Below, piece after piece: positions 1-64,000 of a stretch of DNA of 64,000 nucleotides. The notes beneath the pieces were generated by a model that saw only the letters and a list, made by a program, of their open reading frames with translations, was not told the DNA's origin and did not search any database. The position numbers were made by a program, and so were the translations under genes. The first letter of the stretch is position 1. Each line of letters opens with the position of its first letter. Source of the stretch: Botryococcus braunii (taxonomy: Eukaryota > Chlorophyta > Trebouxiophyceae); contig KV908537.1 of the NCBI GenBank assembly GCA_002005505.1, positions 204,359 through 268,358 of the forward strand. The letters run 5' to 3'.

Positions 1-1668
1 TAAAATATGCATAAGCAGAAATTTGGAGGGTTGACGATTGGCGCCCCGGGACCAGGTTGCAGTTAAGGCGGCGGTTTCTGCTGGTGGAAGCAGAGCTGAG
101 GGGCAGAGCTGCACGCGGGGAGACCACGCCTGGTCACCTTGGGGAGCGCACTCTTGACGACAGCACCCGCTTGAAAACGTGTTTCTATGCCTTCTGCAAG
201 GTGGTGGACGCCTGTATCACGCTGGCGCGCACCCTGGCTGCGGACGAGTGGGTCCAGGTTAAGCCTTCTCGTCAACTCCTTTGCTCTTTTTGGAGTAAAG
301 AGTGAATAAAGAGTTTTATCTGCAGGAGACCGGTCACAACTTGACACCGGGGTATTTGCAGCTTGGCCGGCCTGTAGTTGCGGAGGAGACGAGGAGTGCA
401 CGTGGTCACCTCACACCTCCCGTGGCCTGCGGTCCAGACAAGGTTCCGAGTGGGGCTGCAGATACTCTCCTCTTCCTGTTCGGTGAAATCCAGTCCGTCC
501 TCGGATTCTGGCTGTAGACCAAGATGCCCTGTATGCAATGAGGGTACTTGAAAGAAGCTTCCACGACCTATCCTCACAAAATATCTGTGTTGCCCGTCGT
601 ATGAGTGGATTTCTTTGTCTGAGTTTACACATCTGGGGGCCCCAGGCTGGGGCTGAGGTGGGATTCCAGGGGGTACTGCATTTAGCCTGGTGTGGTACAG
701 CTGGTGGCAGCTTAGCTTGATGGCTTGCCAGCAGGGAGGCCGCTGACTTGCATCAAGGGGTGAGCCTCACCCGGTGGGGGATGGAGTTGCAGGTGTATGC
801 CATGAGGGAAAGGCACAGATGGGCCCTGATATGGCTGCCTCACAAAGCACATGCGCATTTTACGGCCGTCAATCCTTCGAGTGCGCCTTAGGAAACTTTC
901 CGTCCCAACGCGCATGCAGGAGGCATCCAAACAGCTGAACCCCTTCACATACGTGCAGGAAGCGACAGCTTCTTGCAGAGTTCCGTGAAGTTGCTACATT
1001 TCCTGGCAGGAATGGCCATGGGAAGTCATTTGTCAGGCAAGGAAAGCGCACGGAGGAAGAAGCCTGGATAGCAGTCAGGACTTCTGCTCAGAAGTCTTAG
1101 GAACGTTCCTGGAGACAACTCTGGGCAAAAGGTCAGAGCATGTGCGTCCATAGTCCCTGGCTTCCGCATACCAGCATGTAGGGCGCATGGTCTGTGGTTT
1201 GTGTGTAATTCGCTTTTGAAGTCAAAGGGTCGGGAAGGGAATGTGCGAGCATCCTGCAAACACGTAAGCGCCCATCCCAGAGAGAGCTGCTGCCTTCTAC
1301 GCACTTCAGTCTGTACCGTTTTTGACCTCAGTTGGACTTGCGAGAGTTGTTAACTGTCTTCCTGTTGAACCGTTCAGAATGCTCCTGATAATGGAAGGAA
1401 GTGGGGGGTAAAGTCAGGAAAGTGTGGGGTTAGGGCCCCTGACTTGGGGGAAGAACAGAGATTATCCAGTCCCCATAGACGGTAGGACAGTCAAGAGTCG
1501 GTCTTTTAGAGTTTTTCCTGTATAAACAAGTGTAATGGTGGGCCAACTCCCAAAGCGCATCATGGCGCCACGGAAATTAAGACACATACGTTGAAATTTC
1601 CCAGTAAGGAGCCCTGGTCATTCGAACAAGCATCGCCTCTGAAAATCAGGCTGGCATCAGGCTGTAGG
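1..1668. other. No gene recognised
   Basis: Only short open frames occur (the longest about 112 codons, on opposite strands and overlapping), none with a recognisable domain. I see no LTR, microsatellite or RNA gene here. It may be intergenic DNA or old decayed repeat. Confidence 0.4.
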
Positions 1669-1672
1669 CGTG

Positions 1673-1777
<105 letters not shown>

Positions 1778-2279
1778 GCGCGCGCTTGTTTGGGTGAGGC
1801 ATGTGTTGTGTAAACTGCTGAGCCGCTAGGTACGTGTAGTTACGTACAAGTAAGTACGTAGCTCTGATTCAATTCAGTCCGGGAGTGCTTAAACCCGTTT
1901 ATACAATAGCAAGTACCTACAGGGGCTCATTGTGTTTACATAGTTGGTTTTAGACAAATCACATGACTTGAACTTCATGGATAATGGAAGTACAAATGCA
2001 TGCGGGCGTTTCAGGGGTGATCAGATAGGTGCCTTCACGCAAGTACAAGTCTTGGACAGCCGCAAGTTGGCATCTAGTTAAAGACTCTATCGAGGGTGTA
2101 CACGTATGAGATGATTGAGTACATCAGTGATGCATTACGTTATGTGCATGAAAGGGATGTTAGTCATGGTCACTTTATGTGACCATGAAGTACAATCGAG
2201 GGGCAACTTGTGAGCAGTGTACCGTTACTAGTGGTTACGATCGAGTTGCTTAGATCGTAGGTCCGTGGTCAAGCTCTTC

Positions 2280-3290
2280 AGTCGCTAGATGTGGACATAC
2301 TCATATCCGCTTCTCCGAGCTTGTTTCTGTTGATCAGCTTTCTGTTGCACTTCAGTAAAGACTGCCTTGTGAACAAACACTGGTGAGCACACGTTTCGCG
2401 GAAAGTAATGGCTGCAGCCGTTAAACTGCTTCGCAGGGTTTAAATGCTTGCATGCTGATTAAACGTGATGGCAGGTGTATTGATTGAGGTGTTCATTTGA
2501 CAGGAAAGTGAAGCTTGTATTATTGCTGTTATAAACACAGTAAGGGCTTCTGTACGCAAGGGGTGCGTGCGAGGAAGCGGTGAGTACTGATACTCAATGC
2601 ATACAGGCTTGTTCTTGTTCAGGTGGTCTTTGTTATTTAGGATGTCAACGGAGACGGAAGAATGCAGGGCGTTGTGGAGTGTTTCCCTAGTAAAACTCCT
2701 GATAAGGGCTGCTGTGGCCAAGGGTGCCAAGGAGTTTGCAGGCGGGTATGTTGCATTCTTTCAGTTCGACAGTGGTTGTGTTTTGAGCATTGTTTAGATA
2801 TGTTGTAGTGATGTTAACGAACACTCGGTTACAAAACGGACTGGCTGTGCAGGTAGATTTAATGGACAGAGCGTTACTGTGTTAGATCTTGCATTGACAT
2901 TGGGAGTGTTTCATTCGACAGGTAAACAGATTCAAACAATGTAATGAGCCGCTAGATGTGGACATACTCATATCCGCTTCTCCGAGCTTGTATCTGTTGA
3001 TCAGTGTTCTGTTGCACTGCAGTAAAGACTGCCTTGTGAACAAACACTGGAAAGTGAAGCTTGTATTGTTGGTGTTATAAACACAGTAAGGGCTTCTGTA
3101 CGCAAGGGGTGCGTGCGAGGAAGCGGGCATTGTGGAGTGCTTCGCTAGAAAATCTCCTGATAAGGGCTGCTGTGGCCAAGGGTGCCAAGGAGATTGCAGC
3201 CGGGTAGACCTAATGGACAGAGCGTTATTGTGTTAGATCTTGTGTTAGATCTGCATTGACATTTGGAGTGTTTCGTCCGACAGGATACGT
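2280..3290. repeat. Diverged local duplication with block deletions
   Basis: Several blocks recur in the same order at about 90% similarity: 2,286-2,387 with 2,950-3,052; 2,502-2,580 with 3,051-3,125; 2,668-2,749 with 3,129-3,207; and 2,857-2,925 with 3,208-3,285 (last pair out of strict register). The second copy lacks material between blocks. It could be a decayed LTR or SINE-type repeat copied in tandem. No coding capacity is evident. Confidence 0.7.
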
Positions 3291-3850
3291 CTCTCGACGT
3301 ACACATGGACGATCTAACTGATACGTCTGCCACCTACTTAAACTACGTAGTATACACGGCGGGCCACTGGCGGCACGTGGCGGGTGGGGCCACCCCCCCC
3401 CGGGGGGGCTTTATGCATTTGGTAGTACCGTTGTAAATTGGTTACCAATTGTACCCACACTTTTTTCTTGGTTACCAAATATTAACCTGCCCCCCTCTGG
3501 GGTCGCAGGTTTTAGGTTTCGGGGGCGACAGTTTTGGAGTTGCACTGGGGAGGCGCTATAAGCAACGCGCAGGGACATAGGGTTACAGACGAGTTTTGCG
3601 TAGGAAGGCCTATAATTAAAGGTCGTTTCCGTGACTTTACCTACCAGCTGGGTGATATGGGCCCTGTTTTAGCCGGTTGAGACTGCGCGTATTGCCTCTC
3701 TAGATTGGGTTGCGACGTAGCTTCCCACTGCCGCCACTAGCTGTATCACCCACCTTCCTGAAGGTGTTTGATATTCCTGCCCATATCTCCTTGCTTCCTC
3801 CTGTCTGCCCATTATCACCCAGCTTACAGAACCTTTTTTTTCATTCTTTT
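3290..3850. other. No gene recognised; C/G-run segment
   Basis: The stretch includes a run of nine C followed by seven G near 3,392-3,408 and a short GGTTACCAA repeat (about 3,438 and 3,469). I see no coding domain. Confidence 0.35.
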
Positions 3851-3852
3851 TT

Positions 3853-3915
3853 CGAGTGGGATTTGAACCCCTGTCCTCCTCGTCGGCAGGGCTGGCAGCA
3901 CACTACCCATCGCAC
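3853..3915 (-). repeat. tRNA-like (SINE-type) remnant
   Basis: Read on the minus strand, the segment holds a near-perfect B-box/T-loop (GGTTCAAATCCC), an A-box-like TGGGTAGTGTG upstream, and an A-rich tail just past the tRNA-like part. The T-stem outer pairs and the acceptor stem do not close, so it is not a functional tRNA. A tRNA-derived SINE head or a tRNA pseudogene fits best. Confidence 0.4.
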
Positions 3916-3939
3916 TTTCTGTAGCATTTCCTAGGGTAT

Positions 3940-5672
3940 AATGCTCTAGTGGTCCTTGGCATTGCTCTATGACTTGCCTTGTGATCTTGGTTCGCAGTAC
4001 AACCTCGCTCAGGTAGCTCGCTCGGTTGCCCGACTACGCGTCAGAGGCAGTACGATATAATTCAACCCACCCTGGGTTTAAGAGTGGGCATCCGAATCAT
4101 TCATGTAACATCTTTTCCGTGCTCATCACGAACGTTCTCCTTGTCTCAAAAACTCTTCCGCTAAGCTAATACCTACACTTTCAGACAAAGAGCTGCATTG
4201 AACATTGTATATGTATTGCAGAGTCTGGTTCCTCCCGCTATTGCAGCCGATTATGTCACAAACCATGTCTTTAACGCAGAAACATCAATGAAAAGTTGTA
4301 TGTCTGTATCAAAGCAGGGGTCTGTGGGTTGCCTTTATCGTTTTTTCATGTTTCAACGGTGAACACCTCTCGGATTCCCGATCGCGGTAGATCACGACTC
4401 ATGGAAAAACGACGGGGTTGTCGTATACACCATCCAAGCAAGATTTATATGTACCAAGTTCGTAATCAGGTTCTGTTAATCATGGAGTTCTGTGGCGATA
4501 TCTCACATTTCCTTCCGTGGATGCTGGCATCTTCGGATCCCGACGAGGACCCACATTATACAGAGGACGTGATAAAAAAGCTCATATCACGCCGACTGGC
4601 AACTAAGCATATTTCATACCAGCTATTCCGGGGCTGGTCGGGTGATACCACGAAACCTCGTACTGCTTCCCTCAGGAATGTGTGGAAAATTCTGAGATCC
4701 CTCGGGCTAACGCCCTCGCCGAGATTTGATAGGAGTATGAGATATTCGCGTGTCAGTGATACTATCACCCTCGTGCCCCGGAAGAGGCACGGAAGAGGGA
4801 AATGGGTCACACCCATGGGTCACACTGCCGGGAGTGTCGGGGTGGGAGTTTAGGGCTCTCGCCCCCATCTTCCTTCTTCCTTCGCTGGTATGAAAGGTAC
4901 ACTTATCTATTGCCCGAAAAACAGGCCTCAGCTCCGCTGCAATGCGACGTAGCTCCGAGGTCCGGAAGTGGACCTTAAGGTCTGTAAATCGCAAGTTAAG
5001 GATGGAAAAAGGCGGCATGGCAGGCTGAGCGGAGGCTATTGTACAGGTTTGTATAGCGCTGTATTGCCCTGTTTTGCATGTAACACTGCGCTGTCAACGC
5101 GTGCTACAAGGCGCTTACCATTGCCACCTGATCCACGTGGCCTAGTCATGTGGTCTTCTGCTGAGAGAGCCGCACTGACGTGCACTTCAAAACAAACATC
5201 GATACGAAAGTCCACAGTTTACCAAACGTAATGAGGCTCAGCCAAATACATGAATCTTAATTTTCATGGTTTTCTGAAAAGTTTAGAGGGCTACGAGGAG
5301 GTGGCCCTCGTAGCCCGTCGGCTAGCTAGGAATATAAGCTTGTACACATCCAAAGGCATTGGAAGCGGTATCTGTACAGTAAGTCTGCGAGATCACGTTT
5401 TCCGGGTCTGCCATCCGGGGAGCACGGATATCGATGTCCGCAAATACAAGTTTCCAGAGTTTACCCATCAACATCAACACTGTTATTTTGCATTCAAAAG
5501 CATTGAAAGGGTTAACTGTTCAGTAAGCTTGCAGGAAACGTTTTCCGGGTCCGCCATCTGCGACATCTGCCTTCGACTTTTGCCGTGTGTTTCTAGGACT
5601 GCCTTTCACCGTGCATATATTTGGATTATAACTCTTCCACATTAAAAAATCAGGAGCAGATGTGCTGTCAAA
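3940..5672. other. Unassigned region with a 185-codon frame
   Basis: An open frame at 4,296-4,853 (+, 185 codons) is basic and arginine-rich but matches no family I recognise. A diverged tandem repeat of about 145-nt period lies at about 5,335-5,570 (each unit carries the CGTTTTCCGGGTC core). I would not annotate a gene without expression data. Confidence 0.3.
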
Positions 5673-6175
5673 ATGTTTGTCCCCCCGTGCAGATCTCACA
5701 TACCTGGCTCGCATCCCTTGCTTGTCTCCATTGTAAGGCAATTTTTAAAGTTTCGTCTTGAAGTCCATGACTTACCTATAAATGTAGGAAGACGCACCCA
5801 TATCCTCCGTTCAGAGCGTTTATGTGACATGTGTGGCATAGCGGTGGGGGATGAGCATCATTTTGTGGTTCATTGCCCTGCACTTGCTCAGATTCGTGAC
5901 CACTATCCACATTTGTTCTCGTCCCCCTCGTGGTCATTACGTTACTTCATTTGGCAAGAGGATCAGGTTGCGGTTGTTAATTTCATATTTGATGCATTCC
6001 AGGCCCGTCAAGTGTTTCAGCGGCGGTGACTTGGCCATTCTCCATTATCCAGTTATCAGTATTGTTATCCGTGTTATAGCATAGTATTATTCCAACTAGG
6101 TTCTCACGTACCGTGGTTTTATCCGTCTGCATCTCATCATGCCCCCTGGGCTGGATTGATGTAATTCTTTCTTCT
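5673..6175 (+). pseudogene. LINE 3' fragment: C-terminal zinc motif of reverse transcriptase
   Basis: The frame at 5,673-6,029 reads a typical non-LTR retrotransposon ORF2 C-terminus: a [17 protein letters not shown] stretch, then a CDMCG cysteine pair, a [12 protein letters not shown] histidine/cysteine pair, and an arginine/aromatic-rich tail. The reverse transcriptase core is absent, so this is a 5'-truncated copy. After the stop, a 3' untranslated segment (about 6,030-6,175) shares a CATCTCATCATGCCC block with the minus-strand LINE that ends near 7,839, so the two are copies of one family. It is not expected to be functional. Confidence 0.7.
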
Positions 6176-6179
6176 TCTG

Positions 6180-7035
6180 CTATCGCAACCTCATTTCGCC
6201 ACCTCATTTCGCCTGCCAAGCTCTTCCGCGCTGGATTGCGCCTGGCATATGCCGGGATTGCGGGCAGGTTATTTCCGCCGCTCCCTCTGTGGAAGGCCAA
6301 AAATCCTCCCCCCAAAAAACCCTCTCCCCTTAAAAATTCCCCCATTATTGTTTAAATGCATCCATCGTGCAGAAGAAGTTCCCCATTTGCAGCAAACAAT
6401 GGCCCCTGAGTCGTTCCGCTGCCACCTTCAATATCAGCTCTTGATCCCCATCTTCCAGCATGGCTCCCAATGACCGTGCTTAGAAAAATGTTTAAATGTG
6501 CATGACCCGGCACACGCGGAGACAAGATTATGTGAGCACCACCAATACTCCCCGTGGCCCCATACATGTTGTGAAATAACATTGGAACCCTAGGATTTGA
6601 GGTTCCCCATAGCGTGTGCCTTTGTGTGTGAAGTGACTGATGGACAATAAATAGTCACTTTGCAGTCGTTCGTAGACATGTGGAACTCATGGTGTAGTTT
6701 GGAAGGTACACTTGGCATGTGACTAGCTCCCTGTGTTATGCTTGGTTCTTGCCATACGGCAATCTCAAAGGTAATGTCTACTAATGTGGTTGGGTTGAAT
6801 ATTGGGGACAATTTGGAACATTGGTGACAGCCACTTATTCCCTTTAGCCAATGGTGAGAAGAGCGAGCAGTACCATAGAGACATATATGCTACAGTGACT
6901 TTAGGTGAATTTGTTTGAGTAATCCAAAATACATATTCAGTGACTTACAAATGCTGAGGGTTCGGGCGCGGCGACCACACACGGCACTTGTGAGGGTTGG
7001 GGCTTGACTTGTCAGGAGCTCCTTGGAAGAAGAAG
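6180..7035. other. No gene recognised
   Basis: Only short frames with no domain. A small GCCACCTCATTTC-type duplication occurs near 6,190. I see nothing else to annotate. Confidence 0.35.
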
Positions 7036-7838
7036 GGTCTTTTTTACTCCACTCTTGTAAAAGAAGAAGAAGGGGAAAAAAGTAAAACCAAGACTATGTG
7101 TTGAGAAACACAGGATCAAGTGTTGAAAAACACTGGAAATGCCGCGAATGCTGGACGCTGAAAGTCAGGCAGGGCTCCCAATGCCCGTGCTGCCTGAGGG
7201 AGTTGGATGTCTGGGGCGACCATGCTGTCCACTGCACCTCAGGGGGGGATGTGGCAATTGTCGGCCGCCATTACTCCGTTCGTACCGGTGGCTCGATGCT
7301 GTCCTTACATCTGCTTGCCAGCGAGTCACCCGGGAGCCCGCCTTTCCCAACCCTGTCCCTGGCCAAGAGCGCCCTCGCGGAGACCTTCGCCTCCACGCGT
7401 GGGAGGATGGCTGTGACCTCTATATCGACATCGTTGGCTCCTCACCGCTCACCATGGCCAACTTGCAGCACTTCGTGCCGGGTGGGGACGCCGCGCGCGC
7501 CGCTCAAGACAAGCAGACCGGCTATGCTGTCTTGCTGTTGCGTCAGCAGCCGCCTGTGGCCTTCCAACTTGGAAGTTCCAAGTCTTCGCTTTTAAAACAT
7601 TTGGAGGTTGCATGCTGATGCGCTGGCCTTGTTTGCAGAGGCTCCAGGGGCTTTTGAACCCAAGCCATCATTGCTCAAGAAGATGTGGAGGGATATTTTG
7701 TCATTCGTCGGGTCAGTTTCATTATTGTGGCCGTTGTGGGCCGCCAACTGGCCGCTCGCCGGGTGTGACTCATAGCTTGAAACATTTGGGTTCGGGTCCT
7801 TCAACATTGGGCTGGTCTTTTTTACTCTACTCTTGTAA
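7036..7838 (+). mobile_element. Retroelement fragment flanked by 25-bp direct repeats
   Basis: Direct repeats of 25 bp with one mismatch lie at 7,036-7,060 and 7,814-7,838 and could be a target-site duplication of a non-LTR-type insertion. The enclosed ~750 bp encodes the remains of a nuclease-like domain (7,098-7,618). An alternative is that both repeats are short 3'-end copies of the neighbouring LINE. Confidence 0.45.
7098..7618 (+). pseudogene. PD-(D/E)XK-like endonuclease domain of a retroelement, frameshifted
   Basis: Two overlapping frames (7,098-7,595 and 7,139-7,618) must be combined to follow one domain. The first gives a zinc-like CPCC pair and GDHAVHCTSGGD followed by RH; the second continues RWLDAV..., a TREPAF segment and RPRGDLRLHAWEDG with YIDIVGSSPL. 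This order (CxxC, GDHAxxC, GG, RH, REP, RPxD, DI.V.SPL) is what I associate with the restriction-like C-terminal region of certain eukaryotic retroelement polyproteins. The frame change falls near 7,275. No reverse transcriptase is present, so this is a truncated relic. Confidence 0.5.
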
Positions 7839-8981
7839 GAAGTTACATCTGTCCAGCCACTAGGGCATGATGAGATGTTCACAACACACGAACAAGCCCA
7901 AACTCTTAAGAACGGGTCACAAGAGGTAGCCAAACGAATATCAAAAACAGAACGGAGCAAACGAAAAGGGAAAGGTTGGGGGGGGGGGGGATAAGGTGGG
8001 GCAGCCACAGATGTGGCTGCGGCCAAGTCACCGCAGCCGGCGTAACTCAGCACGAGCCTGGAAGGCATCCGAGATGAAGGAGACAACCGCACGCAAGTCA
8101 GCGTGCCAAATGAACTGCCGAAGAGACCTAAAAGGACCAACAAACAACTGGGGGTAAGGGTCCCGCACAGCGGTAAGAGCCGGACAGTGAAAGACAAAGT
8201 GGTGTTCATCACCCACAGAGGAACCACACATATCACACAGGCGCTGAAGGCGCGGAACCCGTTATCGGCGGCCCATGTCCATGGGAAGGCCATGAACACC
8301 AAAACGAAACTGGAGAAAGAGCAGACCTTGGCAACATCAAGAGACATATAAAAGAGGCGAGAGCAATGAGCCTTAGTAGGGCGCGCAAACCACCGCACAT
8401 AAGCTCAAGTACATAGGTGGGGATCAGTAGCGGCTAACCTAGGGGAGACATGGAGAGAGGCCACAGGGAGGGTATTGGCCTGCCATATGAGAGCTAAAAT
8501 GGTATCCATATCAATGGGATGCGCCGCATAGGGGTACCCTAAGCGGCGAAGGGCAGACATAAAAGAACCCCCCCCCAGGATGGAGAACGAGTTGTAACGC
8601 CGTAGTAGCATGAGTCCCTATGAATACGTGCATACAGGTGGTCGGGTGGGCGATCCACTAGAGAGTTCCAGAAGGCGACCACACGCTTGAACCAGATATG
8701 ATGAAGGGGCTAAACATAGACCTCAGCAAGGAGTACATCGGTACGGACCGTCTGACGAACCCCAAGGATCATCCGTGTCATTGTAAGAAAATCCTTTTAT
8801 AAATCCGTAGCGGAGAGCCTAGTGGAAGATGGGGAAAACACCCGTAGACTCCAAACCTCACACCCATACTAGCAAGAAGGCACCACACAGGCCAAGAAGA
8901 GACGCAAGAGAATACCGATAGAGGTGGCACATTTGAGGTTACCATAACGCGTGCTAATAGTAGACCAGGCACCCCACATCT
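7839..8981 (-). pseudogene. LINE ORF2 3' part (left piece, interrupted by copia family 1)
   Basis: On the minus strand this encodes the thumb region of a LINE reverse transcriptase ([18 protein letters not shown], then [13 protein letters not shown]), a stop-containing stretch, a WFARPTKAH segment, and the C-terminal CDMCG...[10 protein letters not shown] zinc motif at about 8,231-8,028. Stops and frame changes show it is dead. The reading frame resumes at 18,304-18,420, beyond the copia element inserted at CATCT (8,977-8,981). A G-run of 13 or more occurs near 7,978-7,990. Confidence 0.7.
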
Positions 8982-9675
8982 TGTGAAAGGTTATGGGCAA
9001 TCGGCTTTCCCTGTACAAAGCAGACAGGTCGTCAATAGACGAAGTTACTCCAGCTACAGTCCGTACGACTGTCTGCTGAGTGCCACACACAACTGTTGGA
9101 CAAGACTAGCATCTGGTGATGCCCAGCATCTTTCACAACCAGTTCCGTTACATCATTATCTTGTACACAAGCACCGATCAAGCAATCACTAGATAAGGCT
9201 CTAGACGGCTACGTTCAAGTACATGCCTATACTCCCTGAAGTCACTGTCCCTTATCTGTTTGAGTGACTACAGGGTACACTAAGCTTGTTCACTCTCACA
9301 ATAGCAACAATGATACAACACACACTGCCGCACCGTACATGTACAAAGCAGACAGGTCGTCAATAGACGAAGTTACTCCAGCTACAGTCCGTACGACTGT
9401 CTGCTGAGTGCCACACACAACTGTTGGACAAGACTAGCATCTGGTGATGCCCAGCATCTTTCACAACCAGTTGGTATTCACTCCGGTGGGGCAGCCTTAA
9501 GAGTTCATCCGACAAACGTGTGATCTAGATAGGATTGTACCTTATGTTCGAAAACGTCCAGAATCTGCCGTGTCTCAAGGTACCTTATGTTCTCAATGGA
9601 CCCATATCCTAATAGTGCACACATGAAGATCACTTAAAGCACAAGGCATTCAATAATAATGTTCAGAACTCAACA
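8982..9675 (-). repeat. Family 1 3' LTR
   Basis: 694 bp, matching 17,610-18,303. It contains two identical 133-bp direct repeats at 9,012-9,144 and 9,340-9,472, separated by 195 nt. In the sense direction the second copy ends 30 nt before the LTR terminus. The terminus in sense reads GCCCATAACCTTTCACA, whose first ten bases repeat the sense sequence of the initiator-Met tRNA anticodon arm. Confidence 0.95.
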
Positions 9676-9688
9676 CTTCCCCTTGCCT
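9676..9688 (-). other. Polypurine tract of family 1
   Basis: In sense orientation GGCAAGGGGAAG directly precedes the 3' LTR. The core AAGGGGAAG is shared with the other copia families in the window and would prime plus-strand DNA synthesis. Confidence 0.85.
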
Positions 9689-9695
9689 GCATGCT

Positions 9696-11320
9696 TTAAG
9701 TGTATCTTCTCAAACCTAGTGAATCACGATGACCAACAAACACGGGCTTGGCAAGTGGCTTGGTCATAATGTCAGCCACATTGCGAGCAGATTCCACATA
9801 GAGGATATCTACCTGCCCAAGTGCCATAGCTTCCCTAGCGTAGTGGAAGCTTACTGCAACGTGCTTTGTGAATTTGGAATACAGGGGGTTCCGTAAATTA
9901 GAAATGCATCCTTGGTTGTCACAGAAAATTTTGACCCTCCAAGGTGCAGCCCCTATCTCTTCCAAGAAGCCCCTTAGCCAGTTGGCTTCCTTCACAATAT
10001 GGCCAGCTGCCATAAACTCAGCTTGCACAGTTGAGGTAGCAACTGAGCTCTGCTTCTTGCTTCCCCAAACCACGGCACTACCATAGACTGATAGAACATA
10101 GCCAGTGGTGGAATACCTGTGGTCCAGGTCCCCAGCATAGTCGGCATCAACATAGCCTTCTAGCTCAGGGCCCTTTCCACCCAGAGTAAGAGCTAACTCT
10201 CTGGTATCTCTCAAGTACTTCAGCACTCGAATGGCCTCATTCCAGTGTGAGGTAGTGGGTGTCATTCTATACCTTGACAACACTCCAACAGCCTGAGAAA
10301 TGTCAGGCCGGGTCGTATTGGCTATGTACAGTAACGATCCAATTAACTCGCAGTATCGATGACCAGGTGGCAGAGGGGTACCAGCCCCATGTGACATACC
10401 ATCTGAGGACTCGGGTCTGCTGCTAGCCACGAAGTCCTTGGACATGGGGGTATCAACCCCACGTCCATCATCAGCAACGCCAAACTTCTCCACAAGAGCA
10501 TCAATCTTGGGAGTGCAACTAATGGAAATAGTGCCCTGAACTCTATTGCGTAGGACCTGACACCCCAGGAAATCATTCACCTCTCCCAAATCATGGATGG
10601 TGAAGTCCTTCTTCAATAACTCTTTCCCCCACTCAATCTCTGCAACCACTCTGGCAACTATGAGAAGATCATCGACATAAACAAGAATAAACGACAGATT
10701 ACCATCAGGGGCCCTCCTGATGTATACCCCAGCGTCGCTCTTGCACACACTATACCCCATCACGCTCAACTTGTCGCTCAAGGTCTTGTGCCAAGCCCGT
10801 GGGGCTTGCTTAAGACCGTAGAGTGCCTTCCTGAGCTTGCACACAACTCTCGTGTTGCCATTCTCAAATCCTGGTGGTTGGCTCACATAGACCTCTTCAT
10901 CCAACTCCCCATTGAGAAAAGCTGTCTTGATATCCACTTGGTGGATCTCAAGATTTTGTGTGGCAGCCACTGCCAGCACAGCTCTCCTAGCACCATAGCT
11001 GCTGGTAGGTGCAAAAACCTCACCAACATCTATACCAGGAATCTGTCTGCAACCCTGGGCAACCAATCTTGCTTTAAACCGAGTGACATTCCCATGTGCA
11101 TCGTTTTTTGTAGAAAAAATCCAATGAACAGGGATTACTTTCTGCCCATGGGGTCTTTCCACATACTGCATAACCTCATGGGTGTCTAAAGACTCCATCT
11201 CCTCTTGCATTGCCTGCTGCCAAAACTCCCACTGAGGTGAGCGCTGGGCTTCCCTCAAGTTTGAGGGCACGTGAACTTTTCCCAACCTGACAGAAGGTAC
11301 ACTCTGTACCTTATGCTGTG
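9696..11320 (-). pseudogene. Family 1 reverse transcriptase and RNase H (downstream frame)
   Basis: This frame of about 529 codons starts with the copia RT entry (KVHVPSNLREAQRSPQWEFW, then VIPVHWIFS.K) and runs through KARLVAQGCRQIPG, the catalytic YVDDLLIV box, TTRPDISQAVGVLSRY, and the RNase H part with VDADYAGD and the KHVAVSFHYAREA stretch, ending in DIMTKPLA. All expected catalytic aspartates are visible. It is out of frame with the upstream integrase frame, the two overlapping at 11,255-11,285, so a single frameshift separates them. Slippage at the (GA)n tracts just upstream is the likely cause. Confidence 0.85.
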
Positions 11321-13537
11321 GTGCAGCAGGGCTGTCAGCCTTACTGGTGCTGTTCCCTTCTCTCTCTCTCTCTCCCTGGTTGCCAGAATAAGGTACATTA
11401 TGTACCTTATGCTGGGACTGGGCAGTACTGCCGGGATTATCTGATCCTTCTCAAGTCTCTCTCTCTCTCCTTGACTACTGGACTCATTTGCAGCACCCTT
11501 AGATTCTCGCACCTTCCGCAATGCAGAGGGGAGCAGCAGCTCTCTCTCTCTCCTGGACTCACACTTGGGCACACTACCCAGACTTGCCTGAGCTGCGCCT
11601 ACAATGTCAGCCTGCACACCATAAGCATGACTAGCCAGTGACTGGGATTGGGCACCAGCTTCCCCTACTGCTGGCATGTCTAACCCACTGCTCTCATCTC
11701 TTACATCTGCACCGAACATAGCCTCGACTGTCTCAACCTGCCCCTGCATATCAGGGAGACCAACCATGTTTGGCTCACTCACAATTGCCTGCCCTGGGTC
11801 AGGGGCATGCAATGGGATGTCAGAATGCTCTCTCCTAGCCACGCGCTGTACATAACGCTGCTCCCTTGTAAGGGTGGTCCCTGGAGGAAGGGGAATTTGT
11901 GACTTCCCCTGCATTCGCAACCCCTCTTGTACCTTCTGCATTTTTTCTACCTGGGATTGAGTTTCTACACCCCCCCTGGCCAGATTCTGCATATGCTCAA
12001 GCACCGACCACGAGTGCTGAGATGGTTCTGGGGTCCCAACAGTAGAATCCAGGCTGGTGGGGGTTCCTTGGTCATGTGCTGCTATGGTCCCGTCTCCAGA
12101 CTGATCCCCAGCACAAAGTCCAGAGGTCCCAGGAGCCCCAGTGGAAAGCGTCTCCACTCCATGGTCATCCTCCTCATCCCAGAACGTGGGTGGAGCAGCA
12201 GAGGGAATTGCTTGAGGCGTTGCCAGATTCTCACTGCCAAGGGGGGGTGATATCCTAGAATCATAGACAGACCCAGGCTGGACCTTTGATAGACCCACTC
12301 TCTCAGCCCCCCTCAAGTGCTCGATAAAGCTGACGTCCCTACTCTCCTTCCACACTCCATTCCCCACGTACACACGATACGCTTTAGACTGGGGACAATA
12401 ACCAGTAAACATCCCAGGGATGGTCTTGGGCCCAAAAACAGACCTTTGGCCACTGGGAATGTGCACATGGGCTACACAGCCAAACGTGCGCAGCACAGAC
12501 ACATCAGGTTTGACACCAAAGAATAATTCCATGGGGGTCAGGGACCTGCCTGAAGTAGGACCCACATTGTAGAGGAGGGTAGCTGTCTCAAGCGCCTCCT
12601 TCCAAAGGGAAGGGTCTGCTGCAGCATGGACCAACAGAGTCCTTGTTCGCTCCTTCAGGGTCCTATTCATCCTCTCCGCCACCCCATTCTGCTGAGGCGT
12701 GTAGGGCGCTGAGGACTCCATCTTAGTGCCCTGCTGAGCACAAAACTCTTTGAATTGCTGGTTCAGGAACTCTGAACCCCTGTCAGTCCTCACACACTTC
12801 ACAACTGTGCCTCGTTGGGTCTGCCAAAAACGGAGCAGGTCTATCACAGCCTTTGGGATGCAATCCTTTGACTTCACAGGCAGGGAGGCAACTTGGTGTG
12901 AACTTTCATCCACTTCAGTGACCCAATACCGTTCACCTGTGATGGCAGGAGGTGATATGGGACCCACAGTATCCACATGGACTCTATCGAGTGGGTTATG
13001 TGCAGGCCTGGAAGATACAGGGAAAGGAGGTCTGGAGTGTTTCCCTTGTATACACGATTCACAGTGCTTGGGGCACTCAGAGCAGGGAGCAAGGGAGATA
13101 TTGATTCCTGTAACCAGATCTTCCTTGGAGAACCTCTGCATGCTGCTGGCACCAGGATGACCTAACCTAGCATGCCACAGAGATCTCTCGCTACACACGT
13201 GTCCTTTCCTAAGATGAGACGCCTCAGCCATGTGATCAATATGTCTGCAGCCAACTTGCTGCCCTCTGACAGGACTAACAAACTCCAAAAAAAACAGACC
13301 TCGTGCGCGGGTGATATCTCCACACCACCCTTCAGGTCCCTTCATGGCTGTGTAACCACCTGCAGTGTCAGTCAGGAAAGATGCTCCATCCTGAATTGCA
13401 CCAGTGACTGAAATGAGGTTGGTATGCGCAGAAGGAACACACTGCACATTGTGCAGCCAGAATACTTCGTGCCTTGCATTCACAAGGCATACAGACCCAG
13501 ATGCAATGATTCCTCCCTTGGCGTCTGAGGTTGCCAA
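11255..13537 (-). pseudogene. Family 1 integrase and linker (upstream frame)
   Basis: After the hAT insertion point the frame continues the protease-to-integrase spacer, then the integrase zinc domain (LWHARLGHPG ... CPKHCESCIQGK), the core with DTVGPI, VRTDRGSEF and PQQNGVAERMNRT (DD-E catalytic triad), and the copia C-terminal FFGVKPDVS...FTGYCPQSKAYR region. A linker of over 300 residues rich in S, E, Q and G, with RERERE runs encoded by (GA)n, follows. Bases 13,538 upward belong to hAT, although an open frame runs on to 13,780 by chance. Subtracting hAT and one target duplication joins this frame in phase to the gag frame. Confidence 0.88.
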
Positions 13538-15840
13538 CAGGGTTTTATTTTTTGGCCGTTGGCAGCCAACTTGGCCGCAGGGTGGCAAATTTTGGCGGAA
13601 TTGGCTGCAAAGCACGGCAGTTGGACGTACCCGGCCGGCAATTTTGACCGCAAACGTTTTTGATCGAGGGTTTTCATCGGCCTTCGATGGCCGCAAGTGG
13701 TTTTCATGTTCGCGCCCTGCGTCGGCCAGATGGCCGCACGGCCTTAGGGGTTTTCGCTCTTGTCCGGCCATTCGAACCAAAATTGCCTTCGGCTAGATCG
13801 ACGATCAGGGTCCTCGAGTCGAGGTCTTCGAGTCGGAGTTCGACTGCTCACTCATTCGTTGCGCGACTCCTCCACTTTGGTACCCATGGACACCACAAGT
13901 CTGAATCCGATGTGGATTACATCATGTCACATGATTCATTTGTTACGAATCTTGCAATACAGTACGTCGACCTGGGCGACTCGCCCACTGCAATAGGCGG
14001 GTTTCTGTTGCCGATTCAAAATTGCCAGCACTTGCGGAGTCCGCACTGCGGCTAGACATACTTAACCTCATCTAGAGCCCTTATTTATTGTTTCAGCAGG
14101 GGAGGCTAGGAGCTCCAACGTGAATAACATTGAATAAGCACGTATTGAGATGACGTTGAAACAAACAACAACCTTTGGACTGCCTGCAGGAGGCCAGGAA
14201 ACTCAGCATATGATCCAGAGAGAGTACATCACCAACGGCGGCGAATTTGCGAGCACCTTGTGGATATCATTCACAAATGTCCAGGAAAACATGTTAGAGA
14301 GTCAACAAACTAATGGAAAATCTCCTTTGTTTTGGAACAATGACGGCACATTGAAGTATGCTGCGGGCGTACACATTGATCATGAACTTTAGCTGCATAT
14401 AACGTTAACTTCCATGCGAGGACGTGCTAAGCTTACTTCAGTGACTGAGGAGCCTGTGGATGAACAAGGCTTCTTGGGTGAGTCCAGTATACTTGTATGC
14501 TGCGTTATGTTTGCCAATGCCAGTCTTCTGGTACCACCGGTGTCATAAATATGACACCTTTGTAATGGCTTTAAAAGCAAATGGGATACAAGCATTCCAA
14601 TGGCACCTCTAAAGTTGTTAGCATGTTGCATTGCAGGAGTAGTAGAAGAAGTCAAAGCACAAGTGACTCTTGCGGCCAACCTAGCGTTGGACAAGATGCG
14701 TTTTCTTATAAAGCACGATAATGTAACGGATGCCTTTAGGGTATTGCAACTACCCTTTTGGATTGATCACAAGGACGACGATCAAGATGAACTCATGACT
14801 CAAGTGAAGGAAAAGGTCGAAGTTCTGAAGATGCATTACGGAAGGCCAGCGTACCTAGCAAGTGGAGAGGAGGTTGCACCTTTGGTTTCTTCTTCTGGCT
14901 TGGACCAAGAATTTGCCTTCTTCACTGGCAGGTATCGCCGGTGGTTTTTGCCTTTCCAATCTTCTATTGCATGAGCATGTACAAATCGCTCATCATGTTG
15001 GCAATAACATTTTTCTGTATTATTTTCCTCTAAGGAGATCGTGTTTACATACATGCATGTGTGGATTGGAAAGCCGGCTATGCGTAACCGTATGAGAGCT
15101 TTGCCTCATTCACATTGCATATAATTTCATTAAGAAGCCACTTGGCTGGAACAACCTACTTATGCTAAATAAGTATTTGTGCAGGATGAAGTCGGCGGCT
15201 CGCTGCGCTTTCTCAGTTGAACAAACAACCGAAGCTTTCTGGGAGAGGACATTTGTTAGCGCTGCCCATATTCACATGCCAAACTTTGCGCTGCTGGCAA
15301 GAATCATGATGAGCTTGCCGTCAACCAGCGTGGAGAACGAGAGAACTTTCAGCCTAATGAACCTGCTAAAGAGTGCACTTCGAAATAGAATGGAACAAGA
15401 ACTCCTGCAAAATCTTTGCCGCATTCAACGCAGCCATTACACACCTCAGACGTTTCCGTATGACAAGATGCACAAAGCTTGGATGAGTACTGAGCGATAC
15501 ATGTACGACGTGTAGGTGCGTATCCATGGACATCCATGTTGATGGATAGCTCTTCATTTAACAGTTTTGAGAGTATTATCAGTTGGTCAATAGGGCAAGG
15601 ATCTCCAACACGGATTTTGAGCAGCAGACCGCTTGGACAGTCCAATTTGAAGTCAGGGAACATACAAGAGTTGTGGCCGTAGCTTAAGTGTGTGGCATGG
15701 CGGTCCGTCGGCCTGAGTGGCCGCACATTTTGTAAGCAATGGGAGGTGGCCGGCCATGATTTGCCGCAGGTCAAACGTGCAAGACCCCCTTCATCGGCCA
15801 CTGGGCCGCAAGGCAAAAACTAAAAAAAAAAAAAACCCTG
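13538..15840 (+). mobile_element. hAT-superfamily DNA transposon nested in family 1
   Basis: The ends are CAGGGTTTTA... at 13,538 and its inverted counterpart ...AAAACCCTG ending at 15,840. They are flanked by a perfect 8-bp target duplication GTTGCCAA (13,530-13,537 and 15,841-15,848), as expected for hAT. Subterminal regions are rich in GGCCGCA/GGCCG motifs on both sides (13,554-13,750 and 15,690-15,815), a typical arrangement for hAT transposase binding. At 2.3 kb with an incomplete transposase gene it is probably a deletion derivative. Confidence 0.93.
14150..15515 (+). pseudogene. hAT transposase remnant with dimerisation domain
   Basis: The last segment (15,184-15,515) encodes the hAT C-terminal dimerisation motif: HMPNFALLARIMMSLPSTSV followed by ENERTFS and NRME. 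Candidate introns are 14,478-14,637 (GTGAGT...TTGCAG) and about 14,931-15,183 (GTATCG...GTGCAG), joining segments at 14,150-14,477, 14,638-14,930 and 15,184-15,515. A TAG at about 14,390 breaks the first segment unless another intron lies there. I do not find a BED zinc finger or the catalytic DDE core, and the gene is shorter than autonomous hAT transposases. It is therefore probably inactive. Confidence 0.7.
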
Positions 15841-17219
15841 GTTGCCAAGTGCAGAGGAAGAGGCTGTCCATGCATAACTGGATTATGGAGCAATGAGAGA
15901 TCATTGACTATATGCACAGAGGCACCACTATCTATTAACCAAGATGTGCTGCTAGCTCCATGCGAAGTTGGGGCAAGCACATTGAGAGAGATAAACATCG
16001 CCTCACCAGAAGGAGGGGGTGGAGGTGGTAAATGCCACCCCGGAAACGTGTGTTGACTTGTTGGATAGTTATATGCTGAAGGTGGTCCAGGGCTGGAAGC
16101 GGATGAAGGCGGGCCACCCCGGCCAGATCCATGGTCCCACCAGGCTTGAGGAGACGACTGTGGGCCTCCCTGGCCCCAGTAAGCTGCAGGCCCAACGCTT
16201 GCCGCTTGCATGTTTTGATGCAGAGCCTGCAGCTGCCTGAGCGGTCCGCAGTCAGTCATGAAGTGGCCCTTTGCCTTGCAGAAGTGGCATGTAAGCTCCT
16301 CTCTGGGCCTTCTTGCCCTGCCAGGTCCACGCCCCCTGCCACCAAAAGTAGTTGCAGAGGGGCCAGCGGGAGGCTGTTCGTTTGCTGGTAGTGCTGCTCC
16401 AACTCCCGGTACTGCTCCCACTCCTGGTGCAGCTCCAGCGCTTGATGACGCTCCAGCTACCCCCCCAGAGGGACCAGCCACTGCTGCACCTGCCATGGCC
16501 TGAGGTGTTCCCTCTGCAGGTGGGTCCTTGTACCCACGGCTGGCTGCGGCGCGCAGGATTCTTTGAATCAGCTCCAATGGCGGCTTGTCGGTTGCCATAA
16601 CCTCCAGGGACTCGAGCCTCAGCACAGGAGGGAGGCCCTTCACCATCAGCTCCCCAACATTGTGGTCCAAGAGGATGAACGCGTTGTTTCTGAGACTTGT
16701 AGCCAGATCCATCATTCTGTAGAGGTAGACCTTGAGTGTCTCCCCTGTCTTGATGCCCTGCTCCATTTCCTTGTACCACTCAAGGTTGATGTCTTGGTTG
16801 CTCCCTCCAGTGTGACTGTTCTTCACCCACGTGATGAAGTCGAACGCTGCTTTGTGGCATGAGATCTGAGAATGCCAGATGACTGGAACTGACTGGATCA
16901 GCCACTGCTTGATGGCTGAGTTCTCCACCGACCCTAGCATTGGCCTCTCCAAAGCCGCTCTGACCCCCTTGGTGTTTGCGCACGCCTCCAAAGCTTCATA
17001 CCAAAATTCAAAATTGCGCCCTCCATCATCAAGCATGACAGTCATCTTTGGATTAGAGGTATTGGGGATGTAGGCTGCCTTGTCAATCTCCACCTTTGGT
17101 TCTGCAGTGGCTGATTGTGTCCCAGTCATAGACTGCCCTGGAGTGGCCCCACTGACTTCTCCAGGTTGAGACATTGCTGTTTCACTGCTACTTTCCTTTT
17201 CTTTGCCCCTTTTTGTCAT
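15841..17219 (-). CDS. Family 1 gag, zinc knuckle and start of protease (interrupted)
   Basis: The ATG at 17,219 begins a gag of the copia type. A CHFCKAKGHFMTDC knuckle (CX2CX4HX4C) lies near residue 305, followed by a glycine/proline-rich stretch and the protease motif SWLIDSGASVHIVND near residue 425. The frame runs into hAT at 15,840. Arithmetic across hAT (459 codons plus 2 nt, then 13,529) shows the frame is preserved with the integrase frame on the far side. Confidence 0.85.
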
Positions 17220-17595
17220 ACTATTGTCACTTCACCAGCCAAACTTACTCATAAACTTCTGGAATGCAGCAATACCCTACAATTCCCTCCATGTCATGGA
17301 AATTTACCAGCCAGTCTTGCACAGTAGTAGCAGATATGTTCCCCTCAGAAGTTTGCGCTGGAGTCCGGCCCGACTCACTCAGTGCTTCTAGACAACGTCT
17401 ATGAATGATGAAGCACAGCTAAAACTTCAATTATGAATTTCCCAGAGAGGTAAACTGTGAGTAAGATAATGGTCCTGGTACACTCGAGTTCCCTTGCGCC
17501 GCTGCGCCATGCTCAAGCTCCTTTGTTGACGCTTACGTCTGACCCATCCGTAGACGACCTTCACTCCTGCTTTTACTTGGCTCAGCTGGAAGGGC
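17220..17595 (-). other. Family 1 5' untranslated leader
   Basis: Sequence between the primer binding site and the gag ATG. Short frames here have no domain. Confidence 0.7.
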
Positions 17596-17609
17596 GTGGG
17601 CCCATAACC
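17596..17609 (-). other. Primer binding site, half tRNA-iMet type
   Basis: In sense it reads GGTTATGGGCCCAC, immediately after the LTR. This is complementary to the anticodon-loop end of initiator methionine tRNA (GGGCCCAUAACC), the primer type known for Drosophila copia, which uses a 39-nt 5' half tRNA. Confidence 0.88.
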
Positions 17610-18303
17610 TGTGAAAGGTTATGGGCAATCGGCTTTCCCTGTACAAAGCAGACAGGTCGTCAATAGACGAAGTTACTCCAGCTACAGTCCGTACGACTGT
17701 CTGCTGAGTGCCACACACAACTGTTGGACAAGACTAGCATCTGGTGATGCCCAGCATCTTTCACAACCAGTTCCGTTACATCATTATCTTGTACACAAGC
17801 ACCGATCAAGCAATCACTAGATAAGGCTCTAGACGGCTACGTTCAAGTACATGCCTATACTCCCTGAAGTCACTGTCCCTTATCTGTTTGAGTGACTACA
17901 GGGTACACTAAGCTTGTTCACTCTCACAATAGCAACAATGATACAACACACACTGCCGCACCGTACATGTACAAAGCAGACAGGTCGTCAATAGACGAAG
18001 TTACTCCAGCTACAGTCCGTACGACTGTCTGCTGAGTGCCACACACAACTGTTGGACAAGACTAGCATCTGGTGATGCCCAGCATCTTTCACAACCAGTT
18101 GGTATTCACTCCGGTGGGGCAGCCTTAAGAGTTCATCCAACAAACGTGTGATCTAGATAGGATTGTACCTTATGTTCGAAAACGTCCAGAATCTGCCGTG
18201 TCTCAAGGTACCTTATGTTCTCAATGGACCCATATCCTAATAGTGCACACATGAAGATCACTTAAAGCACAAGGCATTCAATAATAATGTTCAGAACTCA
18301 ACA
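17610..18303 (-). repeat. Family 1 5' LTR
   Basis: 694 bp. Direct repeats lie at 17,640-17,772 and 17,968-18,100 as in the other LTR. A ten-base inverted repeat straddles the LTR/internal junction (17,600-17,609 against 17,617-17,626, 7-nt loop). Confidence 0.95.
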
Positions 18304-18420
18304 CATCTTGCCACGTAAATGGCCAAAGGTGGCCCCAATGCCTGAAGCTGTTGAAAGCATGACATCTAAATGACGAGCCTGGGTCACCTGAGGCAGGGGT
18401 TGACCCTCATACATAACGGG
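18304..18420 (-). pseudogene. LINE ORF2 right piece (continues at 8,981)
   Basis: On the minus strand this reads [21 protein letters not shown], the palm-to-thumb segment of a LINE reverse transcriptase. It continues in phase with MWGAWSTI on the other side of the copia insertion. It is cut off at 18,420 by a GGAA repeat next to another LINE end. Confidence 0.65.
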
Positions 18421-18431
18421 AGGAAGGAAGG

Positions 18432-18865
18432 AAGGAAACATTACATCCAGGACCAGCCATTATGGCTGAAGGGATGACGACATAACTGTCGAAAATCTAT
18501 ATCCACCACTAAGAGTTGGATGTCCCTGAAGCATTCATGTAGGCCTTTAAAGCGTTAACCACAAACCTTGCAACCCCTTCACCGTCTTGCTGCCATATGA
18601 AGCGAGTAAGTGATCTTACTCGCAGGTGGAAAAGGTGGCTAAACTGAGATCGAATATGTTCTACCAACGGGCAAATGAACAGGAAATGAAACTCATCTCC
18701 CACCATCCCTAATGAACACCTAGTACAAATCCTCTCATCACGTGGGATCCCTTGCCGTCTGCCAGTGTCAATTGGGAGGTCATGACATCCTAAGCGGAAT
18801 CGTAAAAGGGTTCTTACAGTCTTCACGGGGAGATGAAGTCTTGGGGCACCTCTATGCAGAGGCAC
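18432..18865 (-). pseudogene. Second LINE 3' fragment
   Basis: The minus frame 18,865-18,509 encodes LLRFRLGCHDLPIDTGRR, the cysteine pair CTRC, and DEFHFLFICPLVEHIR, i.e. the same C-terminal zinc region as at 5,673 but from a different LINE lineage. About 75 nt of 3' sequence follow. There is no reverse transcriptase core, so it is a 5'-truncated insertion. Confidence 0.65.
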
Positions 18866-19714
18866 ATGTTAAAAACCATCTATAATATCTACAATACAAT
18901 GCCCTAGCTGACAGACATGAACGAGGAGAAGGGTGTAAGCATTCCCACAACAGATCTGCCTGGCGATCAAGGAGGTCTCGGACCCGACGCACATCAATAC
19001 CTCCTCCGCGAGCCCCCCTCAGCCTCAGCCCTCCGAGAGCCCCCCTCAGCCAAGAAAATAGGCCACCATGTTTGGTAGGCCGATCGCCGATCGGTCGCTT
19101 CAATTCGAATTTCAGGACTCCTGAATCAGGAGTATCGGCATTGACGAAGTGGCTTGAGTGGAGCAGCGAATGTGGATTTCCACAAACCATTTGCGCAGTC
19201 TACAAGATGATTTCGGTAATCCGGAACGCAACAATGACCTTGCAGTGTGGTGGTCGGGTCGTGTAGGACCTCGTCTCTGGGCCCAGACAAAATCATGTAC
19301 GTCAAGCTCCATGACCTCCGCTCTCTTGTATTTTTGTACTCCGAAATTGCCACGTTTATTACTCTAGATTCAAATGCAAAAGTTGAGGGGTAGCAAAGTC
19401 TATTAATTCTTCTGTAAGACCGAAAATGACCCTCGTTGTGTGTCCCTGAACACCCTACGAGTGATCGTGTTGTCGTACGAATGCCTCCTCCTCTTGTGGA
19501 TCTTCTCCACTCCACGAGCCTTCCAATGATGTGGAAACCGGGGATAGTCGACAAGTTGTCGGGATTTCTCTTGTCTCGGCAAGGAGAAGCAGCAGTTCGA
19601 ATTGCCTGTGGTGCGAATCTCAATCGAAAGTTACAAATTTGTTGCCATGTATTCTTATGCAGTCTGGACGCTCACTTCTTTCTGGGGTATGCTCTGACCA
19701 ACCGGATTTGTCAG
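18866..19714. other. Unassigned DNA
   Basis: Short frames only. A GAGCCCCCCTCAGCC block is repeated at about 19,010 and 19,039. It may contain the upstream part of the gene that follows. Confidence 0.35.
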
Positions 19715-24597
<4,883 letters not shown>

Positions 24598-24643
24598 GGC
24601 CCCCTCTCCCTCCCTCCCCCCCCCCTTCACACACACGCACGGA

Positions 24644-24660
24644 GAGACAACACACACACA

Positions 24661-24714
<54 letters not shown>

Positions 24715-24730
24715 CACACATACACACAGT
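24644..24730. repeat. (CA)n microsatellite
   Basis: CA repeat flanked by C-runs and CT-rich sequence. Confidence 0.96.
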
Positions 24731-24934
24731 CTCTCTTCCTCTGTCCGCGCCCCCCCCCCCCTGCACGGCCGTCTTTTCCTCTCTCCCTTCTTCTCCCCCA
24801 TGGACCCCCCCCCCCTTTGCCGTTTCCCATGCTTCCCTCAATTCTCCCTCCTCCTTCCTTTCTCAAATGCACGTCCATGTTCAAACACAAAGATGTGCGA
24901 CCACGTGCATGCACATAGTACATGCCCTCCAAAA

Positions 24935-25334
24935 AAATAGAGGTGTACTTTGAAATTGAATGCTGATGAAGGGGGAATCAGCTGCTTATAACGATCCCAC
25001 GTATGGCTAATTGTTATTATTACCTTGCAGAGAGAATCAAACTGCGCATGTTTGACGGCTAAAACAATATCTTGTAGAGCATTCCGGGTTTAGTGAGAGG
25101 AGTTGTGGCTATCCGTTGTCTTTTTATCCTTCTCGCTCCCATTTCTTTAACAAATCGCCAGTAGGTATTTCTTGGCTTCAATCACTCAATCGGAAAGGAT
25201 TTTGACTGCTGGTAGTGGATTCTGTCCTATTGGGGTGGATTGGGCAGGGACTGGTGAAAGAACCTAACATTAGTATGTGTCAGGGTTTTTTTAGTTACTC
25301 TTTGAACATTGCGCTTTTCTCCTGGTTAATGACG
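24935..25334. other. No gene recognised
   Basis: Spacer between the candidate host gene and the decayed copia family 3 copy. No domain, no repeat seen. Confidence 0.35.
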
Positions 25335-26919
25335 AGGCAAGGCAAGCACATAGAAAACCAATACTAGCAGGTTTGCTGGCATCCCCTCCGGAGTCCCGGG
25401 TACGGAAGACACATGGAGGCATCTCCCCACTGGGTTCTGCCCCATCTTGCTCATGCAAAATGTCTCTAACAATCCTGGCAGATCCTGCCCATGGATTATC
25501 TGAGCTCCGCCTTGTGGCAGATGGCAGATTATCAAAGAATGCAACCTTGCCTCTGGATCTCATCTGACCCAGTACTCTCTGTGCTTCCTGACTCCCGCTC
25601 TCATCCTCTCTCAGATCAGCAGCTATCATCTCTTCATGTTCAGCTACCATCTCAGAATGGTCCACTGCATCATGTACATTGCCAACTCGAAGTCGAGTTT
25701 CACCATCAGATTCACATTTTGCATTAGCAAGCCTCCCCACAGCCTCATCATGCACATGCATTACAAAAGCATTGTCATCGCTACACTGATCAACAGCACT
25801 TGAATCACCCTCCACTGCAGGGTCAGTGTCAACTCCAGTACCCCTCCCAGTACATTCAGCCTCCCCTGCTTCCCCTACGTCGCCTGCTTCCCCTAGTTCC
25901 TTGGACGTTGTAATCTCCCTTTCCTCTGTACTGGTGTCATCCTGTACAGTGACGGTGGTAGGAGCTTCATCAGCAGCTTCGATTCCAGCTAGCTTTGTGG
26001 TGTTACCATTCTTGGGTTGTTCTTTAAGAGCATTTCGTTGCTGCAGACGCTCTGCACGTGTCAAAGCTCCAGGCTGCAATTAGAAACGTGTAGTACCACC
26101 AGGCTAGGGGTATGCGCCCGGGGTGCGTGAAGTTTGAGACTTGGCCAGTGGTACAGCCATGAGTCTCAGTCGGGCTCTCGTGCGAGTCCCTCCACTGGTG
26201 GTTGGTTCAGAGGTCCCATGCCTGGCCTCAGCCTGCATGCGCCTGGCGACCTCACTGACTCCAGATGCTTGGCTCCAGGATGCTGGGCTAGGGGCAGTAG
26301 GGTCAGGAGACGCCACGGGGGATGACGCAAAGGGGGCGCAGGGTGCAGTGGGATCGGGGTGCTTGATGCGCGCAGGGGGTGCGCAAGGTGCAGTGGGGTC
26401 TGGGTGCAGTCGGGCAGTTTGAGGATGAGCTGGGGAGGGTTCATCGTCCTCGCTACTGCTGTCCTCCATGGGGACTGTCGCCTCAGTGGATGCAAGGGTC
26501 TCCATTGCCATGGGATTCAGGTCCTGGTCCAGGCTGGGTCCAGGTTGGGTTGAGGCTGGGTCCGGATCCAGGCTAGATCCAGACTGGGTTACAGATACAA
26601 GACCGGGCCCAGCAGCTTGCAGCCCAATGGCTGACGCACCACTCTGGCTCTCCACAAAATGTACACTCGGGGACACCACAGTCCTACCAGGCAGTCGGAC
26701 CTTGTACCCCTTGGTGTGTGGACAATATCCAACAAACATTCCTGCCTCAAACTGTGGACCTAAAGATGACACCTGGTGTTTGGCATGTTTCACATATGCC
26801 AAACATGCCCAATTGCGCACATGGGACAAATCAGGGACAGAGCCAGTGAACAGTTCAAATGGGGGTTTCTCCTTACCAGAGACTGGCATCACGTTATGTA
26901 AATATGCAGCAGTTAGCAT
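25335..26919 (-). pseudogene. Family 3 integrase C-terminus and linker
   Basis: Frames 26,919-26,104 and 26,079-25,335 encode the copia integrase tail (FELFTGSVPDLSHVRNW, then FVGYCPHTKGYKVRLPG) and a long D/P/S-rich linker. The linker includes the ALTRAERLQQRNA element that also occurs in the intact copies as LTR.QR. A stop at about 26,100 breaks the frame. Confidence 0.75.
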
Positions 26920-27006
26920 AGCATTGCATCCACCCAGAGACTCTCATTTGCCTGAACACCCAACAGCAATGTCATGGCCTTCTCTTTCAATGTTCGATTC
27001 ATTCTC

Positions 27007-27447
27007 TCAGCAACTCCATTTTGCAGATGTCTCAGTGTGAATGCCATTCTCTGTACAGAACCCATGAAACGTTTTATTCAAGAATTCAGTTCCGTTGTCA
27101 GTCCTAACCGCCTTAACCTTGGATTCTGTCTGTCTCTCCGAGTAAGTGATAGTGTCTGTCAAATGAGATGCAATGGTAGCTTTGCTAGTGACTGGTAGTA
27201 CTGAAACGAAATTAGACAACTCATCCACGACTGTGACAAAAAACTTTTCCCCTTCAACGCCAGGAGTTGACATGGCACCAACCGTATCCGCATGTATTCG
27301 ATGCAGTACTCGAGGCGGCTCATGTGAACTTGGCTTGAAAGACGGTTTACACTGCTTTCCCCGAACACAAGGGTCATAGTGAGTATCGCACTTTGAACAA
27401 GGAAGAAGGGACACAGGTGTCCTAGTACACAATTCCTCCCTGCTCAA
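27007..27447 (-). pseudogene. Family 3 integrase zinc and core domain, truncated
   Basis: Encodes the CSKCDTHYDPCVRGKQ cysteines, HADTVGAMS, and VRTDNGTEF, i.e. the first two catalytic aspartates. A deletion near 27,022 removes the YTPQQNG box that would precede the catalytic glutamate. A stop precedes 27,447. Confidence 0.75.
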
Positions 27448-27590
27448 ACGCTCTGTAACTGTCTTCCCGGGATGCCCTAACTCTCATGACAAAGTTTTCG
27501 CAACTTGCAGTTATGTGCAGGTTTGTGCGCAGCATGATGTGCAGACATAGGGTTCACACACACTTGACAAGCCACCTGATATTTGGTGGG

Positions 27591-27980
27591 TTAAATTCCT
27601 CGCAGAACGTACAACCCATATCTTTCTACAATGCAGCACTCCCAACCCATGGGTCCCACTAGACTGCTGTAGGTCCCATTTTCATGTGGAACAAATTGGA
27701 TACCTTCCCTTACCCCAGCTGATACAGACAAGAGATTTGGGCTGGCCTGTGGAACACATTGTACATTATGGAGCCACGGTAATTGCCCTTCTGCGTTCAC
27801 CACACTCCCACTAGCAATGATGGAACCATGAGACTCTGATGTAGCCAACTGCAGTTGACGTGGTTCTGTGTACACCGTGGGGTTCTGCAATACACCAAAG
27901 TCATTAACCAGGTGCACAGTAGCACCAGAGTCCACAAGCCATTCCTCGCACGAGTACCGTATCCCAGCACTCTGTAACAC
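27591..27980 (-). pseudogene. Family 3 protease fragment
   Basis: Contains EEWLVDSGATVHLVNDFG, the aspartic protease active site, and the downstream conserved LHNVQCVP stretch of copia elements. The frame is closed by a stop just after LYVLRGI. Confidence 0.75.
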
Positions 27981-27988
27981 ATTAAACG

Positions 27989-28971
27989 TTACACTGGGCA
28001 GTGAGATAGGAATGGCTTCTGCGTTTTGAGGACATGGGACATGGGTACTGTTGGATGCAGAGGGAACACTTGGCAGTGAACGCTTACTTCTGTGGCCAGC
28101 TTGCTCCTCTCCAGAGCCCTTCTTCCATTTGGTGCACTCCTTGCTGACATGACCACGGCTCCCACACTCCCAACACCTGACTTTGCGGGACCTTTTTCTG
28201 TCGTTCTCTGCCTGGTCGGCATTAGGGTCCTGAGACTTGGGGAGGACTGCCGCTGCCTTGGGGAGAGGTCGATGGAGCTAGTCGTTGAACCCACAACCAT
28301 AGGCATGCATGGCTCTACATGATTTTTACCACATCTTCTGACGCCCACAGCAATGCCCGTAAAGTAGCCCCTTGAACTGTGCTAGCTCAATGCGGAGACA
28401 ATCCACAATAGCATTGGTTACATCCTCTGGGTCAATGGAGCGTGCGTTATCCAGGAGGTTCTGAAAAAGTATGAATTTTTTTCATGACAAATGTTTCGAA
28501 CGTCTCCTCCCTGGTCATGCGCTCTGTTTTCAGTGTATGTAGCCAGTGGCGGTTGACAAACTTGTTGTGTCCTCCAGTAAATTTATTGGCTATGTACAAA
28601 CGCAGAGGACTTCATTGCCAACATAGGGCCCACCTCCAGAGGAACATTGCTGGTGATGAGCGTCATGGCGGCGGCATTCGCTCTTGTGAATGGTGGGGGT
28701 TTTTGGAAGGCTTGAGTGCACTCTTTATGTATAGCTGCAGTGGTCAAATCATAAAGCCAGGTTTTGAAATTCCACCCATCTGATAGGAGGGGATGGGCAA
28801 CCTTGACATTTGGTGTTGACGGTTTTGTTGTGTCTTCGTGCAGCAAGGCTATCAGAATCGAAACCACTGGAAGTGCTGTCTTCTCCTGTTCTGCGGATTG
28901 ACCACCCAGACTTACAGGAGGCTGTTGGTTCTGTTGATCCATTGGAGATGATTCTGCAGACTGGGTCATTG
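27989..28971 (-). pseudogene. Family 3 gag, broken
   Basis: The N-terminal frame starts at the ATG near 28,970 (MTQSAESSPMDQQNQQ) and runs to 28,583. Later frames cover the arginine-rich region and the zinc knuckle (cysteines of CWECGSRGH-type, 28,135-28,185). Several frameshifts separate them. Confidence 0.75.
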
Positions 28972-30324
28972 TGTGAAAGGTTATGGGCAGAGAGAACACC
29001 TGTACGTCCGCAAAGGATTTGTCAATGCACTGGAGAGGTTTTGTAAGTCAGACCTCGACACACCCTTTGGCGCGACTGATACAGGTTCGACAAGAGCGCC
29101 TTCCGTTGCGTCAACCAAAAAGTACAACTGTCTCAAACACAAAGCAAATATGCAACAGCAAGCTCCAATTTGCATCAATCAGACAGGACTTCTAGTCCGT
29201 GGCTCAAAATTCGGCCAACCAAAGAATCGATTACATAGGATTACCCTAGTACCTAACTCATCTCACAATTTATTCGTTTAATAAATTTCGTCACGGACAA
29301 TTTGCTTTAGTGTTCCCTCTTTAGACACAGCAGTTTGCCGGACGTACGTCCGGCACGGCCTTGCCCCTTTGGGTCTGAACACCAGATTGAATTCACGATA
29401 CCATCATCAGGCTACAAATATTATTCCTATACACATAGAGGATGTATTCTAATACCTGTAAGTCCGCAAAGGATTTGTCAATGCACTGGAGAGGTTTCGT
29501 AAGTCAGACCTCGACACACCTATTGCCCCAAGCATTGCGATTTAGACAGAGAAATGTGCAACATTGCAAATACGGTGTAAATCAAATCGATCATTCTAGC
29601 CTATCCTCTGCCATAATGACAACGTACCCTTTGGCGAGACTGATACAGGTTCAATAGGAGCGCCTTCCGTTGCGGCAACCAAACAAGTACAACTGTCTCA
29701 AACATAAATCAAATATGCAACAGCAAGCTCCAATTTGCATCAATCAGACAGGACTTCCAGTCCGTGGCTCAAGATTCGGTTAACCAAAGAATGCCGAGGC
29801 TGTCGCCTCCAGCAATTAAATACCTGACCGTGTTTGGCGCCCAAAGAACTCGATAAAAGTCGAGTCCCTCAAGAACTCTCACTACAAAAGGTCCCTAATT
29901 GGTAATCCAATACATATGATGTGTCATAGACAGAATAACTAAAGGTCCCATATTATGCCTCTAAGCCAACACACTGATGTGGCCGCGTGAGAATTAGTTT
30001 GCCTGACCTCGAATACCTATTCGAGGTCCCAAAAACCAAATTCCACTGAGTGCCACAATGCTGCGTGAGTCAATGCAAAGTTCTCCTAACCTCTACGTGA
30101 AGTTACGTGAAGGAGACTGAAGTGTGTCATAGAATTATGTCGCTTCACAGCCAAGTTCCTAGGACTTAGCTGGAAGACATATGCAGTAGTTTACACCTAA
30201 GGCACAACAGTGTCGCGCCGTCCAGGTCAGCCCGGCATGCACGATTGTTTTCCCAAGGATGAGTCAGAAGAATACCTCTGAATAAGTCCAACAGTAATGT
30301 TCCCTAAATAGGTACCTGATCTAT
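28972..30324 (-). repeat. Family 3 LTR, minus orientation, nearly complete
   Basis: Starts TGTGAAAGG as the intact family 3 LTRs do in this orientation and follows them to ACCTGATCTA. The last bases to the LTR end are missing. Both internal repeat copies are present, and the upstream copy contains the intron-like segment (about 29,511-29,631), as in the young LTRs, so this structure is old in the family. A GC-rich palindrome lies at 29,337-29,354. Confidence 0.85.
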
Positions 30325-30494
30325 GTCTTCGAGACAGTTGTACTTGTTTGGTTGCCGCAACGGAAGGCGCTCCTGTCGAACCTGTATCAGTCGCGCTAAA
30401 GGGTGTGTCGAGGTCTGACTTACGAAACCTCTCCAGTGCATTGACAAATCCTTTGCGGACTTACAAGTGTTCTCTCCGCCCATAACCTTTCACA
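30325..30494 (+). repeat. Family 3 LTR 3' end, plus orientation
   Basis: 170 bp corresponding to the last part of the LTR, ending GCCCATAACCTTTCACA. It is fused head-on to the minus-strand LTR at 30,324. Confidence 0.85.
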
Positions 30495-31981
30495 GGGTAT
30501 GGGCCGACCTGCCCATCGAGCTACGCCGAAACCAAGGTCGCAGAGTGATACGAGGAGTCCGCCTTGAGTACCTGCTGCACGTCATATCCACAACGATTCG
30601 TATCTGCAAAGTGACCCAGACTTGCAGAAGAACATAACCTTTAACACAATGACTTGGTCTACAGAATCATCTCCAATGGACCAATTGAACCAACAGAATC
30701 CTGTAAGTCTGGATGGTCAATCCGCAGAACATGAGAAGATAGCGCTTCCAGTGGGTTCGATTTTGACAGCCTTGCTGCACGAGGACACAACAAAACCGTC
30801 AACAGCAAATTTCAAGGTTGCCCATCCCCTCCTATCAGATGGGTGGAATCTCAAAACCTAGCTTTATGATCTGACCACTGCAGCTATACATAAAGAGTGC
30901 ACTGAAGCTTTCCAAAAACCCCTGCCATTCACAAGAGCGAATGCCGCCGCCATGATGCTCATCACCAGCAGTGTTCCGGTGGAGTGGGGTCCTATGTTGG
31001 CAAAGAAGTCCTCTGCGTTTTGTACATAGCTACAATACAATTCACTGGAGGACACAACAAGTCTGTCAACCGCCAGTGGCTACATGCACTAAAAACAGAG
31101 CGCATGACCAGGGAGGAGACGTTCGAAACATTTGTAATGAAAAATTCATACTTTTTCAGAACCTCTTGGATAACGCACACTCCATTGACCCAGAGGATGT
31201 AACCAATGCTATTGTGGATTGTCTCCCCACTGAGCTATCATAGTTCAAAGGGGCACTTTACGGGCATTGCTGTGGGCGCTCCTCGGAAGACGTGGTAAAA
31301 ATCCTGCAGAGCCATGCCTATGGTCCTGGATTCAACAACCAGCTCCCTCGACCTCTCCCCAAGGCAGCGGCAGTCCTCCCAAAGTCTCAGGACCCTGATG
31401 CAGACCAGGAAAAGCAAGACGGAAAAAGGTCACGAAAAGTCAGGTGTTGGGAGTGTGGGAGCCGTGGTCATGGCAGCAAGGAGTGCACCAAATGGAAGAA
31501 GGGCTCTGGAGAGGAGCAAGCTGGCGACAGAAGTAAGCGTTCACTGCCAAGTGTTTCCTGTGCATCCAACAGTACCCATGTCCCATGTCCTCAAAACGCA
31601 GAAGCCGTTCCTATCTCACTGCCCAGTGTAACGTTTAATGTGTTACAGAGTGGTGGGATAGGGCACTCGTGCGAAGAATGGCTTGTGGACTCTGGTGCTA
31701 CTGTGCACCTGGTTAATGACTTTGGTGTATTGCAGAACCCCACGGTGTACACAGAACCACGTCAACTGCAGTTGGCTACATCAGAGTCTCATGGTTCCAT
31801 CATTGCTAGTGGGAGTGTGTGTCTGGTGAATGCAGAAGGGCAGTTGCTGTGGCTCCATAATGTACAATGTGTTCCACAGGCCAGCCAATCTCTTGTCTGT
31901 ATCAGCTGGGGTAAGGGATGGTATCCAATTTGTTCCACGTGAAAATGGGACCTACAGCAGTCTAGTGGGACCCATGGGTTG
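30495..31981 (+). pseudogene. Family 3 plus-strand copy: gag and protease (left piece)
   Basis: A primer binding site-like GGGTATGGGCC follows the LTR, then a 150-nt leader and gag ATG at 30,649. Gag is stopped at about 30,861 (KT-stop-LYD) and has further stops, then a clean frame 31,292-31,942 with a CWECGSRGHGSKEC knuckle (CX2CX4HX4C) and LVDSGATVHLVND protease motif. It is interrupted by copia family 2 at 31,981 and resumes at 39,127. Not functional. Confidence 0.85.
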
Positions 31982-32672
31982 TGAAATATTCTGGGCTTGG
32001 CGTATCCTGCATGGTGGCGGCACGGAGGGTGTTAGACGATGTCCTCCTACTTGTGCGTTGTTAAGTATGCACGGACATATACAAGTCAAGGACTGGTTAG
32101 CAACTGATTGATAGACACCCGGAGTGCCACTATAGTTCCAACCAAGTGTTACAATATCTCTCATCTCTCCTAACAAGGTGACGCAGTTCAAACACGCCTA
32201 ACCTGCTCTCACCCAGGTCGTGTTCATTACTTTGTCCGATGAGCTAAACTCAACTCTATATGTCTAACATGTTCTAACAATGTTCATCTGAGTGCTAAAT
32301 CCAGGAATACAATAAGGATTAAGTCACCTGCATGGTGGCGGCACGGAGGGTGTTAGACGATGTCCTCCTACTTGTGCGTTGTTAAGTAGGCACGGACATA
32401 TACAAGTCAAGGACTGGTTAGCAACTGATTGATAGACACCCGGAGTGCCACTATAGTTCCAACCAAGTGCCTTCCCTATCCGTGCTTGCCCCATATGCCT
32501 CCTTTCTACAAACGTGTCTGTAACTTGCGTTATGATAGTCTTCGTTCAAATGCATGTATTGCCTGGCAGAACTCAGGGTTCTGCCTCTCTTTCCTAATTG
32601 GTATTGTCTTCATACGGAGACTTGCCATTATTACTCCTCTGAGGGAAAGGCATAAAATTAATTAACACAACA
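31982..32672 (-). repeat. Family 2 3' LTR
   Basis: 691 bp. Direct repeats of 143 bp at 32,006-32,148 and 32,327-32,469, 178 nt apart; in sense the downstream copy ends 24 nt before the LTR end. A TATA-like CATATG lies about 25 nt upstream of the first copy in sense. Confidence 0.95.
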
Positions 32673-32684
32673 CTTCCCCTTGCC
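32673..32684 (-). other. Polypurine tract of family 2
   Basis: Sense GGCAAGGGGAAG, directly before the 3' LTR. Confidence 0.85.
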
Positions 32685-32690
32685 TTTACC

Positions 32691-35600
32691 TCACAGAAAC
32701 TTGGCCAGTCCCAGTGAGTTACGATGTCCCAGAAACACTTGTCTAACTAGTGGTTTGGTAAAAATGTCAGCCACATTTCTAGCAGATTGAATGTACTTGA
32801 ATTCAACCTGCCCCTTTGCAATAGCTTCACGTGCGAAATGACAGCTAATTGCAATATGCTTTGTGTGTTTGGAGTACACCGGATTCCTCAGGTGGTTTAT
32901 ACACCCTTGGTTGTCACAATGAATCTTCACTATCCACGGTAACACTCCAATTTCCTCCAGGAAACCTCTCAGCCAATTTGCTTCCTTCACAACAGCACTT
33001 GCTGCCATGAATTCAGCCTCCACTGTTGAAGTGGCAACAGCAGATTGCTTTTTACTTCCCCACACTACTGCTCCTCCAAACACAGTGAGGACAAAGCCAG
33101 TGGTAGAGAAGCGATGATCCTGATCACCTCCATAGTCGGCATCCACATAGCCTTCTAGCTCTATCTCCCCCCCTCCGAGAGTTAGAACCAAATCTCGGGT
33201 TCCTTTCAGATACTTCAACACACGGATGGCTTCATTCCAATGTGCTGTGGTGGGAGATATGCGATAACGAGACAATACACCTACTGCCTGAGCTATATCG
33301 GGACGTGTGGTGTTGGCTATATACAGAAGAGACCCTACTAACTCACAGTAACGGTGACCTGGAGGTAGTGGACTGCCAGCACCAATGCTGTCGCTCCCAT
33401 CTCTCGGTGCAGGCCTTTGGGACATTACGAAATCTTTTGTCATGGGAGTATCAGGTCCCACTGACTCAAGATCCAAGCCAAATTTCTCTACAAGTGCATC
33501 GATTTTAGGGATGCAACTCAGGGTGATCAGCCCTTTATCTCTATCTCTCATCACTTGACATCCCAAGAAATCCTTCACTTCCCCAAGATCATGGATGGTG
33601 AATTCTTTCTTGAGAAGTCCCTTCACTCTCTCGATTTCTGACATGCCCTTGGAAACTATCAGAAGATCATCAACATAGATCAGCACATAGGACTTTCCTC
33701 CATCAGTAGAGCATCTCACATACACTCCCGCATCACTCTTGCACACCTCATACCCCATGACTTCAAGTTTGTCATTCAGGGTTTTGTGCCAGGCACGTGG
33801 AGCCTGCTTCAGGCCATACAACGCCTTTCTCAATCGGCACACAATATTCTTATCACCATTCTCAAAGCCAGGAGGTTGCGTTACATATACTTCCTCCTCG
33901 AGCTCACCATTCAGAAAGGCGGTCTTAACGTCCACCTGATGAATTTCACAGCCCTCTCTTGCAGCAACAGCAAGCAGAGCTCTTCTAGCTCCATAGCTAC
34001 TAGTAGGAGCAAAGACCTCCATCACATCCACTCCAGGGATTTGTCTGCATCCCTGTGCCACTAATCTGGCCTTGAATCTCACAACATTGCCATGTGCATC
34101 CATTTTCACTGAAAATATCCAGTGAACTGGAATAACCTTATGTTCACGAGGTCTCGGAACATACTCCATGACCTCATGAGTATCTAGAGAATTTTGCTCT
34201 TCCTGCATAGCTGCCTTCCAGTATTCCCACTGGGGAGACATCTGTGCTTCTCTCAAATTAGAGGGAACGTGAATTTTCCCAAATCTGACACCTGTGTGCT
34301 TTTCCTCTGAATTGCCTGATTTTCTCTCACTTTGTCCAGAACCCACTACTCTTCCACTGACACTCGCTGAGTTACACATCACAGGCTCTCCAGTAGAAGT
34401 AGAATGCTCTCTCATAGCACGCTCTCGCTTGGACTCACACTTGGCTTTGCACAAGTTACTCTGCTCATCCCTCACATCATCCTCCCATGCACAGGTACCT
34501 CTCGGACAGTCTTTGTAATTTGGAATCCCTTCACATTGTCCAGACTTCCGATTCACCTCCTCAGACACACTCTGACATGCCTGCAAGAGTTCAGACTCTT
34601 CAGGTCTCTCACAAGCAACATCGGGATATGGCAGAGTGTCTGCATACTTCCCCTGATTTATGTGATCCACATGCCTCTCAGACCGACTGCATGTCACTGT
34701 TGGGAGTGACCTCACATCTCTGACATCACTCTCCCAGGCACAGGTACCTCTCAGTGAGCACTTGTAATTTGGTCTGTCTCCACAATGTCTGTGCTCCTGA
34801 TTCACCTCCTCCTCTCGTCCCTTACATGGAGTCAAGGATGCAGATCCTGTCTCCCGCTCACAATCATGTTTGGCTGGTGCAGAGAAAGCATATGATGCTT
34901 CCTCTGACCGGTGGCTGCCACCACAGTCCCGCCCAGGAGTGCTCTGACTGGACGGGTTGCCAGAAGAACTCTGCATGGTCACATCTCTTACATTTCTCTC
35001 AGTCACTGAACAAGACCCACCCATACTGCTCAGCTCCCCGGGACCATTTGCAGCTTTGCATGTAGCTGCCCCCCTCACTGCACTCACATGCAATTCATGC
35101 CCCTCATGTGAATCACCCTCTAGCTGCACTTCCCCTGGTCCCTGTGACAGAGAGTCACATTCAGTCAACCCCTCTCGCTCTCTGCTCTCTCCCTTCTCCT
35201 GTGGCAGCAGGAGGTCTTTGGCGGCAGTGCGTTGTTCGTGTCGTTGAGCCCGGGTCAGGCCATCCAATTGGTGGTTGCGGCAATCAGACCTAGTTGGTCT
35301 GAGGACCTCCTGGGCTCGCTCCATCTGCGGTCGAAGGTGGGAGTCCTGTCTCACTCCTCTGGCTAAGTCCTGTACTGCCTCCAGGGTTTGATCCATCTCC
35401 ACTGGGTCACACAGTCTTCTGGATTCAGGCTCGGGCTCAGCCTCACTGGGGGGTCCTGTGACAGGCTGTGTGGGGAGGTTGCTGGAGGCTGGCAGGTACT
35501 CAGGCTCACTGTGTGGGTCATCAAGATCTGTCTCAAGGCTGATGTTGGTTGTGCCAGGGGAGGTGCCGGGAAAGACTGGGGGAGTGTCACTTGCAGAGGG

Positions 35601-38093
35601 CTCAGGACACAGAAACTCTGTAGACTGTGTTGAGGAAACGCTCATGCCAACCCGAGAGGCTCCCCTGAGGTGCTCCACGAAAACCACATCTCTGCTCTCC
35701 TTCCAGATACCCCCTCCCACATAGATCCGATAGGCTTTGGAGGAGGCTGAGTAACCAGTAAGCATCCCTGGCACAGTTTTAGGGGAAAACACAGAGCGCT
35801 GGACATCAGGAATGTGCACAAAGGCCAAGCAACCCCAGGTACGCAGTGGGGTTACATTTGGTTTGTAGCCAAAAAATAATTCTGATGGCGTGCGGTCCCT
35901 CCCGGTACTGGGACCCATGTTCAGTAGGGTGCATGCAGTTTCCAGGGCCTCCTTCCACAACGTTGGACTGGCAGCTGCAAAAGCCAGAAGAGTCCTGGTA
36001 CGTTCCTTGAGGGTGCGATTGGCTCTTTCAGCCGCTCCATTCTGTTGCGGGGTGTAAGGAGCTGAGGTCTCCAATTTAGTCCCCTGGGATGCACAAAATT
36101 CTTTGAACGTGGCATTCAGAAATTCAGTTCCACGGTCACACCGGACACACTTCACTTTGGTTTTCTTCTGGGTCTGCCAGTATAGAATGAGGTCCCTCAC
36201 AGCAGCACTGATGGCATCTTTGGACTTCACAGGCAGGACCGCCTTTAACTGAGATGACTCATCCAAAGCAGTCACCCAGTAACGTTCACCAGTTACTGCA
36301 GCAGGAAAAATGGGGCCCACAGTGTCAATATGTACTCTGTCAAGTGGTTCAACAGCTGGTCTACTGCTTATTCCAAATGGAGGCCGAGACGTCTTTCCCT
36401 CAATACATGCTTCACAGTAGACTGGACAATTGGAGCAGGGACATAGGGATGTATCAAGTCCCGAGACCAGGTCCTCATTGGTTAGGCGCTGCATCCATGT
36501 TTCACCTGGATGTCCCATTCTGCTATGCCAGAGGTATCGTCTGGCACAGTTGTGTGAGTTTTGGGTGGGGGTTTTGGACTTCACAGCAGCTGAAATTCTT
36601 CTGTGGTTAACACTGGGACTCAGAGCTACAACTTGATGAATATAAAATAGCCCTTTCTCTGCACTGATCCGAGACCTCCAGCTGTTTGGACCACAGACTT
36701 CAGTGAACGCTCCAACATCATCTGTGCGAAAGACTGCCCCATCCCGCAATGCTGCAGATACTGACAGTATGTTTGAGGTTGCAGAAGGAACACACTGAAC
36801 ATGATGTATCCACAGGGGAACTCCCACTCGACTGAGGATGCAGACAGAGCCTGATGCTACAATTCCTCCAGTGGCATCTGAAGTGGCCAGATGTAATGGG
36901 ATGGGTTTGGCATGCACAGTTGGATTATGTAGTAGGGTCACATCATTCACCAGATGTACAGATGCTCCACTGTCCACCAGCCAGGATTGCAGAGACGAAT
37001 TTCTGACAGGAGTCTTCAGGATGTTGAGGGAAATTATGTATGGCATACCTCCAGGTGGTGGAGGTGGGGGAGCTGGGGGTTGGAACCATGCCGGAAAGGC
37101 ATCCAGTCCAGGGTGCGCCAGCTGGGCTGCAGGAGGGTGTGGGCCACCCATATGTGGAGGTCCCTGTGGCCACATTCCCTGCAATTGTTGGACCGCTGCC
37201 ACTACGTTCCGTTGGGTCTCCTCGTCCCGCTTCCTCTTTCGACAGTCCCTCCAGTAATGCCCCTTCTTATTGCAGTAGTTGCAGATGCCCTTAGTCTCGG
37301 ACTTGGCCTCAGAGACAGTTGGTTGGGCCTGCTGATGGACTGCACTGGCAGCTGGTGGGGTATTGGCTCCACTGGAGCCTTGTCCAAGAGCCAAAACCCT
37401 TGGTTGGCGAGGAGCATATTCATCAAAACCCACTGCAGCTGCTGTGTTGCGCAGAAGTCCAGCCAGCTTCTCCAGGGGTTGTGCTGCAGCAGTTGTGATC
37501 ATTCCTGGCTCTTTAGCTGCATCAGGCAAGCCCTGCACAATCTGGGTTGCAACGTGTGCATCCAGTAGAGCATGGTTGTTCCTGTCAAGGCATGCCTTCA
37601 GGTTGATCATTCTGTTGACATATTGCGAAATCGTCTCGTCATGTTTCATTCCCTGGCTCATTTCTTGGAGCCAATCTGCATTGGCCTCGATATTATATCC
37701 ACCAATAAACTTTCTGCAGATGAACTCATATGCATCATAAGCAGAGGGCAGATTAGACAGAGGTCCCAGCCATTCCTCTGGGACTGACTCATAAATCAGT
37801 AACATTGCGGCTGCGTCATGTGCTGTACCAGGCATAGCCTCCAGGATGGCAGGCAAAGACCCTTTTGACTCATTTGCTGCCAAAAATGCATTCTTCCAAA
37901 CAATAATATTTGTCCCCCGTTCCTTCAGTTTTATGTGTACCTTGACATTTGTTGGGATAATCTTGGGCAGCTCATCTCCGCTGCCTCTTGAGGTGCTGGG
38001 AGTACACGGTTCTCTGATGGGTGTGGATGAGGCTGGTTCACTGCTTGACGTTGATGCTCCACTAGCTGATGATCCTTTCTTCTTGGAAGTCAT
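32691..38093 (-). CDS. Family 2 copia gag-pol polyprotein
   Basis: 1,800 residues in one frame, with the standard copia order. Gag occupies roughly 1-350, with the knuckle CNYCNKKGHYWRDC near 268-282. The protease motif WLVDSGASVHLVND is near 368. The integrase zinc domain (LWHSRMGHPG...CEACIEGK) is near 511-565, and the core has HIDTVGPI (about 584), CDRGTEF (about 650) and PQQNGAAERANRT (about 685). A hypervariable S/E/R/G-rich linker covers about 830-1,230. Reverse transcriptase follows with VIPVHWIFSVK, KARLVAQGCRQIPG and YVDDLLIV (about 1,468), then RNase H with VDADYGGD (about 1,648) and ADIFTKPL at the end. All catalytic residues I can check are present, so it could encode a working element. 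The ATG at 38,093 lies 337 nt from the LTR. Confidence 0.96.
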   Translation of the reverse strand: MTSKKKGSSASGASTSSSEPASSTPIREPCTPSTSRGSGDELPKIIPTNVKVHIKLKERGTNIIVWKNAFLAANESKGSLPAILEAMPGTAHDAAAMLLIYESVPEEWLGPLSNLPSAYDAYEFICRKFIGGYNIEANADWLQEMSQGMKHDETISQYVNRMINLKACLDRNNHALLDAHVATQIVQGLPDAAKEPGMITTAAAQPLEKLAGLLRNTAAAVGFDEYAPRQPRVLALGQGSSGANTPPAASAVHQQAQPTVSEAKSETKGICNYCNKKGHYWRDCRKRKRDEETQRNVVAAVQQLQGMWPQGPPHMGGPHPPAAQLAHPGLDAFPAWFQPPAPPPPPPGGMPYIISLNILKTPVRNSSLQSWLVDSGASVHLVNDVTLLHNPTVHAKPIPLHLATSDATGGIVASGSVCILSRVGVPLWIHHVQCVPSATSNILSVSAALRDGAVFRTDDVGAFTEVCGPNSWRSRISAEKGLFYIHQVVALSPSVNHRRISAAVKSKTPTQNSHNCARRYLWHSRMGHPGETWMQRLTNEDLVSGLDTSLCPCSNCPVYCEACIEGKTSRPPFGISSRPAVEPLDRVHIDTVGPIFPAAVTGERYWVTALDESSQLKAVLPVKSKDAISAAVRDLILYWQTQKKTKVKCVRCDRGTEFLNATFKEFCASQGTKLETSAPYTPQQNGAAERANRTLKERTRTLLAFAAASPTLWKEALETACTLLNMGPSTGRDRTPSELFFGYKPNVTPLRTWGCLAFVHIPDVQRSVFSPKTVPGMLTGYSASSKAYRIYVGGGIWKESRDVVFVEHLRGASRVGMSVSSTQSTEFLCPEPSASDTPPVFPGTSPGTTNISLETDLDDPHSEPEYLPASSNLPTQPVTGPPSEAEPEPESRRLCDPVEMDQTLEAVQDLARGVRQDSHLRPQMERAQEVLRPTRSDCRNHQLDGLTRAQRHEQRTAAKDLLLPQEKGESREREGLTECDSLSQGPGEVQLEGDSHEGHELHVSAVRGAATCKAANGPGELSSMGGSCSVTERNVRDVTMQSSSGNPSSQSTPGRDCGGSHRSEEASYAFSAPAKHDCERETGSASLTPCKGREEEVNQEHRHCGDRPNYKCSLRGTCAWESDVRDVRSLPTVTCSRSERHVDHINQGKYADTLPYPDVACERPEESELLQACQSVSEEVNRKSGQCEGIPNYKDCPRGTCAWEDDVRDEQSNLCKAKCESKRERAMREHSTSTGEPVMCNSASVSGRVVGSGQSERKSGNSEEKHTGVRFGKIHVPSNLREAQMSPQWEYWKAAMQEEQNSLDTHEVMEYVPRPREHKVIPVHWIFSVKMDAHGNVVRFKARLVAQGCRQIPGVDVMEVFAPTSSYGARRALLAVAAREGCEIHQVDVKTAFLNGELEEEVYVTQPPGFENGDKNIVCRLRKALYGLKQAPRAWHKTLNDKLEVMGYEVCKSDAGVYVRCSTDGGKSYVLIYVDDLLIVSKGMSEIERVKGLLKKEFTIHDLGEVKDFLGCQVMRDRDKGLITLSCIPKIDALVEKFGLDLESVGPDTPMTKDFVMSQRPAPRDGSDSIGAGSPLPPGHRYCELVGSLLYIANTTRPDIAQAVGVLSRYRISPTTAHWNEAIRVLKYLKGTRDLVLTLGGGEIELEGYVDADYGGDQDHRFSTTGFVLTVFGGAVVWGSKKQSAVATSTVEAEFMAASAVVKEANWLRGFLEEIGVLPWIVKIHCDNQGCINHLRNPVYSKHTKHIAISCHFAREAIAKGQVEFKYIQSARNVADIFTKPLVRQVFLGHRNSLGLAKFL

Positions 38094-38416
38094 AATTCCC
38101 CAGTTGTCTTATAACTCCAGTACTCGCAAGGTAGCAGCAAGATCTTACTTCTGAACCAGGTGGGTTGAGCTAACGGACAGCCAACGTGAAGGTGAAAGAT
38201 GTAGTCTTTGACGATAAAGGCTCTCTCGTCAGGATTGCGGTCTCCACGTTGTCCTCCTTCTCTGATTAGTTCGTTGTATGACGGAGGTCCTGATCTCAAG
38301 CGCGCTGGAACGTTGAGGTTGGTGGTCTTCCTGGCTGTTTGCTTTGTCCGCTTCTTCGCCATTCACAGTCTAGTGAGCTCCGATTTAGGCGCCACCCACT
38401 CTCAGCATCCGAGCCC

Positions 38417-38430
38417 GTGGGCCCATAACC
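38417..38430 (-). other. Primer binding site of family 2
   Basis: Sense GGTTATGGGCCCAC, directly after the 5' LTR, complementary to the initiator-Met tRNA anticodon-loop end. Confidence 0.88.
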
Positions 38431-39121
38431 TGAAATATTCTGGGCTTGGCGTATCCTGCATGGTGGCGGCACGGAGGGTGTTAGACGATGTCCTCCTACT
38501 TGTGCGTTGTTAAGTAGGCACGGACATATACAAGTCAAGGACTGGTTAGCAACTGATTGATAGACACCCGGAGTGCCACTATAGTTCCAACCAAGTGTTA
38601 CAATATCTCTCATCTCTCCTAACAAGGTGACGCAGTTCAAACACGCCTAACCTGCTCTCACCCAGGTCGTGTTCATTACTTTGTCCGATGAGCTAAACTC
38701 AACTCTATATGTCTAACATGTTCTAACAATGTTCATCTGAGTGCTAAATCCAGGAATACAATAAGGATTAAGTCACCTGCATGGTGGCGGCACGGAGGGT
38801 GTTAGACGATGTCCTCCTACTTGTGCGTTGTTAAGTAGGCACGGACATATACAAGTCAAGGACTGGTTAGCAACTGATTGATAGACACCCGGAGTGCCAC
38901 TATAGTTCCAACCAAGTGCCTTCCCTATCCGTGCTTGCCCCATATGCCTCCTTTCTACAAACGTGTCTGTAACTTGCGTTATGATAGTCTTCGTTCAAAT
39001 GCATGTATTGCCTGGCAGAACTCAGGGTTCTGCCTCTCTTTCCTAATTGGTATTGTCTTCATACGGAGACTTGCCATTATTACTCCTCTGAGGGAAAGGC
39101 ATAAAATTAATTAACACAACA
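38431..39121 (-). repeat. Family 2 5' LTR
   Basis: 691 bp, with internal repeats at 38,455-38,597 and 38,776-38,918. Confidence 0.95.
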
Positions 39122-39126
39122 GGTTG

Positions 39127-39704
39127 GGAGTGCAGCATTGTAGAAAGATATGGGTTGTATGTTCTGAGAGGAATTTATCCCACCAAATATCAGGTGGCTT
39201 GTCAAGTGTGTGTGAACCCTATGTCTGCATCATGCTGCGCACAAACCTGCACATAATTGCAAGTTGCGAAAACTTTGGCATGAGAGGTTAGGGCATCCTG
39301 GGAAGACAGCCACAGAGCGTTTGAGCAGGGAGGAATTGTGTACTGGGATACCTGTGTCCCTTCGTCCTTGTTCAAAGTGCGATACTCACTGTGACCCTTG
39401 TGTTCGGGGAAAGCAGTGTAAATCGTCTTTCAAGCTAAGTTCACATGAGCTGCCTCGAGTACTGCATCGAATACATGCGGATACGGTTGGTGCTATGTCA
39501 ACTCCTGGCGTTGAAGGGGAAAAGTTTTCTGTCACAGTAGTGGATGAGTTGTCTAATTTTGTTTCAGTACTACCAGTCACTAGCAAAGCTACCATTGCAT
39601 CTCATTTCACAGACACTATTACTTACTGGAGAGACAGACAGAGTCCAAGGTTAAGGTGGTTAGGACTGACAGGGACACAGAGTTCTTGAATAAAACGTTT
39701 CATG
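39127..39704 (+). pseudogene. Family 3 plus-strand copy: integrase start (right piece)
   Basis: Continues the copy broken at 31,981. The frame 39,264-39,689 encodes the integrase zinc domain (KLWHERLGHPGKTATERLS, then CSKCDTHCDPCVRGKQ) and the core as far as the second aspartate region. It is cut at 39,704 by a gypsy LTR. Confidence 0.8.
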
Positions 39705-40054
39705 TGTAGCGATCGGAAAAGATAGGCTCGAGGATCGAGGCCTACTATCGATCAGCGATCCGGAACAATCCGATAGAACCGAGGCTGTACATCGGTGGTC
39801 CGAACCGGGCGTGTGTCCCCAGGCAGGTCCCGATGGTCTCGAGGCTCTGGTGCCTCGGGATTGACAATCCCGAGGCATAGCGGAGCTCTCGAAGGGATTT
39901 CCGGAGGACTTGAGGCTGTGCCCTCGAGCTATATAAAGAGAAATCCCTAGGCGAAGGGTCATACCTTGCCGAACCTTTCATAATATCATTAAGAGAGTGA
40001 CTTCGATTGCTTATTGATTACTTTATTGTTTAATTGACTTCTGCTGGTGTTACA
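39705..40054 (+). repeat. Gypsy 1 5' LTR
   Basis: 350 bp from TGTAGCGATC to GGTGTTACA. It carries a TATA box at 39,930-39,937 (TATATAAA) and several GAGGC/CTCGAGG repeats upstream. It is followed by a primer binding site. Confidence 0.8.
39930..39937 (+). promoter_or_regulatory. TATA box in gypsy 1 LTR
   Basis: TATATAAA about 120 nt before the LTR end, in the correct orientation to drive the element. Confidence 0.6.
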
Positions 40055-40056
40055 GC

Positions 40057-40071
40057 TTGGTATTGGCGAGC
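40057..40071 (+). other. Gypsy 1 primer binding site
   Basis: TTGGTATTGGCGAGC, 2-3 nt after the LTR. Its complement ends in CCA, as expected for a tRNA 3' end; I cannot name the tRNA. Confidence 0.55.
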
Positions 40072-40116
40072 TAGGTGCTCGTGCGATTGTTGTTTAGTTT
40101 TCATTTGTAAGTCACA

Positions 40117-40957
40117 ATGGCTGAGTACGATGATATGCTAATGGGGGACGATGGGGGACTTGGAGCCGAAGCTGGGGGGCTTCGTGGGGCTCCGGAATTC
40201 CGCCAGGGAACCCCGTTGGTTATGACGTAAACGCCATGCTTGGGCAGGTGGTGGGCGTGATGGCCCAAGTTGTTCAATCAGCCAACAAGACAGATGAGAC
40301 CATGATGGCTCATATAGAGGCCGAAAGGGAGGCTCGGGAAGCCGAACGCCACGAGCGTGAGGCTCGCGAAGGGCCTCAAGGTAAGGCATTTTCACCCAAT
40401 GTCGGAAAAATCAAGGAGTTTTTGGGATTCTCCAGTGATATGTCTCCAAGGGAGTGGTTAAGCCACGCCAAGACGAGATTTTCGACTCCAACCTCGGGGG
40501 TTGAGGAAGACGATCAGGTAAGGCGGGCTGCAGCTAGCTTGGCTGGTCCGGCCTCCAGTGGAATAATTCCACCAAGGGTGGAGATGTGCTTACATGGGAG
40601 ATGCTTGAAATCTTCCTGTTCACCCATTACGGACGTATGGAGGATCCTGAGGTCCTTTTACAGCAGTTGGATAAGCTGACGCTTGCATCGACGCAAGGTA
40701 GCATTTCCACAAATGTTTCGAAATTTGTTACCATTTTGGCCAGGCTGGGGATGGACCGTCCCAATCGGGAGAATATCCATGCATTTTTGAAGGGGCTGCC
40801 TACCCACATTGGGGTTCAAATGCGCCTTAAATTTGCAGGGGAGCCTGACAAGCCGTTGCAGGCTTACATTGATGCATTGTGTCTTCTGCCTGATTATGAG
40901 GTGAAGCAGGCCCCAAGGGACAACGGTCAAGGGTCCAGTGGGATACGTGCAGGCTAG
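40117..40957 (+). pseudogene. Gypsy 1 gag, frameshifted
   Basis: ATG at 40,117 starts MAEYDDMLMGDD and stops at about 40,230. The coding sense continues in other frames at 40,236-40,560 (acidic/basic helix with repeated EAREAER, then FLGFSSDMSPREWL, the capsid start) and 40,586-40,957 (FLKGLPTHIGVQMRLKF). This is the capsid layout of Ty3/gypsy gag. At least two frameshifts kill it. Confidence 0.75.
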
Positions 40958-41008
40958 AGGGGCCACCGCGATGGCCATCATGGGGGTGGTCACACACGCA
41001 ATCACCCC

Positions 41009-41597
41009 GTGAAGAATGGAAGGGTCAATAAGTTGCTCTTCAAGCCGTCCCTTGAGGGGAAAGATAAGAGGAAGTTCAAACAGACACTTCCTCAATGCTG
41101 GGCATGTGGCAAATTTGGCCACAAGAGCAATAGCCGAGATTGTCCATCAAAAAAGAAATGGCCTTCTTCATCGGTAATTCCCCACATTACTCCCAGGCAT
41201 AGGAAAAGGAAACGTGTACCGTTTGATCCGTTGGCAACTGTTGAGGAACCGTTGCAATCTGCCATGAAGCCTGCCAGGTTGTATGCCTGCTCAGGGTTAG
41301 ACCCTGAGGTGTCAGAGCCCAAGGTGGGGCATCTGACAATGATGGTGCGGGCAGGGCTCAAATGGCGCCAACGGCAACTGAAGTGTCTGTTTGATGGAGG
41401 TGCCACATCATGTTTTATCTCGCGCCGTGTAGTCCAAGAGATGGGGCTCAAATCCCAGGAAATGGGGGAACGGCAGATTAAACTTCCTGATGGCAGCCTA
41501 ACCAGTAGTACAGAATTTGCTTCAGTTGCATTGCAGTTTAGTCAAGTTCCAACGTCGGTGGTGGTACCTTGCATTGTGGCTCCATTAGAGAGCTTAG
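41009..41597 (+). pseudogene. Gypsy 1 zinc knuckle and protease
   Basis: The frame contains CWACGKFGHKSNSRDC, with six rather than the usual four residues between histidine and last cysteine, and a protease motif FDGGATSCFI where DSGA or DTGA is expected. The frame is interrupted by a solo family 3 LTR at 41,598 and resumes at 43,034 with ILGDPWMQEHDVV. Confidence 0.75.
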
Positions 41598-42164
41598 TGT
41601 TGTAGGTAATGACCTAGATCAGGTAATTGCTTAGGGAGCATTACTGTTTATTGTAAGTAATGACCTAGATCAGGTAATTACTCAGGGAGCATTACTGTTG
41701 GACTTATTCAGAGGTATTCTTCTGACTCATCCTAGGCAAAACAGTCGTGCATGCCAGGCTGCCCTGGACGGCACAACACTGTTGGGCCTTAGGTGCAAAC
41801 TACTGCATACTTCTTCCAGCTAGTCCTAGGAACTTGGCTGTGAAGCGACATAATTCCTTGACAGACCTCAGTCTTCCTCACGTAACTTCACATAGAGGTT
41901 TGGACAACTTTGCATTGACTCACACAGCATCGTGGCACTCAGTGGAACTTGTTTTTGGGACCTCGAATACGTCTTCGAGGTCAGTCAAACTAATTCTTAG
42001 GCGGCCACATCAGTGTGTTTAATTAGGTACAGAAAATGGGACCTTTAGGTATTTTGTCTAGGACACATCATCCGTATTGGATTACCAATTAGGGACCTTT
42101 TGGAATGAGAAGCTTTCAGGGACTCGACTTTTATCGAGTCCCTTGGGCGCCAAACACGGTCAGG

Positions 42165-42171
42165 TATTTAA
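42165..42171 (+). promoter_or_regulatory. TATA-like box in family 3 LTR
   Basis: TATTTAA lies 24-30 nt before the start of the first internal repeat copy, a spacing that would put transcription initiation at or near that start. Confidence 0.5.
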
Positions 42172-42363
42172 CTGCTGGAGGCGACAGACTCGTCATTCGT
42201 TGGTTGGCCGAATCCTGTGCCACGGAATGGAAGTCCTGTCTGTTTGCTACAAGTTGAAGCTTGCTATTGCATATTTGATTTGTGTTTGAGACAGTCGCAC
42301 TTGCTTTTTGGTTGCCGCAAGGGAAGGCGCTCCTGTCGAACCTGTATCAGTCGCGCGCAAAGG

Positions 42364-42471
42364 GTACGTTGGCACTTTGACAGATGATAGAATAGCATGA
42401 TGTATTTGATAACCACTGCATTTGCAATGTTGCTCATTGCTCTGGCTAAATCGTAATGCTCGGGGCAATAG
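42364..42471 (+). other. Intron-like segment in the upstream LTR repeat
   Basis: 108 nt beginning GTACGT and ending CAATAG. It is present in the first repeat copy of the LTR and precisely absent from the second (42,766-43,002), where the flanks AAAGG and GTGTGTCGAGG are joined. The same presence/absence pattern is seen in the LTRs at 46,118-47,548 (46,675-46,782) and 28,972-30,324. Confidence 0.7.
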
Positions 42472-43033
42472 GTGTGTCGAGGTCTGACTGACGAAACCTC
42501 TACAAGTGCATTGACAAATCCTTTTGCGGACTTACAGGTATTGATGTAGTTGTGATTTAATGATATAATTCCTATTTGGTTAGATATTTCGTTGACTGTC
42601 GCAAAGCTGTGCTATTAGGTCGTCAAGGGAACGAGTGTGCCGGACTCAGGTCCGGCACAGAACATGTTTGAGACGATGCTATAAAACTAGCTGATGTGAG
42701 AAGTAATTTATGCGTATATGAGATTGTGCCAGTAGGGCAAGCAGTAATATTGTCCCATGTAATCGATTCGTTGGTTGGCCGAATCCTGTGCCACGGAATG
42801 GAAGTCCTGTCTGTTTGCTACAAGTTGAAGCTTGCTATTGCATATTTGATTTGTGTTTGAGACAGTCGCACTTGCTTTTTGGTTGCCGCAAGGGAAGGCG
42901 CTCCTGTCGAACCTGTATCAGTCGCGCGCAAAGGGTGTGTCGAGGTCTGACTGACGAAACCTCTACAAGTGCATTGACAAATCCTTTTGCGGACTTACAG
43001 GTGTTCTCTCTGCCCATAACCTTTCACACTTAG

Positions 43034-44439
43034 AGGTAATTTTGGGTGACCCCTGGATGCAAGAACATGACGTGGTGATGAGATATCCAGCTCGTACCCA
43101 GTGGTACTTACACCAGACACGTGTTCCACACCTCCTGTGGCAGTAATTAACGCGGTGCAGGCAAGAAGGGCAATTCGAAAAGGGGCCCTTGGGGTCTTGG
43201 TGCAGCCTGACCTCCTGTCCGCGTTTGGGGCACATGATGTAATGAAGATTGATGATCATAATGTTGCGAACGTGTTGAAGGGATTTTATGATGTTTTTCC
43301 TGATGAATTGCCTTCTCAATTGCCTCCTGATAGGGGAGTAACCCATGCGATTCCCATTCCAGATGGACAGGTTCCCCCTGTCAAGCCAATGTACAGCTTG
43401 TCTCCCGTGGAGCGGGAGGAAGTGACCAAAACATTGCAGGAGCTATTAGAAAAAGGGTTTATTGAACCCAGTTCTTCCAATTTTGCGAGTCCAATTCTGT
43501 TTGTGAGAAAGAAAGATGGGACTTTGAGGATGGTAATTGATTAAACAGATTGACTCTGAAAAATAAATTTCCACTTCCACGAATTGATGATTTGCTTGAT
43601 CAATTGTCTGGTGCTAACGTGTTTTCTTCACTTGATCTGCTTTCGGGGTACCATCAGATCAGGATCACAAGTGAAGATGTACCGAAGACTGCGTTTCGTT
43701 CTCTACAGGGCCTTTTCCAGTTTAAGGTACTGCCTTTTGGGTTGACTAATGCCCCAGCTACCTTCCAGGCTGTCATGAACAAAGTCCTCGCCCCTCTTCT
43801 TGGCAAGTGCGTGGTTGTCTATATGGACGACATTCTTGTCTTTAGTAAGAATCGAGAGGAACATGTCGATCATTTGCGTGCAGTTTTGGCCCTTTTGAGG
43901 GAACACCAACTGTTTTGCAAGTTGAAGAAGTGCTCTTTCTTCATGCACGAGGTCTCTTTTCTGGGACACCTGGTCGGTGGGGCAGGCGTGCGGGCGGACC
44001 CCGCGAAGGTTAAGGCAGTTATGGATTGGCCTTCTCCACGAAATGTTCATGATCTTCGTTGCTTCCTGGGATTAACTAACTATTTCAGGAAGTTCATCCA
44101 AGGTTACGCCTCTATGTCACGCTGTTTGACTAATCTGTTCAAAAAGGGCGTCGCCTGGCGTTGGTCTGAACGATGCGCAGCAAATTTCACGAGATTAAAA
44201 TCTGCGTTGGCATCCGCGTCTGTACTCCGCATCCCTAATTTAAATCGGCCCTTTGAGGTAATCTGCGACGCACCCGGTTTTGTCCTGGGCGCAGCTCTTC
44301 TTCAAGAAGGTGCCCCCGTCGCTTTTGAGTCACGTGATATGCCTCCTGCAGAGCAGAATTACCAGGATGGAGAGCAAGCACTCCTCGCTGTTGTGCATGC
44401 ACTCGCTCTTTGGAGGTGTTATCTAGAAGAAGTGCATTT
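43034..44439 (+). pseudogene. Gypsy 1 reverse transcriptase and RNase H, broken
   Basis: Frame 43,101-43,544 covers the RT start (PPVKPMYSLSPVEREEV, ASPILFVRKKDGTLRMVID) and ends in a stop where a short deletion removes the conserved YR.LN. Frame 43,550-44,439 continues NKFPLPRIDDLLDQL, the catalytic YMDDILVFS, and RNase H (CDAPGFVLGAALLQ, YQDGEQALLAVVHAL). It is cut at 44,439 by a family 3 LTR. Integrase and the 3' LTR are not in the window. Confidence 0.85.
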
Positions 44440-44820
44440 TGTGAAAGGTTATGGGCAGAGAGAACACCTGCAAGTCCGCAAAGGATTTGTCAATGCACTG
44501 TAAAGGTTTCGTAAGTCAGACCTCGACACACCCTTTGGCGCGACTGATACAGGTTCGACAGGAGCGCCTTCCGTTGCGGCAACCAAGAAGCAAGTACGAC
44601 TGTCTCAAAGACAAATAAAATATGCAAGAGCAAGCTTCAATTTGCTTCAAACAGACAGGACTTCCAGCCCGTGGCTCAGGACTTGGCCAACCAACGAATC
44701 GATTACATGGGACATCATTACTGCTTGCCCTACTGGCACAATCTCATATACGCATGAATTACTTCTCACATCAGCTGGTTTCATAGCATCGTCTCAGACA
44801 TGTTCTGTGCCGGACCTGAG
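44440..44820 (-). repeat. Family 3 LTR fragment, minus orientation
   Basis: 381 bp from TGTGAAAGG to GGACCTGAG, the terminal part of the LTR including most of the downstream repeat copy. It ends at the loop of the GTGCCGGAC palindrome and is fused there to a reverse transcriptase segment. Confidence 0.85.
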
Positions 44821-46117
44821 TACACGTGGGAGAGCCTTTGACATGATCAGCATGTCGTCTACAAAGAGAACCAAATACACAGGATCTTCCCCTGGAACAT
44901 TTGACACATAGATTCCTGCATCTGAAATGCATGCAGTAAATCCATGTTTAGCCAGTGTGGCATCAAGCGTATGATACCAGGCACGTGGAGCTTGTTTGAG
45001 GCCGTACAGAGCCTTACGCAAGCGACACACTTGGGGACCACCATTGTGAAATCCTGGAGGTTGAGTGACGTAAACCTCTTCCTCCAGATCCCCATTCAGA
45101 AAGGCCGTTTTTATATCGAGCTGATGAATTTCCATATCCTCAGCAGCTGCCTTACACAGAAGAACACGTCGAGCCCCAAAGCTACTGGTGGGTGCGAAGA
45201 CTTCGTCCACATCAATACCCTGAATTTGACGACATCCTTGTGCAACAAGACGAGCCTTGTACCTTATAACATTACCATGGGCATCGACTTTTACAGAATA
45301 GATCCAGTGAACTGGGATGACTTTCTTTCCTCTGGGTCTTTCAGTGTACTCAAAGCACTCATGAGCATCGAGAGAGTTCTTCTCCTCGATCATGGCTTGT
45401 TCCCAAAACACCCACTGATCAGACATTCGTGCCTCACGATAGTTACTTGGTACAGGAATCTTGCTAAATCTCACGCCTGCAGGACTGGCAAGGCAAGCAC
45501 GTAGAAAAGCAATACTGGCAGGTTCACTGGCATCCCCTCCTGAATCCGCGGTACGGAACACACATGAAGGCATCTCCCCACTGGGCTCTGCCCCATCTTG
45601 CTCATGCAAAATGTCTCTAACAATCCTGGCAGATCCTGCCCATGGATTATCTGAGCACTGCCTTGTGGCAGATGGTAGATTATCAAAGAATACAACCTTG
45701 CCTCTGGATCTTTTCTAACCCACTACTCTCTGTGCTTCCTGACTCCCACTCTTATCCTCTCTCACAGCAGCAGCTGCCATCTCTTCCTGTTCACATACCA
45801 TCTCAGAATGGTCCACTGCATCATGCACATTGCCAACTCGAAGTCGAGTTTCACGATCAGATTCACATTTTTTCTTAGCAAGCCTCCCCACAGCCTCATC
45901 ACGTACATGCATTGCAACAGCATTGTCATCGCCACACTGATCATCAGCACTTGAATCACCCTCCACCGCAGAATCAGTGTCAACTCCAGTACCCCTCCCA
46001 GTACATTCAGCTTCCCCTGCTTCCACTACGTCTCCTGCTTCCCCTGGTTCCCTGGATAAAGTATTCTCCGTTTCCTCTGTACTGGTGTCATCCTGTACAG
46101 TCACGGTTGTAGGAGCT
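44821..46117 (-). pseudogene. Family 3 RT/linker segment fused to an LTR
   Basis: 1,297 bp closely matching 48,671-49,970 of the longer copy. The frame 45,609-44,821 encodes VRFSKIPVPSNYREARMS, VIPVHWIYSVKVD, AQGCRQIQGIDVDEVF, and ends just after the LVLFVDDMLIMSKALPRVL active-site region. Frame 46,104-45,715 is the linker. RNase H is deleted. The right end is interrupted by the next family 3 LTR at 46,118. Confidence 0.85.
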
Positions 46118-47548
46118 TGTGAAAGGTTATGGGCAGAGAGAACACCTGTAAGTCCGCAAAAGGATTTGTCAATGCACTTGTAGAGGTTTCGTCAGTCAGA
46201 CCTCGACACACCCTTTGCGCGCGACTGATACAGGTTCGACAGGAGCGCCTTCCCTTGCGGCAACCAAAAAGCAAGTGCGACTGTCTCAAACACAAATCAA
46301 ATATGCAATAGCAAGCTTCAACTTGTAGCAAACAGACAGGACTTCCATTCCGTGGCACAGGATTCGGCCAACCAACGAATTGATTACATGGGACAATATT
46401 ACTGCTTGCCCTACTGGCACAATCTCATATACGCATAAATTACTTCTCACATCAGCTGGTTTTATAGCATCGTCTCAAACATGTTCTGTGCCGGACCTGA
46501 GTCCGGCACACTCGTTCCCTTGACGACCTAATAGTACAGCTTTGCGACAGTCAACGAAATATCTAACCAAATATGAATTATATCATTAAATCACAACTAC
46601 ATCAATACCTGTAAGTCCGCAAAAGGATTTGTCAATGCACTTGTAGAGGTTTCGTCAGTCAGACCTCGACACACCTATTGCCCCGAGCATTACGATTTAG
46701 CCAGAGCAATGAGCAACATTGCAAATGCAGTGGTTATCAAATACATCATGCTATTCTATCATCTGTCAAAGTGCCAACGTACCCTTTGCGCGCGACTGAT
46801 ACAGATTCGACAGGAGCGCCTTCCCTTGCGGCAACCAAAAAGCAAGTGCGACACTCTCAAACACAAATCAAATATGCAATAGCAAGCTTCAACTTGTAGC
46901 AAACAGACAGGACTTCCATTCCGTGGCACAGGATTCGGCCAACCAACGAATGACGAGTCTGTCGCCTCCAGCAGTTAAATACCTGACCGTGTTTGGCGCC
47001 CAAGGGACTCGATAAAAGTCGAGTCCCTGAAAGCTTCTCATTCCAAAAGGTCCCTAATTGGTAATCCAATACGGATGATGTGTCCTAGACAAAATACCTA
47101 AAGGTCCCATTTTCTGTACCTAATTAAACACACTGATGTGGCCGCCTAAGAATTAGTTTGACTGACCTCGAAGACGTATTCGAGGTCCCAAAAACAAGTT
47201 CCACTGAGTGCCACGATGCTGTGTGAGTCAATGCAAAGTTGTCCAAACCTCTATGTGAAGTTACGTGAGGAAGACTGAGGTCTGTCAAGGAATTATGTCG
47301 CTTCACAGCCAAGTTCCTAGGACTAGCTGGAAGAAGTATGCAGTAGTTTGCACCTAAGGCCCAACAGTGTTGTGCCGTCCAGGGCAGCCTGGCATGCACG
47401 ACTGTTTTGCCTAGGATGAGTCAGAAGAATACCTCTGAATAAGTCCAACAGTAATGCTCCCTGAGTAATTACCTGATCTAGGTCATTACTTACAACAAAC
47501 AGTAATGCTCCCTAAGTAATTACCTGATCTAGGTCATTACCTACAACA
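46118..47548 (-). repeat. Family 3 3' LTR of the long minus-strand copy
   Basis: 1,431 bp, the same length as the solo LTR and almost identical. Repeat copies map to 46,144-46,380 (intronless) and 46,607-46,951 (with the 108-nt segment at 46,675-46,782). Confidence 0.95.
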
Positions 47549-47560
47549 CTTCCCCTTGGA
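47549..47560 (-). other. Polypurine tract of family 3
   Basis: Sense TCCAAGGGGAAG directly before the LTR. Confidence 0.8.
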
Positions 47561-47734
47561 CGTTTCAGAGGTCCAGCTATTGTACTACTTCTCAGGCAAC
47601 GCCCACTGTAGTACATGCTTCTGGGTCAGGCGTGCTTCGGGGAGTTACTAGTGAAGGAGGTAGCTAATCTCCTCACCCTCCGCCTTTGCCCGTGGTCACT
47701 CGGTCGTGGTGAACACCAGCCGGAAAATAAGACG
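47561..47734 (-). other. Family 3 3' untranslated segment
   Basis: Between the polyprotein stop and the polypurine tract. No domain. Confidence 0.6.
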
Positions 47735-50604
47735 TCACTCGCGTGAAACGACACCAAGTGTATTGCGATGAATCTTGAACAACACAGGGACGAGTGGTTT
47801 CGTAAAGATGTCCGCCACATTCTTCTGGGTGGGTACATACTTCACGTCCACGTCACCCTGAATGACAGCAGCACGTGCATGGTGAAATGCCACAGCAACA
47901 TGCTTGGTGTACTTGGAATTTACAAGATTCCGTAAATTCCGAACACACCCAGAGTTATCAATGAACAGAGGAGGTTTCCACACATCAACATGAATCTCCT
48001 CCAAGAAACCGCGAAGCCAAATGGCTTCTTTGACAGCATGACTAGCAGCTCGAAACTCTGATTCCACTGTTGATGTAGCAGTGGCACTTTGTTTCTTGCT
48101 GCCCCAAACAACTGACCCACCATAAACTTGGAACACGAAACCTGTAGTGGATGCTCGCATATCTAGATCACCCGCATAGTCGGCATCGACATAACCCTCA
48201 AGAGGAGATGTGCCCCCACCAAGCTGGAGTGCAAGATCCCGAGTGTCCTTCAAATACCGGACCACTCGAAGACCTTCTTGCATATGTGCAGTGGTAGGTG
48301 TGCCTCTATACCGTGAAAGAACCCCTACCGCATGAGCAATATCAGGACGTGTGGTATTAGCTAAATACAGAAGAGAGCCAATCAGCTCACAGTAACGATG
48401 CCCGGGTTCCAAAGCAACCCCAGCCCCATCAATGGGATTGGACTGAGTGGAGTGACTGGTGTGCACAAATGATTTACTCATGGGTGTGTCATAGGCCCGT
48501 GTGTCACCACTAAGTCCAAAACTGTCCACCAATGCATCTATCTTCAGCCCACTACTCATCCACATCAGCTTCCGCTCTCGATCTCGAACAATCTGACATC
48601 CCAGGAAATCCTTGACTTCCCCAAGATCATGAATAGAAAACTCTTTCCCTATAGTCTCCTTAAAGGCCAATACACGTGGGAGAGCCTTTGACATGATCAG
48701 CATGTCGTCTACAAAGAGAACCAAATACACAGGATCTTCCCCTGGAACATTTGACACATAGATTCCTGCATCTGACATGCATGCAGTAAATCCATGTTTA
48801 GCCAGTGTGGCATCAAGCGTATGATACCAGGCACGTGGAGCTTGTTTGAGGCCGTACAGAGCCTTACGCAAGCGACACACTTGGGGACCACCATTGTGAA
48901 ATCCTGGAGGTTGAGTAACGTAAACCTCTTCCTCCAGATCCCCATTCAAAAAGGCCGTTTTTATATCGAGCTGATGAATTTCCATATCCTCAGCAGCTGC
49001 CTTACACAGAAGAACACGTCGAGCCCCAAAGCTACTGGTGGGTGCGAAGACCTCGTCCACATCAATACCCTGAATTTGACGACATCCTTGTGCAACAAGA
49101 CGAGCTTTGTACCTTATAACATTACCATGGGCATCGACTTTAACAGAATAGATCCAGTGAACTGGGATGACTTTCTTTCCTCTGGGTCTTTCAGTGTACT
49201 CAAAGCACTCATGAGCATCGAGAGAGTTCTTCTCCTCGATCATGGCTTGTTCCCAAAACACCCACTGATCAGACATTCGTGCCTCACGATAGTTACTTGG
49301 TACAGGAATCTTGCTAAATCTCACTCCTGCAGGACTAGCAAGGCAAGCACGTAGAAAAGCAATACTGGCAGGTTCACTGGCATCCCCTCCTGAATCCGCC
49401 GTACGGAACACACATGAGGGCATCTCCCCACTGGGTTCTGCCCCATCTTGCTCATGCAAAATGTCTCTAACAATCCTGGCAGATCCTGCCCATGGATTAT
49501 CTGAGCTCTGCCTTGTGGCAGATGGCAGATTATCAAAGAATGCAACCTTGCCTCTGGATCTCATCTGACCCACTACTCTCCGTGCTTCCTGACTCCCGCT
49601 CTCATCTTCTCTCACAGCAGCAGCAGTTATCATCTCTTCATGTTCACATACCATCTCAGAATGGTCCACTGCGTCATGCACATTGCTAACTCGAAGTCGA
49701 GTTTCACGATCAGATTCACATTTTGCATTAACAAGCCTCCCTACAGCCTCATCACGTACATGCATAGTAACAGCATTGTCATCGCTACACTGATCAACAG
49801 CACTTGAATCACCCTCCACTGCAGAGTCAGTGTCAACTCCAGTACCCCTCCCAGTACATTCTGCTTCTCCTGCTTCCCCTACGTCTCCTGCTTCCCCTGG
49901 TTCCCTGGACGTTGTAATCCCCCCTTCTTCTGTACTGATGTCATCATGTACAGTGACGGTGGTAGGAGCTTCATCAGCAGCTTCGATCCCAGCCTGCTCT
50001 GTGATGTCACCAGACTTGGGTTGCTGTTTACGAGCATTTCGTTGCTGCAGACGCTCTGCACGTGTCAAAGCTCCAGGCTGCAGCTGGAAACGTGCCGTAC
50101 CACCAGGCCAGGGGAATGCGCCCGGGGTGCGTGAAGTTGGAGACTTGGCCAGTGGTACTGCCATGAGTCTCAGTCGGGCTATGGTGCGAATCCCTCCACT
50201 GGTGGTTGGTGCAGAGGTCCCATGCCTGGTAGCAGCATGCATGCGCCTGGGCACCTCACTGACTCCAGGTGATTGGCTTGAGGATGCTGGACGAGGCGCT
50301 GTAGAGCCAGGAGACGCCACTGGGGATGACGCGGCGGGGGCGCAGGGTGCAGTGAGGTTGGAGTGCCTAGTGCGCGCAGGGGGTGCACAAGGTGCGCGGG
50401 GTGCAGTGGGGTCTGGATGCAGTCGGGCAGTTTGAGGGCGAGCTGGGGAGGGTTCATCGTCCTCGCTACTGTTGTCCTCCATGGGAATTGTTGCCTCAGT
50501 GGATGCAGGGGTCTCCAATTCCACAGGATTCAGGTCCTGGTCCAGGCTGGGTCCCGGTTGAGGTGAGGCTGGGTCCGGATCCAGGCTAGATCCAGGCTGG
50601 GTTG
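47735..50604 (-). CDS. Family 3 linker, reverse transcriptase and RNase H (3' piece)
   Basis: One open frame containing a long linker (P/S/D-rich with RTRHSNL.. region, then ALTRAERLQQRNARKQQ), RT (GVRFSKIPVPSNYREARMS, VIPVHWIYSVK, KARLVAQGCRQIQG, LFVDDMLIMSKAL), and RNase H (VDADYAGDLDMRASTTGFV, VAVAFHHARAA, DIFTKPLVP). The active site reads FVDD rather than the YVDD of the other families. The frame is interrupted by copia family 4 at 50,605-50,609 and is in phase with the integrase frame at 57,846-58,700 once the insertion and one target duplication are subtracted. Confidence 0.92.
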
Positions 50605-50609
50605 CAGAT

Positions 50610-51488
50610 TGTTGAATGAATTGGTCAATACTGTACTTAGTGACATCCCCTGTCACATGCCATCAACAGCAGTGTAAACTATAGCCGTTATAGCCCTTTA
50701 TGAACGGTATAGATCATACTCGTACCTCAATGACATAACACGTGACTTGTACGATATGCGTTCTCAATAGACATTACGTATGGTAGTACTTTAGGATCCC
50801 TGCAGTCCGAGCCATCCCTGGGCAGCCCAGGAACGGCTCGGTACTTGTCCGAAGCATGTTGGTATCCTTGACCAACCTCTACTGTTGGAGAGTGCTGTGT
50901 GCTGTTCCTGGAAACGTTGTAGCGTGGACGGTTTTTCCCACAGGCTACGAAGTGACGCTGCCGTCGTGCCATCACTGCAGGTGTGTTTAGGATTCTCAAA
51001 GCCGTTCCAGATATGATTGTGCTCAAACATTCAGACCAGTTAGATATTACTGCTGTGTGCATTGATGAGAGTGCATGACGAGAGCGCACTGAATGTTTGA
51101 CCTCATTGAGACTTATGTTGACGTCCACCGTTGTGGCGGTAAGATAGTTTCACTGTACAAACATCACAAAGAGACCTTGCTGAGTTACTGATGAACTATT
51201 ATTGTATTCTAGTGACGTAAAGTAGACATCGCAAGGCCTCTTTGGTGCTGAACTCTGCTATCAGGCAAGGCGTAGTGTTACGTGGTCTTTAGCAAGAGTG
51301 AGAGCAGTTAAGATCATTTGTAAGACTTGTCCGAAGCATGTTGGTATCCTTGACCAACCTCTACTGTTGGAGAGTGCTGTGTGCTGTTCCTGGAAACGTT
51401 GTAGCGTGGACGGTTTTTCCCACAGGCTACGAAGTGACGCTGCCGTCGTGCCATCACTGCAGGTGACGCCGCAAGCAGAAATGCTTGA
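50610..51488 (+). repeat. Family 4 5' LTR
   Basis: 879 bp. Direct repeats of 141 bp at 50,843-50,983 and 51,325-51,465, 341 nt apart; the second ends 23 nt before the LTR end. The first copy ends CAG|GTGTGT, the second CAG|GTGACG. Confidence 0.96.
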
Positions 51489-51502
51489 GGTTATGGGCCC
51501 AC
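51489..51502 (+). other. Primer binding site of family 4
   Basis: GGTTATGGGCCCAC, directly after the LTR. Same half tRNA-iMet type as families 1 and 2. Confidence 0.9.
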
Positions 51503-51796
51503 GCTTTCCAAGCTGAGCTTGCAGTGACGCACGACAGATTTCCAGGGAGAAAAGGGGTTTCGGACCCCGCTTCGAGACTGCGAGCTTCACTGACGAGTGA
51601 GGTCTGGCCGTTCAAACATATCGAGCTAGTCACGTAAAATTATTCCTTCTGTAGTGCTGGAAGGAATTGTTGTACAGTAGCAACTGGGCTGGGAAAGCAG
51701 AAGTACTTCTGGGACTGATCAACTCAGTGTCAGAGCTAGGAAGAAGTGCTTCCAGGGGAAGTCATTTAAGGCTTGGAGTGAAGAACTGGCTTGATC

Positions 51797-54700
51797 ATGA
51801 AAACTAGAAGCAGACAAGTGATCATGAAAACGAGAAGTAAGCGCACTGCAACGGAGTCTGGATCAGCTGGGTCTGGCTCCTCCATCAGTGCATCACCCAG
51901 CCAGCCAGCAAACTCCACTGCGCAGAGTGGAGAGATGTGCATCGCAATGACGAAAACCGGTGGCGTCGTCACCACGAATGTCAAATGTCCAGTGACTCTG
52001 GACAGAGAGGGAGTGGAATTTCCACTCTGGGATCTGGCATATGTGGCAGCCTGTGGCCTCAAAAGGTGCAAGGCAGCCATTGAAGCTCCAATGCCAGACA
52101 CAGAGGAGAATGCAGCAGCGCTCCTAATGCTGATTGAGAGCGTCCCCAAGGCGTGGGGTGCCAAGCTGGCTGCAATGCAAGTGGCAGCCAATGCCTACCA
52201 GTGGGTTCGAGAGCGTTTTACTGGAGGGGCAGACCAGGAGGTAACAGCACGCTGGCTGGAGCTCCTACACACCAGCATGGGAGAGACAGAAACGTTGGAG
52301 GACTACTACAACAGGAAGGTGGCACTCTTCCATGCACTCAAGCGAAATGGGCACTCCATCATGGAGAGAGAAGCCAAGCTGGCAATCATCAAGGGCCTGC
52401 CAGAGGAAGCGAAGGAGACTGGGATGTTCTCCTCATCTGCTGGGAAGGATCTGGAGGGACTGTGGGAGATCATCTCCACCACAGCCAAGGGACTGGGCTT
52501 CAACGACCAGGTCCCCAGAGTCACCCCTGTGGCCAGGGCAGCCATCACACCAGCCTACTCCACCACACCAGGGACTGCAAGCCCACAGGAGACCCAAGCT
52601 GGAGGCCAGGGGGGCCAAGCTTCATCGACCAAGGTGGAGGGACGGGACCGGCGTGACAACAGGCGCTGCCGCTACTGCAACAAGCTAGGCCATTTTGAGA
52701 GGAACTGCCTCAAGAAGGAGGCGGACGAGAAGATGCAACAGAACCTGCAGCAAGTCATGGCTGCAATGGCCAATCTGCTTCCGCAATTCCAAAATCAAGC
52801 GTCGGCTGCAGTGGCTCGACCTCCGGAGGGCAGCGGGAACGGCAACAACTTTTTCCCCGGGGGATATCCACCACCCTCTGGTATGTCTGCCATGATTTCT
52901 CTGAATGTCTTAACACCAACACGCGTCATGCCAGAAGCGAGAAGTTTCCTGGTGGACAGTGGAGCCACCATCCACCTAGTCAATGATCTGTCCCTGCTAC
53001 ATTCCCCCACCCTGCACAGAAATCCCATTCCTTTGCATATGGCTACGTCAGATGCCACGGGACAGATAATTGCAACTGGTTCCCTGTGCTTGAGCAGTGC
53101 AGAACAGCAACCCCTGTGGCTTCACAATGTGCATTGTGTTCCTTCAGCTACAGCTAATCTGATTTCAGTGACAGCTGCTATACGTGATGGGGCTAGTTTT
53201 GTGACAGACAGTGTGGGAAGTTACACTGGTATGCGTGGCGCTCAAAACTGGTCTTGTTCAGTTGCACAGAGAAATGGCCTGTATTTCTTGCAGAAGGTCA
53301 GTCCAGTCAGAAACCCTGTCTCTGTGTTTGTTAACACAGCCAGAGCACCAGTCGCTCATGATTGCAGATTGAGAGCACTGTGGCACAGTAGACTGGGGCA
53401 CCCAGGGGAGGTTAATATGAGGCGACTGCAGTCTGAAGATTTGGTCCTGGGCATCCCTGTATCTCTCTCCCCTTGCGCAAACTGTCACTCTTCGTGTGAA
53501 GCGTGCATTCAAGGAAAGCACAGTCGTCCCCCTTTTGGAACCAGTTCCAGAGCAGCCACTGAGCCCCTTGAGAGAATTCATTTGGACACAGTTGGCCCCA
53601 TCTCCCCTACAGCTATTACTGGGGAGCGCTTCTTTGTCACGATTGTGGATGAGGCTACGCACTACGTCATAGCCCTGGCAGTAAAAACCAAGGATGCAAT
53701 CAGCAGTGCAGTCAGAGACCTCCTGATTTTTTGGCAGAGGCAGTTGAACCGCTCTGTTAAGTGCATTCGTACTGACAGGGGGACAGAATTCCTCAACAGT
53801 ACATTGAAGGGTTTCTGTACGCAGGAGGGAATTAAATTTGAGACCTCTGCAGCATACACGCCTCAGCAAAATGGCGTTGCTGAACGGATGAACCGAACAA
53901 TCAAGGAGAAGGCCAGAACACTCATGTTGCATGCAGCTGCCAAACAGTCACTCTGGAAGGAAGCAGTGGAGACAGCCTGCATCCTGTACAATATGGGACC
54001 TGTGACTGGACGTGACAAGACGCCTTATGAAGCCTTCCATGGGGTAAAGCCCGATGTATCCCTGCTCAGGACTTTTGGCTGTCTAGCACATGTGCACATA
54101 CCTGATCACCAAAGGGGAGTGTTTGAGTCTAAGACCTCCCCTGGTCTCTTCACAGGGTATTCCAGTGTGTCAAAGGCATATAGAATTTATATGGGAAACG
54201 GGATTTGGAAAGAAAGCAGAGATGTTACCTTTCTGGAGCACTTAAGGGGCGCAGACAGAGTGGGGCTTAGCACCATGTCTCCTGTGAGTCCAAATGCAGT
54301 CCAGCAGCCCTTTGCCTTGCCTTTTGTACAACAGGAGGGCCAGCAGTCCTTGGGTCAGTTGTCTTTTTGGGACTCAGATGATCCTGAGCCTCTCTGCAAC
54401 CGAGAGGTCAACGTGCAGCAGTCCGGACCTGACTCCCCCTGTGCAACCACCCCCTGTGCAACTACCCCATGTGCAATCAACCCCTGTGAGAATTCTGAGA
54501 CTACAAGTGTCAACGTGGACGGGGAGCCCACTTCCTCGGAGCTGAGCCATACGCAGTCCGGCCACAGCTGGTCCGTACTCGGACACATGGAGAACCTGGC
54601 GCGAGGAGGCGAGGAGACCAAGTCACACATGCAACGTTTGAATAATGTGCAAGAATGTGTTCGAATGGAAGTTGGGGCCATGGGTGTCCGAGGGCAAGAC

Positions 54701-56941
54701 GGGCTGACCCGGCAGCAACGGTATGATCAGAGAGTAGCAGCACGTGAGACTGCAGCTGAGGTCACTGTGGAACATGATGGAGATGTGAGTGATGGAGAGA
54801 ATAGGAGAATGTCAGAGGCCATTTGCCCAGGGGAAGCAACGGAAGCTCAGCCTAATGGACAGGACTTGGCCAGGCTGGAGGGCATGTCTGATCATGTAAG
54901 CGCTGAGAGTGAGGCAAGAGAGGTCAGTTTGGAGATTTCCAATCAGACACTTGATGGACAAAGGGAGTCTTCAGATGGCCAGGCTCTGCGTGCTTGTGAG
55001 GGACACACTGGGGAGTCACAGGTGTGTTGTGAGAGTACAAGCGTGGATGAGAGAGACACCACTGCAGGGTGTCGCACAGTGCCAGATTATGCTGCGCCTT
55101 TGAGTGATGAGTGCGTTTGGGACATGACGAGTGATGTAAGACCCAGATTGAGTGGAGCAGCATGTGAATCCTCCAAGGAGAGAAAGCTGCAGACACCTCC
55201 AGAGTGGGAGAGAGTCAGAGAGGTGTGTAACGCAGTAACCTCGAGCGAAAGAGTAGTGGAAGCACGTGCGTGTGAGCCTAGAGAGGATAGCCATGTTGTG
55301 CATGATCACAATCTGAATCCTGTAAAGGGTAAGATACCTGGGGTGAGGTGGTCCAAGGTGCCAATCCCTGGAAACCTCAGGGAGGCGCAAAGATCCCCTC
55401 AGTGGGAATTCTGGCGCCAGGCAATGCAAGAGGAGCAAGATTCTCTTGATGCGCACGAGGTGATGGAGTACGTTGAGAGACCCAGGGGACACAAGGTGAT
55501 CCCTGTGCATTGGATCTTCTCTGTGAAGACTGATGCACATGGGAACGTGTTGAGATTTAAGGCTCGGCTTGTAGCCCAGGGCTGTAGACAGATTCCTGGA
55601 GTTGATGTAGATGAGGTCTTTGCACCTACCAGTAGCTATGGGTCCAGGAGGACTTTGCTAGCAACTGCTGCAGCAAAGAACATGGAAATTCACCAGGTGG
55701 ATATAAAGACCGCCTTTTTGAATGGTGAATTAGAGGAGGAGGTGTATGTGACACAGCCTCCTGGATTTGATAATGGCAACCCCAACATTGTGTGCAGACT
55801 GCGTAAGGCCCTTTATGGCCTGAAGCAGGCTCCCAGGGCTTGGCACAAGACCCTGAATGAGAAGCTGCTGAGTATGGGATATGAAGTGTGTAAGAGCGAT
55901 GCGGGAGTTTACATAAAGAGACACGAGGATGGGGAGCTGTCATACATGCTTGTGTATGTTGATGATCTTTTGATTGTGGCAATGGGTGCGGAAGAGATAG
56001 AATGGGTGAAAAAGGAGCTGTTGGCAAGCTTCAAGATTCATGACCTTGGTGAAGTCAAGGACTTCTTGGGCTGCCAGATCCTGAGAGATAGAGAGAATCG
56101 GTGCTTATCACTGAGCTGCGTGCCTAAGATTGATGCACTGTGTGAGAAGTTTGGGGTGAGTGCTGAGTCACGTACAGTCGATACTCCCATGAGTAAAGAC
56201 TTTGTGATGTCTGGGATGCCGCAGGTTACAGTGGGTGAGACCAGCTTTGGGTCTGGGACTCCACTGCCTCCCGGGCATAGATATTGTGAGCTTGTTGGGT
56301 CTCTGTTGTATATTGCTAATACAACTCGACCTGATATAGCTCAGGCTGTGGGTGTTCTGTCCCGTTACCGGAACGCTCCCACCACTGCCCACATGAATGA
56401 GGGCTTGAGGGTATTGAGGTATCTTCAGTCTACTCGAGAGTGTGTCTTAGTGCTGGGAGGGAAAGGGCCTGTGTTAGAAGGTCATGTTGATGCAGATTAT
56501 GCTGGCGATATTGACAGCAGGCATTCTACCTCGGGATATGTGCTATCAGTGTTTGGCAGTGCTGTGGTCTGGGGTAGTAAGAAGCAACACTCAGTTGCTA
56601 CCTCCACTGTGGAGGCAGAATTCATGGCAACCAGTCTGGCTATTAAGGAGCTTAACTGGCTGCGTGGGTTCATGGAGGAAATCGGAACTCCTCCTTGGTC
56701 AGTGAAGCTATACTGTGACAATCAGGGGTGCATTGCTAACCTGAAAAACCCACTGTATAGCAAGTATACTAAGCACATTGCAGTGTGCTTCCACTTTGCA
56801 CGTGAAGCTATTGCAAAGGGGCAGGTTACACTCTGCTATGTGGAGTCTGCAAGGAACAAGGCAGACATGCTGACAAAGCCTCTCGCTCGCCCTGCCTTCC
56901 AGATGCACAGGCGAGGGTTTGGACTTGTGAAGATGACATAG
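51797..56941 (+). CDS. Family 4 copia gag-pol polyprotein
   Basis: I take the ATG at 51,797 as start; a second in-frame ATG follows 11 codons on within a small duplicated MKTRS motif. Gag occupies about 1-370 with the knuckle CRYCNKLGHFERNC near 290. The protease motif FLVDSGATIHLVND is near 385. The integrase zinc domain (LWHSRLGHPG...CEACIQGK) is near 525-575, with HLDTVGPISP (about 596), IRTDRGTEF (about 657) and PQQNGVAERMNRT (about 697). A linker at about 840-1,180 includes a PCATT tandem repeat. RT carries VIPVHWIFSVK, AQGCRQIPGVDVDEVF and YVDDLLIV (about 1,388), then RNase H with VDADYAGD (about 1,565) and ADMLTKPLAR. No frame break; all catalytic residues visible. It is the best candidate in the window for an active element. 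Confidence 0.96.
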   Translation: MKTRSRQVIMKTRSKRTATESGSAGSGSSISASPSQPANSTAQSGEMCIAMTKTGGVVTTNVKCPVTLDREGVEFPLWDLAYVAACGLKRCKAAIEAPMPDTEENAAALLMLIESVPKAWGAKLAAMQVAANAYQWVRERFTGGADQEVTARWLELLHTSMGETETLEDYYNRKVALFHALKRNGHSIMEREAKLAIIKGLPEEAKETGMFSSSAGKDLEGLWEIISTTAKGLGFNDQVPRVTPVARAAITPAYSTTPGTASPQETQAGGQGGQASSTKVEGRDRRDNRRCRYCNKLGHFERNCLKKEADEKMQQNLQQVMAAMANLLPQFQNQASAAVARPPEGSGNGNNFFPGGYPPPSGMSAMISLNVLTPTRVMPEARSFLVDSGATIHLVNDLSLLHSPTLHRNPIPLHMATSDATGQIIATGSLCLSSAEQQPLWLHNVHCVPSATANLISVTAAIRDGASFVTDSVGSYTGMRGAQNWSCSVAQRNGLYFLQKVSPVRNPVSVFVNTARAPVAHDCRLRALWHSRLGHPGEVNMRRLQSEDLVLGIPVSLSPCANCHSSCEACIQGKHSRPPFGTSSRAATEPLERIHLDTVGPISPTAITGERFFVTIVDEATHYVIALAVKTKDAISSAVRDLLIFWQRQLNRSVKCIRTDRGTEFLNSTLKGFCTQEGIKFETSAAYTPQQNGVAERMNRTIKEKARTLMLHAAAKQSLWKEAVETACILYNMGPVTGRDKTPYEAFHGVKPDVSLLRTFGCLAHVHIPDHQRGVFESKTSPGLFTGYSSVSKAYRIYMGNGIWKESRDVTFLEHLRGADRVGLSTMSPVSPNAVQQPFALPFVQQEGQQSLGQLSFWDSDDPEPLCNREVNVQQSGPDSPCATTPCATTPCAINPCENSETTSVNVDGEPTSSELSHTQSGHSWSVLGHMENLARGGEETKSHMQRLNNVQECVRMEVGAMGVRGQDGLTRQQRYDQRVAARETAAEVTVEHDGDVSDGENRRMSEAICPGEATEAQPNGQDLARLEGMSDHVSAESEAREVSLEISNQTLDGQRESSDGQALRACEGHTGESQVCCESTSVDERDTTAGCRTVPDYAAPLSDECVWDMTSDVRPRLSGAACESSKERKLQTPPEWERVREVCNAVTSSERVVEARACEPREDSHVVHDHNLNPVKGKIPGVRWSKVPIPGNLREAQRSPQWEFWRQAMQEEQDSLDAHEVMEYVERPRGHKVIPVHWIFSVKTDAHGNVLRFKARLVAQGCRQIPGVDVDEVFAPTSSYGSRRTLLATAAAKNMEIHQVDIKTAFLNGELEEEVYVTQPPGFDNGNPNIVCRLRKALYGLKQAPRAWHKTLNEKLLSMGYEVCKSDAGVYIKRHEDGELSYMLVYVDDLLIVAMGAEEIEWVKKELLASFKIHDLGEVKDFLGCQILRDRENRCLSLSCVPKIDALCEKFGVSAESRTVDTPMSKDFVMSGMPQVTVGETSFGSGTPLPPGHRYCELVGSLLYIANTTRPDIAQAVGVLSRYRNAPTTAHMNEGLRVLRYLQSTRECVLVLGGKGPVLEGHVDADYAGDIDSRHSTSGYVLSVFGSAVVWGSKKQHSVATSTVEAEFMATSLAIKELNWLRGFMEEIGTPPWSVKLYCDNQGCIANLKNPLYSKYTKHIAVCFHFAREAIAKGQVTLCYVESARNKADMLTKPLARPAFQMHRRGFGLVKMT

Positions 56942-56956
56942 GTGACAGGGTGCTGT

Positions 56957-56966
56957 CAAGGGGAAG
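56957..56966 (+). other. Polypurine tract of family 4
   Basis: CAAGGGGAAG immediately before the 3' LTR. Confidence 0.88.
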
Positions 56967-57845
56967 TGTTGAATGAATTGGTCAATACTGTACTTAGTGA
57001 CATCCCCTGTCACATGCCATCAACAGCAGTGTAAACTATAGCCGTTATAGCCCTTTATGAACGGTATAGATCATACTCGTACCTCAATGACATAACACGT
57101 GACTTGTACGATATGCGTTCTCAATAGACATTACGTATGGTAGTACTTTAGGATCCCTGCAGTCCGAGCCATCCCTGGGCAGCCCAGGAACGGCTCGGTA
57201 CTTGTCCGAAGCATGTTGGTATCCTTGACCAACCTCTACTGTTGGAGAGTGCTGTGTGCTGTTCCTGGAAACGTTGTAGCGTGGACGGTTTTTCCCACAG
57301 GCTACGAAGTGACGCTGCCGTCGTGCCATCACTGCAGGTGTGTTTAGGATTCTCAAAGCCGTTCCAGATATGATTGTGCTCAAACATTCAGACCAGTTAG
57401 ATATTACTGCTGTGTGCATTGATGAGAGTGCATGACGAGAGCGCACTGAATGTTTGACCTCATTGAGACTTATGTTGACGTCCACCGTTGTGGCGGTAAG
57501 ATAGTTTCACTGTACAAACATCACAAAGAGACCTTGCTGAGTTACTGATGAACTATTATTGTATTCTAGTGACGTAAAGTAGACATCGCAAGGCCTCTTT
57601 GGTGCTGAACTCTGCTATCAGGCAAGGCGTAGTGTTACGTGGTCTTTAGCAAGAGTGAGAGCAGTTAAGATCATTTGTAAGACTTGTCCGAAGCATGTTG
57701 GTATCCTTGACCAACCTCTACTGTTGGAGAGTGCTGTGTGCTGTTCCTGGAAACGTTGTAGCGTGGACGGTTTTTCCCACAGGCTACGAAGTGACGCTGC
57801 CGTCGTGCCATCACTGCAGGTGACGCCGCAAGCAGAAATGCTTGA
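56967..57845 (+). repeat. Family 4 3' LTR
   Basis: 879 bp. Internal repeats at 57,200-57,340 and 57,682-57,822. A 133-codon minus-strand frame recurs unchanged in both LTRs only because the LTRs are identical. Confidence 0.96.
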
Positions 57846-58700
57846 CAGATACAGGACCGGGCCCAGCAGCTTGCAGCCCAATGGCAGACGCACCACTCTG
57901 GCTCTCCACAAAATGTACACTCGGAGACACCACTGTCCTACCAGGCAGTCGGACCTTGTACCCCTTGGTGTGTGGACAGTATCCCACAAACATACCTGCC
58001 TCAGACTGTGCACCCAAAGATGACACCTGGTGTTTGGCATGTTTCACGTATGCCAAACAGCCCCACTTGCGCAAATGGGACAGATCAGGGACAGAGCCAG
58101 TGAACATTTCAAATGGGGTTTTCTCCTGACCAGAGACTGGCATCACATTATGTAAATATGCAGCAGTAAGCATTGCATCCACCCAAAGACTCTCATCTGC
58201 CTGAACACCCAACAGCAATGTTCTGGCCTTCTCTTTCAATGTTCGATTCATTCTCTCAGCAACTCCATTCTGCTGTGGAGTATACGCGGCAGAGGTCTCA
58301 GTGTGAATGCCATTCTCTGTACAGAACCCATGAAACGTTTTATTCAAGAACTCTGTGCCCCTGTCAGTCCTAACCGCCTTAACCTTGGATTCTGTCTGTC
58401 TCTCCCAGTATGTAATAGTGTCTGTCAAATGAGATGCAATGGTAGCCTTGCTAGTGACTGGTAACACTGAAACGAAATTAGACAACTCATCCACTACTGT
58501 GACAGAAAACTTTTCCCCTTCAACGCCAGGAGTTGACATGGCACCAACCGTATCCGCATGTATTCGATGCAGTACTCGAGGCGGCTCATGTGAACTTGGC
58601 TTGAAAGATGGTTTACACTGCTTTCCCCGAACACAAGGGTCACAGTGAGTATCGCACTTTGAACAAGGAAGAAGGGACACAGGTATCCCAGTACACAACT
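57846..58700 (-). CDS. Family 3 integrase (5' piece of the long minus-strand copy)
   Basis: Open frame reading CSKCDTHCDPCVRGKQ (zinc cysteines), HADTVGAMSTP, VRTDRGTEF, YTPQQNGVAERMNRT (complete DD-E triad), then FTGSVPDLSHLRKW and FVGYCPHTKGYK. Unlike the copy at 27,007-27,447 it has no deletion in the core. Its 5' part is cut at about 58,700, apparently by gypsy 2, so gag is not in the window. The frame continues in phase at 50,604. Confidence 0.9.
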
Positions 58701-58712
58701 CCTTTAACGAAG

Positions 58713-59153
58713 TGAGACGTGTAACTAAGATTTATAACAAGCTAAGCAAGGGTATCAGGCAAGGGTGACACCGAAGGTAGGAATCGAAGTTCCAATCCGT
58801 TACAAGTTCGCAGCCCTCCTCACGCAGGTCGTCCGAGTCTCCAAAGAACAATATATAATGAACAATGTAGAGAATGCTAGATGTCTCACTCGTAGCAGCA
58901 AAACCCAAAGACAATGATCGCCACCCGAGTTCCTAGTCCACCTATGCGCGGATCCCGCTACGTCGTCCCTCTACGAGATGCTCTCGCGAGCATAACGATA
59001 TGGATGACGAGAGGAGACCCACTAGGATATTACAGTCATTTTCCTACACACAAGGACAACGAGATCTACTCGTATCCCAAAGGGCACGAAGAAACATGAA
59101 CTACGCGCACATCCTACGTGAGACGCGTCGCGCTGACGCGGCACCTCACTACA
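58713..59153 (-). repeat. Gypsy 2 3' LTR (boundaries tentative)
   Basis: In sense the segment runs from TGTAGTGAGG, just after a GGGGGGGAG polypurine tract (59,154-59,167), to ...CACGTCTCA. About 12 nt between 58,701 and 58,712 are unassigned, so the left limit could be slightly different. The partner LTR lies outside the window. Confidence 0.5.
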
Positions 59154-59835
59154 TACTCCCCCCCTTATTCCTGTGCGTCCCCGCGCAGAAGGCAGAGCGC
59201 AACAACAAACAGACAAGGCAAACAAAGGAACAGAAAGACCTTCCAACATGCGGAGACTCAGACTTAGACCTACGGGCAACCCGCCTCCCGTGTTGCCAGA
59301 CCCCAGCCGAATGCTGCGTATCGGGGTCCCCACCATAATGCAATAACAACAAGGATCAGGCATGACTAACAGAACAAAAGACAAAACACTGAAAGAAAAA
59401 CGAAAGTCCACATGATGAACAGCCAAAATGAGACACAAGGGCAGAGCTAAAAGTCCAGATGTCCAAAAGTCCAGAGTCCAAGGGGAGTCCAATTTCCACA
59501 TATAGTCCATTATTACGCCAGTATTGCACCATATTGATCAGGTGTGGTAGTGAAGTGAAAAGGCCATACACCTAATGTGCACAAAAATCTATCCAGGTAA
59601 GGGACCCATGGTCAACCCTACCGGGTAAGGCAGCCTTACCCTAGCCTATCCAAAGTCCATATGGCCATACAGAGAGACCCCTCCAAGGAGGGCCAACCGG
59701 TCGACGGGACCCTAAGGGTGGACCCTAGGAGTCGTGCCCTTGGGAGGCAATGGCGGGAGCCCGTGACTCTCTCTGTATTCTTCCACTTTCTTGTGGCAAC
59801 AACGCGTGACCTGTGCAAGTTATTTCCAGCTATCC
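59154..59835 (-). other. Gypsy 2 region after integrase
   Basis: Expected to hold the second half of integrase, but no DD-E continuation is readable in any frame. A 101-codon frame (59,941-59,636) has no recognisable motif. An internal deletion or replacement is likely. Confidence 0.5.
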
Positions 59836-62800
59836 TCATTTGGCTCGTTCGGATCGTACAGAGTGCGGCCGCGTTCGCCAGTGAGTGGCTTGTGATCCAC
59901 AATGCCACCACACCCGGGATCCACGATACATCCACACCCATGTCCTTAACAATTGTGCTAGAGTATAAGCATCAGCATTCATTGTTGTAGCAGCAAAATG
60001 AGCACACTTGCTAAGCCTATCCACAACAACCCAAATCGCATCATGTCCACTTGGGGTCTTTGGGAGGTTAGTAATAAAGTCCATAGACACACTTTGCCAC
60101 TTCCTTGCTGGTATTTGTAAGGGGTGAAGAAGACCAGCAGGCAAAGTATTCCGAGCCTTGACTCGTTGACAAGAGTCACAATGAGCAACATAGGCTTTGA
60201 CATCCTCATACATTCCCGGCCAATACCATTCCCTTGTTACAAGCTCGTACATGCGAGTTACTCCAGGGTGACCAACATGAGGTGGATCATGTAAAGCTTC
60301 CAAAATTCCACGTCGTAGGTTCTCCACGACAAGTTCCCCATCTTTCCTTTCCTCAAACAATGCAGGAACATATTTCCGTCCATTCCTCTCCCAAAAGCCT
60401 CCCTTTAGACTAACCTTCCTTCTATTCGCACGCGCTGCCAACCACGGATCGTATGTGTAAGCCTTCTCAAGTTTGCCAAGTAGGGATTCGTACCCATCGG
60501 TCTCGCGGGTAAGCTCACTCGGGCTGGCCAACCCGATTTGCTCCATCGTGCCGAGGGAGCTTGGGGTCTCGTGAGCGGGCCCCGGGAGCGTGACCTTGGG
60601 GACCTTGCGGGCCCGAGCTGTGAGGGTACCCTCGACATCCCGGCTGGAGGGGGTGAGGGAGTCCGGACTGGTGCGCCGACGCTTGCGCCGGAGGGCAGCC
60701 CCGGCCACAGCAGCCCCATTGTCCCTCCCCCCAGGTCCAGGGTGTTGAGTGAAGTGACACCTGGAGAGCGGATCCGCAATGTTGGTCTTGCCCGGTTCCC
60801 ATACCCATTCAATCTCAAACTCCTGCAGGCGCTCGGCCCACCGAGCCCTCCGAGGACTAAGCCCCACCTGTTGACCCAAGAAGGTGTTGCACTTGTGATC
60901 CGTCACCACCGTTACTGGCTTACCTAACAAATAACATCTCCATTCCGTGAGAGCATACACTACAGCCAATAACTCCCGTTCCGTGGCACTGTAGTTCCTC
61001 TCGCTTGCTCCCAACTTTTTACTGAAATACGCACAAACCTTCCCATCTTGAAATAGCACAGATCCCACGCCGTAATCGCATGCATCGCACACTACCTTAA
61101 ATGGCCGACGTACGTCCGGGAGTGTTAAGATAGGGGCACTTACCAAAGCTTCCTTTATGTTGTCAAATGCTTCCTGTTGTTCCTGTCCCCACTTCCAAGG
61201 TGCTTTTGCCCCAGAGAGAGCTGTCAATGGGGTTGCCAGGATACTGTAGTTCTGAATAAACTTTCGAAAGTAATTAGACAACCCAAGAAACCTCCTAACT
61301 TCCGTTACGTTTGTGGGCGTAGGCCACTCCTGCACCACCTTGACTTTATCCATATCCACTTCCAACCCATTTTCCCCAATGATGTGTCCCAAGTATTTCA
61401 ATTGTTTCTCAAAGAAAGAGCATTTGACAAGTTTTGCCAGGAGTTGATGTTCGCGTAGACGGGTGAAAACTCTGTCCAACTGCAGAAGGTGTTCCTCTTC
61501 CGTTTTGCTATAAATGAGCACATCATCCAAGTATACAACCAAAAAGCCTTCCCTTATAAAGTCGTGAAAAACCTCATTCATAAGCCGTTGAAATGTCGCG
61601 GGCGCGTTGGTCAAACCAAAGGGAAGTACAAGAAATTCGTACAAGCCAAAAGGGGTCCTGAAGGCAGTTTTAGGCACATCCTCCTTGCGAAGTCGCACTT
61701 GGTGGTACCCAGACAACAAGTCCAAGCTCGAAAACACCTTGGCTCCCTTAAGCCTATCCAACAGATCGTCAATTCTGGGGAGAGGGTACCTATCCGAGAT
61801 GGTAATTTTATTCAGGGGACGGTAGTCTATTACCATACGCAAACTTCCATCCTTCTTTCTAACAAACAAAACAGGTGATGCAAATGGTGAGCAACTTGGC
61901 CTGATCAATCCCAATTTTAACAACTCATCAACCGTTTTTTCGCATTCCGCAAGCTCACTTGGAGCAAGACGGTACGCGGGCCTATTGGGGGGCCGATGTC
62001 CTTCTTCCAAATTTATTGTGTGAAACACTTCCCGCTCCGGGGGTAACCCCGGGAGTTGTTTTGCAAACAAGTCCTCATTTGCAAGTAACAAGTCTTTCAG
62101 GGCCTGTGGCTTGCCTTCCAACATGTCATTTATTTGATGAGTGAAAGTCATACCGGCACTACTGGGGGGTTTTGTGACGACGGGGGTGTCGTCCATAGAT
62201 TTGTCGGTGTCCGCCAAGTCGGCCTCACTTGAGGCGTCCTCCCCGGTGATGTCCACCAGTTCAGCCTGCTCATTCACAAGCACAGTATACAAACAAACCT
62301 TCCAAACATCTTGTCCCTTCCATCCTTTTCCATTCCTATCCTTCCTTCCTTCCTTCCTCTCTTGTGCTTGTAAACCCCAAACAAGTTTTGGCCCCACTGG
62401 CAACGATGAATTTGCGTGTTTTAGGGTGACCCACTTCCCATTATGTCTAAATTGAGCAGCCTTTACACAAAAATCAATTGAGACTCCTCTTTCTTCCATC
62501 CAGTCCTGCCCCAAAATCATGTCTACCCCATCAATCATGGCAGGGCTTACAATGAAGTTGTGACGGGAAGTTATACCAGGCTTGAGTGTAAACGACACAT
62601 CTACCGTTCCTTTCGTATCGGACACACTTCCATCAGCAAGAGTCACGGATATGCATGCGGGTTTGTATCGCACCCCTAGCCCTTGCAAAGTATCACTTTT
62701 AATAAACGAATGAGATGCCCCACTATCAAACAACACTGAAAGGATTTTCCCCTTAACATTCGCCGGAAAGGTCATAGCTAGCGGAGAGTCAGTAGTAACA

Positions 62801-63141
62801 CTTCCCATGGTGAGTGTGGGTCTTGGGGGAACCACACAACATACAAAAGAGAATGGGTATACACTAGTTTGACCATTCATGTCCACCGCCTGTCCCTTCC
62901 TTCCTGAACACACTTCCACAATCCTTCCTTGCATACGGTGAGCATAGAGACTCTTACTTTTCCAAGTTTTCCTTCCCACAATGAAACAACAAGTGAGGGA
63001 CGGGTTGCACCTTTGTTCCCATAAAAACTTGGAAATCTCAGATTCAGCCTTCCTAACATTTGGCACCACAAGGTTCACCCCTTCCTTTCCCAAATTGGAG
63101 GCCACAAGAGAGTGCAAAACATGCAAGCAAGTGGCATCCAT
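59836..63141 (-). pseudogene. Gypsy 2 pol: protease, RT, RNase H, partial integrase
   Basis: About 1,100 codons. Order: protease VLFDSGASHSFIKSDTL (about residue 138), RT with ASPVLFVRKKDGSLRMVIDY, YPLPRIDDLLDRL, GLTNAPATFQ and YLDDVLIYS, RNase H with CDACDYGVGSVLFQ and NYSATERELLAVVYAL, and the integrase zinc domain HDPPHVGHPGVTRMYEL...CDSCQRVKARN. The integrase core begins with SMDFITNLP (first catalytic aspartate) and ADAYTLAQLL, then loses similarity, so the other two catalytic residues are missing. This is Ty3/gypsy order (integrase last). The element cannot integrate on its own. Confidence 0.9.
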
Positions 63142-63152
63142 GGCTTCAGAAT

Positions 63153-63992
63153 TTACTTTTGAGGATTATGCCCCGGCCCTTTTCCCTTCCAATGTGCTCC
63201 CCGGCCACCACGGCCCTTCCACTGCCCACCTCCAGCTTGATTAGAGGGGAAAGGAGGAGGTGGGGGCAATTGACTGTCGCGCCTGCTCTTCCTTTGCAAG
63301 TAGTCCCGCTTGGCCTGACATTGCCATTGCTCGTGACCAAAGCTTTTGCAGAAATAACACTGGCGCTCGGAGGGGACGCTTGTCCGAGAATCTAACTTCC
63401 CACCAACGTTGTGTCCGACGGCTCCAAGCACAGGCCCCTGGGTGAATCCCGGAAAGTATGCCGGCGTGCTTGTTGGAGTCCTCTTCACAACGTTGAGAAC
63501 CTTCCTTCCTTCCTGTCCCCTCAGCATCCCCCCTGATTTTAAGTTGCTTTCATATTGCACCACATAAGTGCACATTGAGTCGAGGCTTGTGAACCTGACA
63601 CCAGTTTGAGGGTTAACTGTGCAAGCAACTCTAATAGGAGCATTCAGGCCTTTGAGGAACATATATATTTTATCATTTTCGCAGATGTCATATTCGGTTT
63701 CTACATCACTCAACAAGGAAATAAACCTTTCTATGTATCTTTCAACGCTTTCTTGCCCTTGATAAACATGGTCTAATTTTTGCCGGGCAGCCATAACCAA
63801 ATCTGTAGAGTCGTATCGATTTCCCATAAAATTTTTAAAGTCTTCCCATGTTGGCTCTGTTTGACCTCCTTCCCTTTCCTTCCTTTTGAGGTATGTCCCC
63901 CAAACCTTTGTAGGTCGCTCCTCCATACATTGCAGCGCGACTGCCACCCACTTGTCCCTTGACACATTTGAAATGTTCACATATGATTCCAC
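63153..63992 (-). CDS. Gypsy 2 gag (5' end beyond the window)
   Basis: Encodes a capsid (TEPTWEDFKNFMGNRYDS, then FLKGLNAPIRVACTV) and one CYFCKSFGHEQWQC knuckle (CX2CX4HX4C), then a basic G/R/K tail ending at a TAA near 63,154. Pol lies in the -1 frame, with only about ten nucleotides of overlap between the pol-frame TAA upstream and the gag stop, so gag-pol expression would need a frameshift there. The true start is probably outside the window. Confidence 0.8.
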   Translation of the reverse strand: MESYVNISNVSRDKWVAVALQCMEERPTKVWGTYLKRKEREGGQTEPTWEDFKNFMGNRYDSTDLVMAARQKLDHVYQGQESVERYIERFISLLSDVETEYDICENDKIYMFLKGLNAPIRVACTVNPQTGVRFTSLDSMCTYVVQYESNLKSGGMLRGQEGRKVLNVVKRTPTSTPAYFPGFTQGPVLGAVGHNVGGKLDSRTSVPSERQCYFCKSFGHEQWQCQAKRDYLQRKSRRDSQLPPPPPFPSNQAGGGQWKGRGGRGAHWKGKGPGHNPQK

Positions 63993-64000
63993 CTTACTAG

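Follow-up and report, generated by a model that had tools for sequence, protein, structure and literature searches.

Copia LTRs of Botryococcus braunii carry a genomic and an apparently spliced copy of the same leader, suggesting a replication cycle that depends on splicing

Ty1/Copia retrotransposons of the Drosophila copia type prime reverse transcription with a half-tRNA. Introns or splice sites in terminal repeats are known from other retroelements: Penelope-like elements keep an intron in an LTR-like repeat, and in HTLV-1 and foamy viruses the major splice donor is located in R and splicing removes part of the LTR-derived leader. We know of no spliced twin copy of the leader in Penelope-like elements. 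Functional introns are also described for the plant LTR elements Ogre and EVADE/BARE1 (PMC12786077). In the present study we analyzed a stretch of 64,000 nt from the chlorophyte Botryococcus braunii (assembly GCA_002005505.1, contig KV908537.1, positions 204,359 to 268,358; hereafter the window), in which one LTR family had been predicted to write its own spliced leader back into the LTR. The layout was found to be common to seven Copia families, most of them without an inner intron. We consider it likely that a Copia group in a chlorophyte follows an obligatory splicing cycle, in which an LTR intron conceals the poly(A) signal near the RNA 5' end while leaving it exposed near the 3' end, and each reverse transcription writes a spliced leader beside an unspliced archive copy.

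The LTRs are organized in the order of U3, R1 (the leader in genomic form), a spacer with a poly(A) signal, R2 (the leader in spliced form), and U5 (Table 1). In the solo family D LTR, exon 1 of R1 is identical to positions 42766-42934 of R2. The original prediction, that the upstream and downstream leader copies are identical except for 108 nt, proved correct to the base: the insert was present only in the upstream copy, R2 joined its flanks exactly, and the TATA-like box was found at the predicted distance upstream of R1. R1 ends with TTACAG/GTATTG, which has the sequence of a 5' splice site, and R2 ends with ACTTACAG/GTG, which has the sequence of a 3' splice site and lies 28 nt before the LTR end. 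When 42538-43000 is taken out, R1 joins U5 directly, so that R2 plus U5 would correspond to a transcript from 42195 minus both introns. The earlier account was incomplete in that it lacked the outer intron, which would remove the spacer and R2 from the RNA 5' end, and the TGTAA just before R2, which would account for contact between R2 and the 3' end of the RNA. As predicted, the same layout was found in the second family D LTR, where R1 and R2 differ by three mismatches, and in a diverged form in the older LTR, which by our reading extends over 28972-30327. Exon 1 of R1 and that of R2 in this older LTR were 92.8% identical to each other and 86.6% identical to the young family. The D LTR opens with a 51-nt tandem duplication (41600-41699 and 47447-47548 in the window), and the solo D LTR sits in a gypsy pol gene. 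U5 contains GCCCATAACC (43012-43021), the complement of the primer site, as does U5 of families A and F; U5 and the primer site can thus pair. The letters of GCCCATAACC presumably also occur in the anticodon arm of the initiator tRNA.

Table 1. Features of the paired-leader elements in the window (positions counted from the first letter of the window; introns, transcription start and poly(A) signal are predicted)
Feature	Position	Strand	Remarks
Family D LTR, solo	41598..43028	+	TSD CTTAG; host is a gypsy element
TATTTAA, TATA-like	42165..42171	+	24-30 nt before R1
R1 exon 1	42195..42363	+	first base A, putative transcription start
Inner intron (predicted)	42364..42471	+	GTACGT...CAATAG, 108 nt
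R1 exon 2	42472..42537	+	
Outer intron (predicted)	42538..43000	+	GTATTG...TTACAG, 463 nt; holds spacer, TGTAA, R2
TGTAA, chlorophyte-type poly(A) signal	42758..42762	+	start 8 nt before R2; signal described in PMC1868727
R2	42766..43000	+	exons 1 and 2 with an exact, splice-like junction
U5	43001..43028	+	
Second family D LTR (3' LTR of Copia element)	46118..47548	-	R1 exon 1 46783-46951, inner intron 46675-46782, exon 2 46609-46674, R2 46146-46380
Older family D LTR	28972..30327	-	~88% identical; intron-plus and spliced copies
Family A 5' LTR	17610..18303	-	R1 17967-18100, outer intron 17639-17966, R2 17639-17772, U5 17610-17638
Family A 3' LTR	8982..9675	-	R1 9339-9472, R2 9011-9144
Family B 5' LTR	38431..39121	-	R1 38777-38917, outer intron 38456-38776, R2 38456-38596, U5 38431-38455
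Family B 3' LTR	31982..32672	-	R1 32328-32468, R2 32007-32147 (one mismatch)
Family B Copia polyprotein, 1800 aa	32691..38093	-	integrase before RVT_2
Family C 5' LTR	50610..51488	+	R1 50843-50980, outer intron 50981-51462, R2 51325-51462, U5 51463-51488
Family C 3' LTR	56967..57845	+	R1 57200-57337, R2 57682-57819
Family C Copia polyprotein, 1716 aa	51791..56941	+	
Primer binding site GGTTATGGGCCCACG, family C	51489..51503	+	

Eight LTRs were given to a script that converts the sequence from R1 to the LTR end into R2 plus U5 by removing introns, only GT-AG introns being allowed. R2 plus U5 was the GT-AG splicing product in six of the eight LTRs (families A, F, B, C, E, and D), with nine introns in total, all of them GT-AG (9/9). 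Each of the six solved families had one outer intron removing the spacer, R2, and TGTAA, and inner introns were also lost in two of them, one in D and two in E. The two unsolved LTRs (family E', L028, and the D LTR at 46118-47548) are older or mutated and stopped at scattered mismatches, and their blocks show the same layout.

We read 25 family D LTRs with a complete U5-proximal copy, which were four in the window, nine at loci L001-L008, and 12 at loci L090-L101. The 20 genome loci were obtained by a search with R2-U5 (40 of 454 candidates scored, 42 places listed, 20 read besides two in the window), so that identity of R2 was selected for and the content of R1 was not. The 108-nt inner intron was present in all 19 U5-distal copies, counted in LTRs with at least two leaders, whereas all 25 U5-proximal copies lacked it, and its losses were exact at GT-AG, in agreement with the original prediction that the segment would be confined to the upstream copy and lost with splice-site precision. 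A single, intronless leader was found in five of the 25 LTRs, one D LTR in the window (44440-44821) was cut off upstream, and another (L090) contained three leaders. At L006/L007 (contig C684), two intronless D LTRs are located 1142 nt apart with a primer site and ~280 nt between them, which is too short for a Copia coding region.

In the genome, paired leaders were found in seven Copia families (A, B, C, D, E, E', and F), A and F being related. Besides D, the window contains three of them, A at 8982-18303, B at 31982-39121, and C at 50610-57845, which are Copia elements by their Pfam content: rve (582-682) precedes RVT_2 (1307-1551) in the B polyprotein, and the order is the same in C. LTR pairs with short target site duplications (by eye, CAACC for B, CAGAT for C, AGATG for A, and CTTAG for the solo D LTR), a primer site by the 5' LTR, and a purine tract before the 3' LTR were also present. 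B and C appear to be nested inside older D-like elements (25300-31981 and 39122-58700). Among families A to D, no blastn similarity was found between LTRs except for 18 nt at the A and D ends, while the RVT_2-bearing regions of these families were 62-75% identical, which indicates that the layout outlives the sequence. In families E (L022, L039) and E' (L028), R1 consists of three exons and two inner introns, and all exons are joined in R2; the inner introns were found only in R1 in all three LTRs of E and E', and the leaders of E and E' showed no blastn similarity to each other. The distance from the R2 end to the primer site was 25-29 nt, and ~10 nt in E and E'.

Protein searches gave named matches in the green algae Haematococcus, Pleodorina, Volvox, and Closterium, and also in land plants, a pseudoscorpion, and others; some of these matches, like the poly(A) signal described below, point to a chlorophyte host. 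No relatives were found in viral contigs by protein search or by alignment, nor in the genome contigs searched by alignment; a primer-pattern search of the viral contigs gave three matches with the same flanking sequence and no leader pair. The window also contains a gypsy element (59836-63992) with gag, protease, RT, RNase H, and an integrase zinc finger, and in a search with 501 residues its pol showed 91% identity to a protein encoded on a JGI contig of 40 kb (P0123), which indicates that a near relative has already been sequenced.

The primer site GGTTATGGGCCCACG directly follows the 5' LTR in families A, B, and C, and we take it to be complementary to the inner part (anticodon arm) of the initiator Met tRNA. 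The 176-Mb assembly contains 1221 occurrences of this site and none of the reversed control. Of the first 71 sites listed, 70 were read (one at a contig start was skipped), and at least two leader copies, R1 and R2, were present upstream of the primer site in 64 of these 70. The sites read are all located on the first eleven contigs and do not represent a random selection. Thus, the conventional U3-R-U5 arrangement with one R was replaced by at least two leaders at 64/70 sites, R being defined here by the putative start and end of the RNA. Among the six sites without a pair, three in family F (L036, L042, L058) and one in B (L040) had one leader joined directly to U5, one (L048) belonged to a B-like family with a single leader, and one (L065) carried a gypsy-type insertion near the R2 end. 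We considered that L065 might contain a foreign exon spliced onto U5 and rejected this, since by eye it is an antisense gypsy-type LTR inside the B LTR near the R2 end. Both LTRs were single-leader in three of the three F elements tested, the partner LTR being picked by distance, and these elements may have arisen by transfer onto R1 or descend from a parent that already had this form. In L040 only the 5' LTR was single, and the 3' LTR (L079), which has the same target duplication, was full. Some single-R LTRs thus reflect recombination after insertion or assembly collapse, and we rejected such LTRs as general proof of transfer onto R1. Three leaders in the order of R-spacer-R-spacer-R-U5 were found in two LTRs (L090 of D, L070 of F); the probable cause is either unequal recombination or a jump to the wrong place.

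In all seven families (one LTR each), R2 is preceded by a TGTAA, which starts 4-8 nt upstream of it and is not found before R1. According to PMC1868727, UGUAA is the poly(A) signal of chlorophytes, absent in Pyramimonas, with a peak ~17 nt before cleavage in most of them; with TGTAA at this position, the RNA would end ~10 nt inside R2. We consider it very likely, from the genome anatomy, that R1 contains the transcription start, that the leader undergoes splicing, and that the RNA terminates just inside R2 of the 3' LTR, with R2 and U5 being rewritten in each cycle by strong-stop DNA made from the spliced leader. The cycle in the original prediction is thereby supported, with the start, the splicing, and the poly(A) site as predicted features. 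RNA polymerase II would initiate at the first base of R1, an A. From the 5' LTR part of the transcript, splicing would remove any inner introns of R1 (none, one, or two by family) together with the outer intron from the R1 end to the R2 end, by which the poly(A) signal and R2 would be lost from the RNA 5' end and a leader of R-U5-PBS would be left. In the 3' LTR, the RNA would be cut ~10 nt inside R2, just after TGTAA; since the outer 3' splice site would then be absent there, R1 and the spacer would stay in the RNA. Minus-strand strong-stop DNA, primed by half of the initiator tRNA, would be extended along the spliced leader as far as the cap and would often gain one non-templated base. It would then jump to the short R2 start at the RNA 3' end and continue through the spacer, R1, and U3, so that the new LTR would retain the introns in R1 and gain a freshly spliced R2 and U5. 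Since splicing at the 5' end would remove TGTAA and the cut at the 3' end would remove the outer 3' splice site, one arrangement could make identical LTRs behave differently.

Two difficulties accompany this cycle. The inner introns, spliced at the RNA 5' end, must stay unspliced in the 3' LTR part of the same RNA. In addition, the match available in R1 of the 3' part of the RNA is far longer than that at the R2 start (~10 nt), yet most LTRs show transfer at R2. The latter would be eased if the leader is spliced but the RNA 3' end lies beyond R2, in which case R2 would be a long conventional R of 140-235 nt and the position of TGTAA a coincidence. The poly(A) site is indeed a predicted one, but the 4-8 nt spacing in 7/7 families, compared with the UGUAA peak ~17 nt before cleavage given in PMC1868727, argues against this explanation, and an RNA that contained the whole of R2 would retain the outer 3' splice site at its 3' end as well. 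We thus regard it as unlikely.

The bases around R are consistent with an RNA 5' end copied to its cap. R starts with A in all seven families, with a pyrimidine before it in six, and AT-rich boxes were seen by eye ~25-32 nt upstream of R in several families. The base before R1 is C in all A, B, and D copies that are readable as following U3, the exception being the middle leader of L090. The base before R2 in family A, tallied after three rearranged copies were dropped, is the most variable interior column among 23 copies (G16 T5 C1 A1), and the five copies with T have no other variant in common. In family B it is C10 G5 T1 in 16 of the 17 aligned copies and partly tracks the subfamily, and in D it is G, A, or absent; no variation was found in C (G in 13/13) or in the seven F copies read (always G). 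This variable position may correspond to a non-templated base that was added last to strong-stop DNA and became fixed when the DNA jumped. In one element (L060/L083, the two LTRs of which are 688/688 identical), both LTRs carry an R2 that is extended upstream by 12 nt present at the U3 end, and TGTAA is lost there. Five of the added nucleotides (GAGAG) are also found in the spacer, so that no fewer than seven must originate upstream of the position where R normally starts, and the presence of the extension in both LTRs indicates that it was formed before integration. It is as would be expected from a transcript with an upstream start; recombination in the parent is possible.

R1 and R2 vary together. 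They were identical within the LTR in 16/17 copies of B, 13/13 of C, 18/25 of A (L056 left out), and 2/8 of F, and a minority state was shared by R1 and R2 of the same LTRs in 5/6 variable columns of B, 2/2 of C, 15/32 of A, and 3/15 of F. A discordant copy was present in 18/32 variable columns of A, where two rearranged copies (L034, L059) give 13/19 such cells, and in 12/15 of F, where one old copy (L009) gives 8/15. When R2 was shuffled among copies, the observed agreement was reached 0/2000 times in A, 0 in B, 1 in C, and 0 then 5 in F; the copies are related, so that these counts are not probabilities. In the L056 element, a 41-nt deletion is present in all four leader copies, i.e., R1 and R2 of both LTRs, and the partner LTR is 569/569 identical. 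In the family A element of the window, the 5' LTR (17610-18303) has one mismatch between R1 and R2, at the last base of R1: R1 ends with T and R2 with G, in both LTRs. The other A copies with the R1 end printed have G in both. The simplest reading of this difference would be one cycle of lag.

Concordance of R1 and R2 by itself could be gene conversion. R2 might be a spliced leader cDNA that was inserted once per lineage and has since been kept like R1 by chromosomal gene conversion; R1 and R2 are close direct repeats, and the single-R and triple-R LTRs (the 5' LTR of L040, L070, L090) show that leaders probably recombine. Conversion, however, would transfer the inner introns, whereas these are confined to the distal copies in D (19/19 against 0/25) and to R1 in the three LTRs of E and E'. 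It also leaves the variation at the base before R2 unexplained, and the upstream-extended R2 in both LTRs of L060/L083 fits reverse transcription better, although it may also have come from conversion in the parent. We hence consider maintenance by conversion quite unlikely. An ordinary tandem duplication in the LTR, followed by a 108-nt deletion or insertion that is intron-like by chance, is highly implausible: internal repeats are common in LTRs, and the D LTR opens with one, but the same layout recurs in seven families, several with unrelated LTR sequences, the boundaries are GT-AG in 9/9 introns, R2 ends 25-29 nt (~10 nt in E and E') before the primer site, and TGTAA lies at the R2 start in 7/7 families.

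Passage through spliced RNA normally erases introns; these elements would keep them by copying their two ends from differently processed parts of one RNA. If the spliced-leader cycle is true, an element that passes through RNA retains its introns indefinitely, with the start site and the splice choice of the last transcript being recorded in its LTR. As R2 would be a DNA copy of the 5' end of that transcript, start sites, base additions at the cap end, and splice choices would be readable from the genome sequence alone, so that ordinary long-read RNA data would suffice to test the mechanism. The cycle would also provide a simple solution to the long-standing question of how the poly(A) signal is used only at the 3' one of two identical LTRs.

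The elements resemble Ty1/Copia in having LTRs, target duplications of 5 bp, a gag-pol in which integrase precedes RVT_2, a primer site that adjoins the 5' LTR and complements the inner part of the initiator tRNA, and a purine tract before the 3' LTR. Unlike in Ty1/Copia, two leader copies replace the one R, the downstream copy being the spliced form of the upstream one, and the transcription start and the poly(A) site would be in different leader copies. Introns are kept in a repeat that is also the promoter region, as in Penelope-like elements, but the latter have a Penelope RT with or without GIY-YIG and no integrase, whereas RVT_2 and rve were found here, which places the present elements outside that group. 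A 5' splice site in R, here a predicted one, is shared with HTLV-1 and foamy viruses; their genomic RNA is unspliced, whereas splicing at the 5' end would be required of the RNA reverse-transcribed here. Ogre and EVADE/BARE1 are likewise LTR retrotransposons with introns, those here being predicted, but their introns serve subgenomic RNAs from the coding part (PMC12786077). The introns of these plant elements are not known to lie in the LTR leader or to be written back. No element with write-back of a spliced leader was found in the accessible sections of the open-licence PMC literature. By their sequence organization, the present elements may best be described as a variation on Copia, in which the paired layout of a genomic and a spliced leader appears to be new.
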